Source of the DNA: Asparagopsis taxiformis
Lineage: Eukaryota; Rhodophyta; Florideophyceae; Bonnemaisoniales; Bonnemaisoniaceae
Reading direction: 5' to 3'
NCBI GenBank assembly: GCA_030407315.1
Contig: JALQPE010000503.1
Location: 1 to 64,000 of the forward strand
DNA length: 64,000 nucleotides
This document shows, in pieces, positions 1-64,000 of the stretch. Below the pieces are notes generated by a model. The model had not been told where the DNA came from and did not search any database. It saw only the letters and a program-made list of their open reading frames with translations. A program made the position numbers and the translations under genes. Numbering within the stretch: the stretch's first letter is position 1; each line of letters begins with the position of its first letter.

Positions 1-190
1 GGGATCACGTTGTCTGATGAGATGCTCAAGAAACGTCTCACACACCACTACTGCTCTGGAAATGTGGCAGGAGATCTGGAACGTGCACCAAAGGCACACT
101 CTCCAAACAAATAGCTGCAAGGCGTGATTTCTATACTGCCACTATGAAAACCGGTGAACAGATGCTTGTCCCATTAATCGTGTTCCGAAG

Positions 191-970
191 ATGCGCCTCG
201 GTCCTCAGCTCTATGGGCGTGATCATCGACGACAAGAAATGGCTATGGCTGTCCTCAATGGCCTTCCTTCTTCCTCCAGACACTCATTACTGCTCTTGAT
301 GCTAAGTGATGAGGGACCCTACATTCACCTCGACAAAGTCCGAAGCCTCCTTCTTCAGGACGAACGTAGAGCTTCTATTTTGAAACCTGGAAGCTCTTCT
401 TCTGACTCAGCTGCATTATTATCCAGGTCTGAAAAACAACCGGCAGTAACCGAAAGAAATGCACTATTGCGGTCGTACCAACCACACTGAACCGTATTGT
501 TGGCAAAAGTATGGCCGTCCATCCGCGCTCTCGGCCTGCACGGTCTAAACCTTCTGCCATGGTACTCTCACCGATTCAGAAGGCAATCCTCCATCAAACT
601 CTGTTTCAGCGTCTACTTTCCATAATGATGAAGAGAAAGAGTATGTTTGCCTCATGTCAACTACTCCTGGATCTCTTCATACATCAACTTGGTACATAGA
701 CTCTGCTGCCACCTCCACATGACCTTCGATCGCTCCATGTTTGTTTCCTATAAGGAAATAACACCGTACTCCGTAACTCTGGGAGATAAGTCTACCTCAA
801 TGGCAGTCGGCCGTGGTGATGTTCGTTTAATGATCTCTCTATATGGGGAAATAAAACAGTGCATACTTCGTGACGTCCTCCACGTTCCCTCTTTTGTATT
901 TCTCTCATCTCCGTCAGCACCCTCACTACTCGAGGCATATCGGTGCAGTTCAATAACAATACAGTCATCC
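191..970 (+). pseudogene. Copia-A gag and protease remnant
   Basis: Residues reading VLNGLPSS and LDKVRSLLLQDE (about 240-370) match the Copia gag (UBN2-type) core. At about 445-510 a frame reading HYCGRTNHTEPYCW looks like a damaged CCHC zinc knuckle. At about 690-715 WYIDSAATS is the Copia aspartic protease motif (DSA in place of DTG). It is followed in another frame by MTFDRSMF and LRDVLHVP. At least three frame changes are needed to connect these pieces, so no functional polyprotein can be made. Confidence 0.75.
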
Positions 971-1081
971 TGACTCAGAACAAACAAACCGATAGCCACT
1001 GGACGGAGAAGCAAGGGATCTATGCCATTGATCTCTTCTCGTCAGAGGCCCCAAAAGATCATGTGCAGCAAACAGCCTGTG

Positions 1082-1746
1082 TGGCCTCGCTACAGCTCTG
1101 GCACGAGCGGCTCGGGCATGTCAACAAATCCGGTATCTCACGCAGGAGCAGCTATCTGCCGTGAAGGGCCTTCGAATCAAATCTCAGAAATCAGATGCAG
1201 GTGCCCCATGTGAAGGATGCATAACCGGCAAAATGCCGAGCAGCTATTCCAAAGCTCTCCGAAACGAGAGCATCTGAGCTACTCCAGTTGGTTCACACAG
1301 ATCTGGCAGGGCCGATGGAAGTACTCTCGAAAGGGGGAGCTCGATACTTTGTGACATTATCGATGACAAGTCCCGATGGCTAACGGTATACCCGCTCCAC
1401 CGTAAGTCGATTGCTTCGACTCCTTCCAGAGATTCTGCGCATTGCTGAAACGCAAACTGGTTGTAAACTCCGCCAACTACGCTCGGATGGAGGGGGAGAG
1501 TTCTTCTCAAACGACTTTACCTCCTTCTAGACAGCAAAGGAATCAAACGGCAGACCACCTGTGAATACACTCCGCAACAGAATGGTTGGCAGAGGAATGA
1601 ACAGAAACCCTCAAAGATCAAATTGTGCCATGCTCCATCACAGCCAACACCCCATTCGAGTTCTGGGCAGAAGCACTCTCCTGTGCTGCCTACAAATTCG
1701 TAACGTGCACCAGCCGCTCCCTGCCAACAGAAAATACTTCGTATGA
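1082..1746 (+). pseudogene. Copia-A GAG-pre-integrase and integrase remnant
   Basis: LQLWHERLGHVN (from about 1089) is the GAG-pre-integrase signature. The integrase core follows as QLVHTDLAGPMEV (first catalytic Asp, about 1285), IIDDKSRWLTVYPLH in a shifted frame (about 1355), and LRSDGGGEFFS (second catalytic Asp, about 1480). Several frameshifts separate these blocks. It is an inactive copy. The missing continuation lies beyond the Gypsy-1 insertion. Confidence 0.75.
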
Positions 1747-1897
1747 GAGTTGTAGGTAGGAAACCGAGTATTGCTATATGCGACCGTTCGGAAGAGATGC
1801 TGGTACAAAACGCCTGATAAACTTCTTCAGACCCTGATTGCGGGCAAAGGAAGCAATTATGCTTGGATACGCAAGCTCCCAGAAACTAAAACTATGG

Positions 1898-2687
1898 TGT
1901 GGTGCAATTTATGCCGCTAACGCGAACGCGGGTTGAGCGATATCGACGAGTTGAGTCCGCGTGCATCCGCGCTGAGTTAGTTAGTAAGCGAGCGTACGCG
2001 TGGCGAACCGATTACCTTTCACGGTGCACCTGCGCGAACGCGTGCGATTGCGAACCCGGCGCCACGTGTAGCGATTTCGACGAATTTCCCTTTATTTCCC
2101 CTTTTTGGGTTTTTTATGACGAAAGTCTTTTTCCCAAATATTTCCCTTTTCGCGTGCGAGCGAGCGGCCGCCGGCCGGCCACGGTAGGACAGCCTGTCCT
2201 TTAGTAGTTAGCTATTAATGGTCGTTCAGCTTCGCACCTTACCAATAAACAGCCAGCATCTTCGCAGCTACGAGTTAAGCGTTTAGCGAATCGCGAGGAC
2301 CGATTGCGTTGAAACGTTGCGTGCGGGTTGCTCACGATCGCCGACGTTCGCGTGCGCGCTGCGCATAAACCGATCGTCGAACCGCGTCGCACCGCGATAG
2401 CGCGCGTTGCGTCGCACGCCACTAGGCCAGGGATTTACGACCCCTGTGTGGATCGCGTTGTGCTCGAGTTTACTCGGTGATCTCCCCCTGAGATCACGGC
2501 TTGCGCCGGCCCGCGAATCCCGTGTTGCGATCGTTCCCTACGCGTTCCGCCGTTGTACCACCCGTTCGCCAGCGCGACCGAGCGACGCGCGAACGCAAGT
2601 TCAACCAGCGCGTTACGGTTCACCTCGCCCTGACACGGCTGCAATTCTAGAACTCCCTTAGCGATCGCCACCCCGGCTGGTCCTACA
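1898..2687 (+). repeat. Gypsy-1 5' LTR
   Basis: Nearly identical to 14360-15148, to the minus-strand copy at 37296-38076 and, more distantly, to the solo LTR at 56829-57635. Termini are TG and CA. Visible differences from the 3' LTR are a few substitutions and three single-base indels, for example in a T run after TATTTCCCC and near GTTCCCTACGCG. Confidence 0.95.
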
Positions 2688-2689
2688 AC

Positions 2690-2705
2690 TGGTCTCTCGA
2701 CCTAG
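2690..2705 (+). other. Gypsy-1 primer-binding site
   Basis: TGGTCTCTCGACCTAG begins two bases after the 5' LTR. The leading TGG pairs with a tRNA 3' CCA end. The same string (reverse complement) sits at the same place in Gypsy-2 at 37278-37293. The matching tRNA was not identified. Confidence 0.7.
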
Positions 2706-3263
2706 AATTGCGCGAACCGACGTGCGAACTCAGCGAAGCACAGAAACTCCGCTTGGGGAAAACACGGGACGCCAAACCTATCGCTTACTCTAATTCTTCT
2801 TTTATCCGTTCGTCGTGCGCGACAGCGAGGGCGATTGACGCGTGCGCGCGTATCGCTATCCCGGAAGCGGTGCTATAGCCTCTCTGGTTTGTATAACTAC
2901 CCTACCTCTACTACGACGATTCGCAGCGCGGAACGACGCGATCGAAGACGCAGCGCATGCGCGCGCTAGTTCGCAACCCTAACGCGGGTTCGGCGGTGCC
3001 GAAAATATTGGGTTCGCGGACGATCGAGACCCGTCTTCACGCGTTCCGAGCGAGGAAGAAGCCCTCCTGCGAGCGAACTCGTCCCCCTCACCCTTACTAC
3101 GCGCGCCCGATACGCAGACAATTTTCGGGAAGCGCTTCCCTTTTTACTTGCCAATTTTTCGACGCGCCGACGCGAGATTTTGACGCGCGCCGAATTCCCC
3201 TTTCTCCTTCCCCATCATCCCTTTTTCCCTTTCCCTAGGCGACGATCGAACGCAACCGCGCCG

Positions 3264-5234
3264 ATGGATCCATCCGCGCCCGAGCGATCGAACGCGCCGA
3301 CCGAACCGCCGCCAGTCGCGTCGCAAACGCACGCAGTCGACGCGCTGGTCGCTTCACATATCCCTGACCCTACCGCTTCTCCGTGGCCGCCGTTACCGAC
3401 GCAAGCGCTCGCGAGCATCGACGACGACGCGCAAACGTCCGACGATGGCGCCGCAACGAAGCGCGAGGCCGAGTTCCGCGTTTCCGACGTGCACGCTACG
3501 CCGTCCGCAACGCTTCCGAGCTTGGTTCGACAAGTAGTGGACGACCCTACGTTCCAATGCATGCTCCAGGCTGAAGTACGAGCTGCAGTGGACCGCGCTA
3601 TCAAGGGCCAATCACGTGGACTAACCGCTCAGATGAGGGCGCAAGTCCACAACCTAATCGTCACTACGATGGACTCCCGCGAGGAGCAAAATATTGAACG
3701 CGCGAACGTCGCTGCGCGCGAAAACCGAACGCGAACCGCAGCGCGCGCGACCCCTACGAACTACGCGCGCGACGCGGACCCCGAAGGATGGCTGGAACTG
3801 GCGCGCCAGGACCTGTCATTCGACGACCACCCGCGTTCGGATAGCGACATTGGACCCGCACATCCCGGGCTGGTAGAGATCCAGCCGTTGAACGAGCTGT
3901 TCACGCGCGCGCTTTCGTATCGCACGTACCGCTTGCGTAATACGGACCGCGCGTTTAACCGAGCAATTGCGAGCGAATTGGCTAACACCGCGAAAATGGT
4001 GCGCCATTCGATGCAAGGAGAGAATTTCACGGGCGCTGACGGAATCGCCGTGCTATCGTTTCTGAAGTACTTCAAGAGCGCATGCGACGACACCGGCGTA
4101 TCCGAAGGCGCAGCGTTGCCGATTCTCAAGTATTTCCTCGCCGACGAGGCGCGCGACACGTTCCAAACGTACGTGGGACGAACGTTCCGAGGAGCGCGCG
4201 CGGGCGTCGATTCGATTACGTGCTACGCGGAAGCCGTTCAGTGGCTCCTGCTAACCTATGCGCGCGAAGGCGACGTCGCGCAAGCGTATCGTGACGTGGC
4301 GCAACAAACGCAAGACCCGAAGGAAACCGAAACGCAATTCGCTACGAGACTACGACGCCGCGCGCTGCGCTGCGGCGATGCGTTTAGCGAGCGAACGCTT
4401 GTTTCTATTTTCGTCGATGGTCTACGACCCTATGCGCAACACCTCGTACGGGACGCGCTGTCTCGCGACCCGCGTCGATACACCTTTCGAGAGCTAGTCT
4501 CTATGGCGCAGAGCCACGGGGACACGCACCGAGCGATGACGCCGACGACGAGCGCGCGACCGCTATTACGGCGAACGCCTGCGCTCTACGTGGAAGAGGA
4601 GGAGACACCAACGATGCAAGCACTGACCGTGGGGCATACCCCGCCATCAGGCTTCTCATCGCCAAACGTCTCAACCTCCGCCGCGACGCCGCACGCTCCG
4701 CGCGAACGGAAGTTCTCGACCCCGAGCCCCATGCGAAGTCCAACCTCGCTGGGCACCCCTTCGTCGAATTATCGCACGCCACGCTCTCGCGACGCATCGC
4801 CCGCCGACCGCTCGCGACGCTTTGCGCATAACGACGACCGAGAACGCGAACGCGCGGGACCGTACACGGCGCACATACCGCGCGCAACTTACCCACCGCC
4901 TATCGTGAGACAGACGGCACCGGCCGACACGTCTCGCACAGCGGCGTTCCGCTGTCTGATATGCCGGAAGTTTGGACACCCCATGGTAAGCTGCCCGCTG
5001 CTCTCATCCGAGCAACAGGCCGCGATTCGCGAGATGCATAGTCACGCGCGCCTAACGCCCGAAGAACTGAACCTGCAGCGTAACGTTCAGGTTTTCGAAG
5101 TTTCCGCGGACGATGACGCACGCGAGCGCGAAAGCGAACGCACGCGCGAAGACGACGCGCGCGACGGCGAGCAGCTCACGCCCCACTCGGTTCGCTTCGC
5201 AGAAGACCCGGGAAACGCCTACGAGGAGTCGTAG
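3264..5234 (+). CDS. gag: Gypsy-1 gag polyprotein
   Basis: Capsid/nucleocapsid protein that packages the element RNA. I chose the ATG at 3264 (MDPSAPERSNAP, 656 residues); the open frame upstream begins only with TTG. The Gypsy-2 relative has the same ATG context. A Pro/Ala-rich N-terminal third is followed by a retrotransposon gag core (about residues 250-420, including RDTFQTYVG and TQFATRLRRRALRCGD), then a Ser/Pro/Arg-rich linker. A classic CCHC zinc knuckle follows at about residue 564 (CLICRKFGHPMVSC, spacing CX2CX4HX4C). The tail is acidic and charged. It ends 44 bases before pol in a different frame, so pol is not a simple read-through; expression would need frameshifting, reinitiation or separate processing. 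Confidence 0.9.
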   Translation: MDPSAPERSNAPTEPPPVASQTHAVDALVASHIPDPTASPWPPLPTQALASIDDDAQTSDDGAATKREAEFRVSDVHATPSATLPSLVRQVVDDPTFQCMLQAEVRAAVDRAIKGQSRGLTAQMRAQVHNLIVTTMDSREEQNIERANVAARENRTRTAARATPTNYARDADPEGWLELARQDLSFDDHPRSDSDIGPAHPGLVEIQPLNELFTRALSYRTYRLRNTDRAFNRAIASELANTAKMVRHSMQGENFTGADGIAVLSFLKYFKSACDDTGVSEGAALPILKYFLADEARDTFQTYVGRTFRGARAGVDSITCYAEAVQWLLLTYAREGDVAQAYRDVAQQTQDPKETETQFATRLRRRALRCGDAFSERTLVSIFVDGLRPYAQHLVRDALSRDPRRYTFRELVSMAQSHGDTHRAMTPTTSARPLLRRTPALYVEEEETPTMQALTVGHTPPSGFSSPNVSTSAATPHAPRERKFSTPSPMRSPTSLGTPSSNYRTPRSRDASPADRSRRFAHNDDRERERAGPYTAHIPRATYPPPIVRQTAPADTSRTAAFRCLICRKFGHPMVSCPLLSSEQQAAIREMHSHARLTPEELNLQRNVQVFEVSADDDARERESERTREDDARDGEQLTPHSVRFAEDPGNAYEES

Positions 5235-5278
5235 CGGGTGGGCCGACTCCTCTCCATCCAACGGATACGCGACGCGCG

Positions 5279-8200
5279 ATGACGCAACCGCCGCGCGAAA
5301 AACCGCCTCCGTTACCACCCGAAACAGTGGTCCTGTTTCAGACCCCTACCGCGAACTACAAACTCGAGATACGCGTCGGATATAATCTACGCACGGCCAC
5401 CGCGGTGACCGCTGTGCTTGATACCGGCGCGGGCCCGAGCCTCATTCGCGAGAACGTATTAGGCGCTGATTGGAAGCGCCACGCTACGCCGCCAACGCTG
5501 CGCTGCGCGATTATCGACGCGAATGGACGACGCCTCGCGCCGAACGCGTCGTTGCGACTTAGCGTTCTCCTAGGTGCCCGCGCGCACCTTCAAACTTTCC
5601 TGGTGATGCCGCGCTTATCCGTCCCTTGCATTCTGGGAGCAGACTTCATCGACCGCGTGGCTCGGATGATCTATACTGGGCCGCAGCGCGCGTTGCGAAC
5701 CCGCTATGGGGACCACGTTCCGATGCTCCCACGCACGCCGACGAAACCGCGCCGCGCACCGACCCCCAAGACTACCCGACCAACAGAATTCGCACCAATC
5801 CGCGTTGCGCGCCGCACGTCGATTCCGCCGCACGCGACGCAGGCTATCGAAGTCACCACGGGCGCTGACGGACGCTGCATCATGATACCCGCGACCGACC
5901 TCTACGGACAGAAGTTGTTGCGTCTAGCCAATGGTGAAACGCAGGTTAAAAGGAACGTGCCCTTCAGTGTGCATGTGCACAACGCCGGCACCCGCCTACA
6001 GGTATTGCCCAAAGGCATGAAGGTGGGCGCCGCAGTGCCCAACCCCGTAGGTTGCCTACAAGTTGCACAAGAGGCGCCGACACCACAAGACCGACCGCCC
6101 GACGATGCGACGCCATGCAACGCGACGAACCCGCCGGACCTGCGCGAAGCCGACGGAATTGCGAACGCGACGCCGCATTGGGAAGACCTCTTACGCGCGA
6201 CACTACGCGATGAGCGAGTAGACGACGACCTACACGCGCGAATTATCGAGATGCTGCGAAAGCACGAGCGCATGTGGAATGGCACGCTCGGAGCCATCCA
6301 CGCGACAGAGCACCGCATCGAACTGGTTCCGGGGGCGACCCCCGTCAACCAACCGCCGTACCGCGCCGGACACGCGTCGCGCGAAATTATCCGTACGCAA
6401 GTGGATAAGATGCTCCGCGCTGGAGTGATCGAACCTGCTACATCGGAATGGGCGAGCCCGGTTGTAGTCGTGCCTAAGAAGGACGGGACTTCCCGCTTCT
6501 GCATCGACTACCGCCGCTTAAACGCCGCTACCGTGAAGGACGCGTATCCGATTCCGCGCATGGACGATTGCGTCGATTCGCTTGGTAACGCGACGGTTTT
6601 CACTACGCTAGACTGCAACTCGGGATACTGGCAAATCCCGGTAGCGCACGCCGACCGCGATAAGACTACGTTTACGTCGCATGTTGGTACGTATCGCTTC
6701 CGCCGCATGCCCTTCGGACTGTCGAACGCGCCCGCGACGTTTCAGCGCGCGCTCGATATCTTGCTCGCGAACGTGAAATGGCAGCACTGCCTTGTCTACC
6801 TGGATGACGTAATCATCTTCTCCGCCGACGTAAACGCGCACGTGCATCACGTCGACGAGATACTGGGGATCCTCGGACGCGCTGGCGTTTCGCTTAAATT
6901 CGCGAAGACCGAGTTCTTCAAGCGCTCGGTAGACTATCTGGGACATACTATTTCGCCTGGAAAGCTATCCGTGCCGACGACGAAATGCGACGCGCTGCGC
7001 GATGCGACGTATCCGACGACGAAAACGCAGCTGCGCAGCTTTCTGGGAACTTGCAACGTATACCGCCGATTCGTCGAAAAATTCGCGTTCGTCGCAGCGC
7101 CGCTTACGCAGTTGTTAAAGAAGGACCAAGGAGACAGCTTACCCGCGCCGACGCCGGAGCAAACGCGCGCGTTCGAATCACTGCGACGAGCGATGCTATC
7201 TCCACCTATTCTTCGCCTACCACGCGAGGGACACCCATACGTGCTCGATACCGACGCGTCGCAAGGACAAATCGGATGCGCGTTACTACAGTTAGACGCT
7301 GACGGAGACACATTGCATCCAGTCGGATACTGGTCGCGCACGCTTAACGACGCGGAGCGAAATTATTCGACGACGGAACGCGAATGCCTCGCAGTGGTAT
7401 GGGAAGTGCTACTACTACGCGCGTATCTAGAAGGACGGAAGTTCACGGTTCGCACGGACCACAATTCGCTGCGCTGGATCCTAAATATGACCTCCGCGGA
7501 AGGACGACTCGCGCGCTGGCGATTGCGACTCGCCGAGTTCGAGTTCGACGTCGAATATAAAAAGGGTAAACGCCATGTTATCGCTGACGCGCTCTCGCGA
7601 ATGGCCACGCGAAGCGGCGACGAGACGGAAATACCGGACGAGATACCCTGCTTCGACGCCGCGAACATCGTCGAACCGCACGCAGACGCTTATGCGCGAG
7701 CCGATACCGCGCTACTATGCGACTACGCAGAATACTACCCGAGTCTGGACTGCCTACTGGCAACTCGGTCGTGCATCGAACCGCCCGTGTCCACTGACGA
7801 GTGGATACGAGAGCAGGCTACGGACGAGTTCTGCCAAAACGCGAAGCGCGATGTCGAAACCGCGCCGCAGTCGCGCTTTCACCTGTCCCCCGATGGGATA
7901 CTTATGAGGACCGCGCCGCTCGACGGCGCCACGCAGATAGTCGTGCCCGAAGCGATTAAGGGGCGCATTTTGCGAGCTAACCATTACGCGGTAACCGCAG
8001 GACATCCGGGCGCGCGTCGCATGTATGACGCGATTCGACGCGCGTACTACTGGCCGATGATGAGCGTGGACGTCTACACTACAGTGAGACAGTGCGACGC
8101 GTGCGCACGTAACCGCGTTACGCAATATCGCCACACGAACGCCTTGAAGCTATTCCCCGCGACGCGCCCGCTCGAAGACGTCGCTATTGATATCCTTGGG

Positions 8201-9508
8201 CCGCTGCCCGAGACTCCGCGCCAACGTCGCTTCGTACTTGTAATCGCCGACCGCTATAGCAAACTCTGCCGACTCATCGCGCTCGGGCGCGTATCCGCGC
8301 TCGCCGTTGCGAAGGCATTTTGCCGCGATTGGGTGTTCGTCTATGGACCGCCGCGCACGCTACTTTCGGACAATGGACCGCAATTCCGCTCGAAGCTGTT
8401 TCAGGAGACTTGCGCTCTGATGGGTACGCGAAACATATTCACAACAACGTACCATCCGCAGTCGAACGGACAAGTCGAGCGCATGAACCGCACCATCGTC
8501 GCGACGCTGCGCCATTATGTAGACGAAGAGCGCAGAGATTGGGACGAGCATTTAGACGCGCTAGCGTACGCGTACAACCGCGCGATACACCGCTCGACGA
8601 ATACGTCACCGTTCGAACTTACGCTCACGCGCTACCCCGTATCGTTGGGAACGGAACAAGTGGACACGATCCGCAGCACGCCGTTCCTCCGTATGGAATT
8701 TCTAGCGCGATTATCGGACGCCTATGCGCGCGCAGCAAACGCGTTGAAGAAGACGCAAGCGCGGTATAAACGGGATTTCGACCGTGGCGTACGCGTAGTG
8801 AACAAGGAAATCAAGGTGGGTGACCAAGTCTACTTGGATACCCGTGCGGGAGCGACGACTCGAGCGCAGCGAGACGAAGGAGCGCGTGCGTCGAAATTGG
8901 ACTACCCCGTCTCTGGCCCTTTCCCTGTAATAGGCTGTCGCGGCCATACTTACGAGATCGTAATAGATGGCGTGCCCGAGCTCGTTAGTTCCGACCGCAT
9001 CCGCGTCGCACCGCGTATTGCAACGCCCGCGCCTTCCCCGCTAGACGACGAGGAAGATGCTACCGCAACGGAAGCCGCTAACGACGCGGCGCAACGCAGC
9101 GAACGCGACTTCGAAGCTTCGCGCAAAGTTAGCCCAGAGTCTGGGTACGGAACGCGCGAATTTATGATTGACAATCTCGTGGCCGAAGGCATTGACGATG
9201 CGGGGGAAGCCGTTTTCCGAGTGCGCTGGAAAGGATATTCGCCGCGCGATGATACCTGGGAACCCGTGGGCTCGTTACCCGCACCCATTGTAGCACGTTT
9301 CCGCAAGGGCCTAAAGCGAACCGCTTCGAGCGCCGCCGGACGCGACACCGAGCCCGACCGCGCTACGTCACGCGACCGCCGGGGACCCCCGCCGAAGATG
9401 CGCACGCCGAAAGCGACAAGCGTCACCAAACCGCGCCGGACGCCACCCAGTCGCTCCAGTCTGCGGCTAGCGGACAAGAGGACGCGCCATCGCCCGTCAC
9501 GCAACTAA
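5279..9508 (+). CDS. pol: Gypsy-1 pol: protease, RT, RNase H, integrase, chromodomain
   Basis: Single open frame of 1409 residues. Domains in order: retropepsin with DTGAGPSLI (about residue 48); reverse transcriptase with FCIDYRRLN (about 407), FGLSNAPATFQ and catalytic YLDD (507-510); RNase H with DTDASQG (about 657); HHCC integrase finger (GHPGARRMYDA through QCDACA, about 905-940); integrase core with D in AIDILGPLP (about 970), D in LLSDNGPQF (about 1031) and E in QVERMNRT (about 1067); a C-terminal chromodomain (about 1295-1345, FRVRWKGYSPRDDTWEP) and a basic tail. The chromodomain places it with chromoviruses and suggests targeting to chromatin marked by histone methylation. All visible catalytic residues are present, so it may be active. 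Confidence 0.95.
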   Translation: MTQPPREKPPPLPPETVVLFQTPTANYKLEIRVGYNLRTATAVTAVLDTGAGPSLIRENVLGADWKRHATPPTLRCAIIDANGRRLAPNASLRLSVLLGARAHLQTFLVMPRLSVPCILGADFIDRVARMIYTGPQRALRTRYGDHVPMLPRTPTKPRRAPTPKTTRPTEFAPIRVARRTSIPPHATQAIEVTTGADGRCIMIPATDLYGQKLLRLANGETQVKRNVPFSVHVHNAGTRLQVLPKGMKVGAAVPNPVGCLQVAQEAPTPQDRPPDDATPCNATNPPDLREADGIANATPHWEDLLRATLRDERVDDDLHARIIEMLRKHERMWNGTLGAIHATEHRIELVPGATPVNQPPYRAGHASREIIRTQVDKMLRAGVIEPATSEWASPVVVVPKKDGTSRFCIDYRRLNAATVKDAYPIPRMDDCVDSLGNATVFTTLDCNSGYWQIPVAHADRDKTTFTSHVGTYRFRRMPFGLSNAPATFQRALDILLANVKWQHCLVYLDDVIIFSADVNAHVHHVDEILGILGRAGVSLKFAKTEFFKRSVDYLGHTISPGKLSVPTTKCDALRDATYPTTKTQLRSFLGTCNVYRRFVEKFAFVAAPLTQLLKKDQGDSLPAPTPEQTRAFESLRRAMLSPPILRLPREGHPYVLDTDASQGQIGCALLQLDADGDTLHPVGYWSRTLNDAERNYSTTERECLAVVWEVLLLRAYLEGRKFTVRTDHNSLRWILNMTSAEGRLARWRLRLAEFEFDVEYKKGKRHVIADALSRMATRSGDETEIPDEIPCFDAANIVEPHADAYARADTALLCDYAEYYPSLDCLLATRSCIEPPVSTDEWIREQATDEFCQNAKRDVETAPQSRFHLSPDGILMRTAPLDGATQIVVPEAIKGRILRANHYAVTAGHPGARRMYDAIRRAYYWPMMSVDVYTTVRQCDACARNRVTQYRHTNALKLFPATRPLEDVAIDILGPLPETPRQRRFVLVIADRYSKLCRLIALGRVSALAVAKAFCRDWVFVYGPPRTLLSDNGPQFRSKLFQETCALMGTRNIFTTTYHPQSNGQVERMNRTIVATLRHYVDEERRDWDEHLDALAYAYNRAIHRSTNTSPFELTLTRYPVSLGTEQVDTIRSTPFLRMEFLARLSDAYARAANALKKTQARYKRDFDRGVRVVNKEIKVGDQVYLDTRAGATTRAQRDEGARASKLDYPVSGPFPVIGCRGHTYEIVIDGVPELVSSDRIRVAPRIATPAPSPLDDEEDATATEAANDAAQRSERDFEASRKVSPESGYGTREFMIDNLVAEGIDDAGEAVFRVRWKGYSPRDDTWEPVGSLPAPIVARFRKGLKRTASSAAGRDTEPDRATSRDRRGPPPKMRTPKATSVTKPRRTPPSRSSLRLADKRTRHRPSRN

Positions 9509-11354
9509 CGTGCAGAACCGCCGAGCCAAGAGCGGCATACGAATCAAGGAGGACGCCCGCAGATCTCATGAAGAAAACGGGCCAGGACCATGAGACTCGC
9601 TCCGTCGCGTATGCGAAAAAGCGCGCCGACATATCATCCTTGCCGTCTATTTCGTGTGCCCGCAGCGCTCAGTAGTCTCGAACCGGTTTAGTAGATAACG
9701 CGACACCGCACGAAAACGTCAGTCGCGACGTCAGACGAAGTTTCACCGCGCCCTGCGCAATTGACTTCTTATCGCTGAATGACTTGGAACGGTCACCGCA
9801 CGCGATGGAGCGACGCCGCTCGCGAGCCGCTTACGCACCCGTCCGACAGGCCGCACATGATTCGTCGCTTGCGCGCCGCGTTACTACTCGCGTCAGCTAT
9901 CCGCACGGAGGCAATCCACACTGGGATAAGCTAACTGGGAGTTGAACGCTTGCGCGAGCCTGCAAGCGAACGTGTTGTACTGCGAGCTAACACGCGTCGC
10001 GCAGAACGCCGTCGATGCGTGGGAATCGAACCCACTCGCTTACGCCCTAGCCGCCGCCCGCTGACCACCTGCGCGAGATTCGGAAACCGCTGCGCAAGTC
10101 GCAAGTCGCGCCAAGACCGCCAGGAGACACCACGTATCACTCCTCGCCTGCGCTTCGACCGCTCTCCGTTCGCCACGCAACTACTCGTTGTTCACCCGGC
10201 AGCTACTCTTCGCTCACGCTTTGCAACCCACAATAACCGCCTACCGCCACGCGGAGGTCGCGCTTTTTCACCTACTGAGGGTCTCGCTCACGTGTGACGA
10301 CGCTCAACCTGGAAATTGCGTGCAAGCCCGGCACCAACTAACTCCCTGACTGACTCTAGGAGATGTGCGATGCGCTGGAACCAGCGATGGGTTTCGCGCG
10401 AAAAATAGGAGAGCGGCTCCGAAATTGGGTGCGCAGTCTGGCCCGGCGGAATAGCAATCTGACCGTCCCGAAAAAATTGTCCCACGAGAAAATTGTTGGC
10501 GAAGGGGCACCCGGATTGCGCCGCCGCCACACTGACCCCCACGCCGTGGCAAGCCGTCCCTCGCTGCCGTCATTTGATTGGACGACAACACGCGCGGACT
10601 CCAGCGAGCGTCTCGAACTCAGTGGAAAGACGCAGTCATCTGGACGTACGCCGGTCTCCACCGAGAATATAGTGGCATTCACGCGCGCATCTCCCCCTCA
10701 GCGAGAGCGCGGAGAATGAGGCCTAGTCTACAAAAAGAAAGAGGCGACCCACACGGGAGCCCGCGAACAAGGCCCTTTCACCCCGCTCTAGCCATGGAAC
10801 AGCGGATGCGATAGTGAGACACGGACGTAGGTAGCAAGCGAGGCGACGCGAAAGCGAAAAACGAAGGCGCGTAGCAACGAACCGAAGACGCGACCGCGAG
10901 CGAACGCGCGATGGAATTAACCCGCGGCGGCGAGAACCACGCGCGACGAACCGACGAAGCGAACGCGTTACGACGATCGCGCTTCGACGTACCGGCCGCC
11001 CCAACTCACCCCGTTAACCCCCCCTCTCAAGCCCCACAACACACGCAACCCAACGCATGCTGGAAATATCGGCGCGTGTTGATGGCCGACTTCGTCCGGT
11101 TGTCCCCCGAACGGCGACGCGGACAACGGGCACATGCGGCTTTGAGCCATGACACGCGCGTCCTTACCGAAGGCACACCGACGCTTGCGTGCCTCATGAT
11201 CTGGCACGCCGCGTACCAGCCGGCCCTCAGCGTCACACTACAGCGCGCGTACCAAGTGGAGGAACCAAGAGGCGGGAGAGGCGACACGTAGATACCAACA
11301 AGACGAGTTTATTGCCAAGAGAATGTAATGCGTGCTAACTGAACGGAGCAGGAA
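9509..11354. other. Gypsy-1 spacer between pol and the antisense ORF
   Basis: About 1.85 kb of GC-rich sequence inside Gypsy-1. The open frames are short and show no recognisable domain. A stem-loop resembling a tRNA T-arm (GTGGG-TTCGATT-CCCAC, minus strand, about 10018-10034) was seen, but no complete tRNA. The region could hold promoter or terminator signals for the antisense ORF. Confidence 0.5.
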
Positions 11355-14177
11355 TCAGGACGGAGGTGCGCGCGTGTCATCGTCTCGACGCGTGTGACGG
11401 CTTGACGAACTACCCGCCGTATTGCGCGAACGAGCGCGGCTCGAAGCCGTATCTGCCTGGTGACCGCGTCGCCGTTCGGGATTCAACACCCGAACGACGC
11501 GCCCATCATGTACGCCAATCCGAAGGGGAGGAATACTTGCGCGACCCGTCGAAGCTGCGGCCGCACGCGAACGCGTCATGGGCCGTGCACCGCCGCGTCC
11601 TGAGCCAACGCTCCCCGCAACGTCACGTACCGCTTCTGCGCGCAACTCGCTCACGGACTGCGTTTCGCCAGCTGACTCTTTCTCACCCACGGACCCAGTC
11701 GGGGACCGCTGCAGGAAACCAACGACATCGTTCAACGCCGAACCCAACCGGTGCGCGCGTTCGATAGTGTCTTGAACCTTAAGCACGGTATCCCTTTCTC
11801 GCGCGCGATATTCGTCGCGCACCGCAGCGATACGAGCTGACGACCGCCCCCTTTCCGCTTCCAAATTGGCTTCGACTTCGACGAGAACACGCTGCGCCGT
11901 CTGCTGAGCGGTCACCGCAGCGTCACAGCGAGTTCGAAGGTTCGCCAGCGCCGCCCGATCACCCTCAGCCTCCTTCCTGTACGCCGCTGCACGACCTTGT
12001 AACTTCCCAATGTCTCCGTGCATACGCTCGATACGCGCAGCGTCTTCGTCGACCTTGCGTTTTAGCGCGGCTTCGCGCTCCTCCGATTCCGCCAACGTCT
12101 TCCGAGTCTCGCGCAGGACCGACACGGCTTCGTCACGTGCCTCAGACGCATCATCGCGCGCCTTGATAGCCTCGTCGAGCGCTTTGGTGGCCGCGCTAAG
12201 TCGCCCCAAAGCCTCGTCGCGAGCTTGCGCGACCGACGTCACGCGCGCCAACGCTTCATCTCGACCCTGCTTGGCCGAAGAAAGTTGAGTTCGTAACCCG
12301 TCTGCCGCCGACGAACCAGCGACTGCAACAGCGTCGTCACCAGCCACCGCCGTGGGCGCTTCTGCACTCTCGCCAACAACCGCCGAACCCGATGCCGCAC
12401 CGCTAGCCGTTGCCGCACTCGCACCCGCTTCGCCAGGCATGTTGGCGGCGCCTTGACCTTGAGTGGCTTTCTTCAGTTCTTGTAACTCGTTATACACCTT
12501 TACGTACTCCGCACGCAACGCCGCGTCTAACTGCGCAACGTCGATAGGAGCCCGTGGTGCTTCGGAGAACAACGAGTAGCGCCCATCGCGGAATCGCCGG
12601 CGCTCAACGGCCAACAACGCGGCCATCCCAAGGTCCTGCGCATATTCCCGCGAGTTCGTTGCGCGCATCACATGCAACTCGTTAGAAGACAACGCCGACA
12701 AGACAGCATCCACGGTAACGACGTCGCCCGCTTCTAGATGCGCGAACGCGCTACGCGAAGGGTTGCGCGGCGACTTCAATAGCAAGTGAGGGATTTCCGT
12801 ATGCCTGTGAACTCCGAGCGCGCCATGCGCCCAATCCACGACGCCGCGTTCCGCGCTCCACGGTAGCCACTGGCCACCTTCATTGAAGTCCACGCCGGGA
12901 GCCACGTCGAAGACAGGCGTCTCGTCCCATGGACACGCGCGATGCTCCGACAAGAGACTTTCTAAATGCGCGACAGAATAGGTGCCGCCACGAACGACCG
13001 CCGCAGCGCCGACGCTCTCGATACCGGCGATGAGCCGGTCGCTCAAGCGAACGAAACGACGCTCGACGAACGCGACATGAAGCCAGGCGCAGGCCACCAT
13101 CACGACCCATTCGCTAAGCGCCACGGCCCAGAAGTAGGAACGCGTCTCGACCGGAACATCAAGACCAAGAAGAACAGATGGTGCATAATGGAAGACGCAC
13201 GGTAGGGGAACGGACAGCGATTCGGGAGCGTCAGGCCAGTCGCGCGGGTCATAGCGCGGAAAGAAGGAACTCACGCGATCTTCTGGGAACTCGCGAAATT
13301 CGACGTCGCGATGCGTAACGAAGTAACCGGTCGTGCGACGCAGGCGCAATTCACGACGCGCCTCGGAGCGCATCCCCGCGTCGAAAAACCAAGGCTCACT
13401 AACTTCTCCCTCCCGTTCAACATCATTCCAGGGGACGCCGCCGTCCAACAAGAAACCGGCGCTAGGCGCCGCCGCCCAGGGGTCAAGATGCGCGAACTCG
13501 TCGCGGCGCATTGTGCGAAGACGAGCCAAGTGACGCACCAACCGCTCGTCCGCCGCGTCCTCTAGGAAGTAAGTGTCGCAAGGAAGGTTCGAGGGTACAG
13601 CCAAGTCGCACCACGCCGCCTCGCGTCGCGCATCCCATACGGCTTGCGCGTTCTTGTGGCCAGGCAATACCGCATAGCGGTTGACATCGGCGATACGCGT
13701 CCACAGGAAACGCCGGGGAAAATATTGGACGCGACTCAATTCGGACCAAGTTGGCATCGCGCGCGGCAGGAACCGGAACGCAGAAGGGTCGTCGTAACGC
13801 GCACGCGGAGCGGCGACGGGGACGCGCTGCGCGGCCGAAGGGAGCGACACGGAAGAAGGGGCAGGTACGGAACGAAGAGGCACGCCAACGTTGGCACGAC
13901 TCCCAGCCGCGGGTGTAGCGGTTACATCCACTGTCGCAACGACACCCGACGACGCACCGACATTATCCGCGTTATGCGCACTTGACGACGCGGCAACCGG
14001 CGCGCTGGCAGACGAAGCTTGGGCCATTGACAGATAAAATGGGCTCTCGGGGCTCATAGGAGATGGCGAAGCGGGACGCGGAGCCGCTGATGGCGAACGT
14101 ATCGGCGTCGCAGCTTCTTCGCCTGAAGGGACACTGGCGCGCAGCCAGCTAGGAAGGGTATCACCGTCGTGCGCCAT
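11355..14177 (-). CDS. Antisense coiled-coil ORF inside Gypsy-1
   Basis: A 940-residue open frame on the strand opposite gag-pol, filling the space between pol and the 3' LTR. I chose the ATG at 14177 (MAHDGDTLPSWLR); the frame extends 12 codons upstream only through a TTG. The N-terminal ~130 residues are Ser/Ala/Pro-rich and probably disordered. A globular middle (about 130-560) is Trp- and Arg-rich (FRFLPRAMPTWSEL, RFLWTRIADVNRYAV). Then comes an Ala/Gly-rich hinge and a long coiled coil (about 620-810, repeated ARDEAL-type heptads). The tail is basic and Arg/Ser-rich. I do not recognise the family. Antisense ORFs in the 3' region are known in some plant Gypsy lineages (Tat/Ogre, Retand-type). 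The long uninterrupted frame in a young element argues that it is kept by selection, but this is inferred. Confidence 0.7.
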   Translation of the reverse strand: MAHDGDTLPSWLRASVPSGEEAATPIRSPSAAPRPASPSPMSPESPFYLSMAQASSASAPVAASSSAHNADNVGASSGVVATVDVTATPAAGSRANVGVPLRSVPAPSSVSLPSAAQRVPVAAPRARYDDPSAFRFLPRAMPTWSELSRVQYFPRRFLWTRIADVNRYAVLPGHKNAQAVWDARREAAWCDLAVPSNLPCDTYFLEDAADERLVRHLARLRTMRRDEFAHLDPWAAAPSAGFLLDGGVPWNDVEREGEVSEPWFFDAGMRSEARRELRLRRTTGYFVTHRDVEFREFPEDRVSSFFPRYDPRDWPDAPESLSVPLPCVFHYAPSVLLGLDVPVETRSYFWAVALSEWVVMVACAWLHVAFVERRFVRLSDRLIAGIESVGAAAVVRGGTYSVAHLESLLSEHRACPWDETPVFDVAPGVDFNEGGQWLPWSAERGVVDWAHGALGVHRHTEIPHLLLKSPRNPSRSAFAHLEAGDVVTVDAVLSALSSNELHVMRATNSREYAQDLGMAALLAVERRRFRDGRYSLFSEAPRAPIDVAQLDAALRAEYVKVYNELQELKKATQGQGAANMPGEAGASAATASGAASGSAVVGESAEAPTAVAGDDAVAVAGSSAADGLRTQLSSAKQGRDEALARVTSVAQARDEALGRLSAATKALDEAIKARDDASEARDEAVSVLRETRKTLAESEEREAALKRKVDEDAARIERMHGDIGKLQGRAAAYRKEAEGDRAALANLRTRCDAAVTAQQTAQRVLVEVEANLEAERGRSSARIAAVRDEYRARERDTVLKVQDTIERAHRLGSALNDVVGFLQRSPTGSVGEKESAGETQSVSELRAEAVRDVAGSVGSGRGGARPMTRSRAAAASTGRASIPPLRIGVHDGRVVRVLNPERRRGHQADTASSRARSRNTAGSSSSRHTRRDDDTRAPPS

Positions 14178-14350
14178 AACGAAAGCAAGCGCGTGCGACA
14201 ACGAGCGAAACAACGGATGCGAGTGACCAAGGAGAGAAGAAGGATAGAAAGAGAGAGAGAGGATCGACAGGAGGAGAGTGGACAGAGAGAAGAAAAAGGC
14301 AAAGGATACGCAGGAAGAGATGACGCGCGGGGACGCGCTGTGATGTTAGT

Positions 14351-14359
14351 CGGGGGGAG
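14351..14359 (+). other. Gypsy-1 polypurine tract
   Basis: CGGGGGGAG lies directly before the 3' LTR terminus TGTGG. This is the expected primer for plus-strand DNA synthesis. Confidence 0.75.
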
Positions 14360-15148
14360 TGTGGTGCAATTTATGCCGCTAACGCGAACGCGGCTGAGCG
14401 ATATCGACGAGTTGAGTCCGCGTGCATCCGCGTTGAGTTAGTTAGTAAGCGAGCGTACGCGTGGCGGACCGATTACGTGTCACGGTGCACCTGCGCGAAC
14501 GCGTGCGATTGCGAACCCGGCGCCACGTGTAGCGATTTCGACGAATTTCCCTTTATTTCCCCTTTTTTGGGTTTTTTATGACGAAAGTCTTTTTCCCAAA
14601 TATTTCCCTTTTCGCGTGCGAGCGAGCGGCCGCCGGCCGGCCACGGTAGGACAGCCTGTCCTTTAGTAGTTAGCTATTAATGGTCGTTCAGCTTCGCACC
14701 TTACCAATAAACAGCCAGCATCTTCGCAGCTACGAGTTAAGCGTTTAGCGAATCGCGAGGACCGATTGCGTTGAAACGTTGCGTGCGGGTTGCTCACGAT
14801 CGCCGACGTTCGCGTGCGCGCTGCGCATAAACCGATCGTCGAACCGCGTCGCACCGCGATAGCGCGCGTTGCGTCGCACGCCACTAGGCCAGGGATTTAC
14901 GACCCCTGTGTGGATCGCGTTGTGCTCGAGTTTACTCGGTGATCTCCCCCTGAGATCACGGCTTGCGCCGGCCCGCGAATCCCGTGTTGCGATCGTTCCC
15001 AACGCGTTCCGCGTTGTACCACCCGTTCGCCAGCGCGACCGAGCGACGCGCGAACGCAAGTTCAACCAGCGCGTTACGGTTCACCTCGCCCTGACACGGC
15101 TGCAATTCTAGAACTCCCTTAGCGATCGCCACCCCGGCTGGTCCTACA
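14360..15148 (+). repeat. Gypsy-1 3' LTR
   Basis: Pairs with the 5' LTR at 1898-2687. It ends CCTACA and is followed by the target duplication TATGG at 15149-15153. Confidence 0.95.
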
Positions 15149-16530
15149 TATGGGACACAGCAAATGAAAAGGTCGTTGTGTCGCGAGACGTAGTGTTCGA
15201 CGAGCTGCAGAAGAAGCGTTTACCATCTTCTGATACAGACTACAACAGCGTTGATGCTGCTCCTGAGTCCAATACTGAGCCATGGGATGGAGATGGCAAG
15301 TCTGGTCTCTCTACCAAACAGGATACTCCTCCTTCATCCCATTCGGACTCTGACTCTGACACCAACGCTCCACAACCTCAATCTCCTCCACCAACTCCCT
15401 CAGCATCTACTGATGAGTCTCTCCTTAACGCTCCGCGTAAATCTTCTCGATCTCGTAAACCTCCGGGTGAGTGGTGGAAAACAACTGCCCTTGTCTCCAC
15501 TACTGCTGATACCACTCCGGAACATCTTCTTACCTTCACTGAGGTGACCAAGGGGGAGGAAAAAGATCTCTGGATTGAGGCCATTCAGTCCGAGATGGAT
15601 TCCCTCGAAGCAAATGGCACCTGGATTCTGGTCCCCCGCAGTGAAGCTCTCAACCTCCTCACTTCGAAGTGGGTCTTCAAACGCAAAGATGTTGTCAGTG
15701 AAACTGGTGAGCACTCGATCAAACACAAAGCTCGACTCGTAACTCGAGGATTCCAGCAGAAGTACGGCATCGACTACTCCGAGACTTATGCCCCCGTTGT
15801 CCAGTTCTGTACCCTTCGCATGTTCTTTGCGCTCACTGTCCACCACGATTTGCACTGCGACCAAATGGACGTCAAAACAGCCTTTCTCTACGGAGATCTC
15901 GAGCAGGACATCTTCATGGAGCAGCCGGAGGGATTTATCGACTCGAAGCATCCAGACCATGTCTGCAAACTGCAAAAGGCTCTATACGGACTCAAACAAG
16001 CTCCGAGGCAGTGGCATGCTAAGATCGATGACTTTCTCATTTCACAGCTCGACTTCCAGAGCTCTCCGTACGATCCATGTTTCTACGTCAGGTATCGTGA
16101 CGACTCTATGATCATCATTGCACTATACGTCGACGATATTCTTCTTGCCTCAAGCAGTAGAGATATGTTGGATGAGCTGAAAGCAGAGTTCAGCAAGCGT
16201 TTCGAGATGAAGGATTGTGGTAGAGCTCGGGTATGTCTTGGACTAGAGATTGCGCGCAACACCTCGAAAGGACTGCTACACTTGAACCAGTCTCGCTACG
16301 CTGAGAAGGTATTGGAACGGTTTGGAATGGAAAATGCAAGTCCGGTTGTTACGCCAATGCAAGCTCAGATCTCCGTCGCGGATACCGAAACTGAGCCCAT
16401 AGACTCTACGCTCTATCGCAGAGCAATTGGCAGCCTGATGTACCTAGCGGTGAGAACTCGCCCTGACATCGCATTTGCCGTTGGGAGACTTGCACAGTTC
16501 GTTGAGGCCCGCCAAAAGCTCTCTGGGTAG
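15149..16530 (+). pseudogene. Copia-A reverse transcriptase
   Basis: The frame resumes after the Gypsy-1 insertion. A Ser/Pro/Asp-rich linker is followed by a well preserved Copia-type reverse transcriptase (RVT_2): WIEAIQSEMDSL, TSKWVFKRK, YSETYAPVV, QMDVKTAFLYGDL, KALYGLKQAPRQW and the catalytic YVDD at 16126-16137. The frame ends at a stop (16528) created by a one-base shift at about 16505-16512. In the next frame the sequence continues as WVAVKRVLRYIAGT, the normal link to RNase H. Reverse transcriptase itself looks intact, but the polyprotein is broken by Gypsy-1 and by this shift. Confidence 0.9.
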
Positions 16531-17111
16531 CCGTTAAACGTGTCCTACGCTACATCGCTGGTACACAGGACTTTGGCGTGATCTATAAAGCTACAGCAAC
16601 ACTTGCACCAGTCGGGTACAGCGACTCGGACTGGGGCGGTTGTACTATCAACCGGAAGTCGACCAGTGGCTATGTCTTCAAGATGGCTGGAGGAGCGGTG
16701 AGCTGGAAGTCTCGTAAGCAAGGCTGTGTAGCCCAGTCTTCCTCAGAAGCCGAATACATGGCTCTCAGTGCAGCAGTGAAGGAGGCAATCTGGCTGAGAA
16801 ACATCGTTGGTTTCAGCAGCAGTACAAATCCTGCAGATCCTATCCTCATCAATGTGGATAATCAAGGATCTATCAAAATGGCTAGGAACGATGCTTCTGG
16901 AACCCGCACAAAGCATATCGACATTCGGTATCACTTTGTCCGCGATTGCCTCCTCGAAGGAATGTTCGATATCGACTACTGTCCAACATCTGATATGGTA
17001 GCGGTTGTCCTCACTAAGCCTCTGCAAAGGATTCAGTTCGTCAAGCTTCGTGAACTTATGGGGGTAACTACCAAATCATTAATCGAGAAGGTCAAAGAGG
17101 GGGAGTGTTGA
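16513..17111 (+). pseudogene. Copia-A RNase H
   Basis: Copia-type RNase H in the frame shifted from the reverse transcriptase. Motifs are GYSDSDWGGC (about 16617), KQGCVAQSSSEAEYMAL (about 16717), NVDNQGSIKMA (about 16852) and RTKHIDIRYHFVRDCL. It ends KVKEGEC just at the polypurine tract and overlaps the start of the LTR by a few bases, as is usual in Copia elements. Confidence 0.9.
17096..17105 (+). other. Copia-A polypurine tract
   Basis: AGAGGGGGAG immediately precedes the putative LTR terminus TGTTGAAGC at 17106. Confidence 0.65.
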
Positions 17112-17593
17112 AGCACTGGAATTGGCCCTGAGGGGCTCAATTACGTGAGAAAACTTTGACCCTCGATTTCTCCTAGAAGGAGTGCTCTAGGCGCTCCGAA
17201 ACATATCTCATCGTGTTCAGCGTGCCCGAATTAGTCGGGTAGCAACTTCTCCGAAGCTTCTACGACCTTTCTTCATGGAGATATTAGCGTCTGAAGTTTC
17301 AATTTGTTTGTCATAGTTTCAATTAGTAATTAGAAATGCCAAGATGGGTTGCCATCATGGCAGAGGGAAAATGTTATGATAAGTGTACACGTGTGGATGA
17401 TATGATAGAGAAGCCCACGTGTACCAGATTGGCAGCGAGTGCTTGCTAGGACAGACTGTCACTGACAGTCTGTCTGGAGCAGCCTTGAACAGGCTGTCCT
17501 TAGCACCGCCGGCGCACCTCGGCGAGAATACAAATTATGTAGTGAGCTCGCAGATTCAGTAAACGCTCGGTAAGCGACCAATTCGTTTCAACA
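17106..17593 (+). repeat. Copia-A 3' LTR (right edge provisional)
   Basis: The LTR begins TGTTGAAGC right after the polypurine tract and probably ends TTCAACA at 17593. The right edge is inferred, since the 5' LTR is outside the window. An inverted repeat with 12-base arms (GACAGACTGTCA, centre C) lies at about 17450-17474. Beyond 17593 the sequence turns into an unrelated minus-strand ORF. Confidence 0.6.
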
Positions 17594-18041
17594 GGTTCGT
17601 CGCTGCGTTGAAGTTTGACGCTGCAGCAGGGGTACGAATGTCGCTAGGGCCATCCTCCGCACCGGGGCGCATCATCCGAGTATCCCAAGGGTAAAACGCC
17701 GCGGCGTATGCTCCACCCATCGTCTCCGGCGGTCCCTCGGCGCCATCAAACATGTACGGGAACGGGAGGTCCTTGAACTTGTCCTTAGTCGCAATGTTTC
17801 GCACGACGATATAGTCGGCCTCGTCGGTTTCCGGCAGCTTGTGGTTGTGCAGCGTGCGCGGAAGGCCAACATCGCCACCAGCAGTGCTCACCGAAGCCGT
17901 CCCAATATGCACAGCCGCACCGTCCACGTCCGCAAACAAATTGACATCGACGCCGCGCTTGAGTCCGCGCGACTCCGCTGACGCGCTCACTTGATCGCCG
18001 CAAACCGTTGAAAACAAACTGCTGAAATGCGTATCCGCCAT
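17594..18041 (-). pseudogene. Unrecognised ORF cut at its 3' end by the Copia-A LTR
   Basis: Open frame on the minus strand from ATG 18041 (MADTHFSSLFS), about 150 residues, continuing into the Copia LTR and ending there after about a dozen LTR-coded residues. Visible segments include GVDVNLFADVDG, DEADYIVVRNIATKDKF and FPYMFDGAEGPPETMGGAY. I recognise no domain. The frame runs cleanly to the LTR edge and then ends with foreign residues, so Copia-A probably inserted inside it and the true C-terminus is missing or displaced. It could also be a chance ORF. Confidence 0.4.
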
Positions 18042-18387
18042 GGTTGTTGAGTTGGAAAGGAAAAGAGATGGTTGACGTTGACGTATTGGAGTGATGTGGA
18101 TGGTAGGTTTCACGTTGCTTGAAGAATGGTCGTGAACGCCAATCGCTGGAAATAATAACACAATACAACCGAAATTTTGTTAGGTACACACCTATCGTGA
18201 CCGCTGGAATGCAAGACAGGCAATCGAGATGTGAGTGTCCGTTCGGAACGGGCCCGAGTCGGGCTCTCGAAACCTGACGAGGTGGCGTGAAGCAGGCAGT
18301 GTCCTTGATGTGTAATGTGTTAAAATTACAGCTGTCAAGCTAGGCGGCTTTTGGGGCGGCTGCGAACACCCCTTTATCCGGGGAACA
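18042..18387. other. Intergenic, no gene seen
   Basis: Upstream side of the minus-strand ORF at 17594-18041. I see no coding similarity or clear promoter box. Confidence 0.4.
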
Positions 18388-18776
18388 CCCTGATTTGAGT
18401 TAAAATTTGGGCTATTCTCAAAAACATGCACATGTGAACATGTTTTTGAGATGGGGGTGTGCCGTACGGCACAATCGACCCGCTGAAATCAAGGTTTTTT
18501 GCAATATTTTTTGTGCCCGAAATTTTAGAATTTCTGGGCTGGCCAGCAGTGCAATCGAGCTGGACATCCACCGGACGTCCATTTCAGGTTGGTCGTGAGA
18601 CAGTGAGGCGGGACCATGATGGAACAAGGACCAAGACCTGTCCCTGACGTGTTGAGCCTGAAATCGACCCGTCGTGAGACGAGATTTTGGCTTACAGTTA
18701 GTGTTTACAGAAGCCAGAGACAACCCCACTCGGGGCGGCGGCCGGTTCCTGGGGCCGTTCTGGCCAAATTAAGACA
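18388..18776 (+). repeat. R389 repeat, full unit
   Basis: A complete unit of about 389 bp, from CCCTGATTTGAGTTAAAATT to GGCCAAATTAAGACA, followed at once by the start of a second unit. The head contains a 12-base inverted repeat (CTCAAAAACATG / CATGTTTTTGAG, about 18417-18450) and the perfect 14-bp palindrome GTGCCGTACGGCAC (about 18459-18472). Other copies are at 18777, 20086, 24047-24239 (inverted), 63416 and 63747. It is not coding. Confidence 0.85.
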
Positions 18777-18950
18777 CCCTGATTTGAATTAAAATTTGGG
18801 CTATTCTCAAAAACATGCACATGTGAACATGTTTTTGAGATGGGGGTGTGCCGTACGGCACTTTCGACCGCCCAAATCGATAAAATTTTGCAATTTTTTT
18901 GCTGCTCGAAATTCTATAAGTTCTGGGCTGGCCAGTGATGCATTAGCTAT
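18777..18950 (+). repeat. R389 repeat, 3'-truncated unit
   Basis: Second tandem unit. It keeps the head with both palindromes and stops near CTGGGCTGGCCAGTGATGCA, where similarity to other copies is lost. Confidence 0.8.
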
Positions 18951-19479
18951 CTCCTCTAAACCGATTCTAACAAGCAGAAAGAATCCTCTCCTTCATGACG
19001 ATGCTCTCGAATTGAGGGCAATGCAACGGACTCCCTCCAAGAGAACGATAAAGCATCGTCTTTTCCAAGGCATTTCCGTACGAAAAATAATCGAAAAACA
19101 TATTTGAATTTAACCTAACAGCTATCGCGAGCACCGTACTCAGCTATATTTCCTCAGTAATTTCCTTCCTCCAACCAATCAATAGCCGCTTGGTCACAGG
19201 CTTAAAAGCCTTCCACTATCTGTCCTATCCATCGAAGACCGTCGGAGGGTTCGATCCAGGCCTTGATCACCCATGATGGGTGTGCAACCCGAGAAAATGA
19301 AAATGGAACATATTGCGACAGGGACGAGATATCATTCAATGAAAGAGAACTTCTCTTTCGTTTACTTTTTTCTAACAAGATTCTAAACGTCTACAAACCC
19401 TATGTCGTCCGTCCGTTTTCATCCCGGAGAGATGTGGATGTGAGGTAAGACGCAGTGGTGATGTTGTGTTGATTCCCAC
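18951..19479. other. Intergenic, no gene seen
   Basis: About 530 bp. Only short open frames without recognisable domains. No repeat was matched to elsewhere in the window. Confidence 0.4.
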
Positions 19480-19860
19480 AGACGGAGGTGGAGGAGGTGG
19501 CTACGGAGGAAGCCTGGAGAACTTGTCCGGTACTGACATCTCACATGTTGAACATGTGAGATGTCAATACCCATGGATGAGAAGAAAAACATGACCAGGT
19601 CCGGTTCGGATATTGTTGCCATTAACGGAGGCGGAGGAGGCGGCTACGGTGCAAGCCTGGAGAACATGTGACTCACATCTCGGAGATGTCAGTACCCATG
19701 GATGAGAAGAAAAGCATGTTGAGGTGCGGTTCGGATATTCGATCCATTAACGGAGGTGGTGGAGGAGGCTATGGTGGAAGCCTGGAGAAGAATAGAGTAT
19801 TCCTATACCCATGGATCACAAGAAGACGTTGTTGGGCTCCTTTTCGAAGCCCATTCGTCT
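19480..19860 (+). repeat. Three-copy tandem repeat encoding Gly-rich segments
   Basis: Three degenerate units start at about 19482, 19625 and 19750 (spacing about 143 and 125 bp). Each has a GGAGGNGGNGG stretch that in one frame reads NGGGGGGYGGSLE, followed by a segment reading TACCCATGGAT. The third unit is in a short open frame (RVFLYPWITRRR). It is probably the decayed remains of a repeated exon or of a satellite. No start codon or complete gene is evident. Confidence 0.5.
19534..19566. repeat. 33-bp perfect inverted repeat
   Basis: TGACATCTCACATGTT, one G, then its exact reverse complement. It lies in the first unit of the Gly-rich tandem repeat and could extrude as a cruciform or fold as an RNA hairpin. 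Confidence 0.85.
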
Positions 19861-20085
19861 CTTGAATAAATTTAGCACCCAAATCATATACGATTGCCGA
19901 GTTGACACCCCGTATGTCTCGTTGGTAGAAATAGCAGGGGTTCCACCACTCAGCTGGCGGGAAGTAGTTACTGATTATATGAGATATGGCTTAGCTCCCG
20001 CCAAAACCGATAGCTCTGGGCTCAGGTTCTCCAAATGTGGTTATACGAATGTGTTCTGACAATGCTAGAAGACGAATATCTGCAT

Positions 20086-20280
20086 CCTGATTTGAATTAA
20101 AATTTGGGCTATTCTCAAAAACATGCACATGTGAACATGTTTTTGAGATGGGGATGTGCCGTACGGCACAATCGACCGCCGAAATCGATGTTTTTTGGAA
20201 TATTTTTCTGCCCGAAATTGTAGAATTTCTGGGCTGGCCAGCAATGCATCTGAGCTGGACATCCCCATGTCCAGTGGCCG
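20086..20280 (+). repeat. R389 head, left inverted repeat of the MTase-SET unit
   Basis: Begins CCTGATTTGAATT and carries the CTCAAAAACATG stem and the GTGCCGTACGGCAC palindrome. It is about 190 bp long. The reverse complement of the same sequence lies at 24047-24239, so the two copies face each other around the methyltransferase-SET gene like terminal inverted repeats. No target duplication could be seen at the outer edges. Confidence 0.75.
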
Positions 20281-20614
20281 TCCGGATGTCGCTCACCTGG
20301 TAAGCGTGATGCACCTGTGAAAACCTATGTGACTGCAGTCACAGCCGCCATGGCGGCCGTGCAGTACAACCCTCAAAGACAGGGAATCACAATCTTTTTA
20401 AAATTTTTCTCTACCACGTATCCGTCACAACTTATTACCTACACCGGTTACGAGTTTCAAGACCTTTCCAGTGCTGTGTACCCGTATACTCTGTTCAGTT
20501 CGATATCAACCAGTGTTCCTCACGAAAGAGTGCAAACGTCACGAGATACGTCGTCAAATTTGACTGTCTCGCCGAGCGGTCGCCATCCTGTACCGAATTT
20601 CCACTCATTCCATT

Positions 20615-23600
20615 ATGACGAATAAGCGCAGGCGCAACAGCAATCCGATCGTTGACGACGCAACCGTGCCAATTCTGCGCGAACCCGCTAGCCCTTGGGA
20701 GGATTCTAGTGACATGGGTACACGTCGAAACGTAGGTCGCGCGGCCCGCGAAACTACTCTCGCTGGCAAAGACTTCCTCCGCCTCTTGCTGGATTTATTC
20801 GCCCACTCAAGTTTCGCAGACTTGACGGACAAGCCGGGAGGTTTCACATACGCGGACCTTGGCGCTTGGGTTGCGCAGGGCACGGAAGAACAATTTGCGG
20901 CGCTGCAAGGTCGACTCAGCATGGCCTTCAGCGGTCGTTCGAAGAATGCTGGAGTCGAGGCGGATGTTGCCGAAATCGTCATGGCAGAGATGAACGTTGA
21001 GCGAGCCAAGCAGATTGTTCGTCTGGCATTACCGATTGCCGAGTTTTCAAGACAGGATGAGCGTATCGGGCAATGGGTTGAGCACTGCATCCTTTCTGGG
21101 ATCGTGCCGCAGACCTTCCTTATTGGATGTAACATGCTTCCTTCGCCACTACAGGCGCCGCAGCGCGGGGAACCAAGCGCCTTCGTTCTTGCTCCACCGG
21201 AAACGTTCGAGGTATTGATGTATTTCCAAGCGTTGTCTATCATCCGAAATCACAACAAGAACCTGCCGCGTCGCCGAATAGGCGACGCGGCCGAAGAGGG
21301 GAACGAAGCCGCACGCGTCCCAGCCCATCGGAAAAGCACTAATCGAGCTTGTTACGTGGTTCAAGTTTTATACCATGCTTGGACCGATGTGGCCTTCGCC
21401 GCAAAGTTTTCCAGCTTCGAAGAGTTGATGGCGCCGTACATCATTTTCGACAGCAGTGAGCATTGGTTTGACGTGCTCGATGAAGGTCTATTCGCACCGA
21501 TAGAGCAGAAGCTAGATCTCTACCACGACAAAGCTCCCCTATCTCATCCTGATGGATATGGTGGAAAAGTAGAGACAAGAACCAGTGCGCAGCACAGTGC
21601 ATTTAGGGACCTTGTGAGGAAGTTCTTCGACCGGTTGCAGTTTCTTATCGTCAACCCGGACCTGTACACCTGGCCGGAGTCCGACCGCTGGGGGGCGCTG
21701 GAAATATACTTGTCAAGCGGAAATCCGGACAAGCTGCCAGCGTACTTTGACACCCTCGACGAAGACGTTATGGCTGTCCTCCGCCCGGCACCACAAGCCG
21801 CGGACGCAGAAAAAGTCCCCAAGCCGGTTGATGACACTCCCACTCGTCGCAACACAGGAGGGAGATGTTTGGTTCCGTCGACAAGACACACAACCAGGCT
21901 TCAACTTGGACCTAGGAGGACCAGTCTTACTGCCCAAGGGCCGTCTCCCCCGTCACCGTCACCCCATGCGACAGAAGAGCAGGAAAGTGAAGGGCAGGCT
22001 CTCGCAAAGGACTTTCTTTCGAAAATGAGTCAGTATTGCCGGGTGTACGACGTCCCTTTCGAAGATTTGGTCAGTGCCGACGAGAGCCGAGAACACGTGC
22101 CCATCACGGGCAACGTTCAGCTCATTCTGACTGATCCGCCCTACAATGTTCGTCGTAAGAGGAACGATTCCAACTCTTCGTACGACAGGCTAACTGCAGA
22201 AGATATGCAGGCTAGCATCGAAGTGTTTGACGAGCTGTTGCGCCCCGGTGGCCACGGCATCGTGTTCTGCTCCGTTTTGCAGTTCTACGAATGGTTCCAT
22301 TACTTGGAAACGTACAAAGGACCGCAGTCAGAAGGCCCAACCGATGCTGCTACCAGTGATGACGGGTCGGATGAAGAAGAGGTTACGTCCATGAATTCGG
22401 ACTCCGAAGCATCGCAGCACAGTGGCGAAGAAAGTGCGGATGAGGATGAGGACGAGGAGGAGGAGGACGTCGTTCGGAATTCAGTTTTCTTCGTTGACGA
22501 GGTACCTCTGTTGTTTGTCCGACTACCTGGGCACCTCTATCAAATGCCGGGGCGGAAGAGGTACCAACGCATGAACATGGCAGAGGTCGCTATCCACTTC
22601 TGGAAGCGAGGTGTTCCGTTCAAGACCGGAAGCGAGATGGTGGCCTATAGGAACCACGGATACATGGACGGCACGTACCCGGCGTGGTGCAACGTCACCA
22701 TCAATATGCCCGCCATCGATTCGAATGAGATGGTGTGGCGAACAAGGAGCACAACCGGTGCTACGGTCAGAGTTCGTGCAGAGCAGAAGAGCGTCGCTCT
22801 CATGATGGAGTTGATCAGCCAGCATTCACAGCCTGGTGATATTGTTGTCGATCCATTCTCTGGCACTTTCGCAACGGGAAAAGCAGCTATGAGCTTGCTT
22901 GAGCACCGTGTTTTCGTCGGCAGTGACATGGACAAATTGTGTGTGGCACGATCGCTTCCAAAGCTGTGTGCAGTCATGTCACGTGTAATTCTTTCAAACA
23001 ACACTGACATGAGGGTCACGACAGAAGCGAAACAGAGTGCTGAGAAGTTCTTGGCGTCCCCCTCTGTCACGATGCGTACGCAGAGGGAACGCAGGATCAT
23101 CGAACCCCCACCTGGCCTTCCCCTGTACCAGAGGTTCCCGAAATATATTCGGCAGTACCTCTGGCAGCTGTGCCCAGAGTCGATTGCGTCGCACGAGCAC
23201 ATGGAAAAACCGGTACATTATTGGCCACCTTCCCTGCGCCGCTGGTTGCAAACTGAAAACCCTCGCGTGATGCGGGCACACGATTGTGTTGCGAAAAAAT
23301 TGAGCGTTCGACCATCGCTGATTAAGCATCCAAATGCAGGAAGAGGGCTCTTCGCTGAACAGACATTTAATGTTGGCGACGAAGTATGTGCATACTACGG
23401 AACTGTTGTGTACTCTGATATGAGCAAGGAGTCGATGAGGTTCGCGTACGGAGAGGGTCACATGGCGATAACGAAGGAAACATTCTTGATGTATGCCATC
23501 AAGCTGTATGCAACAGCGGAGGACGACGAAAACATCGAGCATCCAATTTGGATTGTTCCGGCTCCGTTCTGTTCGGCGCAGTTCATCAACGACCCGCGGT

Positions 23601-23812
23601 ATTTGCGAGGTGAGGACACTCCGGCGGAAGACACCAGGCGGATGGCCAACGTCGAGTTTGTCGAGAACTACAGCAGCGGTTCGACGGGGAAGAAGCTCAA
23701 GGCGAAGGACCTAGAAAATCCGAAGATCATTGTAGTACGTGCAATCCGCGATATCCGTCCGGGGCAGGAGCTCTACGTTCATTATGGGACAGCGTTTAGA
23801 GCATGGAATTAG
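20615..23812 (+). CDS. DNA methyltransferase-SET domain fusion protein
   Basis: Intronless frame of 1065 residues from ATG 20615 (MTNKRRRNSN, a basic NLS-like start). The N-terminal ~480 residues are unrecognised and partly helical. A DNA methyltransferase of the PF01555-like N6-adenine/N4-cytosine class follows: DPPYNVRR at residues 507-514 (catalytic motif IV), an acidic insert (about 580-625), then the SAM-binding motif DPFSGTFATGKAA at 746-758 with GSDMD after it. Motif IV before motif I is the beta-class order, and DPPY rather than SPPY favours adenine. The C-terminal ~170 residues are a SET domain: KHPNAGRGLFA (about 903), QFINDPRYL, NVEFVENYS and the closing GQELYVHYGTAFRAW. So one protein appears able to methylate both DNA and a protein lysine. 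It is bracketed by inverted R389 copies. Domain calls are firm; substrate and activity are inferred. Confidence 0.85.
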   Translation: MTNKRRRNSNPIVDDATVPILREPASPWEDSSDMGTRRNVGRAARETTLAGKDFLRLLLDLFAHSSFADLTDKPGGFTYADLGAWVAQGTEEQFAALQGRLSMAFSGRSKNAGVEADVAEIVMAEMNVERAKQIVRLALPIAEFSRQDERIGQWVEHCILSGIVPQTFLIGCNMLPSPLQAPQRGEPSAFVLAPPETFEVLMYFQALSIIRNHNKNLPRRRIGDAAEEGNEAARVPAHRKSTNRACYVVQVLYHAWTDVAFAAKFSSFEELMAPYIIFDSSEHWFDVLDEGLFAPIEQKLDLYHDKAPLSHPDGYGGKVETRTSAQHSAFRDLVRKFFDRLQFLIVNPDLYTWPESDRWGALEIYLSSGNPDKLPAYFDTLDEDVMAVLRPAPQAADAEKVPKPVDDTPTRRNTGGRCLVPSTRHTTRLQLGPRRTSLTAQGPSPPSPSPHATEEQESEGQALAKDFLSKMSQYCRVYDVPFEDLVSADESREHVPITGNVQLILTDPPYNVRRKRNDSNSSYDRLTAEDMQASIEVFDELLRPGGHGIVFCSVLQFYEWFHYLETYKGPQSEGPTDAATSDDGSDEEEVTSMNSDSEASQHSGEESADEDEDEEEEDVVRNSVFFVDEVPLLFVRLPGHLYQMPGRKRYQRMNMAEVAIHFWKRGVPFKTGSEMVAYRNHGYMDGTYPAWCNVTINMPAIDSNEMVWRTRSTTGATVRVRAEQKSVALMMELISQHSQPGDIVVDPFSGTFATGKAAMSLLEHRVFVGSDMDKLCVARSLPKLCAVMSRVILSNNTDMRVTTEAKQSAEKFLASPSVTMRTQRERRIIEPPPGLPLYQRFPKYIRQYLWQLCPESIASHEHMEKPVHYWPPSLRRWLQTENPRVMRAHDCVAKKLSVRPSLIKHPNAGRGLFAEQTFNVGDEVCAYYGTVVYSDMSKESMRFAYGEGHMAITKETFLMYAIKLYATAEDDENIEHPIWIVPAPFCSAQFINDPRYLRGEDTPAEDTRRMANVEFVENYSSGSTGKKLKAKDLENPKIIVVRAIRDIRPGQELYVHYGTAFRAWN

Positions 23813-24046
23813 GGTCACGAAAGATGTTTTCATTTCGACTACAAATAAAGCTACGTTCCAGAGTTGAAGTATATCATATAATGCAGCATGTCCAGCCACC
23901 ATTAGTCCAGGGTGAAACCTATTGAGCAGTACTCGCCTGTCAAAAACCAATCGTTCACACTCTAGGTGCACTTCGTCCGAGCAGTGAACCTGACTGCTTG
24001 GTTGCTGTTATGCGTGCAGATGCAAAATACAAGACCAAGTTGAAAT

Positions 24047-24239
24047 GGACGCCCGGTGGATGTCCAGCTCAGTTGCATTGCTGTCCAGCCCAGAAATTCT
24101 ACAATTCAGGGCAGAAAAAAATATTGCAAAAAACATCGATTTCAGCGGGTCGATTGTGCCGTACGGCACACCCCCATCTCAAAAACATGTTCACATGTGC
24201 ATGTTTTTGAGAATAGCCCAAATTTTAATTCAAATCAGG
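24047..24239 (-). repeat. R389 head, right inverted repeat of the MTase-SET unit
   Basis: Reverse-orientation copy ending AATTCAAATCAGG at 24239. It carries both palindromes and aligns with 20086-20280 along its whole length. The pair bounds a 4154-bp unit. Confidence 0.8.
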
Positions 24240-24481
24240 ACGTCTTCCGGACATAGGGGTGCTCGCGGCCTAGCTCTACAGCTGTAATTGTACCTCATTA
24301 AATACTGTTGATGACTGCCTACCGTATACAATACATGCAATCTGGGCTGTTGGCGTATTCTCCGGTACTTGACCTGACCTGAACGTTCATCGCAGACCGT
24401 TGTGGTTACCGACACTATACAGCAATCTTTTTTGTATCTCGTGCAACTCAATCGTTCCATCGCTTCCGGGAAAGCTTCATT

Positions 24482-25279
24482 ATGCCGCCGCGTATTGCGA
24501 AGAAAGCTCCAAAGCCTCCGGGCCTCCAGAAAACCCGGTCAGCAGCTGCTGTATCGAGTGCCCGACAATCCCGTGCGAAGAAGCGGTCTGGGCCTACCGG
24601 CAGCATTGAACCGCGGTCCGGTAGTCGCAAGACGGACCGGCGCAGAACTGGGGATCCGCAGCGAGAAAGTGAGGAAGGAGGAACGGCGCGGAGAGAGATG
24701 GGGCTTGACCGAGGCAAGCGTGCTCGCAGGGACAGTGAACATCATGATGATGACATGATAGTGGCTCAAAACATGTTGGAATTGCGGCAGAGTGCTATGG
24801 CAAAGGTAGTTCCTCCCGGGTTGGCAGATGCGGAGGTGCTGCAGACGGAGTCCCAGCCGGGGGTTCGCGAGACACTGGAGGCTGTGACCCCCACTGCGCC
24901 AACTATGCCGAGTACATCAGCCCCAGCAGGTAATGCAGTCAGGGACCCGAGGATAGCGGCAAGGGATGTTGTTTCTGAGCAACGTTCACAGGATGCCAAC
25001 TATCATCGGCGGTCAGGTGGTACTGAGGGGAGAGAGCAGCCGGAGTGCGGGCCTCGTCACAACAGAGTGTCATTGGTGCCAAATATGCGCGTAACGCCCC
25101 CGCGACGTCAGGCTATTGGCGATGGAGGACATCATATTCCCGATAGCGTGGGAGATGGGGGGACGGTGAGGGCAGAGAGGTTGCATCCGCCGGAATCCAT
25201 CGATTTAATGGCGAGTCGCATCAATGCGCAGAAAAAGAAGATCGCGGAGCTGGAAAAAAAGTGTTTAGCCAGGACATAG
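24482..25279 (+). CDS. Basic disordered protein, zero frame of a two-ORF gene
   Basis: 265 codons from ATG 24482 (MPPRIAKKAPKPPG). Very rich in Arg, Lys, Ser and Pro, with no globular domain seen. It ends in a short coiled-coil segment (INAQKKKIAELEKK). The stop at 25277-25279 lies just past an A_AAA_AAG heptamer. The coil pattern continues in the -1 frame, so this ORF and 25261-26766 probably make one protein. The family is unknown. The same-strand position behind the methyltransferase-SET gene and tail-to-tail with the transposase suggests a transposon accessory gene. Confidence 0.6.
   Translation: MPPRIAKKAPKPPGLQKTRSAAAVSSARQSRAKKRSGPTGSIEPRSGSRKTDRRRTGDPQRESEEGGTARREMGLDRGKRARRDSEHHDDDMIVAQNMLELRQSAMAKVVPPGLADAEVLQTESQPGVRETLEAVTPTAPTMPSTSAPAGNAVRDPRIAARDVVSEQRSQDANYHRRSGGTEGREQPECGPRHNRVSLVPNMRVTPPRRQAIGDGGHHIPDSVGDGGTVRAERLHPPESIDLMASRINAQKKKIAELEKKCLART
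25255..25261 (+). promoter_or_regulatory. Candidate -1 ribosomal frameshift heptamer
   Basis: A_AAA_AAG in the correct phase of the upstream ORF (codons GAA AAA AAG at 25253-25261). A -1 slip moves reading exactly into the downstream frame at GTG 25261. No convincing downstream stem or pseudoknot was recognised by eye. A simple loss of one A in the run of seven, in the genome or in the assembly, would look the same. Confidence 0.45.
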
Positions 25280-26766
25280 CAAACAAGGCGCTCACCACGG
25301 AGATAGTTGCGTTGGAGGCTAAGGTGAAGACTCTGCAGGCGGAAAATGCCAGCCTTACTGCAATTGCGAGAACAGGTAGAATCAGTGATCACGGTGGCGG
25401 TAAGTCGAAAATACAGAAAGCCATTCCTGTGAAATACCTTGGAGTTCTTAGGGCGGTTGAGGAAAACCTGACAAAGTGGTGCAAGAACGAGACTATGGAG
25501 CTGGACCCTATAGCGGAACAAACGCAGAGACGTTGGACTGGACGTACCATCGAGGTAGAGCCGGTAGAAGGGACACTTTGGAGCGAAAACGGTGTAGGAT
25601 ATATTGCTACCCCTCCGGGCTATATCATCAAGAATCTGCAGTGGTATACACCTTCGTACAGGGACGAGAGTGATCTGCTGAATGACTTGGTGCGACACGT
25701 ACTGCGTCAAAGTCCGTGGTGTGATGTGTTTTCCGATGAGGAGCAGCGTGTGTGCTGTCAAGAGGCTGTGGCGGGGAGCAAGGAATTGAAAGTGAAGGTG
25801 ACGCAGAAACTGTCCGACGTGATGAGTGCACGGAAGCGTAATGCGAGGGACAGATTGTTCGGTTCGCTGGGGTACACGAAATTAATGTCTAGATGCACGA
25901 TGCTGACGACGCGAGCTGAGATGGACGAGCGAGAGGATCAAAAGCGCGAAGCGTCTGAGAAGCTTTTGAAACGGGAAAGCAACGGTGATTTGGATATGGG
26001 GAGGTGGCGAACGGCACCGTTCTCAGAGCTGCGATACAGCAAAGGCATGGTTCCTGACAGCTTCGAAATGGAAGTGAATGGTGATGCATGGTTTAACAAC
26101 CGAGTAGCTGTGAATGTGCTGGACATCTTCAGGGGGTATTCGATACGACCAGAACAAGTAATGGACATAGAGACGAGCATACTAACGCTGGCGCGCCTGG
26201 ATGCTTGGCTAGTGACTACTGTGGAGTGTTTGGATGAACCGAAGGGGAAAGGAGGTGCACGGCAGAAGGAGTTTACAAGGCGGTACAGTCAATATGTGGG
26301 GGTAGCTTTTCAGCAATTAGTTGGTATGGTGGTGTACTGCATGTCTTGTCTCCAAGGCTCGCAAGCAAGGGAAGAAACGGACGTTGTCGAGAGCGAACAG
26401 CGGACTAGTGCACAGTCACGGCATGTGTTTGCAAGCCGTACTGTGACGAGAGAGGCTGTTGAAGTGTGGCAAAGCGGAGAGGGGTCTGGAATTGTTCATG
26501 TCGTTGATGATGTAAACCGCTGCTCATCACTTGTTCTAGTGTCCGAGGATTGGATTCAATCGCATATTACGTCAAACCTCGGTGCTGTAATGGATTGTGT
26601 GATTGCGCAAGGACTAATTGGCGCAGAACTTTTCGTCGTTGACCCATATGCTGGACACCTGAGTGCAAACCTGAATGTCGAAATCAATGCCCCACAGTAT
26701 GGGGGCATGGAGCGGCGCCATGCAGCCACTGCTGATAACGGTTTTGGCGTAATGGAGGATGGTTGA
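25261..26766 (+). CDS. Unrecognised protein, -1 frame of a two-ORF gene
   Basis: About 501 codons open from 25261. The first codon is GTG and there is no good ATG, which supports entry from the upstream frame. It begins with a coiled coil (TTEIVALEAKVKTLQAENASL) that continues the heptads of the upstream ORF, then a globular part with KYLGVLRAVEENLTKWC, LVRHVLRQSPWCDVF and VMSARKRNARDRLFGSLGY. I do not recognise the family. It ends 77 bases before the convergent transposase gene, so the two genes are tail to tail. Confidence 0.6.
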   Translation: MFSQDIANKALTTEIVALEAKVKTLQAENASLTAIARTGRISDHGGGKSKIQKAIPVKYLGVLRAVEENLTKWCKNETMELDPIAEQTQRRWTGRTIEVEPVEGTLWSENGVGYIATPPGYIIKNLQWYTPSYRDESDLLNDLVRHVLRQSPWCDVFSDEEQRVCCQEAVAGSKELKVKVTQKLSDVMSARKRNARDRLFGSLGYTKLMSRCTMLTTRAEMDEREDQKREASEKLLKRESNGDLDMGRWRTAPFSELRYSKGMVPDSFEMEVNGDAWFNNRVAVNVLDIFRGYSIRPEQVMDIETSILTLARLDAWLVTTVECLDEPKGKGGARQKEFTRRYSQYVGVAFQQLVGMVVYCMSCLQGSQAREETDVVESEQRTSAQSRHVFASRTVTREAVEVWQSGEGSGIVHVVDDVNRCSSLVLVSEDWIQSHITSNLGAVMDCVIAQGLIGAELFVVDPYAGHLSANLNVEINAPQYGGMERRHAATADNGFGVMEDG

Positions 26767-26843
26767 AATTAGTGCAGTAAATGTGACGTTGACTAGAAGG
26801 TTTATCATGTAGTACATTATCAATAGAGTGCTGCGATTTAGAT

Positions 26844-27716
26844 TTATTCTTCTTCATTATCATCTGTGAACTGGTAATCAGTGTTGGTGTAGAAGCGGTT
26901 GAGATAGAAACGGTGGTCCGACCAGTGCATTTGTTTCGTAAATGGCTTGACTGGAAAGTTACTTCGTACGATGTGCACGGTGCCAGATATAGTAGATGCA
27001 GGAATGAGGTCAAACCAAGGACCACCTGCACTGTGGGATGCAGTGTCATTGCTGTCAACGGATCCGTTGTCCGGGTCCCATGTGGACCACTTTAAACAAA
27101 TGCACCCAAGTGATTTTTCCACAGCGGTTTTTGGGGCAAAGCAGGTCATATACTGAACGAAAGCGAGTTCTACAGGTTGAAACAGGTTTGGAGACTGCAG
27201 GCGTACCAGTGCCAGGACGCGCCCTACCCATATGGTTCTGTAGTCATCGGCAGTTCCGGAGATGACGACAAAGGAGTACTGCGATCTCTTTGCGGGGCCG
27301 AACGATGAAGTTGCAAAGACGCGCTGCTGCTTGTGCCTCGACACGTTTGTGGGGCGAAGCATGCCACTGTGCGGGTCAAAGTCGTCGGCATCTGGGACGT
27401 ACCCTCCCATGACGTAGGCGGACTTTACCACGGTGACGGAAATGTCCATGTCATGTATTGGAGGGCCTTCTGCCGTGGCGCGCAGTCTAGCGAGGGTGAG
27501 GAACGCTTGTGCAGCTGTGTCACCGAGTTGCTGGAATAGCGTTATGGTGCCAGACGGGAACGAGGAGTTGTGCAGAGGCAAAAGAGTGGCAGGATCGGGC
27601 TGTCCGTCGATATCTGCAACGAGGAGGGTTGCATCGGGCAGCAGGGAGGCAAAGTCGTGCAGTGCAACGGTGAATCCGTCGCGAACGAGTACTGCACCGT
27701 CTGTGGGCGATATCAT
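26844..27716 (-). CDS. Plavaka/KDZ-like transposase, C-terminal part in shifted frame
   Basis: 290 codons from an ATG overlapping the stop of the upstream transposase ORF (sequence GCATGATATC). It is in a different frame, so the two are most simply one protein split by a one-base indel; a programmed shift or a separate protein is possible. It contains DGFTVALHDFASLL, SVTVVKSAYVMGGYVP, RTIWVGRVLALVRLQ and ends with VHIVRSNFPVKPFTKQMHW, HRFYLNRFYTNTDY. This resembles the C-terminal region that follows the catalytic core in KDZ/Plavaka transposases. The tail is acidic. Confidence 0.55.
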   Translation of the reverse strand: MISPTDGAVLVRDGFTVALHDFASLLPDATLLVADIDGQPDPATLLPLHNSSFPSGTITLFQQLGDTAAQAFLTLARLRATAEGPPIHDMDISVTVVKSAYVMGGYVPDADDFDPHSGMLRPTNVSRHKQQRVFATSSFGPAKRSQYSFVVISGTADDYRTIWVGRVLALVRLQSPNLFQPVELAFVQYMTCFAPKTAVEKSLGCICLKWSTWDPDNGSVDSNDTASHSAGGPWFDLIPASTISGTVHIVRSNFPVKPFTKQMHWSDHRFYLNRFYTNTDYQFTDDNEEE

Positions 27717-29884
27717 GCGTGGGTTCCCAATGTGTTCGATGGGGTGTGACCAGTTGGAGTGGCCAAGGAGAATTCCATGTGGCGAATAGTCTCTTCCATG
27801 GCTGTGGAGCGCCTTCGAGAGGTTTTCCTATAACTCTGTTTGAACAGAAGATGCGAGTGTTCGTAGGGGCCTGCATCAATGTGTTCCAGGGCGCCATATC
27901 TCTGCAAGTCACCGGGAAGATGGTCTAGAAGATGGAACTTGAAAGTTTTGAGACCTGTGGTGTGGAATGGGCCGAGGGTGGAGAGCATTGATTGTTTGAA
28001 ATAGGAAATGGAGTTCTGGAGGCTTTCTAGTTCGGCGGCAGTCCAGTGCTTGATGCGACCGCGTTTCATGACCCATGCGACGAGGTCAGAGTATTGCGTG
28101 CAGATGGAAGTGAGGGGGGCTGTATCTACTTCGTCACAGCATGTGTCAATGAATGCTGCGATGAAAGGGAACACCATGTCGACATGGTGATAGTCTTTGG
28201 CTGCGAGCATGCCGCGTATGCCGTCCTCCGTGAAGAGGCCGTTCAAATTGGTGCCCTTCTCACCCTTGGAGAAGTCGACATGAAGACCGGTGATGTAGTA
28301 GTCGCGTTCGATAGCGGACAGAATGCTGTTTGAGCCGGCGAGGATGGATTTTTTCACCTTCTTGAAGGTGCGAGGTGTCCCGGAATGGGAGGCAGTGGTG
28401 GTGGTGAGGTCTGGGGAGCTGAGGCGGTGGACAATGCACTGTTTGATGAGCTTTGAGATGCCGAGGTGGAGATTGTGCAGAGGCTCGAAGGAGAAAATGT
28501 TGTAGGGGTCTAGGGGACTGTTGGTGGGTAAAAGAGCGGTCGATTCGAGGACAGAGTGTTGTTCGAGGAGGGAGAGAGCTTCGAGCGGAGCAGTTGTATG
28601 CTCCTGAGCGCTCTCTTGGCGTGCAGAGCGTGTATCATCGAGGGAGCGGGGCTGGTGTGGCGCGGTGGATTCAAGTTGAGTGGCGGGGATGTAGCAGCGG
28701 TGGCAGGGATGTGTGGTGGTAGTGCTGTTGCGAGTGCATGACAGCTCTTTGGCCTCTGGAAAGTCGCAGCAATAATTGGCTAGGATGGGAAAGCATTGGC
28801 GGGCAGTTGCAGTGGAGTCTGTGCAGGGGAACCCGGAAGAGAACGCGGTGGATAGGGACGAAAACACTTTTTCGAGTGCTTTATGAAGAATATCAATTTT
28901 GCGAGCGCGACTAGCAGAACTAGAGGTTGTCGGCATTTCATCACCGAACAAGGCGTTGGACGAAGGGTTAACAATGTACGGAAGATACCCGACGATGGTG
29001 AGGCCGGTACGGATGCAGTGGCGACGGAGGGGGGCGGAGAAGTTGAGCAGTGTGACGTGTATGGGGTATGCGACGATTGCGGAGCTCTTGAGGCTTGTGC
29101 TGCTCTTGTCGGAGTACACTTGGAGGAGGCCGGCAAAGGAGGAAGGGGTGGGATCAGTTTCCTCTGCCCATACGACCTGTGGATCTTCCGAGAGCTGCAC
29201 GCGCTGTCTAGTAACCTGGTGCAGCGTTTTCGCGAATTCTGTGTGTAGGGGATGAGAAAATATTGCGGTGCCGTCTGGGGCGGTCTGTGGGGAGGGGTGG
29301 AAGAGAGTATTTTGGTCGTTAGCCAGTGCTAACTGCCTGCGGAGCATGTCGACTGGGTCGCGGAGGTACAGCTGTGCCGAGTACTTACCAGTTTTGTCTG
29401 GAATGATGTGGCTCTTGTAACCTTCGGTGCGGAAATGTGTTTCGACCATGGAAGCGGTAACGTGGCGACATTCTTCTACGGTGCGAACGGCGCTGTTGAA
29501 CTTTTCTAGGGAGAATGCGGGGTCTTGTAGGATGGTGATGACTTCGCTCACGCGGCCAGCGCCGGCCTTGTACTCGAGGGTTGTGAGACTGGCGGCGAGG
29601 GATTGCACGAGGAGGTCTGCGCGGGAGGGGGTTGAGGTTGGTGGCAGTGGAGCGTCACAGGGTGAGTCGCTGGAGGAAGCACGACCAGATTCTGGGTCTG
29701 GGGAGCTGGGTTGCGGGGAATCATGGTCGCCGTTTCGAGCAGGCTCATGGGTGACGGCAGGGACACGAGCGTTGTTGAAATGTTGGGGAGAGGGGTTGAA
29801 ACGGTAGCGACACGTTCGCTCATGCAGCGCGAGCGCATAAGCATCTACGCAGTAGTAGAAGCACCCTTCATACTTGCATTCCAT
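27713..29884 (-). CDS. Plavaka/KDZ-like DNA transposase, catalytic part
   Basis: 723 residues from ATG 29884. It begins with a Cys2-His-Cys finger (C3, C8, H21, C25: CKYEGCFYYC and HERTC), typical of the DNA-binding start of this family. After a Ser/Pro linker comes the core: GLLQVYSDKSS (first catalytic Asp region), AYPIHVTLLNFSAPLRR and IVGYLPYI, then a Cys-rich insert (CCDFPEAKELSC, HPCHRC), FEPLHNLHLGISKLIK (the LHQxxKG-type block) and EHIDAGPYEHSHLLFKQSYRKTS (the C-terminal catalytic block). The arrangement matches Plavaka/KDZ-superfamily transposases. Terminal inverted repeats of the element were not located. The frame breaks near the C-terminus (see 26844-27716). Confidence 0.75.
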   Translation of the reverse strand: MECKYEGCFYYCVDAYALALHERTCRYRFNPSPQHFNNARVPAVTHEPARNGDHDSPQPSSPDPESGRASSSDSPCDAPLPPTSTPSRADLLVQSLAASLTTLEYKAGAGRVSEVITILQDPAFSLEKFNSAVRTVEECRHVTASMVETHFRTEGYKSHIIPDKTGKYSAQLYLRDPVDMLRRQLALANDQNTLFHPSPQTAPDGTAIFSHPLHTEFAKTLHQVTRQRVQLSEDPQVVWAEETDPTPSSFAGLLQVYSDKSSTSLKSSAIVAYPIHVTLLNFSAPLRRHCIRTGLTIVGYLPYIVNPSSNALFGDEMPTTSSSASRARKIDILHKALEKVFSSLSTAFSSGFPCTDSTATARQCFPILANYCCDFPEAKELSCTRNSTTTTHPCHRCYIPATQLESTAPHQPRSLDDTRSARQESAQEHTTAPLEALSLLEQHSVLESTALLPTNSPLDPYNIFSFEPLHNLHLGISKLIKQCIVHRLSSPDLTTTTASHSGTPRTFKKVKKSILAGSNSILSAIERDYYITGLHVDFSKGEKGTNLNGLFTEDGIRGMLAAKDYHHVDMVFPFIAAFIDTCCDEVDTAPLTSICTQYSDLVAWVMKRGRIKHWTAAELESLQNSISYFKQSMLSTLGPFHTTGLKTFKFHLLDHLPGDLQRYGALEHIDAGPYEHSHLLFKQSYRKTSRRRSTAMEETIRHMEFSLATPTGHTPSNTLGTHA

Positions 29885-30500
29885 GTCGAGTTTTGACGCA
29901 AAAGGGAGGATTGCGAGCTGAACAGGGGAGACTGTGCCGTCCAGATGCGACCAATTTTATTTTTGTGGTGCTTTCGAGACTTGGAATGTAACGTGTTCGT
30001 TCGTAGTTTTGTGGGTAGTAGTTTTGTGCTCACTCCAGCTGACATCCCAACGGTGGAATTTAACCGAGAGTTCAATCATTTCCAACTGTTACATCACATT
30101 GCGTGCTGGCAACGTGTGCATGGAAGGACGAACGACTGCCCTGGGAGATGAATTTTCAATTAATTCATTTGTAATAATAAACTTTTTTATTTCCAAACTT
30201 CGTGGAATCTGAATGTGCTTTACAGCGGATATGCCACGGATCATGTAAGGAAAGCAAATGGATTCTCATATATATGATTATATGTTTATATTCGTTGTTC
30301 TCGATCCGGATCTCATTGTTCGGGGAATCAGAGACCATGGCTTGGGCCATACTCAATCTCACTGCCGGCGATGATTTCGAGTATGCACAGCAAGACTTAA
30401 GCGGACGCTGAAAGCTGTCCGGTCGACGCCGCAGGCTCCACTCCGCCCTCATCACCGACTGAGATTCTTTGACCGCCTTTGCTTTGTTTAGTGTAGAGGA
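29885..30500. other. Intergenic, upstream of the transposase
   Basis: AT-richer sequence with only short open frames. It should hold the transposase promoter (minus strand) and perhaps the transposon end, but no inverted repeat partner was found. Confidence 0.4.
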
Positions 30501-30558
30501 TGGAATGAAGTTACGTGCGCGAATCTTGATCAAGATTCGCGCACGTACCTTCGTTCCA
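30501..30558. repeat. 58-bp near-perfect palindrome at an element end
   Basis: 29-base arms (TGGAATGAAGTTACGTGCGC onward and its inverse) with two mismatches. The central 34 bp (30513-30546) are a perfect palindrome. The homologous copy at 39705 keeps only one arm, so the hairpin has been lost there or gained here. Confidence 0.85.
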
Positions 30559-31359
30559 CCCTCTACCCTCTAGGGTATCCATTGAGGGAAGCGTGGGTTT
30601 TGAGTCTGACTATTTCCGTTGATGCGATATTTTCATTTGAAGCCTGTTGACTCATGGTGTGTATTGAGCGGAGGATGGAAGAGAGGTACGTGAAGTTTTG
30701 AAAGTATGCTGTGAGGGAAGGTTGGTTTTGAGTCTGACTGTTGTGGTTGATTCCGATGTTGTGTAGATGATGCAGGAATGTTGATGACAGAAGGTAAGTT
30801 TCACTGAGCACCAAGACTTGTTTTGCGAAGATATGGACTGCTGACTTTGATTATTCATTGCAAGGTTTTTGGATCATGGTTTGTATTGTGTGTAGGATGG
30901 ATGAGAGGTAAGTAAGGGAGTTTCTAGGATATCTGTCGTGGTAAGCGTTGCTTTTGAATCTGACTGTTGGGGTTGATGTTTTGTATGTGATGCAGGAGTG
31001 GTGAAGCAGGAACGGCAGGACTGAAGGAGAGTGAAGAAGGGATGTAGGAAGATGGGGAATGAAGCTGTGAGGTGTTTCTGGTATGTGTATATTTTGGGGC
31101 ATACGATAGAAGTGAGAGTGGGTTTCAAGTGGTGTAAGATTTTGCTGACCATGTTCGTGTTTGATGTCTTGATGATTTAATGGGCTGGGGTGGTGTCGAG
31201 GAAAGCGGGGATGGAATTGGGAAGGAGCGGATTTTTTGTAATCTAGGTCGTGAGGGTTCTTGAAGTATGTGCGGATGGTGGTGCATGGCGTTCGGATGGT
31301 AGGGAGAACGCGATAGTGAGGGAGGTGATCGACGATATGCTGACAGTATTTTGTATTTG

Positions 31360-31515
31360 GATACGTATTTCTATTCTGGCTGGATACATATTCCGTATTC
31401 TGCTGGATACGTATTTCGTATTCTGGCTGGATACGTATTCCGTATTCTGGCTGGATACGTATTTCCTATTCTAACCGGGTATTTATTTCCTATTCTGACC
31501 AGATATGTATTCCTA
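31360..31515 (+). repeat. ~24-bp tandem repeat
   Basis: About six imperfect units of TATTCTGGCTGGATACGTAT type inside element X. A matching array is at about 40515-40650 in copy 2. Confidence 0.75.
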
Positions 31516-31642
31516 TTCTAGAGAGACGTATTGTATACGAGCAGTTTCCTAAATGAGAGAATAAAATACGGTCCGATATGGGCCCTGAATTTACCATCCG
31601 CTGTAATTTCTTCCCTCCCGGTTTTCGCTGATATATTGTATA

Positions 31643-32115
31643 CTGGATGTCGGGTCCTAGTATTCCGCCGAACGTACTAGAGAAAGTGGATGTCGGGTCC
31701 TAGTATTCCGCCAAACGTACTAGAGAAAGTGGATGTCGGGTCCTAGTATTCCGCCATACGTACTAGAGAAAGTGGATGTCGGGTCCTAGTATTCCGCCAA
31801 ACGTACTAGAGAAAGTGGATGTCGGGTCCTAGTATTCCGCCAAACGTACTAGAGAAAGTGGATGTCGGGTCCTAGTATTCCGCCAAACGTACTAGAGAAA
31901 GTGGATGTCGGGTCCTAGTATTCCGCCAAACGTACTAGAGAAAGTGGATGTCGGGTCCTAGTATTCCGCCATATGTACTAGAGAAAGTGGATGTCGGGTC
32001 CTAGTATTCCGCCATATGTACTAGAGAAAGTGGATGTCGGGTCCTAGTATTCCGCCATATGTACTAGAGAAAGTGGATGTCGGGCCCTAGTATTCCGCCA
32101 TATGTACTAGAGAAA
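31643..32115 (+). repeat. 43-bp minisatellite, 11 units
   Basis: Exact 43-bp period (unit starts at 31643, 31686, 31729 and so on to 32073). Each unit reads GTGGATGTCGGGTCCTAGTA and then TTCCGCCAAACGTACTAGAG. CTAGTA and TACTAG within the unit are complementary. Units differ mainly at AAACG versus ATATG. Copy 2 of element X has only about three units. Confidence 0.95.
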
Positions 32116-32249
32116 GTGGACGTCCGCATCCAAAAAATTTTTATTTTTTTTCGGACGCGGACGTTCATTTGTTCTAGTAAATCTCGGGGCCGACTAGGAC
32201 CCGTACTAGAGAGACTGGACGTCCGCGTCCACTTCCGAAAACACAGACG

Positions 32250-34656
32250 TATTCCGCGTATTCGCATATTAGCGCTGCATCGGTTCGATTGCGCGCGTTC
32301 GCGTGCGGTTCGACGATGTTCGCGGCGCCGAAGCAGGGTATCTCGTCCGGTATTTCCGTTACATCGCCACTTCGCGTGGCCATTCGCGAGAGCGCGTCGG
32401 CAATAACGTGGCGTTTACCCTTCTTGTACTCGACGTCGAATTCGAACTCGGTGAGTCGCAACCGCCAGCGCGCGAGTCGCCCTTCCGCAGAGGTCATGTT
32501 TAGGATCCAGCGCAGCGAATTGTGGTCCGTGCGGACCGTGAACTTCCGTCCTTCCAAATATGCACGTAATAGCAAAACTGCCCATACTACTGCGAGGCAT
32601 TCGCGTTCCGCCGTCGAGTAATTGCGCTCCGCGTCGTTAAGCGTGCGCGACCAGTATCCGACTGGATGTAATATGTCGTCGTCTGCGTCTAGCTGTAGTA
32701 ACGCGCATCCGATTTGGCCTTGCGACGCGTCGGTGTCGAGCACATACGGGTGCCCTTCGCGCGGTAGACGGAGGATAGGCGGAGACAGCATCACTTGTCG
32801 CAATGATTCGAACGCGCGCGTTTGCTCCGGCGTCGGCGCGGGTAAGTTGTTTCCTTGGTCCTTCTTCAGCAGCTGCGTAAGCGGCGCTGCTACGAACGCG
32901 AATTTTTCGACGAATCGGCGGTATACGTTGCAAGTTCCTAGGAAGCTGCGTAGCTGCGTTTTCGTCGTCGGGTACGTCGCATCGCGCAGCGCGTCGCATT
33001 TCGTCGTCGGCACTGATAGCTTCCCAGGCGAAATAGTATGTCCCAGATAGTTTACCGAGCGCTTGAAGAACTCGGTCTTTGCGAATTTTAGCGAAACACC
33101 AGCGCGTCCGAGGATTCCCAGTATCTCGTCGACGTGATGCACGTGTGCATTTACGTCGGCGGAGAAGATAATTACGTCATCCAGGTAGACAAGGCAGTGC
33201 TGCCACTTCACGTTCGCGAGCGAAATGTCGAGCGCGCGCTGAAACATCGCGGGCGCGTTCGACAGTCCGAAGGGCATGCGGCGGAAACGGTACGTACCAA
33301 CGTGCGACGTAAACGTACTCTTATCGCGGTCGGCGTACACTACTGGGATTTGCCAGTATCCCGAGTTGCAGTCCAGCGTAGTGAAAACCGTCGCGTTGCC
33401 GAGCGAGTCGACGCAATCGTCCATGCGCGGAATCGGATACGCGTCCTTCACGGTAGTGGCGTTGAGGCGGCGGTAGTCGATGCAGAAGCGGGAGATCCAA
33501 TCCTTCTTGGGCACGCCTACGACTGGGCTTGCCCATTCCGACGTAGCGGGCTCGATTACTCCAGCGCGGAGCTTCTTTTCCACTTGCGTACGGATAATTT
33601 CGCGCGACGCGTGTCCGGCGCGATACGGCGGTTGGTTGACGGGGGTCGCCCCCGGAACCAATTCGATACGGTGTTCCGTGGCGTGGATGGCTCCAAGCGT
33701 TCCGTTCCACATTTGCTCGTGTTTGCGTAGCATCTCGATAATTCACGCGTGTAGGTCGTCGTCTACCCGCTCGTCGCGCAGTGTCGTTCGTAAGAGATCT
33801 TCCCAATGCGGCGTCGCGTTCGCAATTCCGTCGGTTTCGCGCAAGTCCGGCGGATTCGTCGCGTTGCGTAGCGTCGCGTCGTCGGGCGGTCGGTCTTGCG
33901 GATTCGGCGCTTCTTGTGCAACCTGTAGGCAACCTACGGGGTTGGGCACTGCGGCGCCCACCTTCATGCCTTTGGGCAAGACCTGTAGGCGGGTGCCGGC
34001 GTTGTGCACCTGCACACTGAAGGGAAAGTTCCTTTTGACCTGCGTTTCGCCATTGGATAGACGCAGCAACTTCTGTCCGTAGAGGTTGGTCGCGGGTATC
34101 GTAATGCAGCGTCCGTCAGCGCCCGTGGTGACTTCGATAGCTCGCGTCGCGTGCGGCGGAATCGACGTGCGACGCGCAACGCGGATTGGCACGAAATCTG
34201 TTGGTCGGGTAGCCTTGGGGGTCGGTGCGCGGCGCGGTTTCGTCGGCGTGCGCGGGAGCATCGGAACATAGTCTCCATAGCGGGTTCGCAGCGCGCGCTG
34301 CGGACCAGTATAGATCATCGAACCACACGGTTGATGAAGTCCGCTCCCAGAATGCAAGGGACGGATAAGCGCGGCATCACCAGGAAAGTTTGGAGGTGCG
34401 CGCAGGCACCTAGAAGAACGCTAAGTCGAAGTGACGCGTTCGGCGCGAGGCGTCTTCCGTTCGCGTCGATAATCGCGAAGCGCAGCGTCGGCGGCGTAGC
34501 GTGGTACTTCCAATCAGCACCTAATACGTTCTCGCGAATGAGGCTCGGGCCCGCGCCGGTATCAAGCACAGCGGTCACCGCGGTGGCCGTGCGTAAATTA
34601 TATCCGACGCGAATCTCGAGTTTGTAGTTCGCGGTAGGGGTCTGAAACAGGAACAC
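32250..34656 (-). pseudogene. Gypsy-2 pol remnant: protease, RT, RNase H
   Basis: Three open pieces. Protease (34656 down to about 34315) has DTGAGPSLI. A frameshift near 34320 separates it from the next piece (to 33743), which ends at TGA 33743-33745 where Gypsy-1 has a CGA arginine codon (HARIIEM). The third piece holds an intact reverse transcriptase with FCIDYRRLN and YLDD, and RNase H with DTDASQG, then runs into element X. Confidence 0.9.
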
Positions 34657-34748
34657 TGTTTCGGGTGGTAACGGAGGCGGTTTTTCGCGCGGCGGTTGCG
34701 TCGTTGCGCGTCGCGTGTCCGTTGAGTGCAGAGGAGTCGGCCCACCCG

Positions 34749-36718
34749 CTACGACTCCTCGTAGGCGTTTCCCGGGTCTTCTGCGAAGCGAACCGAGTGG
34801 GGCGTAAGCTGTTCGCCGTCTTGCGCCTCGTTTTCGCGCGTGCGTTCGCTTTCGCGCTCGCGTGCGTCATCGTCCGCGGAAACTTCGAAAACCTGAACGT
34901 TGCGCTGCAGGTTCAGTTCTTCTGGCGTTAGGCGCGCTTGGCTATGCATCTCGCGAATCGCGGCCTGTTGTTCGGACGAGAGCAGCGGGCAATTCACCAT
35001 GGGACGCCTAAACTCTCGGCATATCAGACAGCGGAACGCCGCTGTGCGAGACGTGTCGGCCGGTGCCGTCTGTCTCACGATAGGCGGTGGGTAAGTTGCG
35101 CGCAGTATGTGCGCCGTGTACGGCCCCGCGCGTTCGCGTTCTCGGTCTTCGTTATGCGCAAAGCGGCGCGAGCGGTCGGCGGGCGAGGCGTCGCGAGAGC
35201 GTGGCGTCTGATAATTCGACGAGGGGGTGCCAAGCGAGGTCGGACTTCGCATGGGGCTCGGGGTCGAGAACTTCCGTTCGCGCGAAGCGTGCGGTGTCGC
35301 GGCGGAGGTTGAGACGTTTGGCGACGAGAAGCCTGATGGCAGGGTGTGCCCCACGGTCAAGGCTTGCATCGTCGGTGCCTCATCCTCTTCCACGTAGAGC
35401 GCAGGCGTTCGCCGTAGTAGCAGTCGCGCGCTCATCGTCGGCGTCATCGCTCGGTGTGTGTCCCCGTGGCTCTGCGCCATAGAGACTAGCTCTCGAAAAG
35501 TATATCGACGCGGGTCGCGAGACAGCGCGTCCCGTACGAGGTGTTGCGCGTAAGGACGTAGACCGTCGATGAAAATAGAAACAAGCGTTCGTCCGCTAGA
35601 CGCATCGCCGCAGCGCAGCGCGCGGCGTCGTAATCTCGTAGCGAACTGCGTTTCGGTTTCCTTCGGGTCTTGCGTTTGTTGCACCACGTCGCGGTACGCT
35701 TGCACGACGTCGCCTTCGCGCGCGTAGGTTACCAGGAGCCACTGAACGGCTTCCGCGTAGCACGTAATCGAATCGACGCCCGCGCGGGCTCCTCGGAACG
35801 TCCGTCCCACGTACGTTTGGAACGTGTCGCGTGCCTCTTCGGCTAGGAAATACTTGATAATCGGCAGCGCTGCGCCTTCGGATACACCGGTGTCGTCGCA
35901 TGCGCTCTTGAAATACTTCAGGAACGATAGCACGGCGATTCCGTCAGCGCCCGTGAAATTCTCTCCTTGCATCGAATGGCGCACCATTTTCGCGGTGTTA
36001 ACCAATTCGCTCGCAATTGTTCTGTTAAACGCGCGGTCCGTATTACGCAAGCGATACGTGCGATACGAAAGCGCGCGCGTGAACAGCTCGTTCAACGGCT
36101 GGATTTCTACCAGCCCGGGATGCGCGGGTCCATTGTCGCTGTCCGAGCGCGGGTGATCGTCGAATGACAGGTCCTGGCGCGCCAGTTCCAGCCATCCTTC
36201 GGGATCCGCATTGCGCGCGTAGTTCGTAGGGTTCGCGCGCGTTGCGGTTCGCGTTCGGTTTTCGCGCGTAACGACGTTCGCGCGGTCGATAGTGTGCTCC
36301 TCGCGGGAGTCCATCGTAGTGACGATTAGGTTGTGGACTTGCGCCCTCATCTGAGCCCTCAATCCACGCGATTGGCCCTTGATTGCGCGGTCCACCGCAG
36401 CTCGTACTTCAGCCTGGAGCATGCATTGGAACGTAGGGTCGTCCACTACTTGTCGAACCAAGCTCGGAAGCGTTGCAGACGGCGTAGCGTGCACGTCGGG
36501 AACGCGGAACTCGGCCTCGCGCTTCGTTGCGGCGCCATCGTCGGACGTTCGCGCGTCGTCACGATGCTCGCGAGCGCTCGCGTCGGTAACGGCGGCCACG
36601 GGGAAGCGGCAGGGTCAGGGATATGTGAAGCGACCACTGCGTCGACCGCGTGCGTTTGCGACGCGACTGGCGGCGGTTCGGTCGGCGCGTTCGATCGCTC
36701 GGGCGCGGATGGATCCAT
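34749..36718 (-). pseudogene. Gypsy-2 gag remnant
   Basis: Starts at ATG 36718 (MDPSAPERSNAP as in Gypsy-1). A one-base deletion at about 36567, in the run of GAC codons after ALASI, shifts the frame; the rest is open to 34749. The zinc knuckle reads CLICREFRRPMVNC, so the metal-binding His has become Arg and the finger should not fold. Confidence 0.88.
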
Positions 36719-37277
36719 CGGCGTGGTTGCGTTCGATCGTCGCCTAGGGAAAAGGGAAAAAGGGATGATGGGAAAGGAGAAAGGGGAATTCGGCGCACGT
36801 CAAAATCGAGCTTCGGCGCGTCGAAAAATTGGCAACTAAAAAGGGAAGCGCTTCCCGAAAATTGTCTGCGTATCGGGCGCGCGTAGTAGGGGTGAGGGGG
36901 ACGAGCTCGCTCGCAGGAGGGCTTCTTCCTCGCTCGGAACGCGCGAAGACGGGTCTCGATCGTCTGCGAACCCAATATTTTCGGCACCGCCGAACCCGCG
37001 TTAGGGTTGCGAACTAGCGCGCTCACGCGCTGCGTCTTCGATCGCATCGTTCCGCGCGGCGAACTGTCGTAGTAGAGATAGGGTAGTTATACAAAACCAG
37101 AGAGGCTGTAGCACCGCTTCCGGGATAGCGATACGAGCGCACGCGTCAATCGCCCTCGCTGTCGCGCACGACGAACGGAAAAAGGGAAAATTAGAGTAAG
37201 CGATAGGTTTGGCGTCCCGTGTTTCCCCAAGCGGAGTTTCTGTTCTTCGCTGAGTTCGCACGTCGGTTCGCGCAATT

Positions 37278-37293
37278 CTAGGTCGAGAGACCA
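37278..37293 (-). other. Gypsy-2 primer-binding site
   Basis: Reverse complement reads TGGTCTCTCGACCTAG, identical to the Gypsy-1 site and at the same two-base distance from the LTR. Confidence 0.7.
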
Positions 37294-37295
37294 GT

Positions 37296-38076
37296 TGTAG
37301 GACCAGCCGGGGTGGCGATCGCTAAGGGAGTTCTAGAATTGCTAGCCGTGTCAGGGAGAGGTGAACCGGATCGCGCTGGTTGAACTTGCGTTTCGCGCGT
37401 CGCTCGGTCACGGTGGCGATCGGGTGGTACAACGGCGGAACGCGTAGGGATCGATCGCAACACGGGATTCGCGGGCCGGCGCAAGCCGTGATCTCAGGGG
37501 GAGATCACCGAGTAAACTCGAGCACAACGCGATCCACACAGGGGTCGTAAATCCCTGGCCTAGTGGCGTGCGACGCAACGCGCGCTATCGCGGTGCGACG
37601 CAGTTCGAAGATCGGTTTATGCGCAGCGCACAGCGGCGATCGTGAGCAACCCCGCACGCAACGTTTCAACGCAATTGGTCCTCGCGATTCGCTAAACGCT
37701 TAACTCGTAGCTGCGAAGATGCTGGCTGTTTATTGGTAGGGTGCGAAGCAGAACGACCATTAATAGCTAACTACTAAGGACAGGTTGTCCTTGTGCGGCC
37801 GGCGGCCGCTCGCTCGCACGCGAAAAGGGAAATATTTGGGAAAAAGACTTTCGTCATAAAAAACCCAAAAAGGGGAAATAAAGGGAAATTCGTAGAATTC
37901 GCTACACGTGGCGCTGGGCTCGTAGTCGCACGCGTTCGCGCAGGTGCACCGTGACGCGTAATCGGCTCGCCACGCGTACGCTCGCTTACTAACTTACTCA
38001 GCGCGGATGCACGCGGACTCAACTCGTCGATATCGCTTCAACCCGCGTTCGCGTTAGCGGCATAAATTGCACCACA
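37296..38076 (-). repeat. Gypsy-2 5' LTR
   Basis: 781 bp, aligned end to end with the Gypsy-1 LTRs and more diverged from them than they are from each other. Termini are TGTGGTGC (at 38076 on the minus strand) and CCTACA. The flank is CCGGT. Confidence 0.93.
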
Positions 38077-38287
38077 CCGGTAGTCACATACCCCCGCGCC
38101 CTCCACCGTTCGATACCTTCCGACGTTCCATTGGAGCTGGAACGGTCTCCTCCCTCTCTGAACGAATTGTTTTGACACGTATTCTTGATTAAAGAGGTCA
38201 CAACTCGGCAGCGCAATTCAATGTGGTTCCGGCCGGCAAGCGTCCTATTGAACACATCCTTTCGCTCATTGCTCTGCCTGGCGAACA

Positions 38288-38704
38288 TCAGCGTATGATT
38301 AGCTCGCATCCGTTGAAATGCCTATCCCTCTTATCCACCATTGCCTTCGTGTACGTTGGAAAAACAGCACACAACACAGCACACACCATTTCGAACGTGA
38401 ACGATTTCTCCGCATCCTGCGCAATGCGGAGACGTTCCCTGTCCTTCTCGGAGGCGATCTTCTTCGGATGTCCTTGTCCCTGGCTCAGAAGCCCATCGAC
38501 GATGCTCTTGACCTCCTGCATATCGGTGTTTAGCATGGAGACAGTCTTGGCGACATTTCCGAGAGTCTCGCGTAATTGAATGGTGCTCTTCTCGACGGCA
38601 TCCATTTTATCACTCAGGGCTTCCAGCTCTGCAGTGATGTTCGAAAAGCCCTCACGCGTTATTTCGAAAAATGCGGCGATGCTTACGGAGGTTTTGGGAT
38701 TCAT
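38288..38704 (-). CDS. Small coiled-coil protein, unrecognised
   Basis: 138 residues from ATG 38704 (MNPKTSVSIAAFFEI). Most of it is a heptad-rich helix (about 20-75: ITAELEALSDKMDAVEKSTI, VAKTVSMLNTDMQEVKSIV), then a charged linker and a hydrophobic segment (MVCAVLCAVFPTY, about 107-119) that might be membrane-inserted. I chose this ATG because the coil begins soon after; the open frame extends 36 codons upstream. No family recognised. It lies 212 bp from the Gypsy-2 LTR and could be a host gene or a transposon fragment. Confidence 0.4.
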   Translation of the reverse strand: MNPKTSVSIAAFFEITREGFSNITAELEALSDKMDAVEKSTIQLRETLGNVAKTVSMLNTDMQEVKSIVDGLLSQGQGHPKKIASEKDRERLRIAQDAEKSFTFEMVCAVLCAVFPTYTKAMVDKRDRHFNGCELIIR

Positions 38705-39249
38705 ATTGAACTTGCAATTGGAGTTTGCTAAAAGGAGAAGTGGAGAAGTGCTTTGAAGGAAGGATGTCACGCTTAGTAAAGCAGTGTTGTAGCAAATATC
38801 ATTCCAGTGCATGCATCCATCCTGTTCTACTCTACATAATAATAATGCTTCTCAGTGCTCCGTAACGGTTATTTTTCATAATTTAGTGGTGGATGGTGCG
38901 TATTCTTTCCTTTGCCACCACCCACGTCCTGTGCATACCACACCTCGCTACCAGACTGATGTCTCCTACTCGACACTTTCAATGCAAAGATAGATAGGTA
39001 TAATTTGAAATGCTAAATTCAACATAATATAGTCTACTCTGTACTTTCTCTCCCTACGCTGAGACAAACCAGATAGGTTTTGTTCTCCCAATCTTTCTTT
39101 CTACGACGTCCTATTCAGCATCTAGCTTCCCCGCACCCAACTATCTGTAAAGCACCATCACAATTACTATAGTCGTATACCACACACCATTCCAATATTT
39201 ATCTTCACACCAACACTATGCTCCATATTTCCTCTCAAGTCCACTCCAT
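38705..39249. other. Intergenic, no gene seen
   Basis: AT-rich sequence with only short frames and no recognised repeat. Confidence 0.4.
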
Positions 39250-39605
39250 CAGACAGTGTTGTCAACCAATGCATGGTACTACCCGCAGACAATACAATTT
39301 GCTATCTACACTACTGTCTCCAGATTTTCCCAGACAGTGCAGTAATACAATACAATGCATTGCCTCAGACAGTAAAATGTACTATCTGCACATACTGTCT
39401 GGTGGCAACACTTCCGGACAGTAAAATTTACTGTTCTGGACAGTAAATTTTACTGTTTTTGGTACTGTCCAGATTTCGTGCCAGTTTATTGCTGCAGCAG
39501 TATTCTGAAATTTCCAGACAGTAAATTTTACTGTCTCCGCGCACTGTCTTGGCCAGACAGTAATTTTTACTGTCTCAGACAGTAAATTTACTATCTTTTT
39601 CCATT
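39250..39605. repeat. Cluster of ACAGTAAATTTTACTGT palindromic motifs
   Basis: The 17-base near-palindrome or its close variants occurs at about 39418, 39440, 39518 and 39556, with partial forms at about 39371 and 39578 and earlier looser ones from 39254. Spacing is irregular and single AGACAGT half-motifs lie between, so this is not a simple tandem array. Confidence 0.7.
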
Positions 39606-39622
39606 CCCAACACCGTAGTGCA

Positions 39623-39703
39623 GCGCGATCCGGTTCACCTCGCCCTGACACGGCTAGCAATTCTAGAACTCCCTTAGCAATCGCCATCCCGGCTGGTCCT
39701 ATA
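39623..39703 (+). repeat. Gypsy LTR 3' end fragment
   Basis: About 80 bp matching the last part of the Gypsy-1 LTR (GGTTCACCTCGCCCTGACAC to GGCTGGTCCTATA). It abuts element X copy 2. Confidence 0.85.
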
Positions 39704-39704
39704 G

Positions 39705-41697
39705 ATGGAACGAAGTTACGTGCGCGAATCTTGAGGGTATTCATTGAGGGAAGCGTGGGTTTTGAGTCTGACTATTTCCGTTGATGCGATATTTTTCATT
39801 GGAAGCCTGTTGACTCATGGTGTGTATTGAGCGGAGGATGGAAGAGAGGTACGTGAAGTTTTGAAAGTATGGTGCGAGGGAAGGTTGGTTTTGAGTCTGA
39901 CTGTTGTGGTTGATTCCGATGTTGTGTAGATAATGCAGGAATGTTGATGACGGAAGGTAAGTTTCATTGAGCGCCAGGATGTGCTTTGCGAAGATATGGA
40001 CTGCTGACTATGATTATTATTCATTGCAAGGTTTTTGGATCATGGTTTGTATTGTGTGTAGGATGGATTAGAGGTAAGTAAGGGAGTTTCTAGGATATCT
40101 GTCGTGGTAAGCGTTGCTTTTGAATCTGACTGTTGGGGTTGATGTTGTGTATGTGATGCAGGAGTGGTGAAGCAGGAACGGCAGGACTCAAGGAGAGAGA
40201 AGAAGGGATCTAGGAAGATGGGGAATGAAGCTGTGAGGTGTTTCTGGTATGTGTATATTTTCGGGCATACGACAGAAGTGAGAGTGGGTTTCAAGTGGTG
40301 TAAGATTTTGCTGACCATGTTCGTGTTTGATGTCTTGATGATTTAATGCGCTGGGGTGGTGTCGAGGAAAGCGGGATGGAATTGGGAAGGAGCGGATTTT
40401 TTGTAATCAAGGTCGTGAGGGTTCTTGAAGTATGTGCGGATGGTGGTGCATGGCGTTCGGATGGTAGGGAGAACGCGATAGTGAGGGAGATGGGTGATCG
40501 ACGATATGCTGACAGGTATTTTGTATTCTGGCTGGATACGTATTTCGTATTCTGGCTGGATACATATTCCGTATTCTGGCTGGATACGTATTTCCTATTC
40601 TAACCGGGTATTTATTTCCTATTCTGACCAGATATGTATTTCCTATTCTAGAGAGACGTATTGTATACCAACAGTTTCGTAAATGACAGAATAAAATACG
40701 GTCCGATATGGGCCCTGAATTTACCATCCGCTGTAATTTCTTCCCTCCCGGTTTTCGCTGATATATTGTATACTGGATGTCGGGTCCTAGGATCCCGCTG
40801 TATGTACTAGAGAAAGTGGATGTCAGGCCCTAGTATTCCGCCGAACGTGTCATACCACGGAGTGGTCTGCCCTGGTGGGGTCGTGTCGACATCCTATTGG
40901 ACGACCCCGGTTCGGGAATAACCAATGGAAACAGCCTCGCTGTACCTCAGACCAGTGAGGGAGAGGGACCCATTGGGACAACTAAAGACCCCACAAGGGG
41001 CAAATTTTAACTAAGCTGACTCAGCTAACTTTACACTGTAACACTAACAGTCGGTGATCTCGCGGGCTCCCGCAGTCGCCATAATCAGGGATCTGATTGG
41101 TGCACATATGGAAATTTATTCCTAACTGTCTACCTACCCTAACTGTTTACAGTAACTTAGTTTAGTATAAAATGCCTCTGGATTAGCCAGAGTGCTTAAC
41201 CTTTAGAGGTAACGTAAATTCAGGTGGAATTTACGACTCCACTGAACAGTGTTTTCATTGCTCTATTCTACCCTTCCGGGACGAATTAGCTTTAGCTTTA
41301 CAGCTCGACGGGTTACGTCTTTCGCTCCATCAATACGCACTTCGTGCGTGAGCACCCCCAACCTTCACCCGGCATTACCGGAAGACCTTTCGTGGTATAC
41401 TCGCCATTGGCGGTTGACGCAAGATTCGCTTGCTCTACCACACTACCGAGGCTCGGGACACCTGTAGGGTGGTTTTGCCGCTTTGCGGATTTTCTACCTA
41501 CTACAGAACGTACTAGAGAAAGTGGATGTCGGGTCCTAGGATCCCGCCGAACGTACTAGAGAAAGTGGACGTCCGCATCCAAAAAAGTTTTATTTTTTTG
41601 GACGCGGACGTTCATTTGTTCTAGTAAATCTCGGGGCCGACTAGGACCCGTACTAGAGAGAATTTACGTCCGCGTCCACTTCCGAAAATACAGACGG
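39705..41697 (+). mobile_element. Element X, copy 2, with a solo LTR inserted
   Basis: Second copy of the repeat element at 30501-32249. It starts ATGGAACGAAGTTACGTGCG with only one palindrome arm, and keeps the 24-bp array and about three 43-bp units. It ends ACTTCCGAAAATACAGACG against the Copia-B integrase. A solo LTR (40848-41505) interrupts the 43-bp repeat. Confidence 0.7.
40848..41505 (+). repeat. Solo LTR inside the 43-bp repeat
   Basis: 658 bp starting TGTCATACC and ending CTACTACA, flanked by a perfect 5-bp duplication GAACG (40843-40847 and 41506-41510). The interrupted unit (CCGAACG-TACTAGAG) is restored when the LTR and one GAACG are removed. TATAAAA at 41166-41172 is a plausible LTR promoter. 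It is not related in sequence to the Gypsy-1 or Copia-A LTRs. The orientation follows the TATA box. Confidence 0.88.
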
Positions 41698-43698
41698 AGG
41701 CGTATGTAAGTGGATGTTGGTGATATGGGCTTTGATGAGGCTAGCTGCAGCCGATTTTGTAGGTGCGCATTGCACAGTGAGGTATCTGCTTCCTTCATCA
41801 AGGAACTTAATGAAGTATCGGTTGCCCTGTAATGAATCGGACGGGAGAGGGCCACAGATATCAGTGTTTATGTGAGTTCCAGTGGCAGCTGAGCGTTTCC
41901 GTCGGCGAAACGGTGCCGAGGCTGATTTTCCCTGAGCACAGCCAGAGCAAGAGAAGTGTTTAAGGGGTACGGAGGAGGCTTTTGGGCATGTGGGGTACCA
42001 GGCCATTCTTGGCCATGTACTGAATTTTGGAAGGGTGTGTGTGATTTAGTTTGAGATGCCAGGTATGATAATCGCGAATTGTAGATGGTAGATCCACATG
42101 GATTCGAGGTCGGGGACGTGTGTAAATGGAACGTTTTGAAGTGGGTTTGCGCTTGGTAGCGGACTTGATGTAAGCTGTTGGTTTGGATGGCCGGGTGTTG
42201 AGCGGTTTGCGAACAGTGCGGTTGGGAATAGAGGGTGCTATCGCAGGGGGTTTGTTGGAGGTGGCTAGTTTTCCAGGTGCGCGTATTCGGCGAGACGGAA
42301 AGGCACGGGCGGTGTGAGCGTGGGAAGATGTTTGTTGACTGGGGAGGCGGTACATGTTGTCGCGCTGTCTCGGGATAGCACAACAATTTTAACACAGGGG
42401 GGAGGAGATGATGGGGTGGTAATGTAGGCTTGGTCCTTTTGAAAAATCACATCATGAGTTGCACTAATGTGTGGCACAGAGAAGATATTTTCCCGGAGTT
42501 GAGGAGCTACTACCACTTCATGTGGAGGGAGAAAGAAGGAGTGGGAAATGTGAATAGAGGCAGAGCCACGATGAGCGGTGGGGCTTATTCTTCCATCTTC
42601 ACAGTGTGTGGGGGATGGGTGAGGGGGAATTCCCGGAAGGTGGTCCAGTTAGATGAGTCGGGTTGGCTCCAGAATCTAATATGTACGTGGTAGGTGGTGC
42701 AATACGTACATCATGGGTCGGGATCTAGGAGGGACAAAGTAACTCAGAGGCGTTCGATGCATTGTCATGTAGTTGGAGGGCATTTTTGTCGCCGTAAAAC
42801 TGATGTTGGGCTGCCGTGGGTGGTGACTTCAGGAATTCCTCGAACATCTTGTGCAGTTTACATGCTGCGGTTGAGTGGGATGAGAGGCCATGGTATTTTC
42901 ACAAAGTTCCATTATGGTTATGCGGACGCGGTATGTTATTGTTCGGGTGGAATTCGTATTGGCGCTTGGGAGGGGCTTTTGATTTGGGGTGTTTAGCACG
43001 CAAATAACGCGGACTGGTGGTGAATGTGTTTGGGTAGCTCTGCCCAGGTGCAGTATGGAATGATGCTGTTTTAGCGTTTTGGTGGATTGCATCGTGTTTG
43101 ATCATCATCGAAATGATTTGATCCAGAGGTAGGGGATTAGTCGGATGAAGGTCATTATGAGCAGAGAGTACTTGGAGGAGAACATTCCAGAACGGGTGTG
43201 ACTCGACACCCTCGAGAATAAATTAATTGTGGCTTGCTCATTAGTTATGTCCGGGTATCCAGATTTGATCATCACAGTACGGATTTGTTGATGGGCTTCG
43301 ATGTACACCATGACGGGTTGATTGGGATCCCAAGATATGGCACGTGCACGGCGGCGGAGCTGGGCTGGTGAGTCGTCCGGGTGAGTGCGAGTGAGAATCT
43401 CACTTATTTTGGTGTACGGGGTATAGATTGGTCCTTTTTGTTCATCCAGAGTGAAGTTCTGAAATATCTCAGGCGATATCGATGAGAGGACTAGAAGTTG
43501 TGCCTGCGTGTGCTTGTTCTGATGTATCTCTGTAGTGATAGGATCAGTGGATTGCGGGAGAGGGTTGAAGAGGTATTCTAAGACACCTTGCGTACGAGCA
43601 AAGTTCTCAACAGTAATCTTTCATGGGACAAAGTTGTCATTATTGAGCAGCGGAATCTCAAGATTGTGTTGGATCGGGAAATGTTGTTGGGGCTGCAT
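41698..43698 (-). pseudogene. Copia-B gag to integrase remnant
   Basis: gag begins at ATG 43698 (MQPQQHFPIQHN) and meets a TGA at codon 26 (43621-43623). It continues in the same frame as VENFARTQGVLEYLFNPLPQ, AQLRRRARAISWDPNQPV and YIEAHQQIRTVMIKSGYPD. Later blocks, in changing frames, include YHTWHLKLNHTHPSKIQYM (GAG-pre-integrase, about 42000-42060) and the integrase start CSGCAQGKSASAPF, INTDICGPLPSDS and NRYFIKFLDEGSRYLTVQ (about 41770-41960). Numerous frameshifts and stops show decay. Confidence 0.7.
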
Positions 43699-43960
43699 AA
43701 TGTTGGGGAGATGAGTGTCAGGAGGGGAAGAGTCAGACATATGAATTCAGAGAGTACTTTTTGAGTACGAATGAAGTTGAGGATTTAACCGTGTTTTTTG
43801 AACAGAGGGTTGTGTGACAGTGTCGCCGTATTTGTCGAACAGAGGACGATGTTTGGTGTCGCCAAGCTTGTCTTGAGCACGGAGTACAGTTGTTGTGAGG
43901 TCTCGCGAGAGGGATGCGCCTGATTGATGGGGATGTGGGATGGGTGGGAAGCGCAGTGAT

Positions 43961-43978
43961 AGGTCTGGGCTCATAACC
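43961..43978 (-). other. Copia-B primer-binding site (internal tRNA-iMet type)
   Basis: Minus strand reads GGTTATGAGCCCAGACCT. This is complementary to the anticodon-stem region of initiator tRNA-Met (GGGCTCATAACC) and closely resembles the half-tRNA primer site of Drosophila copia. It touches the putative LTR end CA. Confidence 0.6.
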
Positions 43979-44153
43979 TGTGAAAGGAATGCGTTGTTTC
44001 ATTTATTCCTTGTCGATCGTGAGCGACGGCGAGTGAGTATAAGTAGGGATACTAACTGTAAGTACTGTAAAGGGTAAGTTGTTCGTCAGTATTTAAACCA
44101 ACACGACGACGCATAGAATCGAAAGCAAAAGAAGACGACAGAGGATTTCAACA
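43979..44153 (-). repeat. Putative Copia-B 5' LTR
   Basis: On the minus strand it runs from TGTTGAAATCC (44153) to TTTCACA (43979), about 175 bp. The 3' edge is set by the primer site. The 5' edge is a guess from the TGTTGAA start, which is also how the Copia-A LTR begins. Confidence 0.35.
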
Positions 44154-45428
44154 CAATAACATACAGAAAGCAGCAGACATAAGACCAATCGGCGTCTGAT
44201 CTAATGTGATTAGAGGAGCAAGATTGAGCTTTTCGGAACTCCAAAATCCAAGATCTCTCGATGATGAACAAAGTCCCATTTGGGAACGCCTCGGACCGTT
44301 ACGATCCCTCAGCGCGCCTAAATGGTTTATCTGGGCGTGTAAGAACATGAAAAAAGGAAAAGGACGGTGTTTCCGAGGATGTGGAACGAACTTGCTTCGA
44401 TTATAGTGCGTCTAGCAGATAGGTCAGTGATACAAAAGTTCAGCTCCAGTAGGATTGAAGTATGTGGGCGGAAATTCTCTGTAGAGGAGCGTAGAAATTC
44501 TAGTACTTCTAGCGCTGAGGAAGTGTCAATGTGTGACCCAGCTGGAAATCATACTGACACTACAAGCTGAAACGTTCATTGACGAGAGCGTTGAATTAAG
44601 ACATTGGACAATCCAGTTTGTTCATGGATTGATGGCTCACAATAGCTATGAGCCTGAAAAGTGCACAACACACATACGAACAGCTACATCATAGATTAGT
44701 ATTTTAGATAGAGATTGCTGAGGGCGGAACAGGAGTCGAGAGGGAGAAGGCATCCGAACTCGTCAGATAGAGAACTAGCTCTAGGCTTCAATGCGAGTAA
44801 TAACTTGTCAGAAACACAAGTCAATAACTTCTATCCATTAAACCTACTGGTAATAACCTGTCCACAACCACATGGGTTTACTGCTGCTGGGTGTCATCTC
44901 CGCACATGAAGTAACTGGCTCTCACGACGAATCAGTCTACAAGAGTAGCGAATGAAAGAAAATGGATGTTCTGAAAACGGAGCCGCCAGACCAGAAAGAG
45001 AACGGTGGTGAGTCTCCACTGGTGACTGTCAATGGAAGAAGGGTGCGGACGACCACTGGTCATCGTTGGGAGGGTTAGATGGCTTTCCCACGCCACTCTG
45101 CGCACCGTAGCCCCGAGTGGGTGCGATCGGATCTAGGATTCTTGGTTTAAAACAAAAACAGTTTTATAAATTTTCTACTTGCCAATAAGCGACATGACAA
45201 GTCCACTATTCAGCTGCGACAACATGTCGCAATGGCATACGATGTAACACTCACTGATTTTCCATTCAGTCTCGCATAGAGAGATTCGCATTCTGTTTTT
45301 TCCAAAGCGCCAAACCTCTCTCCAGTTGCTTCAGTTCTGTCCGTTGATCCCTCCCTAAAAGTAGCCATTACAACACTTCTATCATAACATCAAATCTATG
45401 TCCAGCTATTCCAACACTCAGAGATGCG
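44154..45428. other. Intergenic, no gene seen
   Basis: About 1.3 kb with short frames only. The right end lies downstream of the metallo-beta-lactamase gene and should hold its 3' end. Confidence 0.4.
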
Positions 45429-46591
45429 TTATTCTTCGTCATGTTCTTCTTCTTCTACGTCCAAACCATCTGTGAGAGGGCGGACATCATCTCCGTCGCT
45501 CTGGAGCCCGGCAGTCAACCAGTCAAAGAATGGACCAACCTTCCTGATGCGTCCCAACCCGGGGAATTCCTCGTGATAAGAGAGGATGATATCTTCTTCC
45601 TTCTCCGCGTTTTCCAGGAGCTCAACACGTGAGAGATACCCTTGGGTTTGGTTCGTCTCAATGAAGAATCCCCATTCCGGATTTTGAACTTGATCCGACT
45701 ATAAAATCCAACACCAATAAAAGCTCGTTAGTACAGTTCACACCTTCGCAGATGACCAGGTATTGCATTCTCATCCTTCACGTACCTTCGTAAAGAATGC
45801 ATCACCGATCACCAACACCCGTTTGCCTTCAGAAGAAATCTCAATAGTGGCATGGCCAGGTGAGTGTCCCTTGGAAGGAATGAATCTAATTCCCTCCATT
45901 GGGGTGGCAAAGTCTTCAACGAGCTTCAGTCTGCCCCTGGCTTCATACCATTCAATCCTGTCCACATAAATATCGCGGATCAAGTCTACACAAAGCACAA
46001 GCAAAACAGTCAGTAAAACGGCTCACATGTTTCCAACAATCCATACCGGCATCACAACTCACTTGCAAATTCTTCTCCTAGATCGGATCCCTCCAGGTCG
46101 AGTTCACCCTCTGAAGACCAAAACTCGTGTTCCTCTCGGTGAATGTACAACACAGCATTGCGGAAGGCACCAGTTCTGTCAATCTTTGTCAATCCGGCCA
46201 CATGGTCAGGATGAGCATGTGTGAGCATAATGGCGTCAATAGAGGCTGGAGAGATACCAGCAGCTCTGAGATTCTCAATCAACAATCCAGCACGAACAAA
46301 TTCAGGTGCGCCAGCGTTGGCCGAACCTGCATCGACCATGACACGACCGCCTGGAAGATCGACAACGATGATGTTCTGCTCTAGCAGATAGGGGTTGATC
46401 TGACGGAAATTGGTGCGGTAGGCGCGTTCAACAGCCTGTTGTGGCACACTGTACCCGAGTGTTTGGAAGGTGAGGAAGCCATCGGAGACAATGGTTGCTT
46501 CTGCTGCGCCAATTTTGAAGCGGTAGGCGCCCTCTCCATGCGCAGTGGCAAGGATTAGTAGCAGAGCTGTGAAGAATGGAAGGTTGTTCAT
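45429..46591 (-). CDS. Secreted metallo-beta-lactamase-fold hydrolase (3 exons)
   Basis: Exons on the minus strand are 46591-46063, 45985-45786 and 45698-45429, giving 332 residues. Intron 1 (77 bp) has GTGAGT and TTTGTGTAG ends. Intron 2 (87 bp) has GTACGT, a perfect TACTAAC branch site and TTTTATAG. Both joins keep the frame. A hydrophobic N-terminus (NLPFFTALLLILATAHG) is a likely signal peptide. The zinc motif THAHPDH lies at about 123-129 (LTHAHPDHVAGL), preceded by VDLPGGRVMVDAG. Later His and Asp ligands are in SKGHSPGHATIEI and VLVIGDAFF. The tail is very acidic (DVEEEEHDEE). The fold covers lactonases, hydrolases and related enzymes; the substrate cannot be told. A decayed paralogue lies at 48700-49214. 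Confidence 0.85.
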
Positions 46592-46668
46592 GGTTGATAC
46601 TGGAGAGCACGTTTGGAAGATGCGATGGATGGTGAGGGGAGCGTGGTGGATTGGTGGACATATGGCTG

Positions 46669-46676
46669 TTTATATA
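46669..46676 (-). promoter_or_regulatory. TATA box of the metallo-beta-lactamase gene
   Basis: Minus strand TATATAAA, 77 bases upstream of the ATG at 46591. It is positioned suitably for a core promoter. Confidence 0.5.
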
Positions 46677-47138
46677 TGGTGTTTGGCTGGAAATGGATGG
46701 ATTAGAACGGTCGATCGAAAAACGAGATTGGATGGTGTTGCAGCGGAGATATGTGAGCTGTCGCGTCTAGAAAACGGGAGAAAGAACGAAGGATGCTGAT
46801 TCGGTGAGCTTGGTGGCCATATGGTTGGGTTGGATGCGGTCAAAGGGTCATAACGGAAAATTCATGGTATGTGTGAAAAAGTCATGCAGAGGGATTATAT
46901 TCTACGAACTGACGAATGTAATATATATGTTTACTGCGTTGTTGGTGATATGAAACTTTGGTTGTGAGTTGTTGAATACCGGAAGGTAGATGGAATCAAT
47001 CCCGCAGGTGGAGAGGATGTCACGATGCGTTGACCATAGGGAATATGTATGGCTCGCTGTTGCAACAAAGTTGGCAATGATTGGAGCAATTTGGGCTGTG
47101 CGTATATGTGGCGCATAACTTGTGCCAAACGTTCTAGA
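46677..47138. other. Intergenic, no gene seen
   Basis: Upstream of the metallo-beta-lactamase gene. Short frames only; a minus-strand frame of 132 codons (46902-47300) is driven by the adjoining 30-bp repeat and is not credited. Confidence 0.35.
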
Positions 47139-47258
47139 GCTCACGCAACCCGTGCAACGCACTCCGGTGCTCACGCAACCCGTGCAAAATTCCCCGGTGC
47201 TCACGCAACCCGTGCAATACTCCCCGGTGCTCGGGCAACCTGTGCCACACACTCCGGT
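47139..47258 (+). repeat. 30-bp minisatellite, four units
   Basis: Units begin GCTCACGCAACCCGTGC at 47139, 47169, 47199 and 47229, and the last is more diverged. The 30-bp period keeps frames open on both strands (plus: PVLTQPVQ repeats; minus: CTGCVSTG repeats). Confidence 0.85.
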
Positions 47259-47379
47259 GCACGACGTAGGTGATATTAATTTAATCTGCGAAACGTGCAC
47301 GGATATGGATGGAGGCTTTTCACTTGACGTCGTTTCTAGTCAGTGCGTGACAGGTCCCTAATCGGCAAGTTATATTTGA

Positions 47380-48699
47380 ATACCACACACATGAATAGAC
47401 CGTTTGCATTCGAAGGCGGTCATTTAGCCGAGGGCCAAGCATTCATACAGCAGGAGATTTCGAAATAATCTCATCACAGCCTCCAGTCTTCGAACGGCAA
47501 CCTAGGACGCCATCTCCTCTTTGACCCAGATGGGAAATTTTGGAGTATTTTTTTCGAAATTGGGATATAGAACAGATCGAGGGGCCCACTTTCCCTCTGC
47601 GCTCTCCAGGAATCCCAGGGAATATGAGGTTAGCACTGAAAGTTATCAGGACAATTCAAAAGTTTTATAATTTCGCGAAGACTTTTGAGATCTGGATGGC
47701 GCAGATCTCTCCACTATTTTATTTTTGTGGACGAATTCCGTGAACGGGCACCCAAGCGCACTTCACTCGCTCAGGCCGTAAGCGTGTGGCCGCAAAATAG
47801 CGCTGCACTGCACTTCCACTCTCATCTCCGCGCTTACATGGACCAATTACCACTTACATACATTTAAAAATAATGGAATATGTATGATCAACCACAACAC
47901 TGCCGCCGCAGTTGGGTCACGCAATAGACACGGTCTCGAACTATATGCCGCCGATCTCGGAGATCACTTTCCCGAAATCGAATGCGCGCCGTTGGCCATG
48001 TAGTGCGAAAGATGTGGTGTCTTGATCGTCCGTCCAGCGATTGACACAACCATTTCGTTTCATTCGGCAGTTATTCGACCTGTTGACCTCCGAGACAACG
48101 ACGTCAGCTTTTGGGATATTCGTTTCTAGTTAGTTTGTCTAGACGCACTGGCGATATACAACCATTTCATCATTCGCAATGGGCATGACAATGATATCAA
48201 AACTACTACCTCCCTTGCGAATGAATCTAATACCTGGAAAGTTCTCTTGATGCGACAATGGCGTTGGTTGACGTTCAGACACTATCTCCATGCTTCAGTT
48301 CCTGACCAAAAAGCTTCAATCGCGTCATCTGCAACAAACAAAAGACCACGACGGGTTTGAGTCGCATCGAAACTTGTCACCTATGACTCACCGCGCATGA
48401 ACAGCTACTCCCTAACCGCAATGATGCGGACCACAATCTGGCCTGAAGTATGTACTGGAGAGGCGAGTATCCACACGGTTCCGACGGCCGTCTGTCATCT
48501 TCTACTACGATATTTACAGACGTCGGGCTCCACAGAGGATCAATAATTCGTAGCAAAACCGGCGGAAGACAACGAAAGCACACGTTGTCCACGTAAGCCG
48601 TACTCAGATAGGCAAAACGTGTCAGAAAAAGGTTGCTGGAAATTGCGAATCGTGGTGACGCCAATAAAACGTAAAGTAAAAGGCCACGATCCCAGGCTC
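47380..48699. other. Intergenic, no gene seen
   Basis: About 1.3 kb with no recognisable coding or repeat content. The right-hand end may include eroded exons of the pseudogene that follows. Confidence 0.4.
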
Positions 48700-49214
48700 G
48701 TTCACTCCAGAATCTACCATCCAGGATTCGTTTGCAGCTCTAGCTAGAGAAAACAATGTCGCATGTGGAAACGCTATCTATCCGTCAAAGGTCATGAATT
48801 CACCCACGCACGTTGCGTGTCCGTGCGTGATGAGCACATTGTCATTGCTTTCTGCTGCGAAAATGACACAGCGTAAAACGTCCATAACAAATTCAACCTG
48901 CATTCATATCTTTTCATTCTGCAGGTGAGTAGCACAGTCTCGACAATAGTCCGTCCTGCCCCTAGATTGACGATCCGAATGTTTTGTAGCAGATAGAACG
49001 GCGGCTCGCGGAAATTGATGCGATGCGAGCAAATTAACAACTCATCCGGTACGGAGATTGTATGGGGCGGCAGTGGAAACGTCCCAACTCTCACTATCAT
49101 TGCTTTCGCGATGCCGATGCGCAGAAAAGCATGCCGAGCAAAGAGAGCAGAATGAACTATCCTGTTTGTGGATTGAGTGCTGCTGGCTGGGAACTGGAGT
49201 TTCACTCTAGTCAC
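48700..49214 (-). pseudogene. Decayed paralogue of the metallo-beta-lactamase gene
   Basis: The minus frame reads RIGIAKAMIVRVGTF, HRINFREPPFYLLQNIRIVN and LGAGRTIVE. These line up with FKIGAAEATIVSDGF, YRTNFRQINPYLLEQNIIVV and LPGGRVMVD of the gene at 45429-46591. A frame change follows, then DNVLITHGHATCVGEF corresponds to DAIMLTHAHPDHVAGL, with the second zinc His and the Asp-His pair lost. Without the metal ligands it cannot be active. The copy probably came from local duplication. Confidence 0.7.
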
Positions 49215-49666
49215 TGATTGTCCAGGGTGATATAGTACTTACGAAGATATCGAAGTGACTTGATCAAGTGCCTTAATGGAGGCTTTAAGTGACATCAAAT
49301 GACGGAACAACAACGGAGCGATTGGAAAAAGTTGGATGATATGTCTGTTGCGCATTTTTATATTTGTGCATCATGTCCAACGGAATGTAAATTAACGTCA
49401 TTTCGCTTCCCGTTCAACGCCCATAACTCGATGTGAACCCCGATAAGATCATGAGTAGAACGCAGTGTAGCCGCAGGGTTTACCGGAACTTTCCGGACAG
49501 CTACTGGGGGGTAGGAGTTCTGTAGTCCTTCAGACCGAGAGGCCTGGCTGAGCGTGTAGCGGTAGGCCTCCTAGTAGCGGTCCATGCTAAGCTGGGAGGG
49601 GAACGAAAGCGACGACTAGGCCGGTAAAAAAGTTTTGCTTCTGATCTCGACGCCATAGCCGAGACA
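49215..49666. other. Intergenic, no gene seen
   Basis: Nothing recognised between the metallo-beta-lactamase pseudogene and the WD40 remnant. Confidence 0.4.
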
Positions 49667-50490
49667 ATGGTACTGTCCATGTCTCCATACTGTATCGAGA
49701 ACCCAGAGCAGTGCACGTTTCAATTGGAAGGACGCTTGACTGCATTGAAAAGTGAGTCGCCTATTATGAAGAGGCTCCTCTGGAGCATCGAAAAGCATGG
49801 CCGGGTTCCTTGGGCCCGTGCAGGACCTGGTGTGCTTAGCAGTGCGAGGAGTGGACTGAAGCGTGTTTTGTATATGGACCGTGCCGTTCTATGCATGGCA
49901 ATGCGAATGAAAAGGAATGAATTCATTGCGGTCAGCAGACACAAATGACGGATCAACGGAATGCGTCTTCGATGAAGAACATGGGGACTGGGTAGTTGCT
50001 GTGCATGTGAACAAAGAGTCAGGATTGATCTATTCAAGCAGTCGAAAGGGTATTGTGATGGTATGGAAAGACCAGAAGCGAATTAGTTCGTTTGATGTTA
50101 ATTCAGAATAACAAGGTACGAACATCAGTTGCATGGAGGTCCTTTGCCTACAACAAGTTATTGCCTTTGGTACTGGGGAGGGACCGCTCGTAATACTGGA
50201 CCTCCGAAGTGGAACGAGGAAATTCGTGGACGGGTATACCAGATGGGTGAAATCACTCGTTGCGAACTAAACTGAAGGTATTCTACTTTCTGGATCCTGG
50301 GATGGCACGATTCGGTTCTGGTTCTGGAACACACAAATTCGAACCAATTCGAAATATGCAAGGTCACCGCCTTGCTCGTGTGAACTGTTTAGAGCTGAGT
50401 GGTGACGGGACACTCCTCGCATCTGCATTGGAAGACGGCAAAGTTCAGTTGCGGGAAATGGCGACATTCTGTGAAGTATGGTAGTCCTAG
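49667..50490 (+). pseudogene. WD40-repeat protein remnant
   Basis: Pieces of WD40 repeats in successive frames: GDWVVAVHVNKESGLIYSSS and KGIVMVWKD (about 49985-50075), ILLSGSWDGTIRFW (about 50277-50320), and GHRLARVNCLELSGDGTLLA followed by SALEDGKVQLRE (about 50360-50455). Changes of frame and stops between blocks suggest decay, though unrecognised introns could explain part. The TIR remnant 400 bp downstream on the same strand makes a WD40-TIR protein the likely ancestor. Confidence 0.6.
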
Positions 50491-50905
50491 GAAAAGGGTG
50501 GCAAGCCAAGTGGTAACCGGAAAGCAGATGCAACTTGCAACAGTCGGCGAGATCACCACATCGTCAAAGAGCACGAAACAGTCATCAATTCACGGCAGTA
50601 ACAGTCTAATTGCAGTTCCAAGGCTGTTTTGCAGAAAGGATATGATCGTAAGTTTCTTCAGCGACGTGCAATTTGATGATGGCACAGAGAGGTTCACTAT
50701 TGCGTCTACCGAGCATGAGCCGACTTACATCCATTACTGCACCAACTCATCTCGTCTCTGGATCTCAAGAAGCACAGGAGGTGTAGGATACATTGACCTC
50801 ATCTACCATCAAAATCAATTCGCAAAGCGAGATGAACCAGAGCTGCCAGAGTTGTCGTGCGCAAGATGAGCACGACAGCATCCGCGAAGGATCACGACGA
50901 GCGGT

Positions 50906-51512
50906 AACGGAAGCAACGAGAAAGCATGTGATGTTTTCATCAGCCATGCGGGTTCGGACAAGCAATTTATCGCCAAGCCACTGTACCATGCACTGGTCGC
51001 ACTAGGCCTGAAAGTATTTCTCGACAAGATGGAACTGCAACCCGGGCAGAATGCACCACAGAAAATGAATCACGAAATGGAGACGGCACGGGTTGCGATT
51101 GTAATCTTTCACCGGAGTTTGCAGCTCGCCCATGTACCATGAAGGGGCTGCTGTGTTTCTTGAGGCGGTTTAAACGCGCAGGTGAGAGATGGGTGATCAT
51201 TATTCCGGTGTTCTACCGATTAACGCTGGAGGACTGCAGAAATGCGCTTGAGATTGTCGATGAAGATGGTAACAAAGTCCTCATGACGGCGGAATTCTTG
51301 CAGCGTCTGGCACAGAACAGTGAATACGGGATTGCAGACGTTGTGGACGGTCTTCGCGAGATGAGAAGTATTACGGGAATTGAGAATTCAGAGGGTGCCA
51401 CCAACGGTGCGGGAAACGAGGGTGCAGGGAGAAGAAAAGCTCCTGTGGAGAGAGTTGTAGATGCGGTGGTGAAAGCATTCGAGCAGAGCGCGGAATCGAA
51501 CTTGGAAACGTA
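50906..51512 (+). pseudogene. TIR-domain remnant
   Basis: One frame (from about 50930) reads DVFISHAGSDKQFIA, ALVALGLKVFLDKMEL and ARVAIVIF, the first half of a TIR domain. It stops at TGA 51140. A one-base shift near 51110 leads to SPEFAARPCTMKGL, WVIIIPVFYRLTLEDCR and an open tail to 51512. At the place of the WCLDEL-type motif, which holds the NAD-cleaving Glu in plant and SARM1 TIR domains, the sequence has PCTMKGL without a Glu. So it is frameshifted and probably catalytically dead. TIR proteins act in immunity and cell death signalling. Confidence 0.7.
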
Positions 51513-51513
51513 A

Positions 51514-54500
51514 CTAGGTGTAAAGGGTACCCTCGGGTAGTAGGTGGTAGGAGGGTAGCTTATATTATAAACTCGGAGACATCTGAAAAATTGCTGTTTG
51601 GAGTTTCAAAAATTTTCTAGCGTGTCGTGCGCTCGTCCCGTGGATGCAAACTTCGGAATCTGGGTTGCAATCTCGGCAGAGTCTGTACTGCACCAATCCC
51701 TCCGCTGCTTCCTGAAGCTAAGCTATCAATTCTATCCTACCGACGTCACGTCATGCTTTCCAAGTTGGTGCGATCCATCTGGTACCATATTGGGTTGAGA
51801 CAAATCGGAAGGCTGCGACCGCGCTACGTGTTGAATCAATCTGTGCACTCCTAGCACGCCTCCTTTTCTATGTTCGACGACATCTTCTACCTGCTTGCTT
51901 CCTCCGCAACGAGCCGGTGATAATGGCCAGTTCACTGTGAGGCCATTGTTGTCCCTTGACATAATTCAGTTCGATGATTCTGCCAACACTTGAGTTTCCG
52001 CTAAGGCACGCCTAAACATCCTTACATGGAAAGTTTCCATATATCTAACAATTTGCCGAAATGCGCTGATCCTCTCTTTTGTCGAGGCTAATGCAATGGC
52101 CATCGTATCAAGATATAGTACATTGCTCACCAAGCCAGTGATACTATTATGTATGAGGGGAATCTCCTAGCAGTTCGTATGCAGCTGTATCAGCTGAAGT
52201 TCTGGCAGCGAAGCAATATGTTTGCCTCTCGCAGGCCGGTTGCGTTGCACTTGCGTATGTGTATTTCGAGGCTGGATTGCCTATACATAGCTGGCTTCCA
52301 GATTCCGGCCGCCGGCGCGCTTGCTGCTTAGGTAATACGCGCGCCGTGCCGCCGAGCCTGCGCGATAAACGCGTGTCGTGTGCCGGCTGCACGACAATCG
52401 TTGTAACTCCGTCAATTATGCGTTTGTGCTTCTACGAGCGCTTGTGAAGTTAAATTACCTTCTGCGTTCCTTGAAATCCTATTGTTTGAGAACGATGCCT
52501 CTGAAAATCGTGGATAGACAGTCTAGGTTGGTAAATTGGCGTTATATGTATGCGAAAATAGTGCTTGTGACAGTTGCAAAGTGCCACAGTGTAACTTGGT
52601 GATGTATTAAATGAATAGCTGGCGACATCATTGATACAGTTTGAAAGTCGAAAGAGATGGATCACTTGCTCCTTTCATAAAATCAAACCATGATATGTCA
52701 TGCCATGGTAAATGGGCATGGGGACTGATAGTTCGCAGATGGACAGCCGACAGCTTAAGGCCACTATCTTCCGACAATGTGATTTCGAGTTCATCTATCA
52801 CAGAGCCTATTGGGGCAAGTATGGCTTCAGAGTCCACGCGTCAAGGATTGAGAATTCATATTTTGCTGTGATGGCCAAATTATTATCCGTAGATTCATTT
52901 CTACCCCTCGGCACTTGGTTGATTGTAACTAGCCGTTTTTTATGCTTATCCTAGCTTGAGGAAACATGTTGCTGAGATCATATTAACATACTTTCGTAAG
53001 CATATTACAAAAGTGGCTCCTAATTCACGTCTGAATACAGTCCTTACTGACTCAGACCTTACGTCGAAAGTATGAACATTGTCAGAAAAGTGAAAAGATA
53101 GGACAGAACGTCAACCACCCAATGCCCAAGCCCGAGTAACATCCCATGGCACGTTGACACAGAAAACATTTGCAGCACCTCCGTAAATTCAATCTGCGAC
53201 TTGTATGAACCCCAGTGATCGTAACAAGCAAAACTCGCGAATGATGGCAGACTTGATAGACATACATTTTGCACGAGCCTCCGTAGAAGCCCATGACTCT
53301 TTCCTTCGATCTGCTTCTACCGAACGGTTTCCCCAACTAAGCATATTTCGAAGTGCTGAAAAAATTGGCCGTTATGCCATATATGAACATCATCGGCATC
53401 GGCCAGTTCGGGGAACTGCTATTCGAATGCGAAATCAACGCTTCATTTTCAGTGATTGAGAAATAGATTTCAGGTAGTCAGATTCTTAAACCATTCACGT
53501 GTCTATAGTCTACGCCATCTGGCGCTATTTCATCGTCAAATACTACAAATTTAACGCTCGAGGGCGTGGCCAATCATGCAATAACCCCGTGGAAACATGA
53601 TATTCTCAATGCTTTCTTCCTGAGGAAAGCTCACCACGGGTCAACACCACCACGTGGTAACTTTGCTGGAATTTCTGAAATCCGGTAAATCAGTCTCAGA
53701 ATTAGTTCGGCTGTTCTTATTTTGATGTTCTGCAGCTCACTGGTTTGCTGCCGGAGAAGCAATCAAGTACCCCTCGAGGGGTACCTACGGAATTCTCCTC
53801 ATATAACTCAATTGCCGTACATTGACGGACGTTGGATAAGATTTCAATGACGTACAACCTTTTGGAATAGGGTTACCTGTCTCATACAACAACGACAATC
53901 ACTCCTTTGCGGCCGAAGCTCTACGACACTCCGCAAGATAACCAATAGCCTTGGGGGTTGAAGATTTCGGCTATTCACTAGAACTGCGTTAGGCTATTAT
54001 GCAGACGACTGACGAGTGCATCTGCCCTGATCTATTGTCATGTCTGGAACAACGATGGTGAGTACTCTGAAAGGCTAATAATATTAGTTTTAACCATCCG
54101 AACTTGAACTCATTACAGTGTCGCTACATCTTCCTAGTATATATATTAGCTCACGCTACCATTTGGTCGTATGTCTTGCTGACGGCAAGTTGCTGTAATC
54201 TGTGGCGATACATTCGCCACGATATAAGAGCAATTACGATGCCTCGTATGATCTTTTAGATCACTTTTTCACTGGTGCCACTGCTCATTATCTGAACGAT
54301 CTAGAGCGAGAGAGGAATGAATTTTTCATACTGTTGATTAGGCATCTGTGCCTGGCGGAGAAATTGGGACGGTGCCGCGACTTTCCCAAACTCTTTTCAC
54401 CTGTGCACGTTAGCGGCACTTGTGAAACGGTGTCACTGGTACTGGGGAACTGGAGTGCACAGGTGAAATGCGTTTGGGAAGGTCGACAGAAATTCACAAA

Positions 54501-54570
54501 AATTCGAATAATCTTGGAATGCCGCGAACCGACAAACTGTCCTAAGATGATGTTGTACTAGACCTGAAGC
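51514..54570. other. Long intergenic stretch, no gene recognised
   Basis: About 3 kb of near-even base composition with only short ORFs. The longest (54202-54561, 119 codons, GTG start) has no recognisable domain and is not credited. Confidence 0.4.
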
Positions 54571-55830
54571 ATGCCAAAACTGACGAATAACTTACACTTT
54601 ACACCACTGCTTACAGTAGTTATTTCGTACTTGACCGAAAGGCGACGAACTCTCGCGACGAAGCACAGAGATCAGACCATTAGTCTCACAGGTTATGTGC
54701 CCAAACGCTCACCACAACAAACCGCCATCCATCTACTCTACCTACCAACAATCAACCCGTCCTGTCATCTGTGCTTAGGGTCATTATTCGAAAAGTGTGA
54801 TCCACCCCTACCAAACTGCGGCGACATTCCGTCTACTATGCAGACCAGCCACGGAGACACGCTGTCTATACTGGAAAAGTCAGACACCAGCGCACTCGTT
54901 CCATCCCAAACAACCTTTTCATCATAGCTCGAAAAGCTTGATCGTACGGACGTGACGATCCTCCAACCAATCATGGAAACTAACCTCCATAACCCCAGAC
55001 AATTACTCAGTTACCTGCCCCGATCCATCATGAATTCGAAATACCAGCGCTCACATATGGCAACATTGTATCCTGGAAAATCACAGTTGAACATTTTGCC
55101 AGAGCATAGGGTGTACATGCCTACTTATTTCATGCTCCAACCTCCCCCTCAGACTCCAAAACAACAGTCATTCAAACTACCAAATACACTCAGACACAAC
55201 TCCTCGTCCTGTCAACTCTATCTACAGAGATTATGCAGCAGTTCACAGATTCTGAATTGAACGGTCCAATCCACAATCTCTACAACAAGATTCGAATCAA
55301 ATTAACCACTGTCAACCCAGAACACACCCCAGACAAGTTACGCAGGAAAAGTCGTTAAAAAGCATAGAATCCATCCCTTCCCATCACAGATTACACCAGC
55401 AAACATTGCGATCTGCGCAACATTATGATACGTGCTACATATCCAGAAATTGAAAAAGACAAGACCACACTCCAATTTATTCGTGAAGGTCTCGAACCTC
55501 ACGGCGAGTGGAAAAGTTTCTACAGACCATGTCAACCCACACAGACATTTATCCTACAAATCCCCTCACATTGGACCAAGTAATAACCATGCTTATCAAA
55601 CACGATGACATTCGTCTTCGTGCCGAACCGAAAAATTTCGTATCGTTGCAAAACCCGCCCACACAAAACTGCCGTCACCGCTAAACATGATTTAAGTCAT
55701 CACGGACACAGTCAAAACCACAACCATCCGGCAAAATCCTCTTCTCCCTCATTTCACCCCTCGAAAAACATTCCCCGACCTTCTGGTCATCGAGGAAGGT
55801 GGTGAAATCTCCATGGATCCAGCTCACATG
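54571..55830 (+). pseudogene. Possible decayed gag-like sequence
   Basis: Pro-, Gln- and Thr-rich short frames on the plus strand. At about 55435-55515 a frame reads YPEIEKDKTTLQFIREGLEP, followed in another frame by THTDIYPTNPLTLDQVITML, a pattern seen in retrotransposon gag cores. There are stops throughout, and no protease or reverse transcriptase was seen. The call is weak. Confidence 0.2.
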
Positions 55831-55889
55831 ACATAGAATCATGCAAGATACAAAAAATGTTCCTCAGATTTGTCAATTCAAATGAAATG

Positions 55890-56790
55890 AAAACCAAGTC
55901 ACATGTAGTGCAATGCCCGAGCTGTCGATTCGACGTAGGGTAGTGAACCGATTCGGCTAAGCACCGCGAGTTGTTCGAGCCCTCCTGTCTCAGTAGTCAG
56001 GCTCAGGGTAGAGGTGGTAGAGCTAAGACGGATCGCATGCTTGAATGTGGGCTGTAAGGCCACACAGACGATACGTCGAGAATCTTGGTTCAAGTGATAC
56101 TGCTATGAAGGTGAGAGGTTGGCTTGTCAGGCCAACCCTAAAGGGGTAGAAGGGATAGCGCAAACACTGGATCAGTGGTGCACTGAAGTGGTAGTGTGTG
56201 ACGGTGATACACTGAGTGTCAACGGACACTTAGTGTGTGAGGGGAATGGCCAACGGTCGAGAAGGAAATGAAGGGGACCTGATACAGCGTGAACGGTGGT
56301 CCACCGAGCGGATGACGGTACCTGATAGTTGGAAAAGGGTGAGTGGGCACGTGCACCACGGGTGGGACGTACAGGGAAGAAACCCTGAAAGGGCAGAGGA
56401 GAAGCTGATACAGAGAGACGGCGATGCTGGAGGCGCTGATACAGCGGCAAGAGTAAGGCCTGAATTTTGCCACGCACTATAGCCACAGGCGGAGTAGGCA
56501 AGAAGTTACTGTGATCCGCATGATGGGAGCGGAGCGACACGATCAGGTCCGGTGGTACACCAAGAGGCCGAAGAATCCTGATAGAGGGGCACACGCGCCT
56601 CAGGTCGTGCGTGGTAAAGGAGCAATGCTGATACAGCCGGTGGAAGCCAAAAGGGAAATGCTGGATCAGCGACGAACGGGTACCGGAAGGGTGCCAAGCA
56701 CTATAAAAAAGGGAGAAGCAGGCTGGATTGAGACGGTGAAACGCACCCTGGGAGCAAAATGACAACCGAACTTGCGGTGGCTTTACAATC
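55890..56790. repeat. Region with scattered CTGATACAG motifs
   Basis: CTGATACAG or the close CTGGATCAG recurs at about 56168, 56279, 56405, 56434, 56628 and 56661 without a fixed period. This keeps a 197-codon minus frame open, but that has no recognisable domain. It ends 40-60 bp before the solo LTR. Nature unknown. Confidence 0.35.
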
Positions 56791-56828
56791 GAAGAACTGG
56801 GCGATCCGCCGTAAAATAAATACTATGT

Positions 56829-57635
56829 TGTAGGACCAGCCGGAATGGCGATCCCTAAGGGAATTCTAGAATTGATAGCCGTGTCAGGGCGAGGTGAACC
56901 GGATCGCGCTAGTGAACTTGCGTTTCGCGCGTCGCTCGGTCGCGGTGGCGATCGGGTGGTACAACGACGGAACGTGCAGGGATCGATCGCAACACGGGAT
57001 TCGCGGGCCGGCGCGAGCCGTGATCTCAAGGGGAGATCACCGAGTAAACTAGAGCACAACGCGATCCACACAGGGGTCGTAAATCCCTGGCCTAGTGGCG
57101 TGCGACGCAACGAGCAGTATCGCGGTGCGACGCAGTTCGAAAGTCGGTTTACGCGTCGCGCGCGCACGTACGTCGGCGATCGTGAGCAATCCGCACGCAA
57201 CGTCGTAACGCAATCAGTCCTCGCGATGCGCTGAACGCTTAACTCGTAGCTGCGAAAGTGCTGGCTGTTTATTGATAAGGTGCGAAGTAGGGCGACCATT
57301 AGTAGCTAATTATTCAGGGCAGGCTGTCCCTGCACGGCCGGCCGGCGGCCGCTCGATCGCACGCAAAAAGGGAAATATATGGGAAAAAGACTTTCGTCAT
57401 AAAAAACCCAAAAAGGGGAAATAAAGGGAAATTCGTAGAAATCGCTACACGTGGCGCCGGACTGGCAGTTTCGTGGCAACGTTCGCACGCACGCGCTCGC
57501 ATCGACGCTCCGTGACACGTAATCAAAACGCCACGCGTACGCTCGCTTACTAGCTAACTAAGATAGATGCACGCGAATTCATCCCGACGCAATCGCAGCG
57601 AACGCGCGCGCATCGACGAAATAAATTGCGTCACA
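56829..57635 (-). repeat. Solo LTR of the Gypsy-1 family
   Basis: 807 bp, minus orientation, TGTAGGACC at the left and GCGTCACA at the right, with a perfect target duplication TATGT (56824-56828 and 57636-57640). It aligns along its length with the Gypsy-1 LTRs but is more diverged. No internal sequence is present on either side, so it arose by recombination between two LTRs. Confidence 0.93.
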
Positions 57636-57640
57636 TATGT

Positions 57641-58111
57641 TACAGCACCGTGGCTAGCCCTAAGTGAACTTCTACAGTTGTCAGTGGATAGGCTAAATAC
57701 TGGTACAGTAGGGTGGTCGGAAAAACCCTATGTGGGTAGCGTGGCCAGCGTGGTCCACGCAGTGTGAGTGTGATGTACAACAGTTAGTGTCAGTGTACAT
57801 AAAAGTGTACCACTGGTTACACGTGTGTTGTGCCCAGTGATTCACAGTTGTGCGAAAAATTAGACCACTTATGAAAAATAAAATTTGACAATAAATTGCA
57901 GACGTTGCGGCGTTACACGTCGCGCAGGCGTACCGCATCGTGGTATTGTACCACATTCCCCCCACGCTGAAAACGACGCGGGGGGCGGAAGGGTGAAAAA
58001 TGATGGTATCCAGCCCCATTTTCGCGGGCCGACCATTCCCTCCAAGTTTGCGGCAGAGTGGTAGCTCACGCCTGTTTTGAGTCGAGGCACCGGTGAGTCA
58101 CCCTCTTCTGT
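57641..58111. other. Intergenic upstream of the 58-60 kb gene region
   Basis: No coding similarity. It includes a short C/G-run segment near 57960-57985 and the only available promoter space for the following gene region. Confidence 0.35.
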
Positions 58112-58406
58112 ATGTTACCCTCGCGAGAAGAGCTTTGCTCACGCCCAAATGACCTAAGATTGCAGGCGGTTGCGCCGTGGTTCCATGCAGGGTATCTTCC
58201 AGTGTTGCGACTGTCGGATTATGTCGATACGGATGGGTACCTTCATGGCGGGATCCCCGCATGTGCCGTGCGCACATTCGATTGGATAATGCGTATCGCG
58301 GTGCGGGAGAACGATCTTTCGGTTCAGTCCGGTGCTGGGCCGGTGACTGCGTGCGCGTCCAGTACCAGACCCCTGGATTCCGTTCGTTGAGGAGGTTCGC
58401 ATAAAG

Positions 58407-59054
58407 ATGCGCTACTTGGGAGGGCCATTCTTCCATTTTCGTGACGACATCGACCTATGGCGTGCTCATAATGAGCGGGAAGCGGGATATGTTCGACGAA
58501 TGCTATGTTTGCGGGGCCTGATACAGGCGTGGGAATCCATGGAGATCGCACCTGCTATCGATCCCGCTGCGATACTTTGTTCGGGGAAGCTCCTTCCTGA
58601 TGATTACAAGGATGCAAGGAAAGCCAACAGTTCATTTTGGTCAGACACAGTGCGCTTCGAGCGTCATTTTCGATCTGAGCATGGGTACTTCGTCTTCTGG
58701 CACGACATCGAAGCTAATTGTCTTGTGCCTGCAGCGCTCGAAGGGCGCTATGTACCCGTTCCTCCTTGGTGGCAGGATTGGGAAATGCCCAAGGATTCTG
58801 GGCCGAACTTCCGCCAGTATTGGCATATGTGGGTTCTGAAGTGCCGCGAAATCCTAACTCTGGATGGTGGGTCGTCCACCGTACCCAATGCCCTAGTGGA
58901 CATTTACGATGTTTTATGGAGCACGTATGGACGATTCCATCAATCTCTATGCATACTCCAAATAAGAGGTGAATGCTCCGGAAAGCATCACAATATCTTC
59001 GTAAACTCCTCCACACAGCATGGTTTTGACCCCCCAAAATTTTTATTACATTAA
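58407..59054 (+). CDS. Unrecognised protein, part of a broken or spliced gene
   Basis: 215 codons from ATG 58407 (MRYLGGPFFHFRDDIDL). The frame is also open upstream for about 15 codons (VPDPWIPFVEEVRIK), so the true start may be in an earlier exon; a 92-codon frame at 58112-58390 (PWFHAGYLPVLRLSDYVDTD) is a candidate. The product is Trp-rich (FWHDIEANCLVP, PPWWQDWEMP, YWHMWVLKCREIL). After about residue 190 the sequence loses its protein-like character, and a GTGAAT at 58971 could be a splice donor. No family recognised. Confidence 0.4.
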   Translation: MRYLGGPFFHFRDDIDLWRAHNEREAGYVRRMLCLRGLIQAWESMEIAPAIDPAAILCSGKLLPDDYKDARKANSSFWSDTVRFERHFRSEHGYFVFWHDIEANCLVPAALEGRYVPVPPWWQDWEMPKDSGPNFRQYWHMWVLKCREILTLDGGSSTVPNALVDIYDVLWSTYGRFHQSLCILQIRGECSGKHHNIFVNSSTQHGFDPPKFLLH

Positions 59055-59162
59055 AATACTTTTCCCGAGGGCGGATATCCTCCACTCAACATGCTTTTGA
59101 CCCCCTTGTACTCTTATAGAACTCCAAAAATACTCAAAATACATACAAATGTCCACTAGGGA

Positions 59163-59960
59163 TGGGTTGTGCATATTTCCATATACTTGGTCTGGGATGC
59201 TTTCGACAACGGTCGTCTCTGGTATTGCCCACCACATGTGTTGGGAGCCCTACGGGCACTTCCCCTTCAGTACGTTCTTGGTGGGGAGGGGGGGGGGAAC
59301 GATTTGCGGCGTTCCACGGCATTGATAGAGGGAACGGATTGTGATTCTGTGCCACCTCACCTATCGCAAAGACAGCAATCGAAGCGATACAATTTTTGTC
59401 CTGGGTGTACTGCAATCGCGGGTGATTTCATATGGGTTGATGCGAACTCTGGTCAGCCAGTTCGTGGATGGATTGCAAAGCGCAAACGCACAGAAAGATA
59501 TGGCGGCGGATCTCCATTTCCTCGGGCACGAAGATATCATGCCTGTCAGCATGCTTCATCAAAATATGAAAATACTGATGTCAATAAGCTGGGGGCGCGC
59601 AACCAGAATGAAGAGGCGCATGAGCTAGGATCCCAATGTTTTGTCGACGGTTCGAATTACAGTCCGGAGAATGTGGAGCGTCTGAAAGTAGGGAGAGCAG
59701 ATTCAAATAGTGTGCACAGGGTTGCATCTCCAGAGGTGATTGAGATATCCTCCGATTCGGATGCTGAGAATCCGGAGAGAGAAGGGATCCCCCGAGAAGA
59801 GATTGCAGACGAAAGTGGTGGTCGAAATGAGAAGAGCCTAGGAACGTATGTTCTGCAAGAGGAGGAGAATATCGACGAGTTCGATTGTTCCACCAACAGA
59901 GGAACCCTGAGTTTCCTTCAGTTGACTCCAGTGCTATTAAGGTGGTCCACAGCTGTCTAG
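59163..59960 (+). CDS. Unrecognised protein with a SUMO-interaction-like motif
   Basis: Open frame entered just after a CACTAG that could be a splice acceptor (59154-59159). The phase does not join cleanly to the possible donor upstream. It reads WVVHISIYLVWDAFDNGRLW, YNFCPGCTAIAGDFIWVD, then a charged, disordered region with PEVIEISSDSD at about residue 190. This is a hydrophobic core followed by acidic residues, the form of a SUMO-interacting motif. It ends at 59960. A different frame goes on (AIKVVHSCLEELIVPLL, then RGFIDGYQKDIAENIDHQVP at 60025-60090), so the gene may be longer with introns, or decayed. Confidence 0.4.
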   Translation, partial: WVVHISIYLVWDAFDNGRLWYCPPHVLGALRALPLQYVLGGEGGGNDLRRSTALIEGTDCDSVPPHLSQRQQSKRYNFCPGCTAIAGDFIWVDANSGQPVRGWIAKRKRTERYGGGSPFPRARRYHACQHASSKYENTDVNKLGARNQNEEAHELGSQCFVDGSNYSPENVERLKVGRADSNSVHRVASPEVIEISSDSDAENPEREGIPREEIADESGGRNEKSLGTYVLQEEENIDEFDCSTNRGTLSFLQLTPVLLRWSTAV

Positions 59961-60280
59961 AGGAGTTAATAGTCCCTCTTCTCACGGCTTTGCACCAAAT
60001 TCCTTTTCATTGCGAGGACAACTGAGGGGGTTCATTGATGGGTACCAGAAGGATATAGCTGAGAATATCGACCACCAAGTTCCGAAAAAGGACGGTGGAT
60101 CTTGGAGGCAGCGAACATTCTTCAACAAGAAGGCCATGTTGGTGATTCATCACTACCTTGGTTCAGTTGCGGGGATCCCGTATGGAGGTTTTGGGCAAAG
60201 CACGCCTGTGTTATGCTGTCAATTGTATTCTTACTTGGAGCATCTCCGGAACTTGGCACACCAGCGGTGTCGCATATGAC

Positions 60281-61560
60281 CCCAGAAACTTCAAATGATG
60301 AAATTAAATTCTTTTGTTTCAAGTGAGCGTAGCCAGCTGTCATCCTACATGTGATATTATATCGGGGCACCTGGATGCCTCCACTAGCTTCCAATTGTTG
60401 GTGTCAATAGGCAGAAAGTTCTGGGTTGCACATGGGGCAAATGCTGATTCAGCCAGATAATGTGCGGTTGAGGACAGATTCTGGCACCGGGATTCGGCGT
60501 CACTTGTAGTACGCGATGACTTGACTACGCGGTACGTGTTCGGGTAGTTCCGATGTATCATCCTGTGGGAAGTAACTATACCAGCGCACTCTGAATTTGA
60601 GAACACCGTCCAGCTCACCGAGATTCACGATATGGTCAATGACACAACTCTCCACACCTAACACTGGTTTTTGTCTGTACAGAACGTACTTTCGAAATCA
60701 GAATCGTTTTTTCATAATGATTGAATAGGGGATATGACAAGTGTCATATTGATTGAAGCTGTGTTCAGGTTGATTGAATTTTATTTTGTCTTAGTGCTTA
60801 CCTCAGCATTGATGCTAGCCCAGCTCGGATTTATTTTTCTACTCTTATTCTTTTGTTCGTCAGTGACGCGAATTCAGCAATGACGGAGTCGACTGAAATA
60901 GAATTCTCCCACGGTACCGCCCTATTACGCTTTCGTATCACTGCAGGGCGATACTTCCCGGTCCGTACATTCCCCTTATCGTAGACTTCGTACCACCGAA
61001 CTGATAATCTTTTTATAACCCCTTCACCGTTTTCCTCACAAGCTTTTATCTGCCCCTACCAGGACGGCATATCGGTTGTACAAACTTCTCCATTTACGGC
61101 TACGAAGCGATTTACAGAATAAGGGGGGTCGGTCACCGGAGCCGAACATGCGTTCGAAATTTCGTCCTCCTCATGTAGAGCCAATCTATTCGAAACTTGA
61201 TTGCGGTACACTCCATTCAGCTCGAAGCACTCATGTAGGTTCCAATGAAAAGGGTCATCCCTATTCGAATATACCTGTTCCATCAATGCATGAAACTGCA
61301 TCATCTTTGACCTACTATTAACTCTGATTCCCTCTGATCGAAGCCTTAACATGAATTCGTCTCAACCCGGCGGACTTTTCAACACTGTCGGAGGAACTAT
61401 TTTGAGATCCGGTGGTACCAATATGAAGCCCTTTAGACCCAGTGTGATTGTTGGAAGGGGCTCCCATTCGTCGTGGCAGGAAAGCTTGATGTAGGACCTT
61501 AGCCCTTGTAGATAGATTGTACCTCCGAGGAGGATAAGAGGATAGGGATAAGGCTTCGAA
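60281..61560. other. Intergenic, no gene recognised
   Basis: About 1.3 kb. A minus frame of 98 codons (61056-61352, MLRLRSEGIRVNSRSK) has a protein-like look (ALMEQVYSNRDDPFHWNLHE) but no known domain, and could be an exon or a remnant. Confidence 0.35.
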
Positions 61561-61780
61561 CTCACGAGTGAGAGCGCCGATTCCACGAGGCTGACGCCTC
61601 GTGCGATCCTAGTAGCCCGAGGGCTGTGTCGGGTGGATCGATCCCTCGGAGCCCGGACACCTGTCTCCCAACCCGGTAGCGGGTGGTAGAGCGGGGTCCG
61701 GGAGGGCTGGATCTAACCTGCCGGAGGGATCTATCGGCCGTGGCCGTCCTCAACCCACTCAAGGGTTAACTGGGCACTTA
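61561..61780. other. GC-rich fragment next to an element X end
   Basis: About 220 bp with several short complementary stretches (for example CACGAGGCTGACGCCTCGTG at 61595-61614, a near-palindrome). Not matched to any other sequence in the window. It may be the edge of another LTR. Confidence 0.3.
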
Positions 61781-62000
61781 CGTCTGTGTTCTCGGAAATG
61801 GACGCGGACGTCCACAACCTCTAGTACACCTAGTATTACTAGGCGGACGTCCATGTTCTCCAGTATTTTTGGATGTCCGCCTAGAACTGGACGTCCATGC
61901 GGTCTAGTACGTCTAGTATTACTAGGGCGACATTCAATGTTTCTAGTACCACGGATGTCCCCCTCGGGATGGACTTCCGCCATGTCTATGTCCACCTAGG
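61781..62000 (-). repeat. Element X end, diverged third copy
   Basis: Begins CGTCTGTGTTCTCGGAAATG, the inverse of the right-hand end of element X copies 1 and 2. It is followed by GGACGTCC-type and CTAGTA/TACTAG-type motifs related to the 43-bp repeat but scrambled. Confidence 0.6.
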
Positions 62001-62099
62001 ACGGGCGCCGGTTCAGAAATTCAAAAATTTCGACCCCAGAAATTTCTGCCGCCGTGCTCGACATGGATGTCCGCATCCATCACGGCGACCACTCTATTT

Positions 62100-63060
62100 T
62101 TCCTTGTCGGTCGACTCCAATTTCGTCTTTAATTTTTTCATCCTCTCGCTCACACCCCCTTCCTGTTGGTGCTCACCTCCCCCGTACTGTACCTCAAACA
62201 CCCCCAATACCACTCTAGCACGCATTTTCAGATACCTATCCCCGCTTCCACGGTGCACACCTCCATTCCATACCTACTTTTCTGCTCTACCGTACAGATT
62301 TCGTATAACCAGTCCTCATACTACCTCAGAATAGGGCAAAACACCCCCTATCTCCTCGACCATGCTCTCCCCCATCACCTTTGCAACGTATTGTTCTTCA
62401 GTACCCTCTCTCCTCTACCCTCAACCCCTCTCCTTCGCCCTCTACACAAACTTCCCCTGCAGCTTACTCTTCCAAAACCTCTCACTCCCCATCCCGTACC
62501 CGACCTGCTCCACCCCTCCCTCCCTCAGCTGCTCCATGCCCCCACGCCATCCGCATCTTCGATACCGTATACACCACCACCACCGGCCCACGCTCCCGCA
62601 CTGCGGGGTGGCTCCCCCGCCGTATCCCCAGAAACCTCCCCGCTCTGAAACACATATCAACCCCCCACTTCGCACCCTTCCTCCCACTCCCCTCCCTCCC
62701 CAAATACAATAAACCCCTTCTTCTCCATCACATCCCCACTCACCACAGCCAGAACAGACGCCACCCCCTCCCCTTCTTTCTCCTCACTTTCCTAAAAACC
62801 CCTCCTCTCGGCGCCTTCAACCGCACCCTCCTACGGTCCCACCTAAACACCTCCTCCGCCCTCACTACCCCAACACCCCGCAGCGTCTCCCCAATCCCCA
62901 TAATATGCTTGTCGGCACTCCTCTCCGAATCACAATCCATTCTAAACCCGCACTCCGTACATTTCCACCTCCCCCTTACCATCCCAAGATTCCATCCCCC
63001 CACAGAACACATCCTCATACCACAGAAGAATTTTCTTCCTCTCATACCTCATCCTTAAAA
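62100..63060. other. C-rich, G-poor strand-asymmetric region
   Basis: About 1 kb in which the plus strand is strongly enriched in C and T and poor in G (runs such as CCCCCTATCTCC and CACCCCTCCC). This opens several overlapping frames on both strands. One minus frame (62740-63045) reads WKCTECGFRMDCDSERSADK, with a CX2C pair. It could be the decayed body of the third element X copy, whose other copies are pyrimidine-rich on the corresponding strand. No gene is credited. Confidence 0.4.
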
Positions 63061-63415
63061 CCTCCATCAGCTCCATGTAAATTTCGATGAAAATATTTTC
63101 TCTACTATGCAATCTCAAACATGTATGAGCCTATGCCTTTCCGCTTTGTCAACCCTGAATATTGGTACTCATGTATTCATAAAATAGGGCCACCCACATC
63201 CCTATCCCGTTCTGCAAGCTTTACAAACCACTAGACGCATACTCCACAACTATACAACAAACACTACTCGCTATTTCAGACGACGCGGTACACAAGTAGC
63301 GTAGTGTCAACCTTCCGTGACGCCTTCCCTGATGCGTACAAGTGGGAAACACGTCTAGACGTATATCAGAAGTGAGTGCGGGAATTTTCGGCACAGGAGA
63401 TGCTGGGCCACCAAA

Positions 63416-63746
63416 TTGATTTTTCGGAAATTTTAGAATTTCTGGGCTGGCCAGCAATGCAATCGAGCTGGACATCCACCGGACGTCCATTTCAGGTTGG
63501 TCGCGAGAGGGTGGGGCGGGACCATGATGAAACAAGGACCAAGACCTTTCCCTGACGTGTTGAGCCTGAAATCGACCCTTCGTGAGACGCGATTTTGGCT
63601 TACAGTTGGTGCTAATAGAAGCCAGTGATAGCCCCGATCGGGGCGGCAGCCGGCTCCGGCTTACAGTTGGTGCTTACAGACGCCAGTGATAGCCCCCGAT
63701 CGGGGCCGGCGGTCGGTTCCTGGGGCCGTTGTGGCCAAATTAGACA
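63416..63746 (+). repeat. R389 repeat, 5'-truncated unit
   Basis: Begins at ATTGATTTTTCGGAAATTTT and carries the middle and tail of the unit, with an internal ~60-bp duplication (CTTACAGTTGGTGCT at 63599 and 63659). It joins directly to the next unit. Confidence 0.8.
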
Positions 63747-64000
63747 CCCTGATTTGAATTAAAATTTGGGCTATTCTCAAAAACATGCACATGTGAACAT
63801 GTTTTTGAGATGGGGGTGTGCCGTACGGCACAATCGACCGCCCAAATCGTTGTTTTTTGCAATATTTTTTTGTGCCCGAAATTTTAGAATTTCTGGGCTG
63901 GCCAGCAATGCAATCGAGCTGGACATCCACCGGACGTCCATTTGAGGTTGGTCGTGAGAGAGCGGGGCGGGACCATGATGGAACAAGGACCAAGACCTGT
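63747..64000 (+). repeat. R389 repeat, unit running off the window
   Basis: Begins CCCTGATTTGAATTAAAATT with both palindromes. It continues to the window edge at CCAAGACCTGT. Confidence 0.85.

Follow-up and report, generated by a model that had tools for sequence, protein, structure and literature searches.

A predicted protein joining a beta-class DNA methyltransferase and a SET domain, encoded within an inverted-end unit of Asparagopsis taxiformis

Introduction

Eukaryotes normally link the methylation of DNA to that of histones through separate, mutually recruiting enzymes, and hosts silence repeats by coupled DNA and histone methylation. A stretch of 64,000 nucleotides from the red alga Asparagopsis taxiformis (assembly GCA_030407315.1, contig JALQPE010000503.1, positions 1 to 64,000), here called the window, encodes a DNA methyltransferase domain and a SET domain in one chain. 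What might such a protein do, and does its gene belong to the host or to a mobile element? A natural protein with both writers would make the coupling testable using one purified protein, and it would bring a rare PF01555 enzyme into the question of 6mA and 4mC in eukaryotes.

Results

The open reading frame (ORF) at 20615-23812 runs intact on the forward strand from ATG to stop in a single frame (1065 codons plus stop) and encodes a protein of 1065 aa (Table 1). Pfam places N6_N4_Mtase (PF01555) at residues 501-774 (E = 3.3e-15; 57.1 bits, cut-off 26.7) and SET (PF00856) at residues 909-1058 (E = 1e-6; 29.5 bits, cut-off 22.4). An earlier note on this DNA had described one ORF holding a DNA methyltransferase followed by a SET domain; both scores exceed the Pfam cut-offs, the coordinates are exact, and the observation is confirmed. 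The same note called the gene intronless, which is true of this ORF but a poor guide to the family, because the protein database presumably favours uninterrupted ORFs. The N-terminal domain has no Pfam or PHROG match and is conserved in the relatives described below. Its predicted structure has pLDDT values (in blocks of ten) of mostly 75-93, with dips to 42, and no relative of it was found among the other window ORFs of at least 50 aa.

Table 1. Coordinates of the features in and around the inverted-end unit (positions in the window)
Feature	Position	Strand	Evidence or remark
Gypsy element left of unit	ORF 5279-9508; LTR pair 1897-2692 / 14359-15153		LTR identity 98.6%
Copia ORF left of unit	15178-16530
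Left inverted arm, starts TAATG	18313..18597	+	Self-comparison, resampled control
Two subterminal repeat units (18385, 18774) with 36-bp near-palindrome	18385..18942	+
Third subterminal repeat unit, directly upstream of ORF	20083..20264	+
ORF: helical N-terminal domain, beta-class amino-methyltransferase, SET	20615..23812	+	ORF call, Pfam, alignment
N-terminal all-helical domain, residues ~40-390	20732..21784	+	Alignment, structure model
Beta-class amino-methyltransferase domain, residues ~471-800	22025..23014	+
Catalytic motif IV, DPPY (507-510)	22133..22144	+	Alignment
Acidic insert (572-621) of low model confidence, at the place of the target-recognition part of beta-class enzymes (motif IV to X)	22328..22477	+	Structure model
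SAM-binding motif I, DPFSGT (746-751)	22850..22867	+	Alignment
SET domain, residues ~896-1058, Asn-Asp at 992-993	23300..23788	+	Pfam, alignment, model
Right inverted arm, ends CATTA	24030..24300	-	Self-comparison, resampled control
Two unassigned ORFs right of unit	24482-26766
Plavaka transposase ORFs, 723 aa (with domain) and 290 aa (without match), 4-bp overlap	26844..29884	-	PF18759, E 1.6e-24 for 723-aa ORF
Partial second Gypsy copy	32249-38077	-	93.4% to 1897-7735

Relatives were sought in 5.8 billion predicted proteins, where a full-length search gave at least 8 among the 7999 best candidates. A single-sequence search with the relative P0003 returned 15 rows including P0003 itself, ten of them new, and a profile search for further relatives returned P0001 alone among the best 8000 candidates. 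The 18 distinct proteins found come from three source kinds (ena, lgn, jgi) and all align to the window protein in the order methyltransferase-SET; the alignment thus comprises 19 rows, the window protein and all 18 relatives. P0001 is 98% identical to the window protein (17 differences), the remaining 17 relatives 26-37%. The 90%-identity cluster of P0001 contains 13 sequences, with one listed contig; these may reflect many copies of the gene, or else strains or repeat assemblies. One relative, P0017, bears the database label 'DNA modification methylase'.

With Pfam at E up to 0.1, the methyltransferase was recognised in 19/19 members and SET in 17/19. The precomputed Pfam column of the protein database gives SET in 13 of the 18 relatives, and the SET core is visible in all aligned rows. 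When P0001 (a near copy) and P0005 (truncated) are left out, 15 of the remaining 17 rows have the N-terminal domain. Since this build is shared across distant rows, the order N-terminal domain, methyltransferase, SET is old. Across the 19 rows 36 columns are invariant, far beyond chance, among them P508, P509, D746, G750, T751, N992, D993, R1009 and N1012. These alignments place the ORF in an old protein family, undescribed within the reach of our searches.

Pairwise distances between rows were compared domain by domain. Methyltransferase and SET distances agree at 0.45 over 17 rows, and methyltransferase and N-terminal domain distances at 0.57 over 15 rows; in both comparisons none of 2000 permutations scored as high. 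The agreement between SET and N-terminal domain is weak (0.21; 197 of 2000 permutations as high).

Beta-class enzymes have motif IV, with (D/N/S)PP(Y/F/W), then a target-recognition part lying between motif IV and motif X, and then motifs X-I. The ORF follows this order, as the earlier note had proposed: DPPY (507-510) precedes EQK (723-725) and DPFSGT (746-751). In a fold comparison of the full-length predicted structure, the methyltransferase part resembles CcrM, M.BceJIV and M1.HpyAVI and matches the Rossmann-like fold of known beta-class members; the comparison informs on the methyltransferase only, the N-terminal domain and SET being absent from the matches listed. PHROG 67 also matches this domain (3.7e-18), and by its sequence the domain belongs with the methyltransferases of prokaryotes or phages. 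Its putative target is more likely adenine-N6 than cytosine-N4. The beta-class N6-adenine methyltransferases CcrM, M.BceJIV, M1.HpyAVI, MboIIA and RsrI share with it the fold, the order IV...X-I, DPPY and the SAM motif. However, these enzymes are free-standing and prokaryotic, whereas the window protein is eukaryotic, has 1065 aa and includes a long acidic insert, the N-terminal domain and SET.

Motif IV reads DPPY in 14 of the 19 rows and DPPF in one; DPPQ, YPPY, APPQ and DPPL occur once each. SAM motif I (D...GT) is retained in every row. On a maximum-likelihood tree the four non-canonical motifs represent at least four separate changes, and the loss in P0005 (YPPY) is recent, since this protein is a close sister of P0009 (DPPY). 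As four of the 19 rows lack the canonical motif, activity is not required in every copy. The methyltransferase of the window protein is probably active, its SET domain possibly so.

SET enzymes carry an N-H-S-C-x-P-N motif, usually with Asn-His. The landmarks GRGLFA, FINDP, NVEF and YVHYG, which the earlier note had taken as a full set, are all present in the ORF, but the usual Asn-His is not: Asp, not His, follows FIN. Asn-Asp replaces Asn-His in 19/19 rows, in which R1009 and N1012 are invariant too, and is thus a family trait rather than decay of the window copy. KMT2 rows in the SET profile comparison show the usual Asn-His motif. A terminal Tyr-Gly at 1057-1058, containing the putative catalytic tyrosine, is found in 18/19 rows, P0005 ending before it. 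The domain has no post-SET cysteines, and the protein terminates a few residues past Tyr-Gly.

The best solved match of the SET domain depended on the query. The window SET piece alone gave KMT5A (0.0015), which also appeared weakly in another comparison; the 19-row profile gave an EZH2 construct (2.3e-6), with KMT2B at 0.0011; and a 6-row C-terminal profile gave KMT2B (9.9e-8). An affinity to KMT2/MLL was rejected, since the top match shifts between KMT5A, EZH2 and KMT2B. Having no steady leaning to one lysine methyltransferase, the SET domain lends nothing to an argument for an activating mark.

A viral origin of the fusion was likewise rejected within the reach of short-pattern scans, as viral contigs yielded no relative when scanned with SET or with a single protein. 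A 9-row family alignment matched at least 75 loci in viral contigs, all over methyltransferase residues only and most over ~50-90 residues. A tblastn search of 50,697 phage records gave no match, two scans of prokaryote genomes (11 and 32 candidate stretches) gave no relative, and short-pattern scans returned no record from viruses, phages or prokaryotes with the SET part; as they use few short peptide patterns, such scans count as weak negatives. Viral contigs contained no exact copy of the repeat motif found in the arms described below.

Self-comparison of the window revealed two inverted arms on either side of the gene. Their match consists of a main block of 241 bp at 89.6% and an outer 33 bp at 85%, and scores 294 bits; the highest score among 100 first-order resampled controls was 28.5 bits. 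Read inward, the outer ends of both arms are TAATG, which allows a TA target duplication; no target-site duplication was established for the 18313-24300 unit. The ORF is the sole long gene of this ~6-kb inverted-end unit, and no transposase was recognised among the longer ORFs scanned inside it. Three copies of the subterminal repeat unit, located within the left arm and 5' of the gene, face inward, and one in the right arm faces the reverse way; these copies contain the 36-bp near-palindrome. Further copies lie at 63427-64000, the very edge of the window. We consider it fairly likely that the gene is mobile-element cargo, in which case the most likely role of the protein would be epigenetic writing on the element that carries it.

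The surroundings of the gene are element-dense (Table 1). The LTR elements and the Plavaka ORF, with an apparently intron-bearing gene at 46 kb, mark the DNA as eukaryotic. The 723-aa Plavaka ORF (PF18759; 27713-29884) lies 3.4 kb beyond the right arm, and the Plavaka ORFs lie 2.5 kb from the unit. No inverted pair or shared ends uniting them with the methyltransferase-SET unit were found in the window. Published Plavaka termini are TGT..ACA or CATCA..TGATG, with a 2-3 bp target duplication, as described in PMC12730594; the arms of the unit, beginning TAATG, are unlike these, and the left end offers no CATCA to pair with a TGATG at 24309. Two long direct repeats (30572-32249 and 39734-41696, ~92%), distinct from its LTRs, flank the second Gypsy copy.

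Discussion

Our preferred explanation has three parts: an old family with the build N-terminal domain, methyltransferase, SET; a transposon-borne unit; and marking of the own element. Taken jointly, they are put forward tentatively, at a little under an even chance. The ~6-kb unit would be a non-autonomous DNA transposon, or the cargo part of a larger (composite) transposon, and the neighbouring Plavaka-type transposase may be what moves it. The protein would mark the DNA and chromatin of its own element. The methyltransferase may place DNA methylation at or near the subterminal repeats, to which its recognition part, and perhaps also the N-terminal domain, would guide it, and SET could methylate histones close by, the transposase or some other protein. 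Such marks might keep the element expressible or mobile where the host silences repeats. Eukaryotic 6mA has been tied to permissive chromatin in the account of PMC12695648. Because of this, and because expression should benefit a mobile gene, we lean towards an anti-silencing effect, although both arguments are soft. A whole class of mobile elements, in which a double writer in a single chain, a bacterial adenine-N6 methyltransferase with SET, places a DNA mark and a histone or transposase mark on the element's subterminal repeats and so evades silencing, seems unlikely as a more specific proposal.

The gene could instead be a host chromatin gene, an anciently acquired eukaryotic epigenetic writer flanked by chance by unrelated dispersed repeats. 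The intact ORF and the architecture kept across deep branches argue for this, and so does the repeat unit of the arms, which also occurs at 18774, 20083 and 63427-64000 and is hence separable from them. However, the inverted match extends beyond the dispersed unit to 18313/24300, through the outer 33 bp. The 13 near-identical cluster sequences, the independent motif IV losses and the density of elements around the gene also fit a mobile gene better, and we regard a host gene as rather unlikely.

Quite unlikely, in our estimate, is a protein that mainly binds DNA or histones, with one or both catalytic domains recognising DNA or chromatin for transposase targeting or coating and with little or no methylation. 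Such a role would suit the non-canonical motif IV rows and a SET domain devoid of the usual His and of post-SET cysteines. Yet DPPY is present in the window protein and 13 relatives, another relative has DPPF, all 19 rows keep SAM-binding motif I, and the SET Asn, Arg and Asn are invariant.

The two writers might also jointly reinforce silencing of the locus, as the earlier note had proposed; we find this improbable, and the interpretation given there is partly supported overall. In its favour, bdelloid N4CMT links an amino-methyltransferase to silent chromatin through its chromodomain (PMC8885841). Self-silencing, however, gains a mobile gene little, and the available account of eukaryotic 6mA places it at permissive chromatin (PMC12695648). 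EZH2, the best solved SET match of the 19-row profile, points towards silencing. It is a silencing enzyme, but this match decides nothing, since KMT2B or KMT5A comes first with other queries. An assembly artefact fusing two genes, which the earlier note had named as a possible objection, is practically dismissed by the 18 separate database proteins of three source kinds that share the build.

Parts of the preferred arrangement, a cargo gene marking its own element, have known counterparts. As described in PMC8885841, N4CMT of bdelloid rotifers is a host gene with a C-terminal chromodomain and makes 4mC. In that enzyme the partner is a chromodomain, a reader, whereas the window protein has SET, a writer fold, together with DPPY and an element-like setting; the ORF gave no chromodomain match up to E = 1. 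The HarbingerS and MuDR families of Phytophthora are DNA transposons with a SET histone-methyltransferase gene (PMC12730594, citing Repbase Reports 2014). Like the window unit they carry a SET gene, but, compared by description, they have no DNA methyltransferase named there. Of the 21 window ORFs of at least 200 aa, the 15 scanned gave no match to a Harbinger or MuDR transposase, and 10 further or longer window frames gave none to Harbinger.

DNA methyltransferases as cargo are represented by DIRS retrotransposons with Dam-like methyltransferases and by SymbioLINE/SymbioDIRS-Dnmt (PMC5890265). These likewise carry a methyltransferase but are retrotransposons with Dam-like or C5 cytosine enzymes, and the term 'SET domain' is absent from the main text of that paper. 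Many fungal DNA transposons including Plavaka (PlavakaB) carry TET/JBP, proposed to evade silencing according to PMC12730594; there the cargo is a dioxygenase, an eraser, whereas the window protein has two putative writers in one chain. The fungal MetB is described as a bacterial-type adenine methyltransferase acquired by fungi (PMC13297926), but it belongs to PF02384, while the window protein has PF01555 fused to SET. No paper on a DNA-methyltransferase/SET fusion was found among the matches listed in the full text of 5.39 million open-access PMC papers, subscription reviews lying outside this scope. SETs and DNA methyltransferases are known separately as transposon cargo; the combination of two putative writers in a single chain is novel.

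The window protein would unite these two known cargo devices and would show mobile elements assembling epigenetic writers for their own use, beyond erasers like TET/JBP. If true, it would be an anti-silencing counterpart to the DNA-plus-histone pathways that hosts direct against transposons.

Other features of the window

The window holds no tRNA and no Rfam match, and comparison of base composition and dinucleotides gave nothing telling. Elsewhere it contains one metallo-beta-lactamase-type gene and, at 46 kb, an apparently intron-bearing gene.

Further repeats and reading frames in the window

The two long direct repeats that enclose the partial Gypsy copy are distinct from the LTRs of that copy. 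Both contain 43-bp tandem repeats, and the left one holds more of them (31558-32210) than its counterpart on the right. Half of the inverted repeat bordering the left direct repeat was found again at 39704-39734, ahead of the right one.

Additional features of the window
Feature	Position	Strand	Remarks
ORF, 952 aa (996 aa stop to stop)	11355-14213	-	within left Gypsy element
Two overlapping ORFs, 265 aa and 501 aa	24482-26766	+	separate frames
Inverted repeat, 80 bp	30490-30569		90%; borders left long direct repeat
Two long direct repeats	30572-32249 and 39734-41696		about 92%; enclose partial Gypsy copy
Metallo-beta-lactamase-fold protein	46055-46669		PF00753, 9.5e-15

The overlapping ORF pair is placed between the inverted-arm unit, which encloses the methyltransferase-SET gene, and the Plavaka ORFs. 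Neither ORF had a Pfam match above the cut-off; a coiled-coil-like stretch seems to continue through their overlap. The minus-strand ORF within the left Gypsy element was likewise without a Pfam match above the cut-off, and is perhaps a chance antisense frame. The metallo-beta-lactamase-fold gene appears to belong to the host and to be interrupted by an intron, and the start of its product resembles a signal peptide.

The subterminal repeats flanking the methyltransferase-SET gene have additional copies at the right edge of the window (63427-64000), with 89-95% identity to stretches of 18385-18942. Directly beyond this edge, another element may start.
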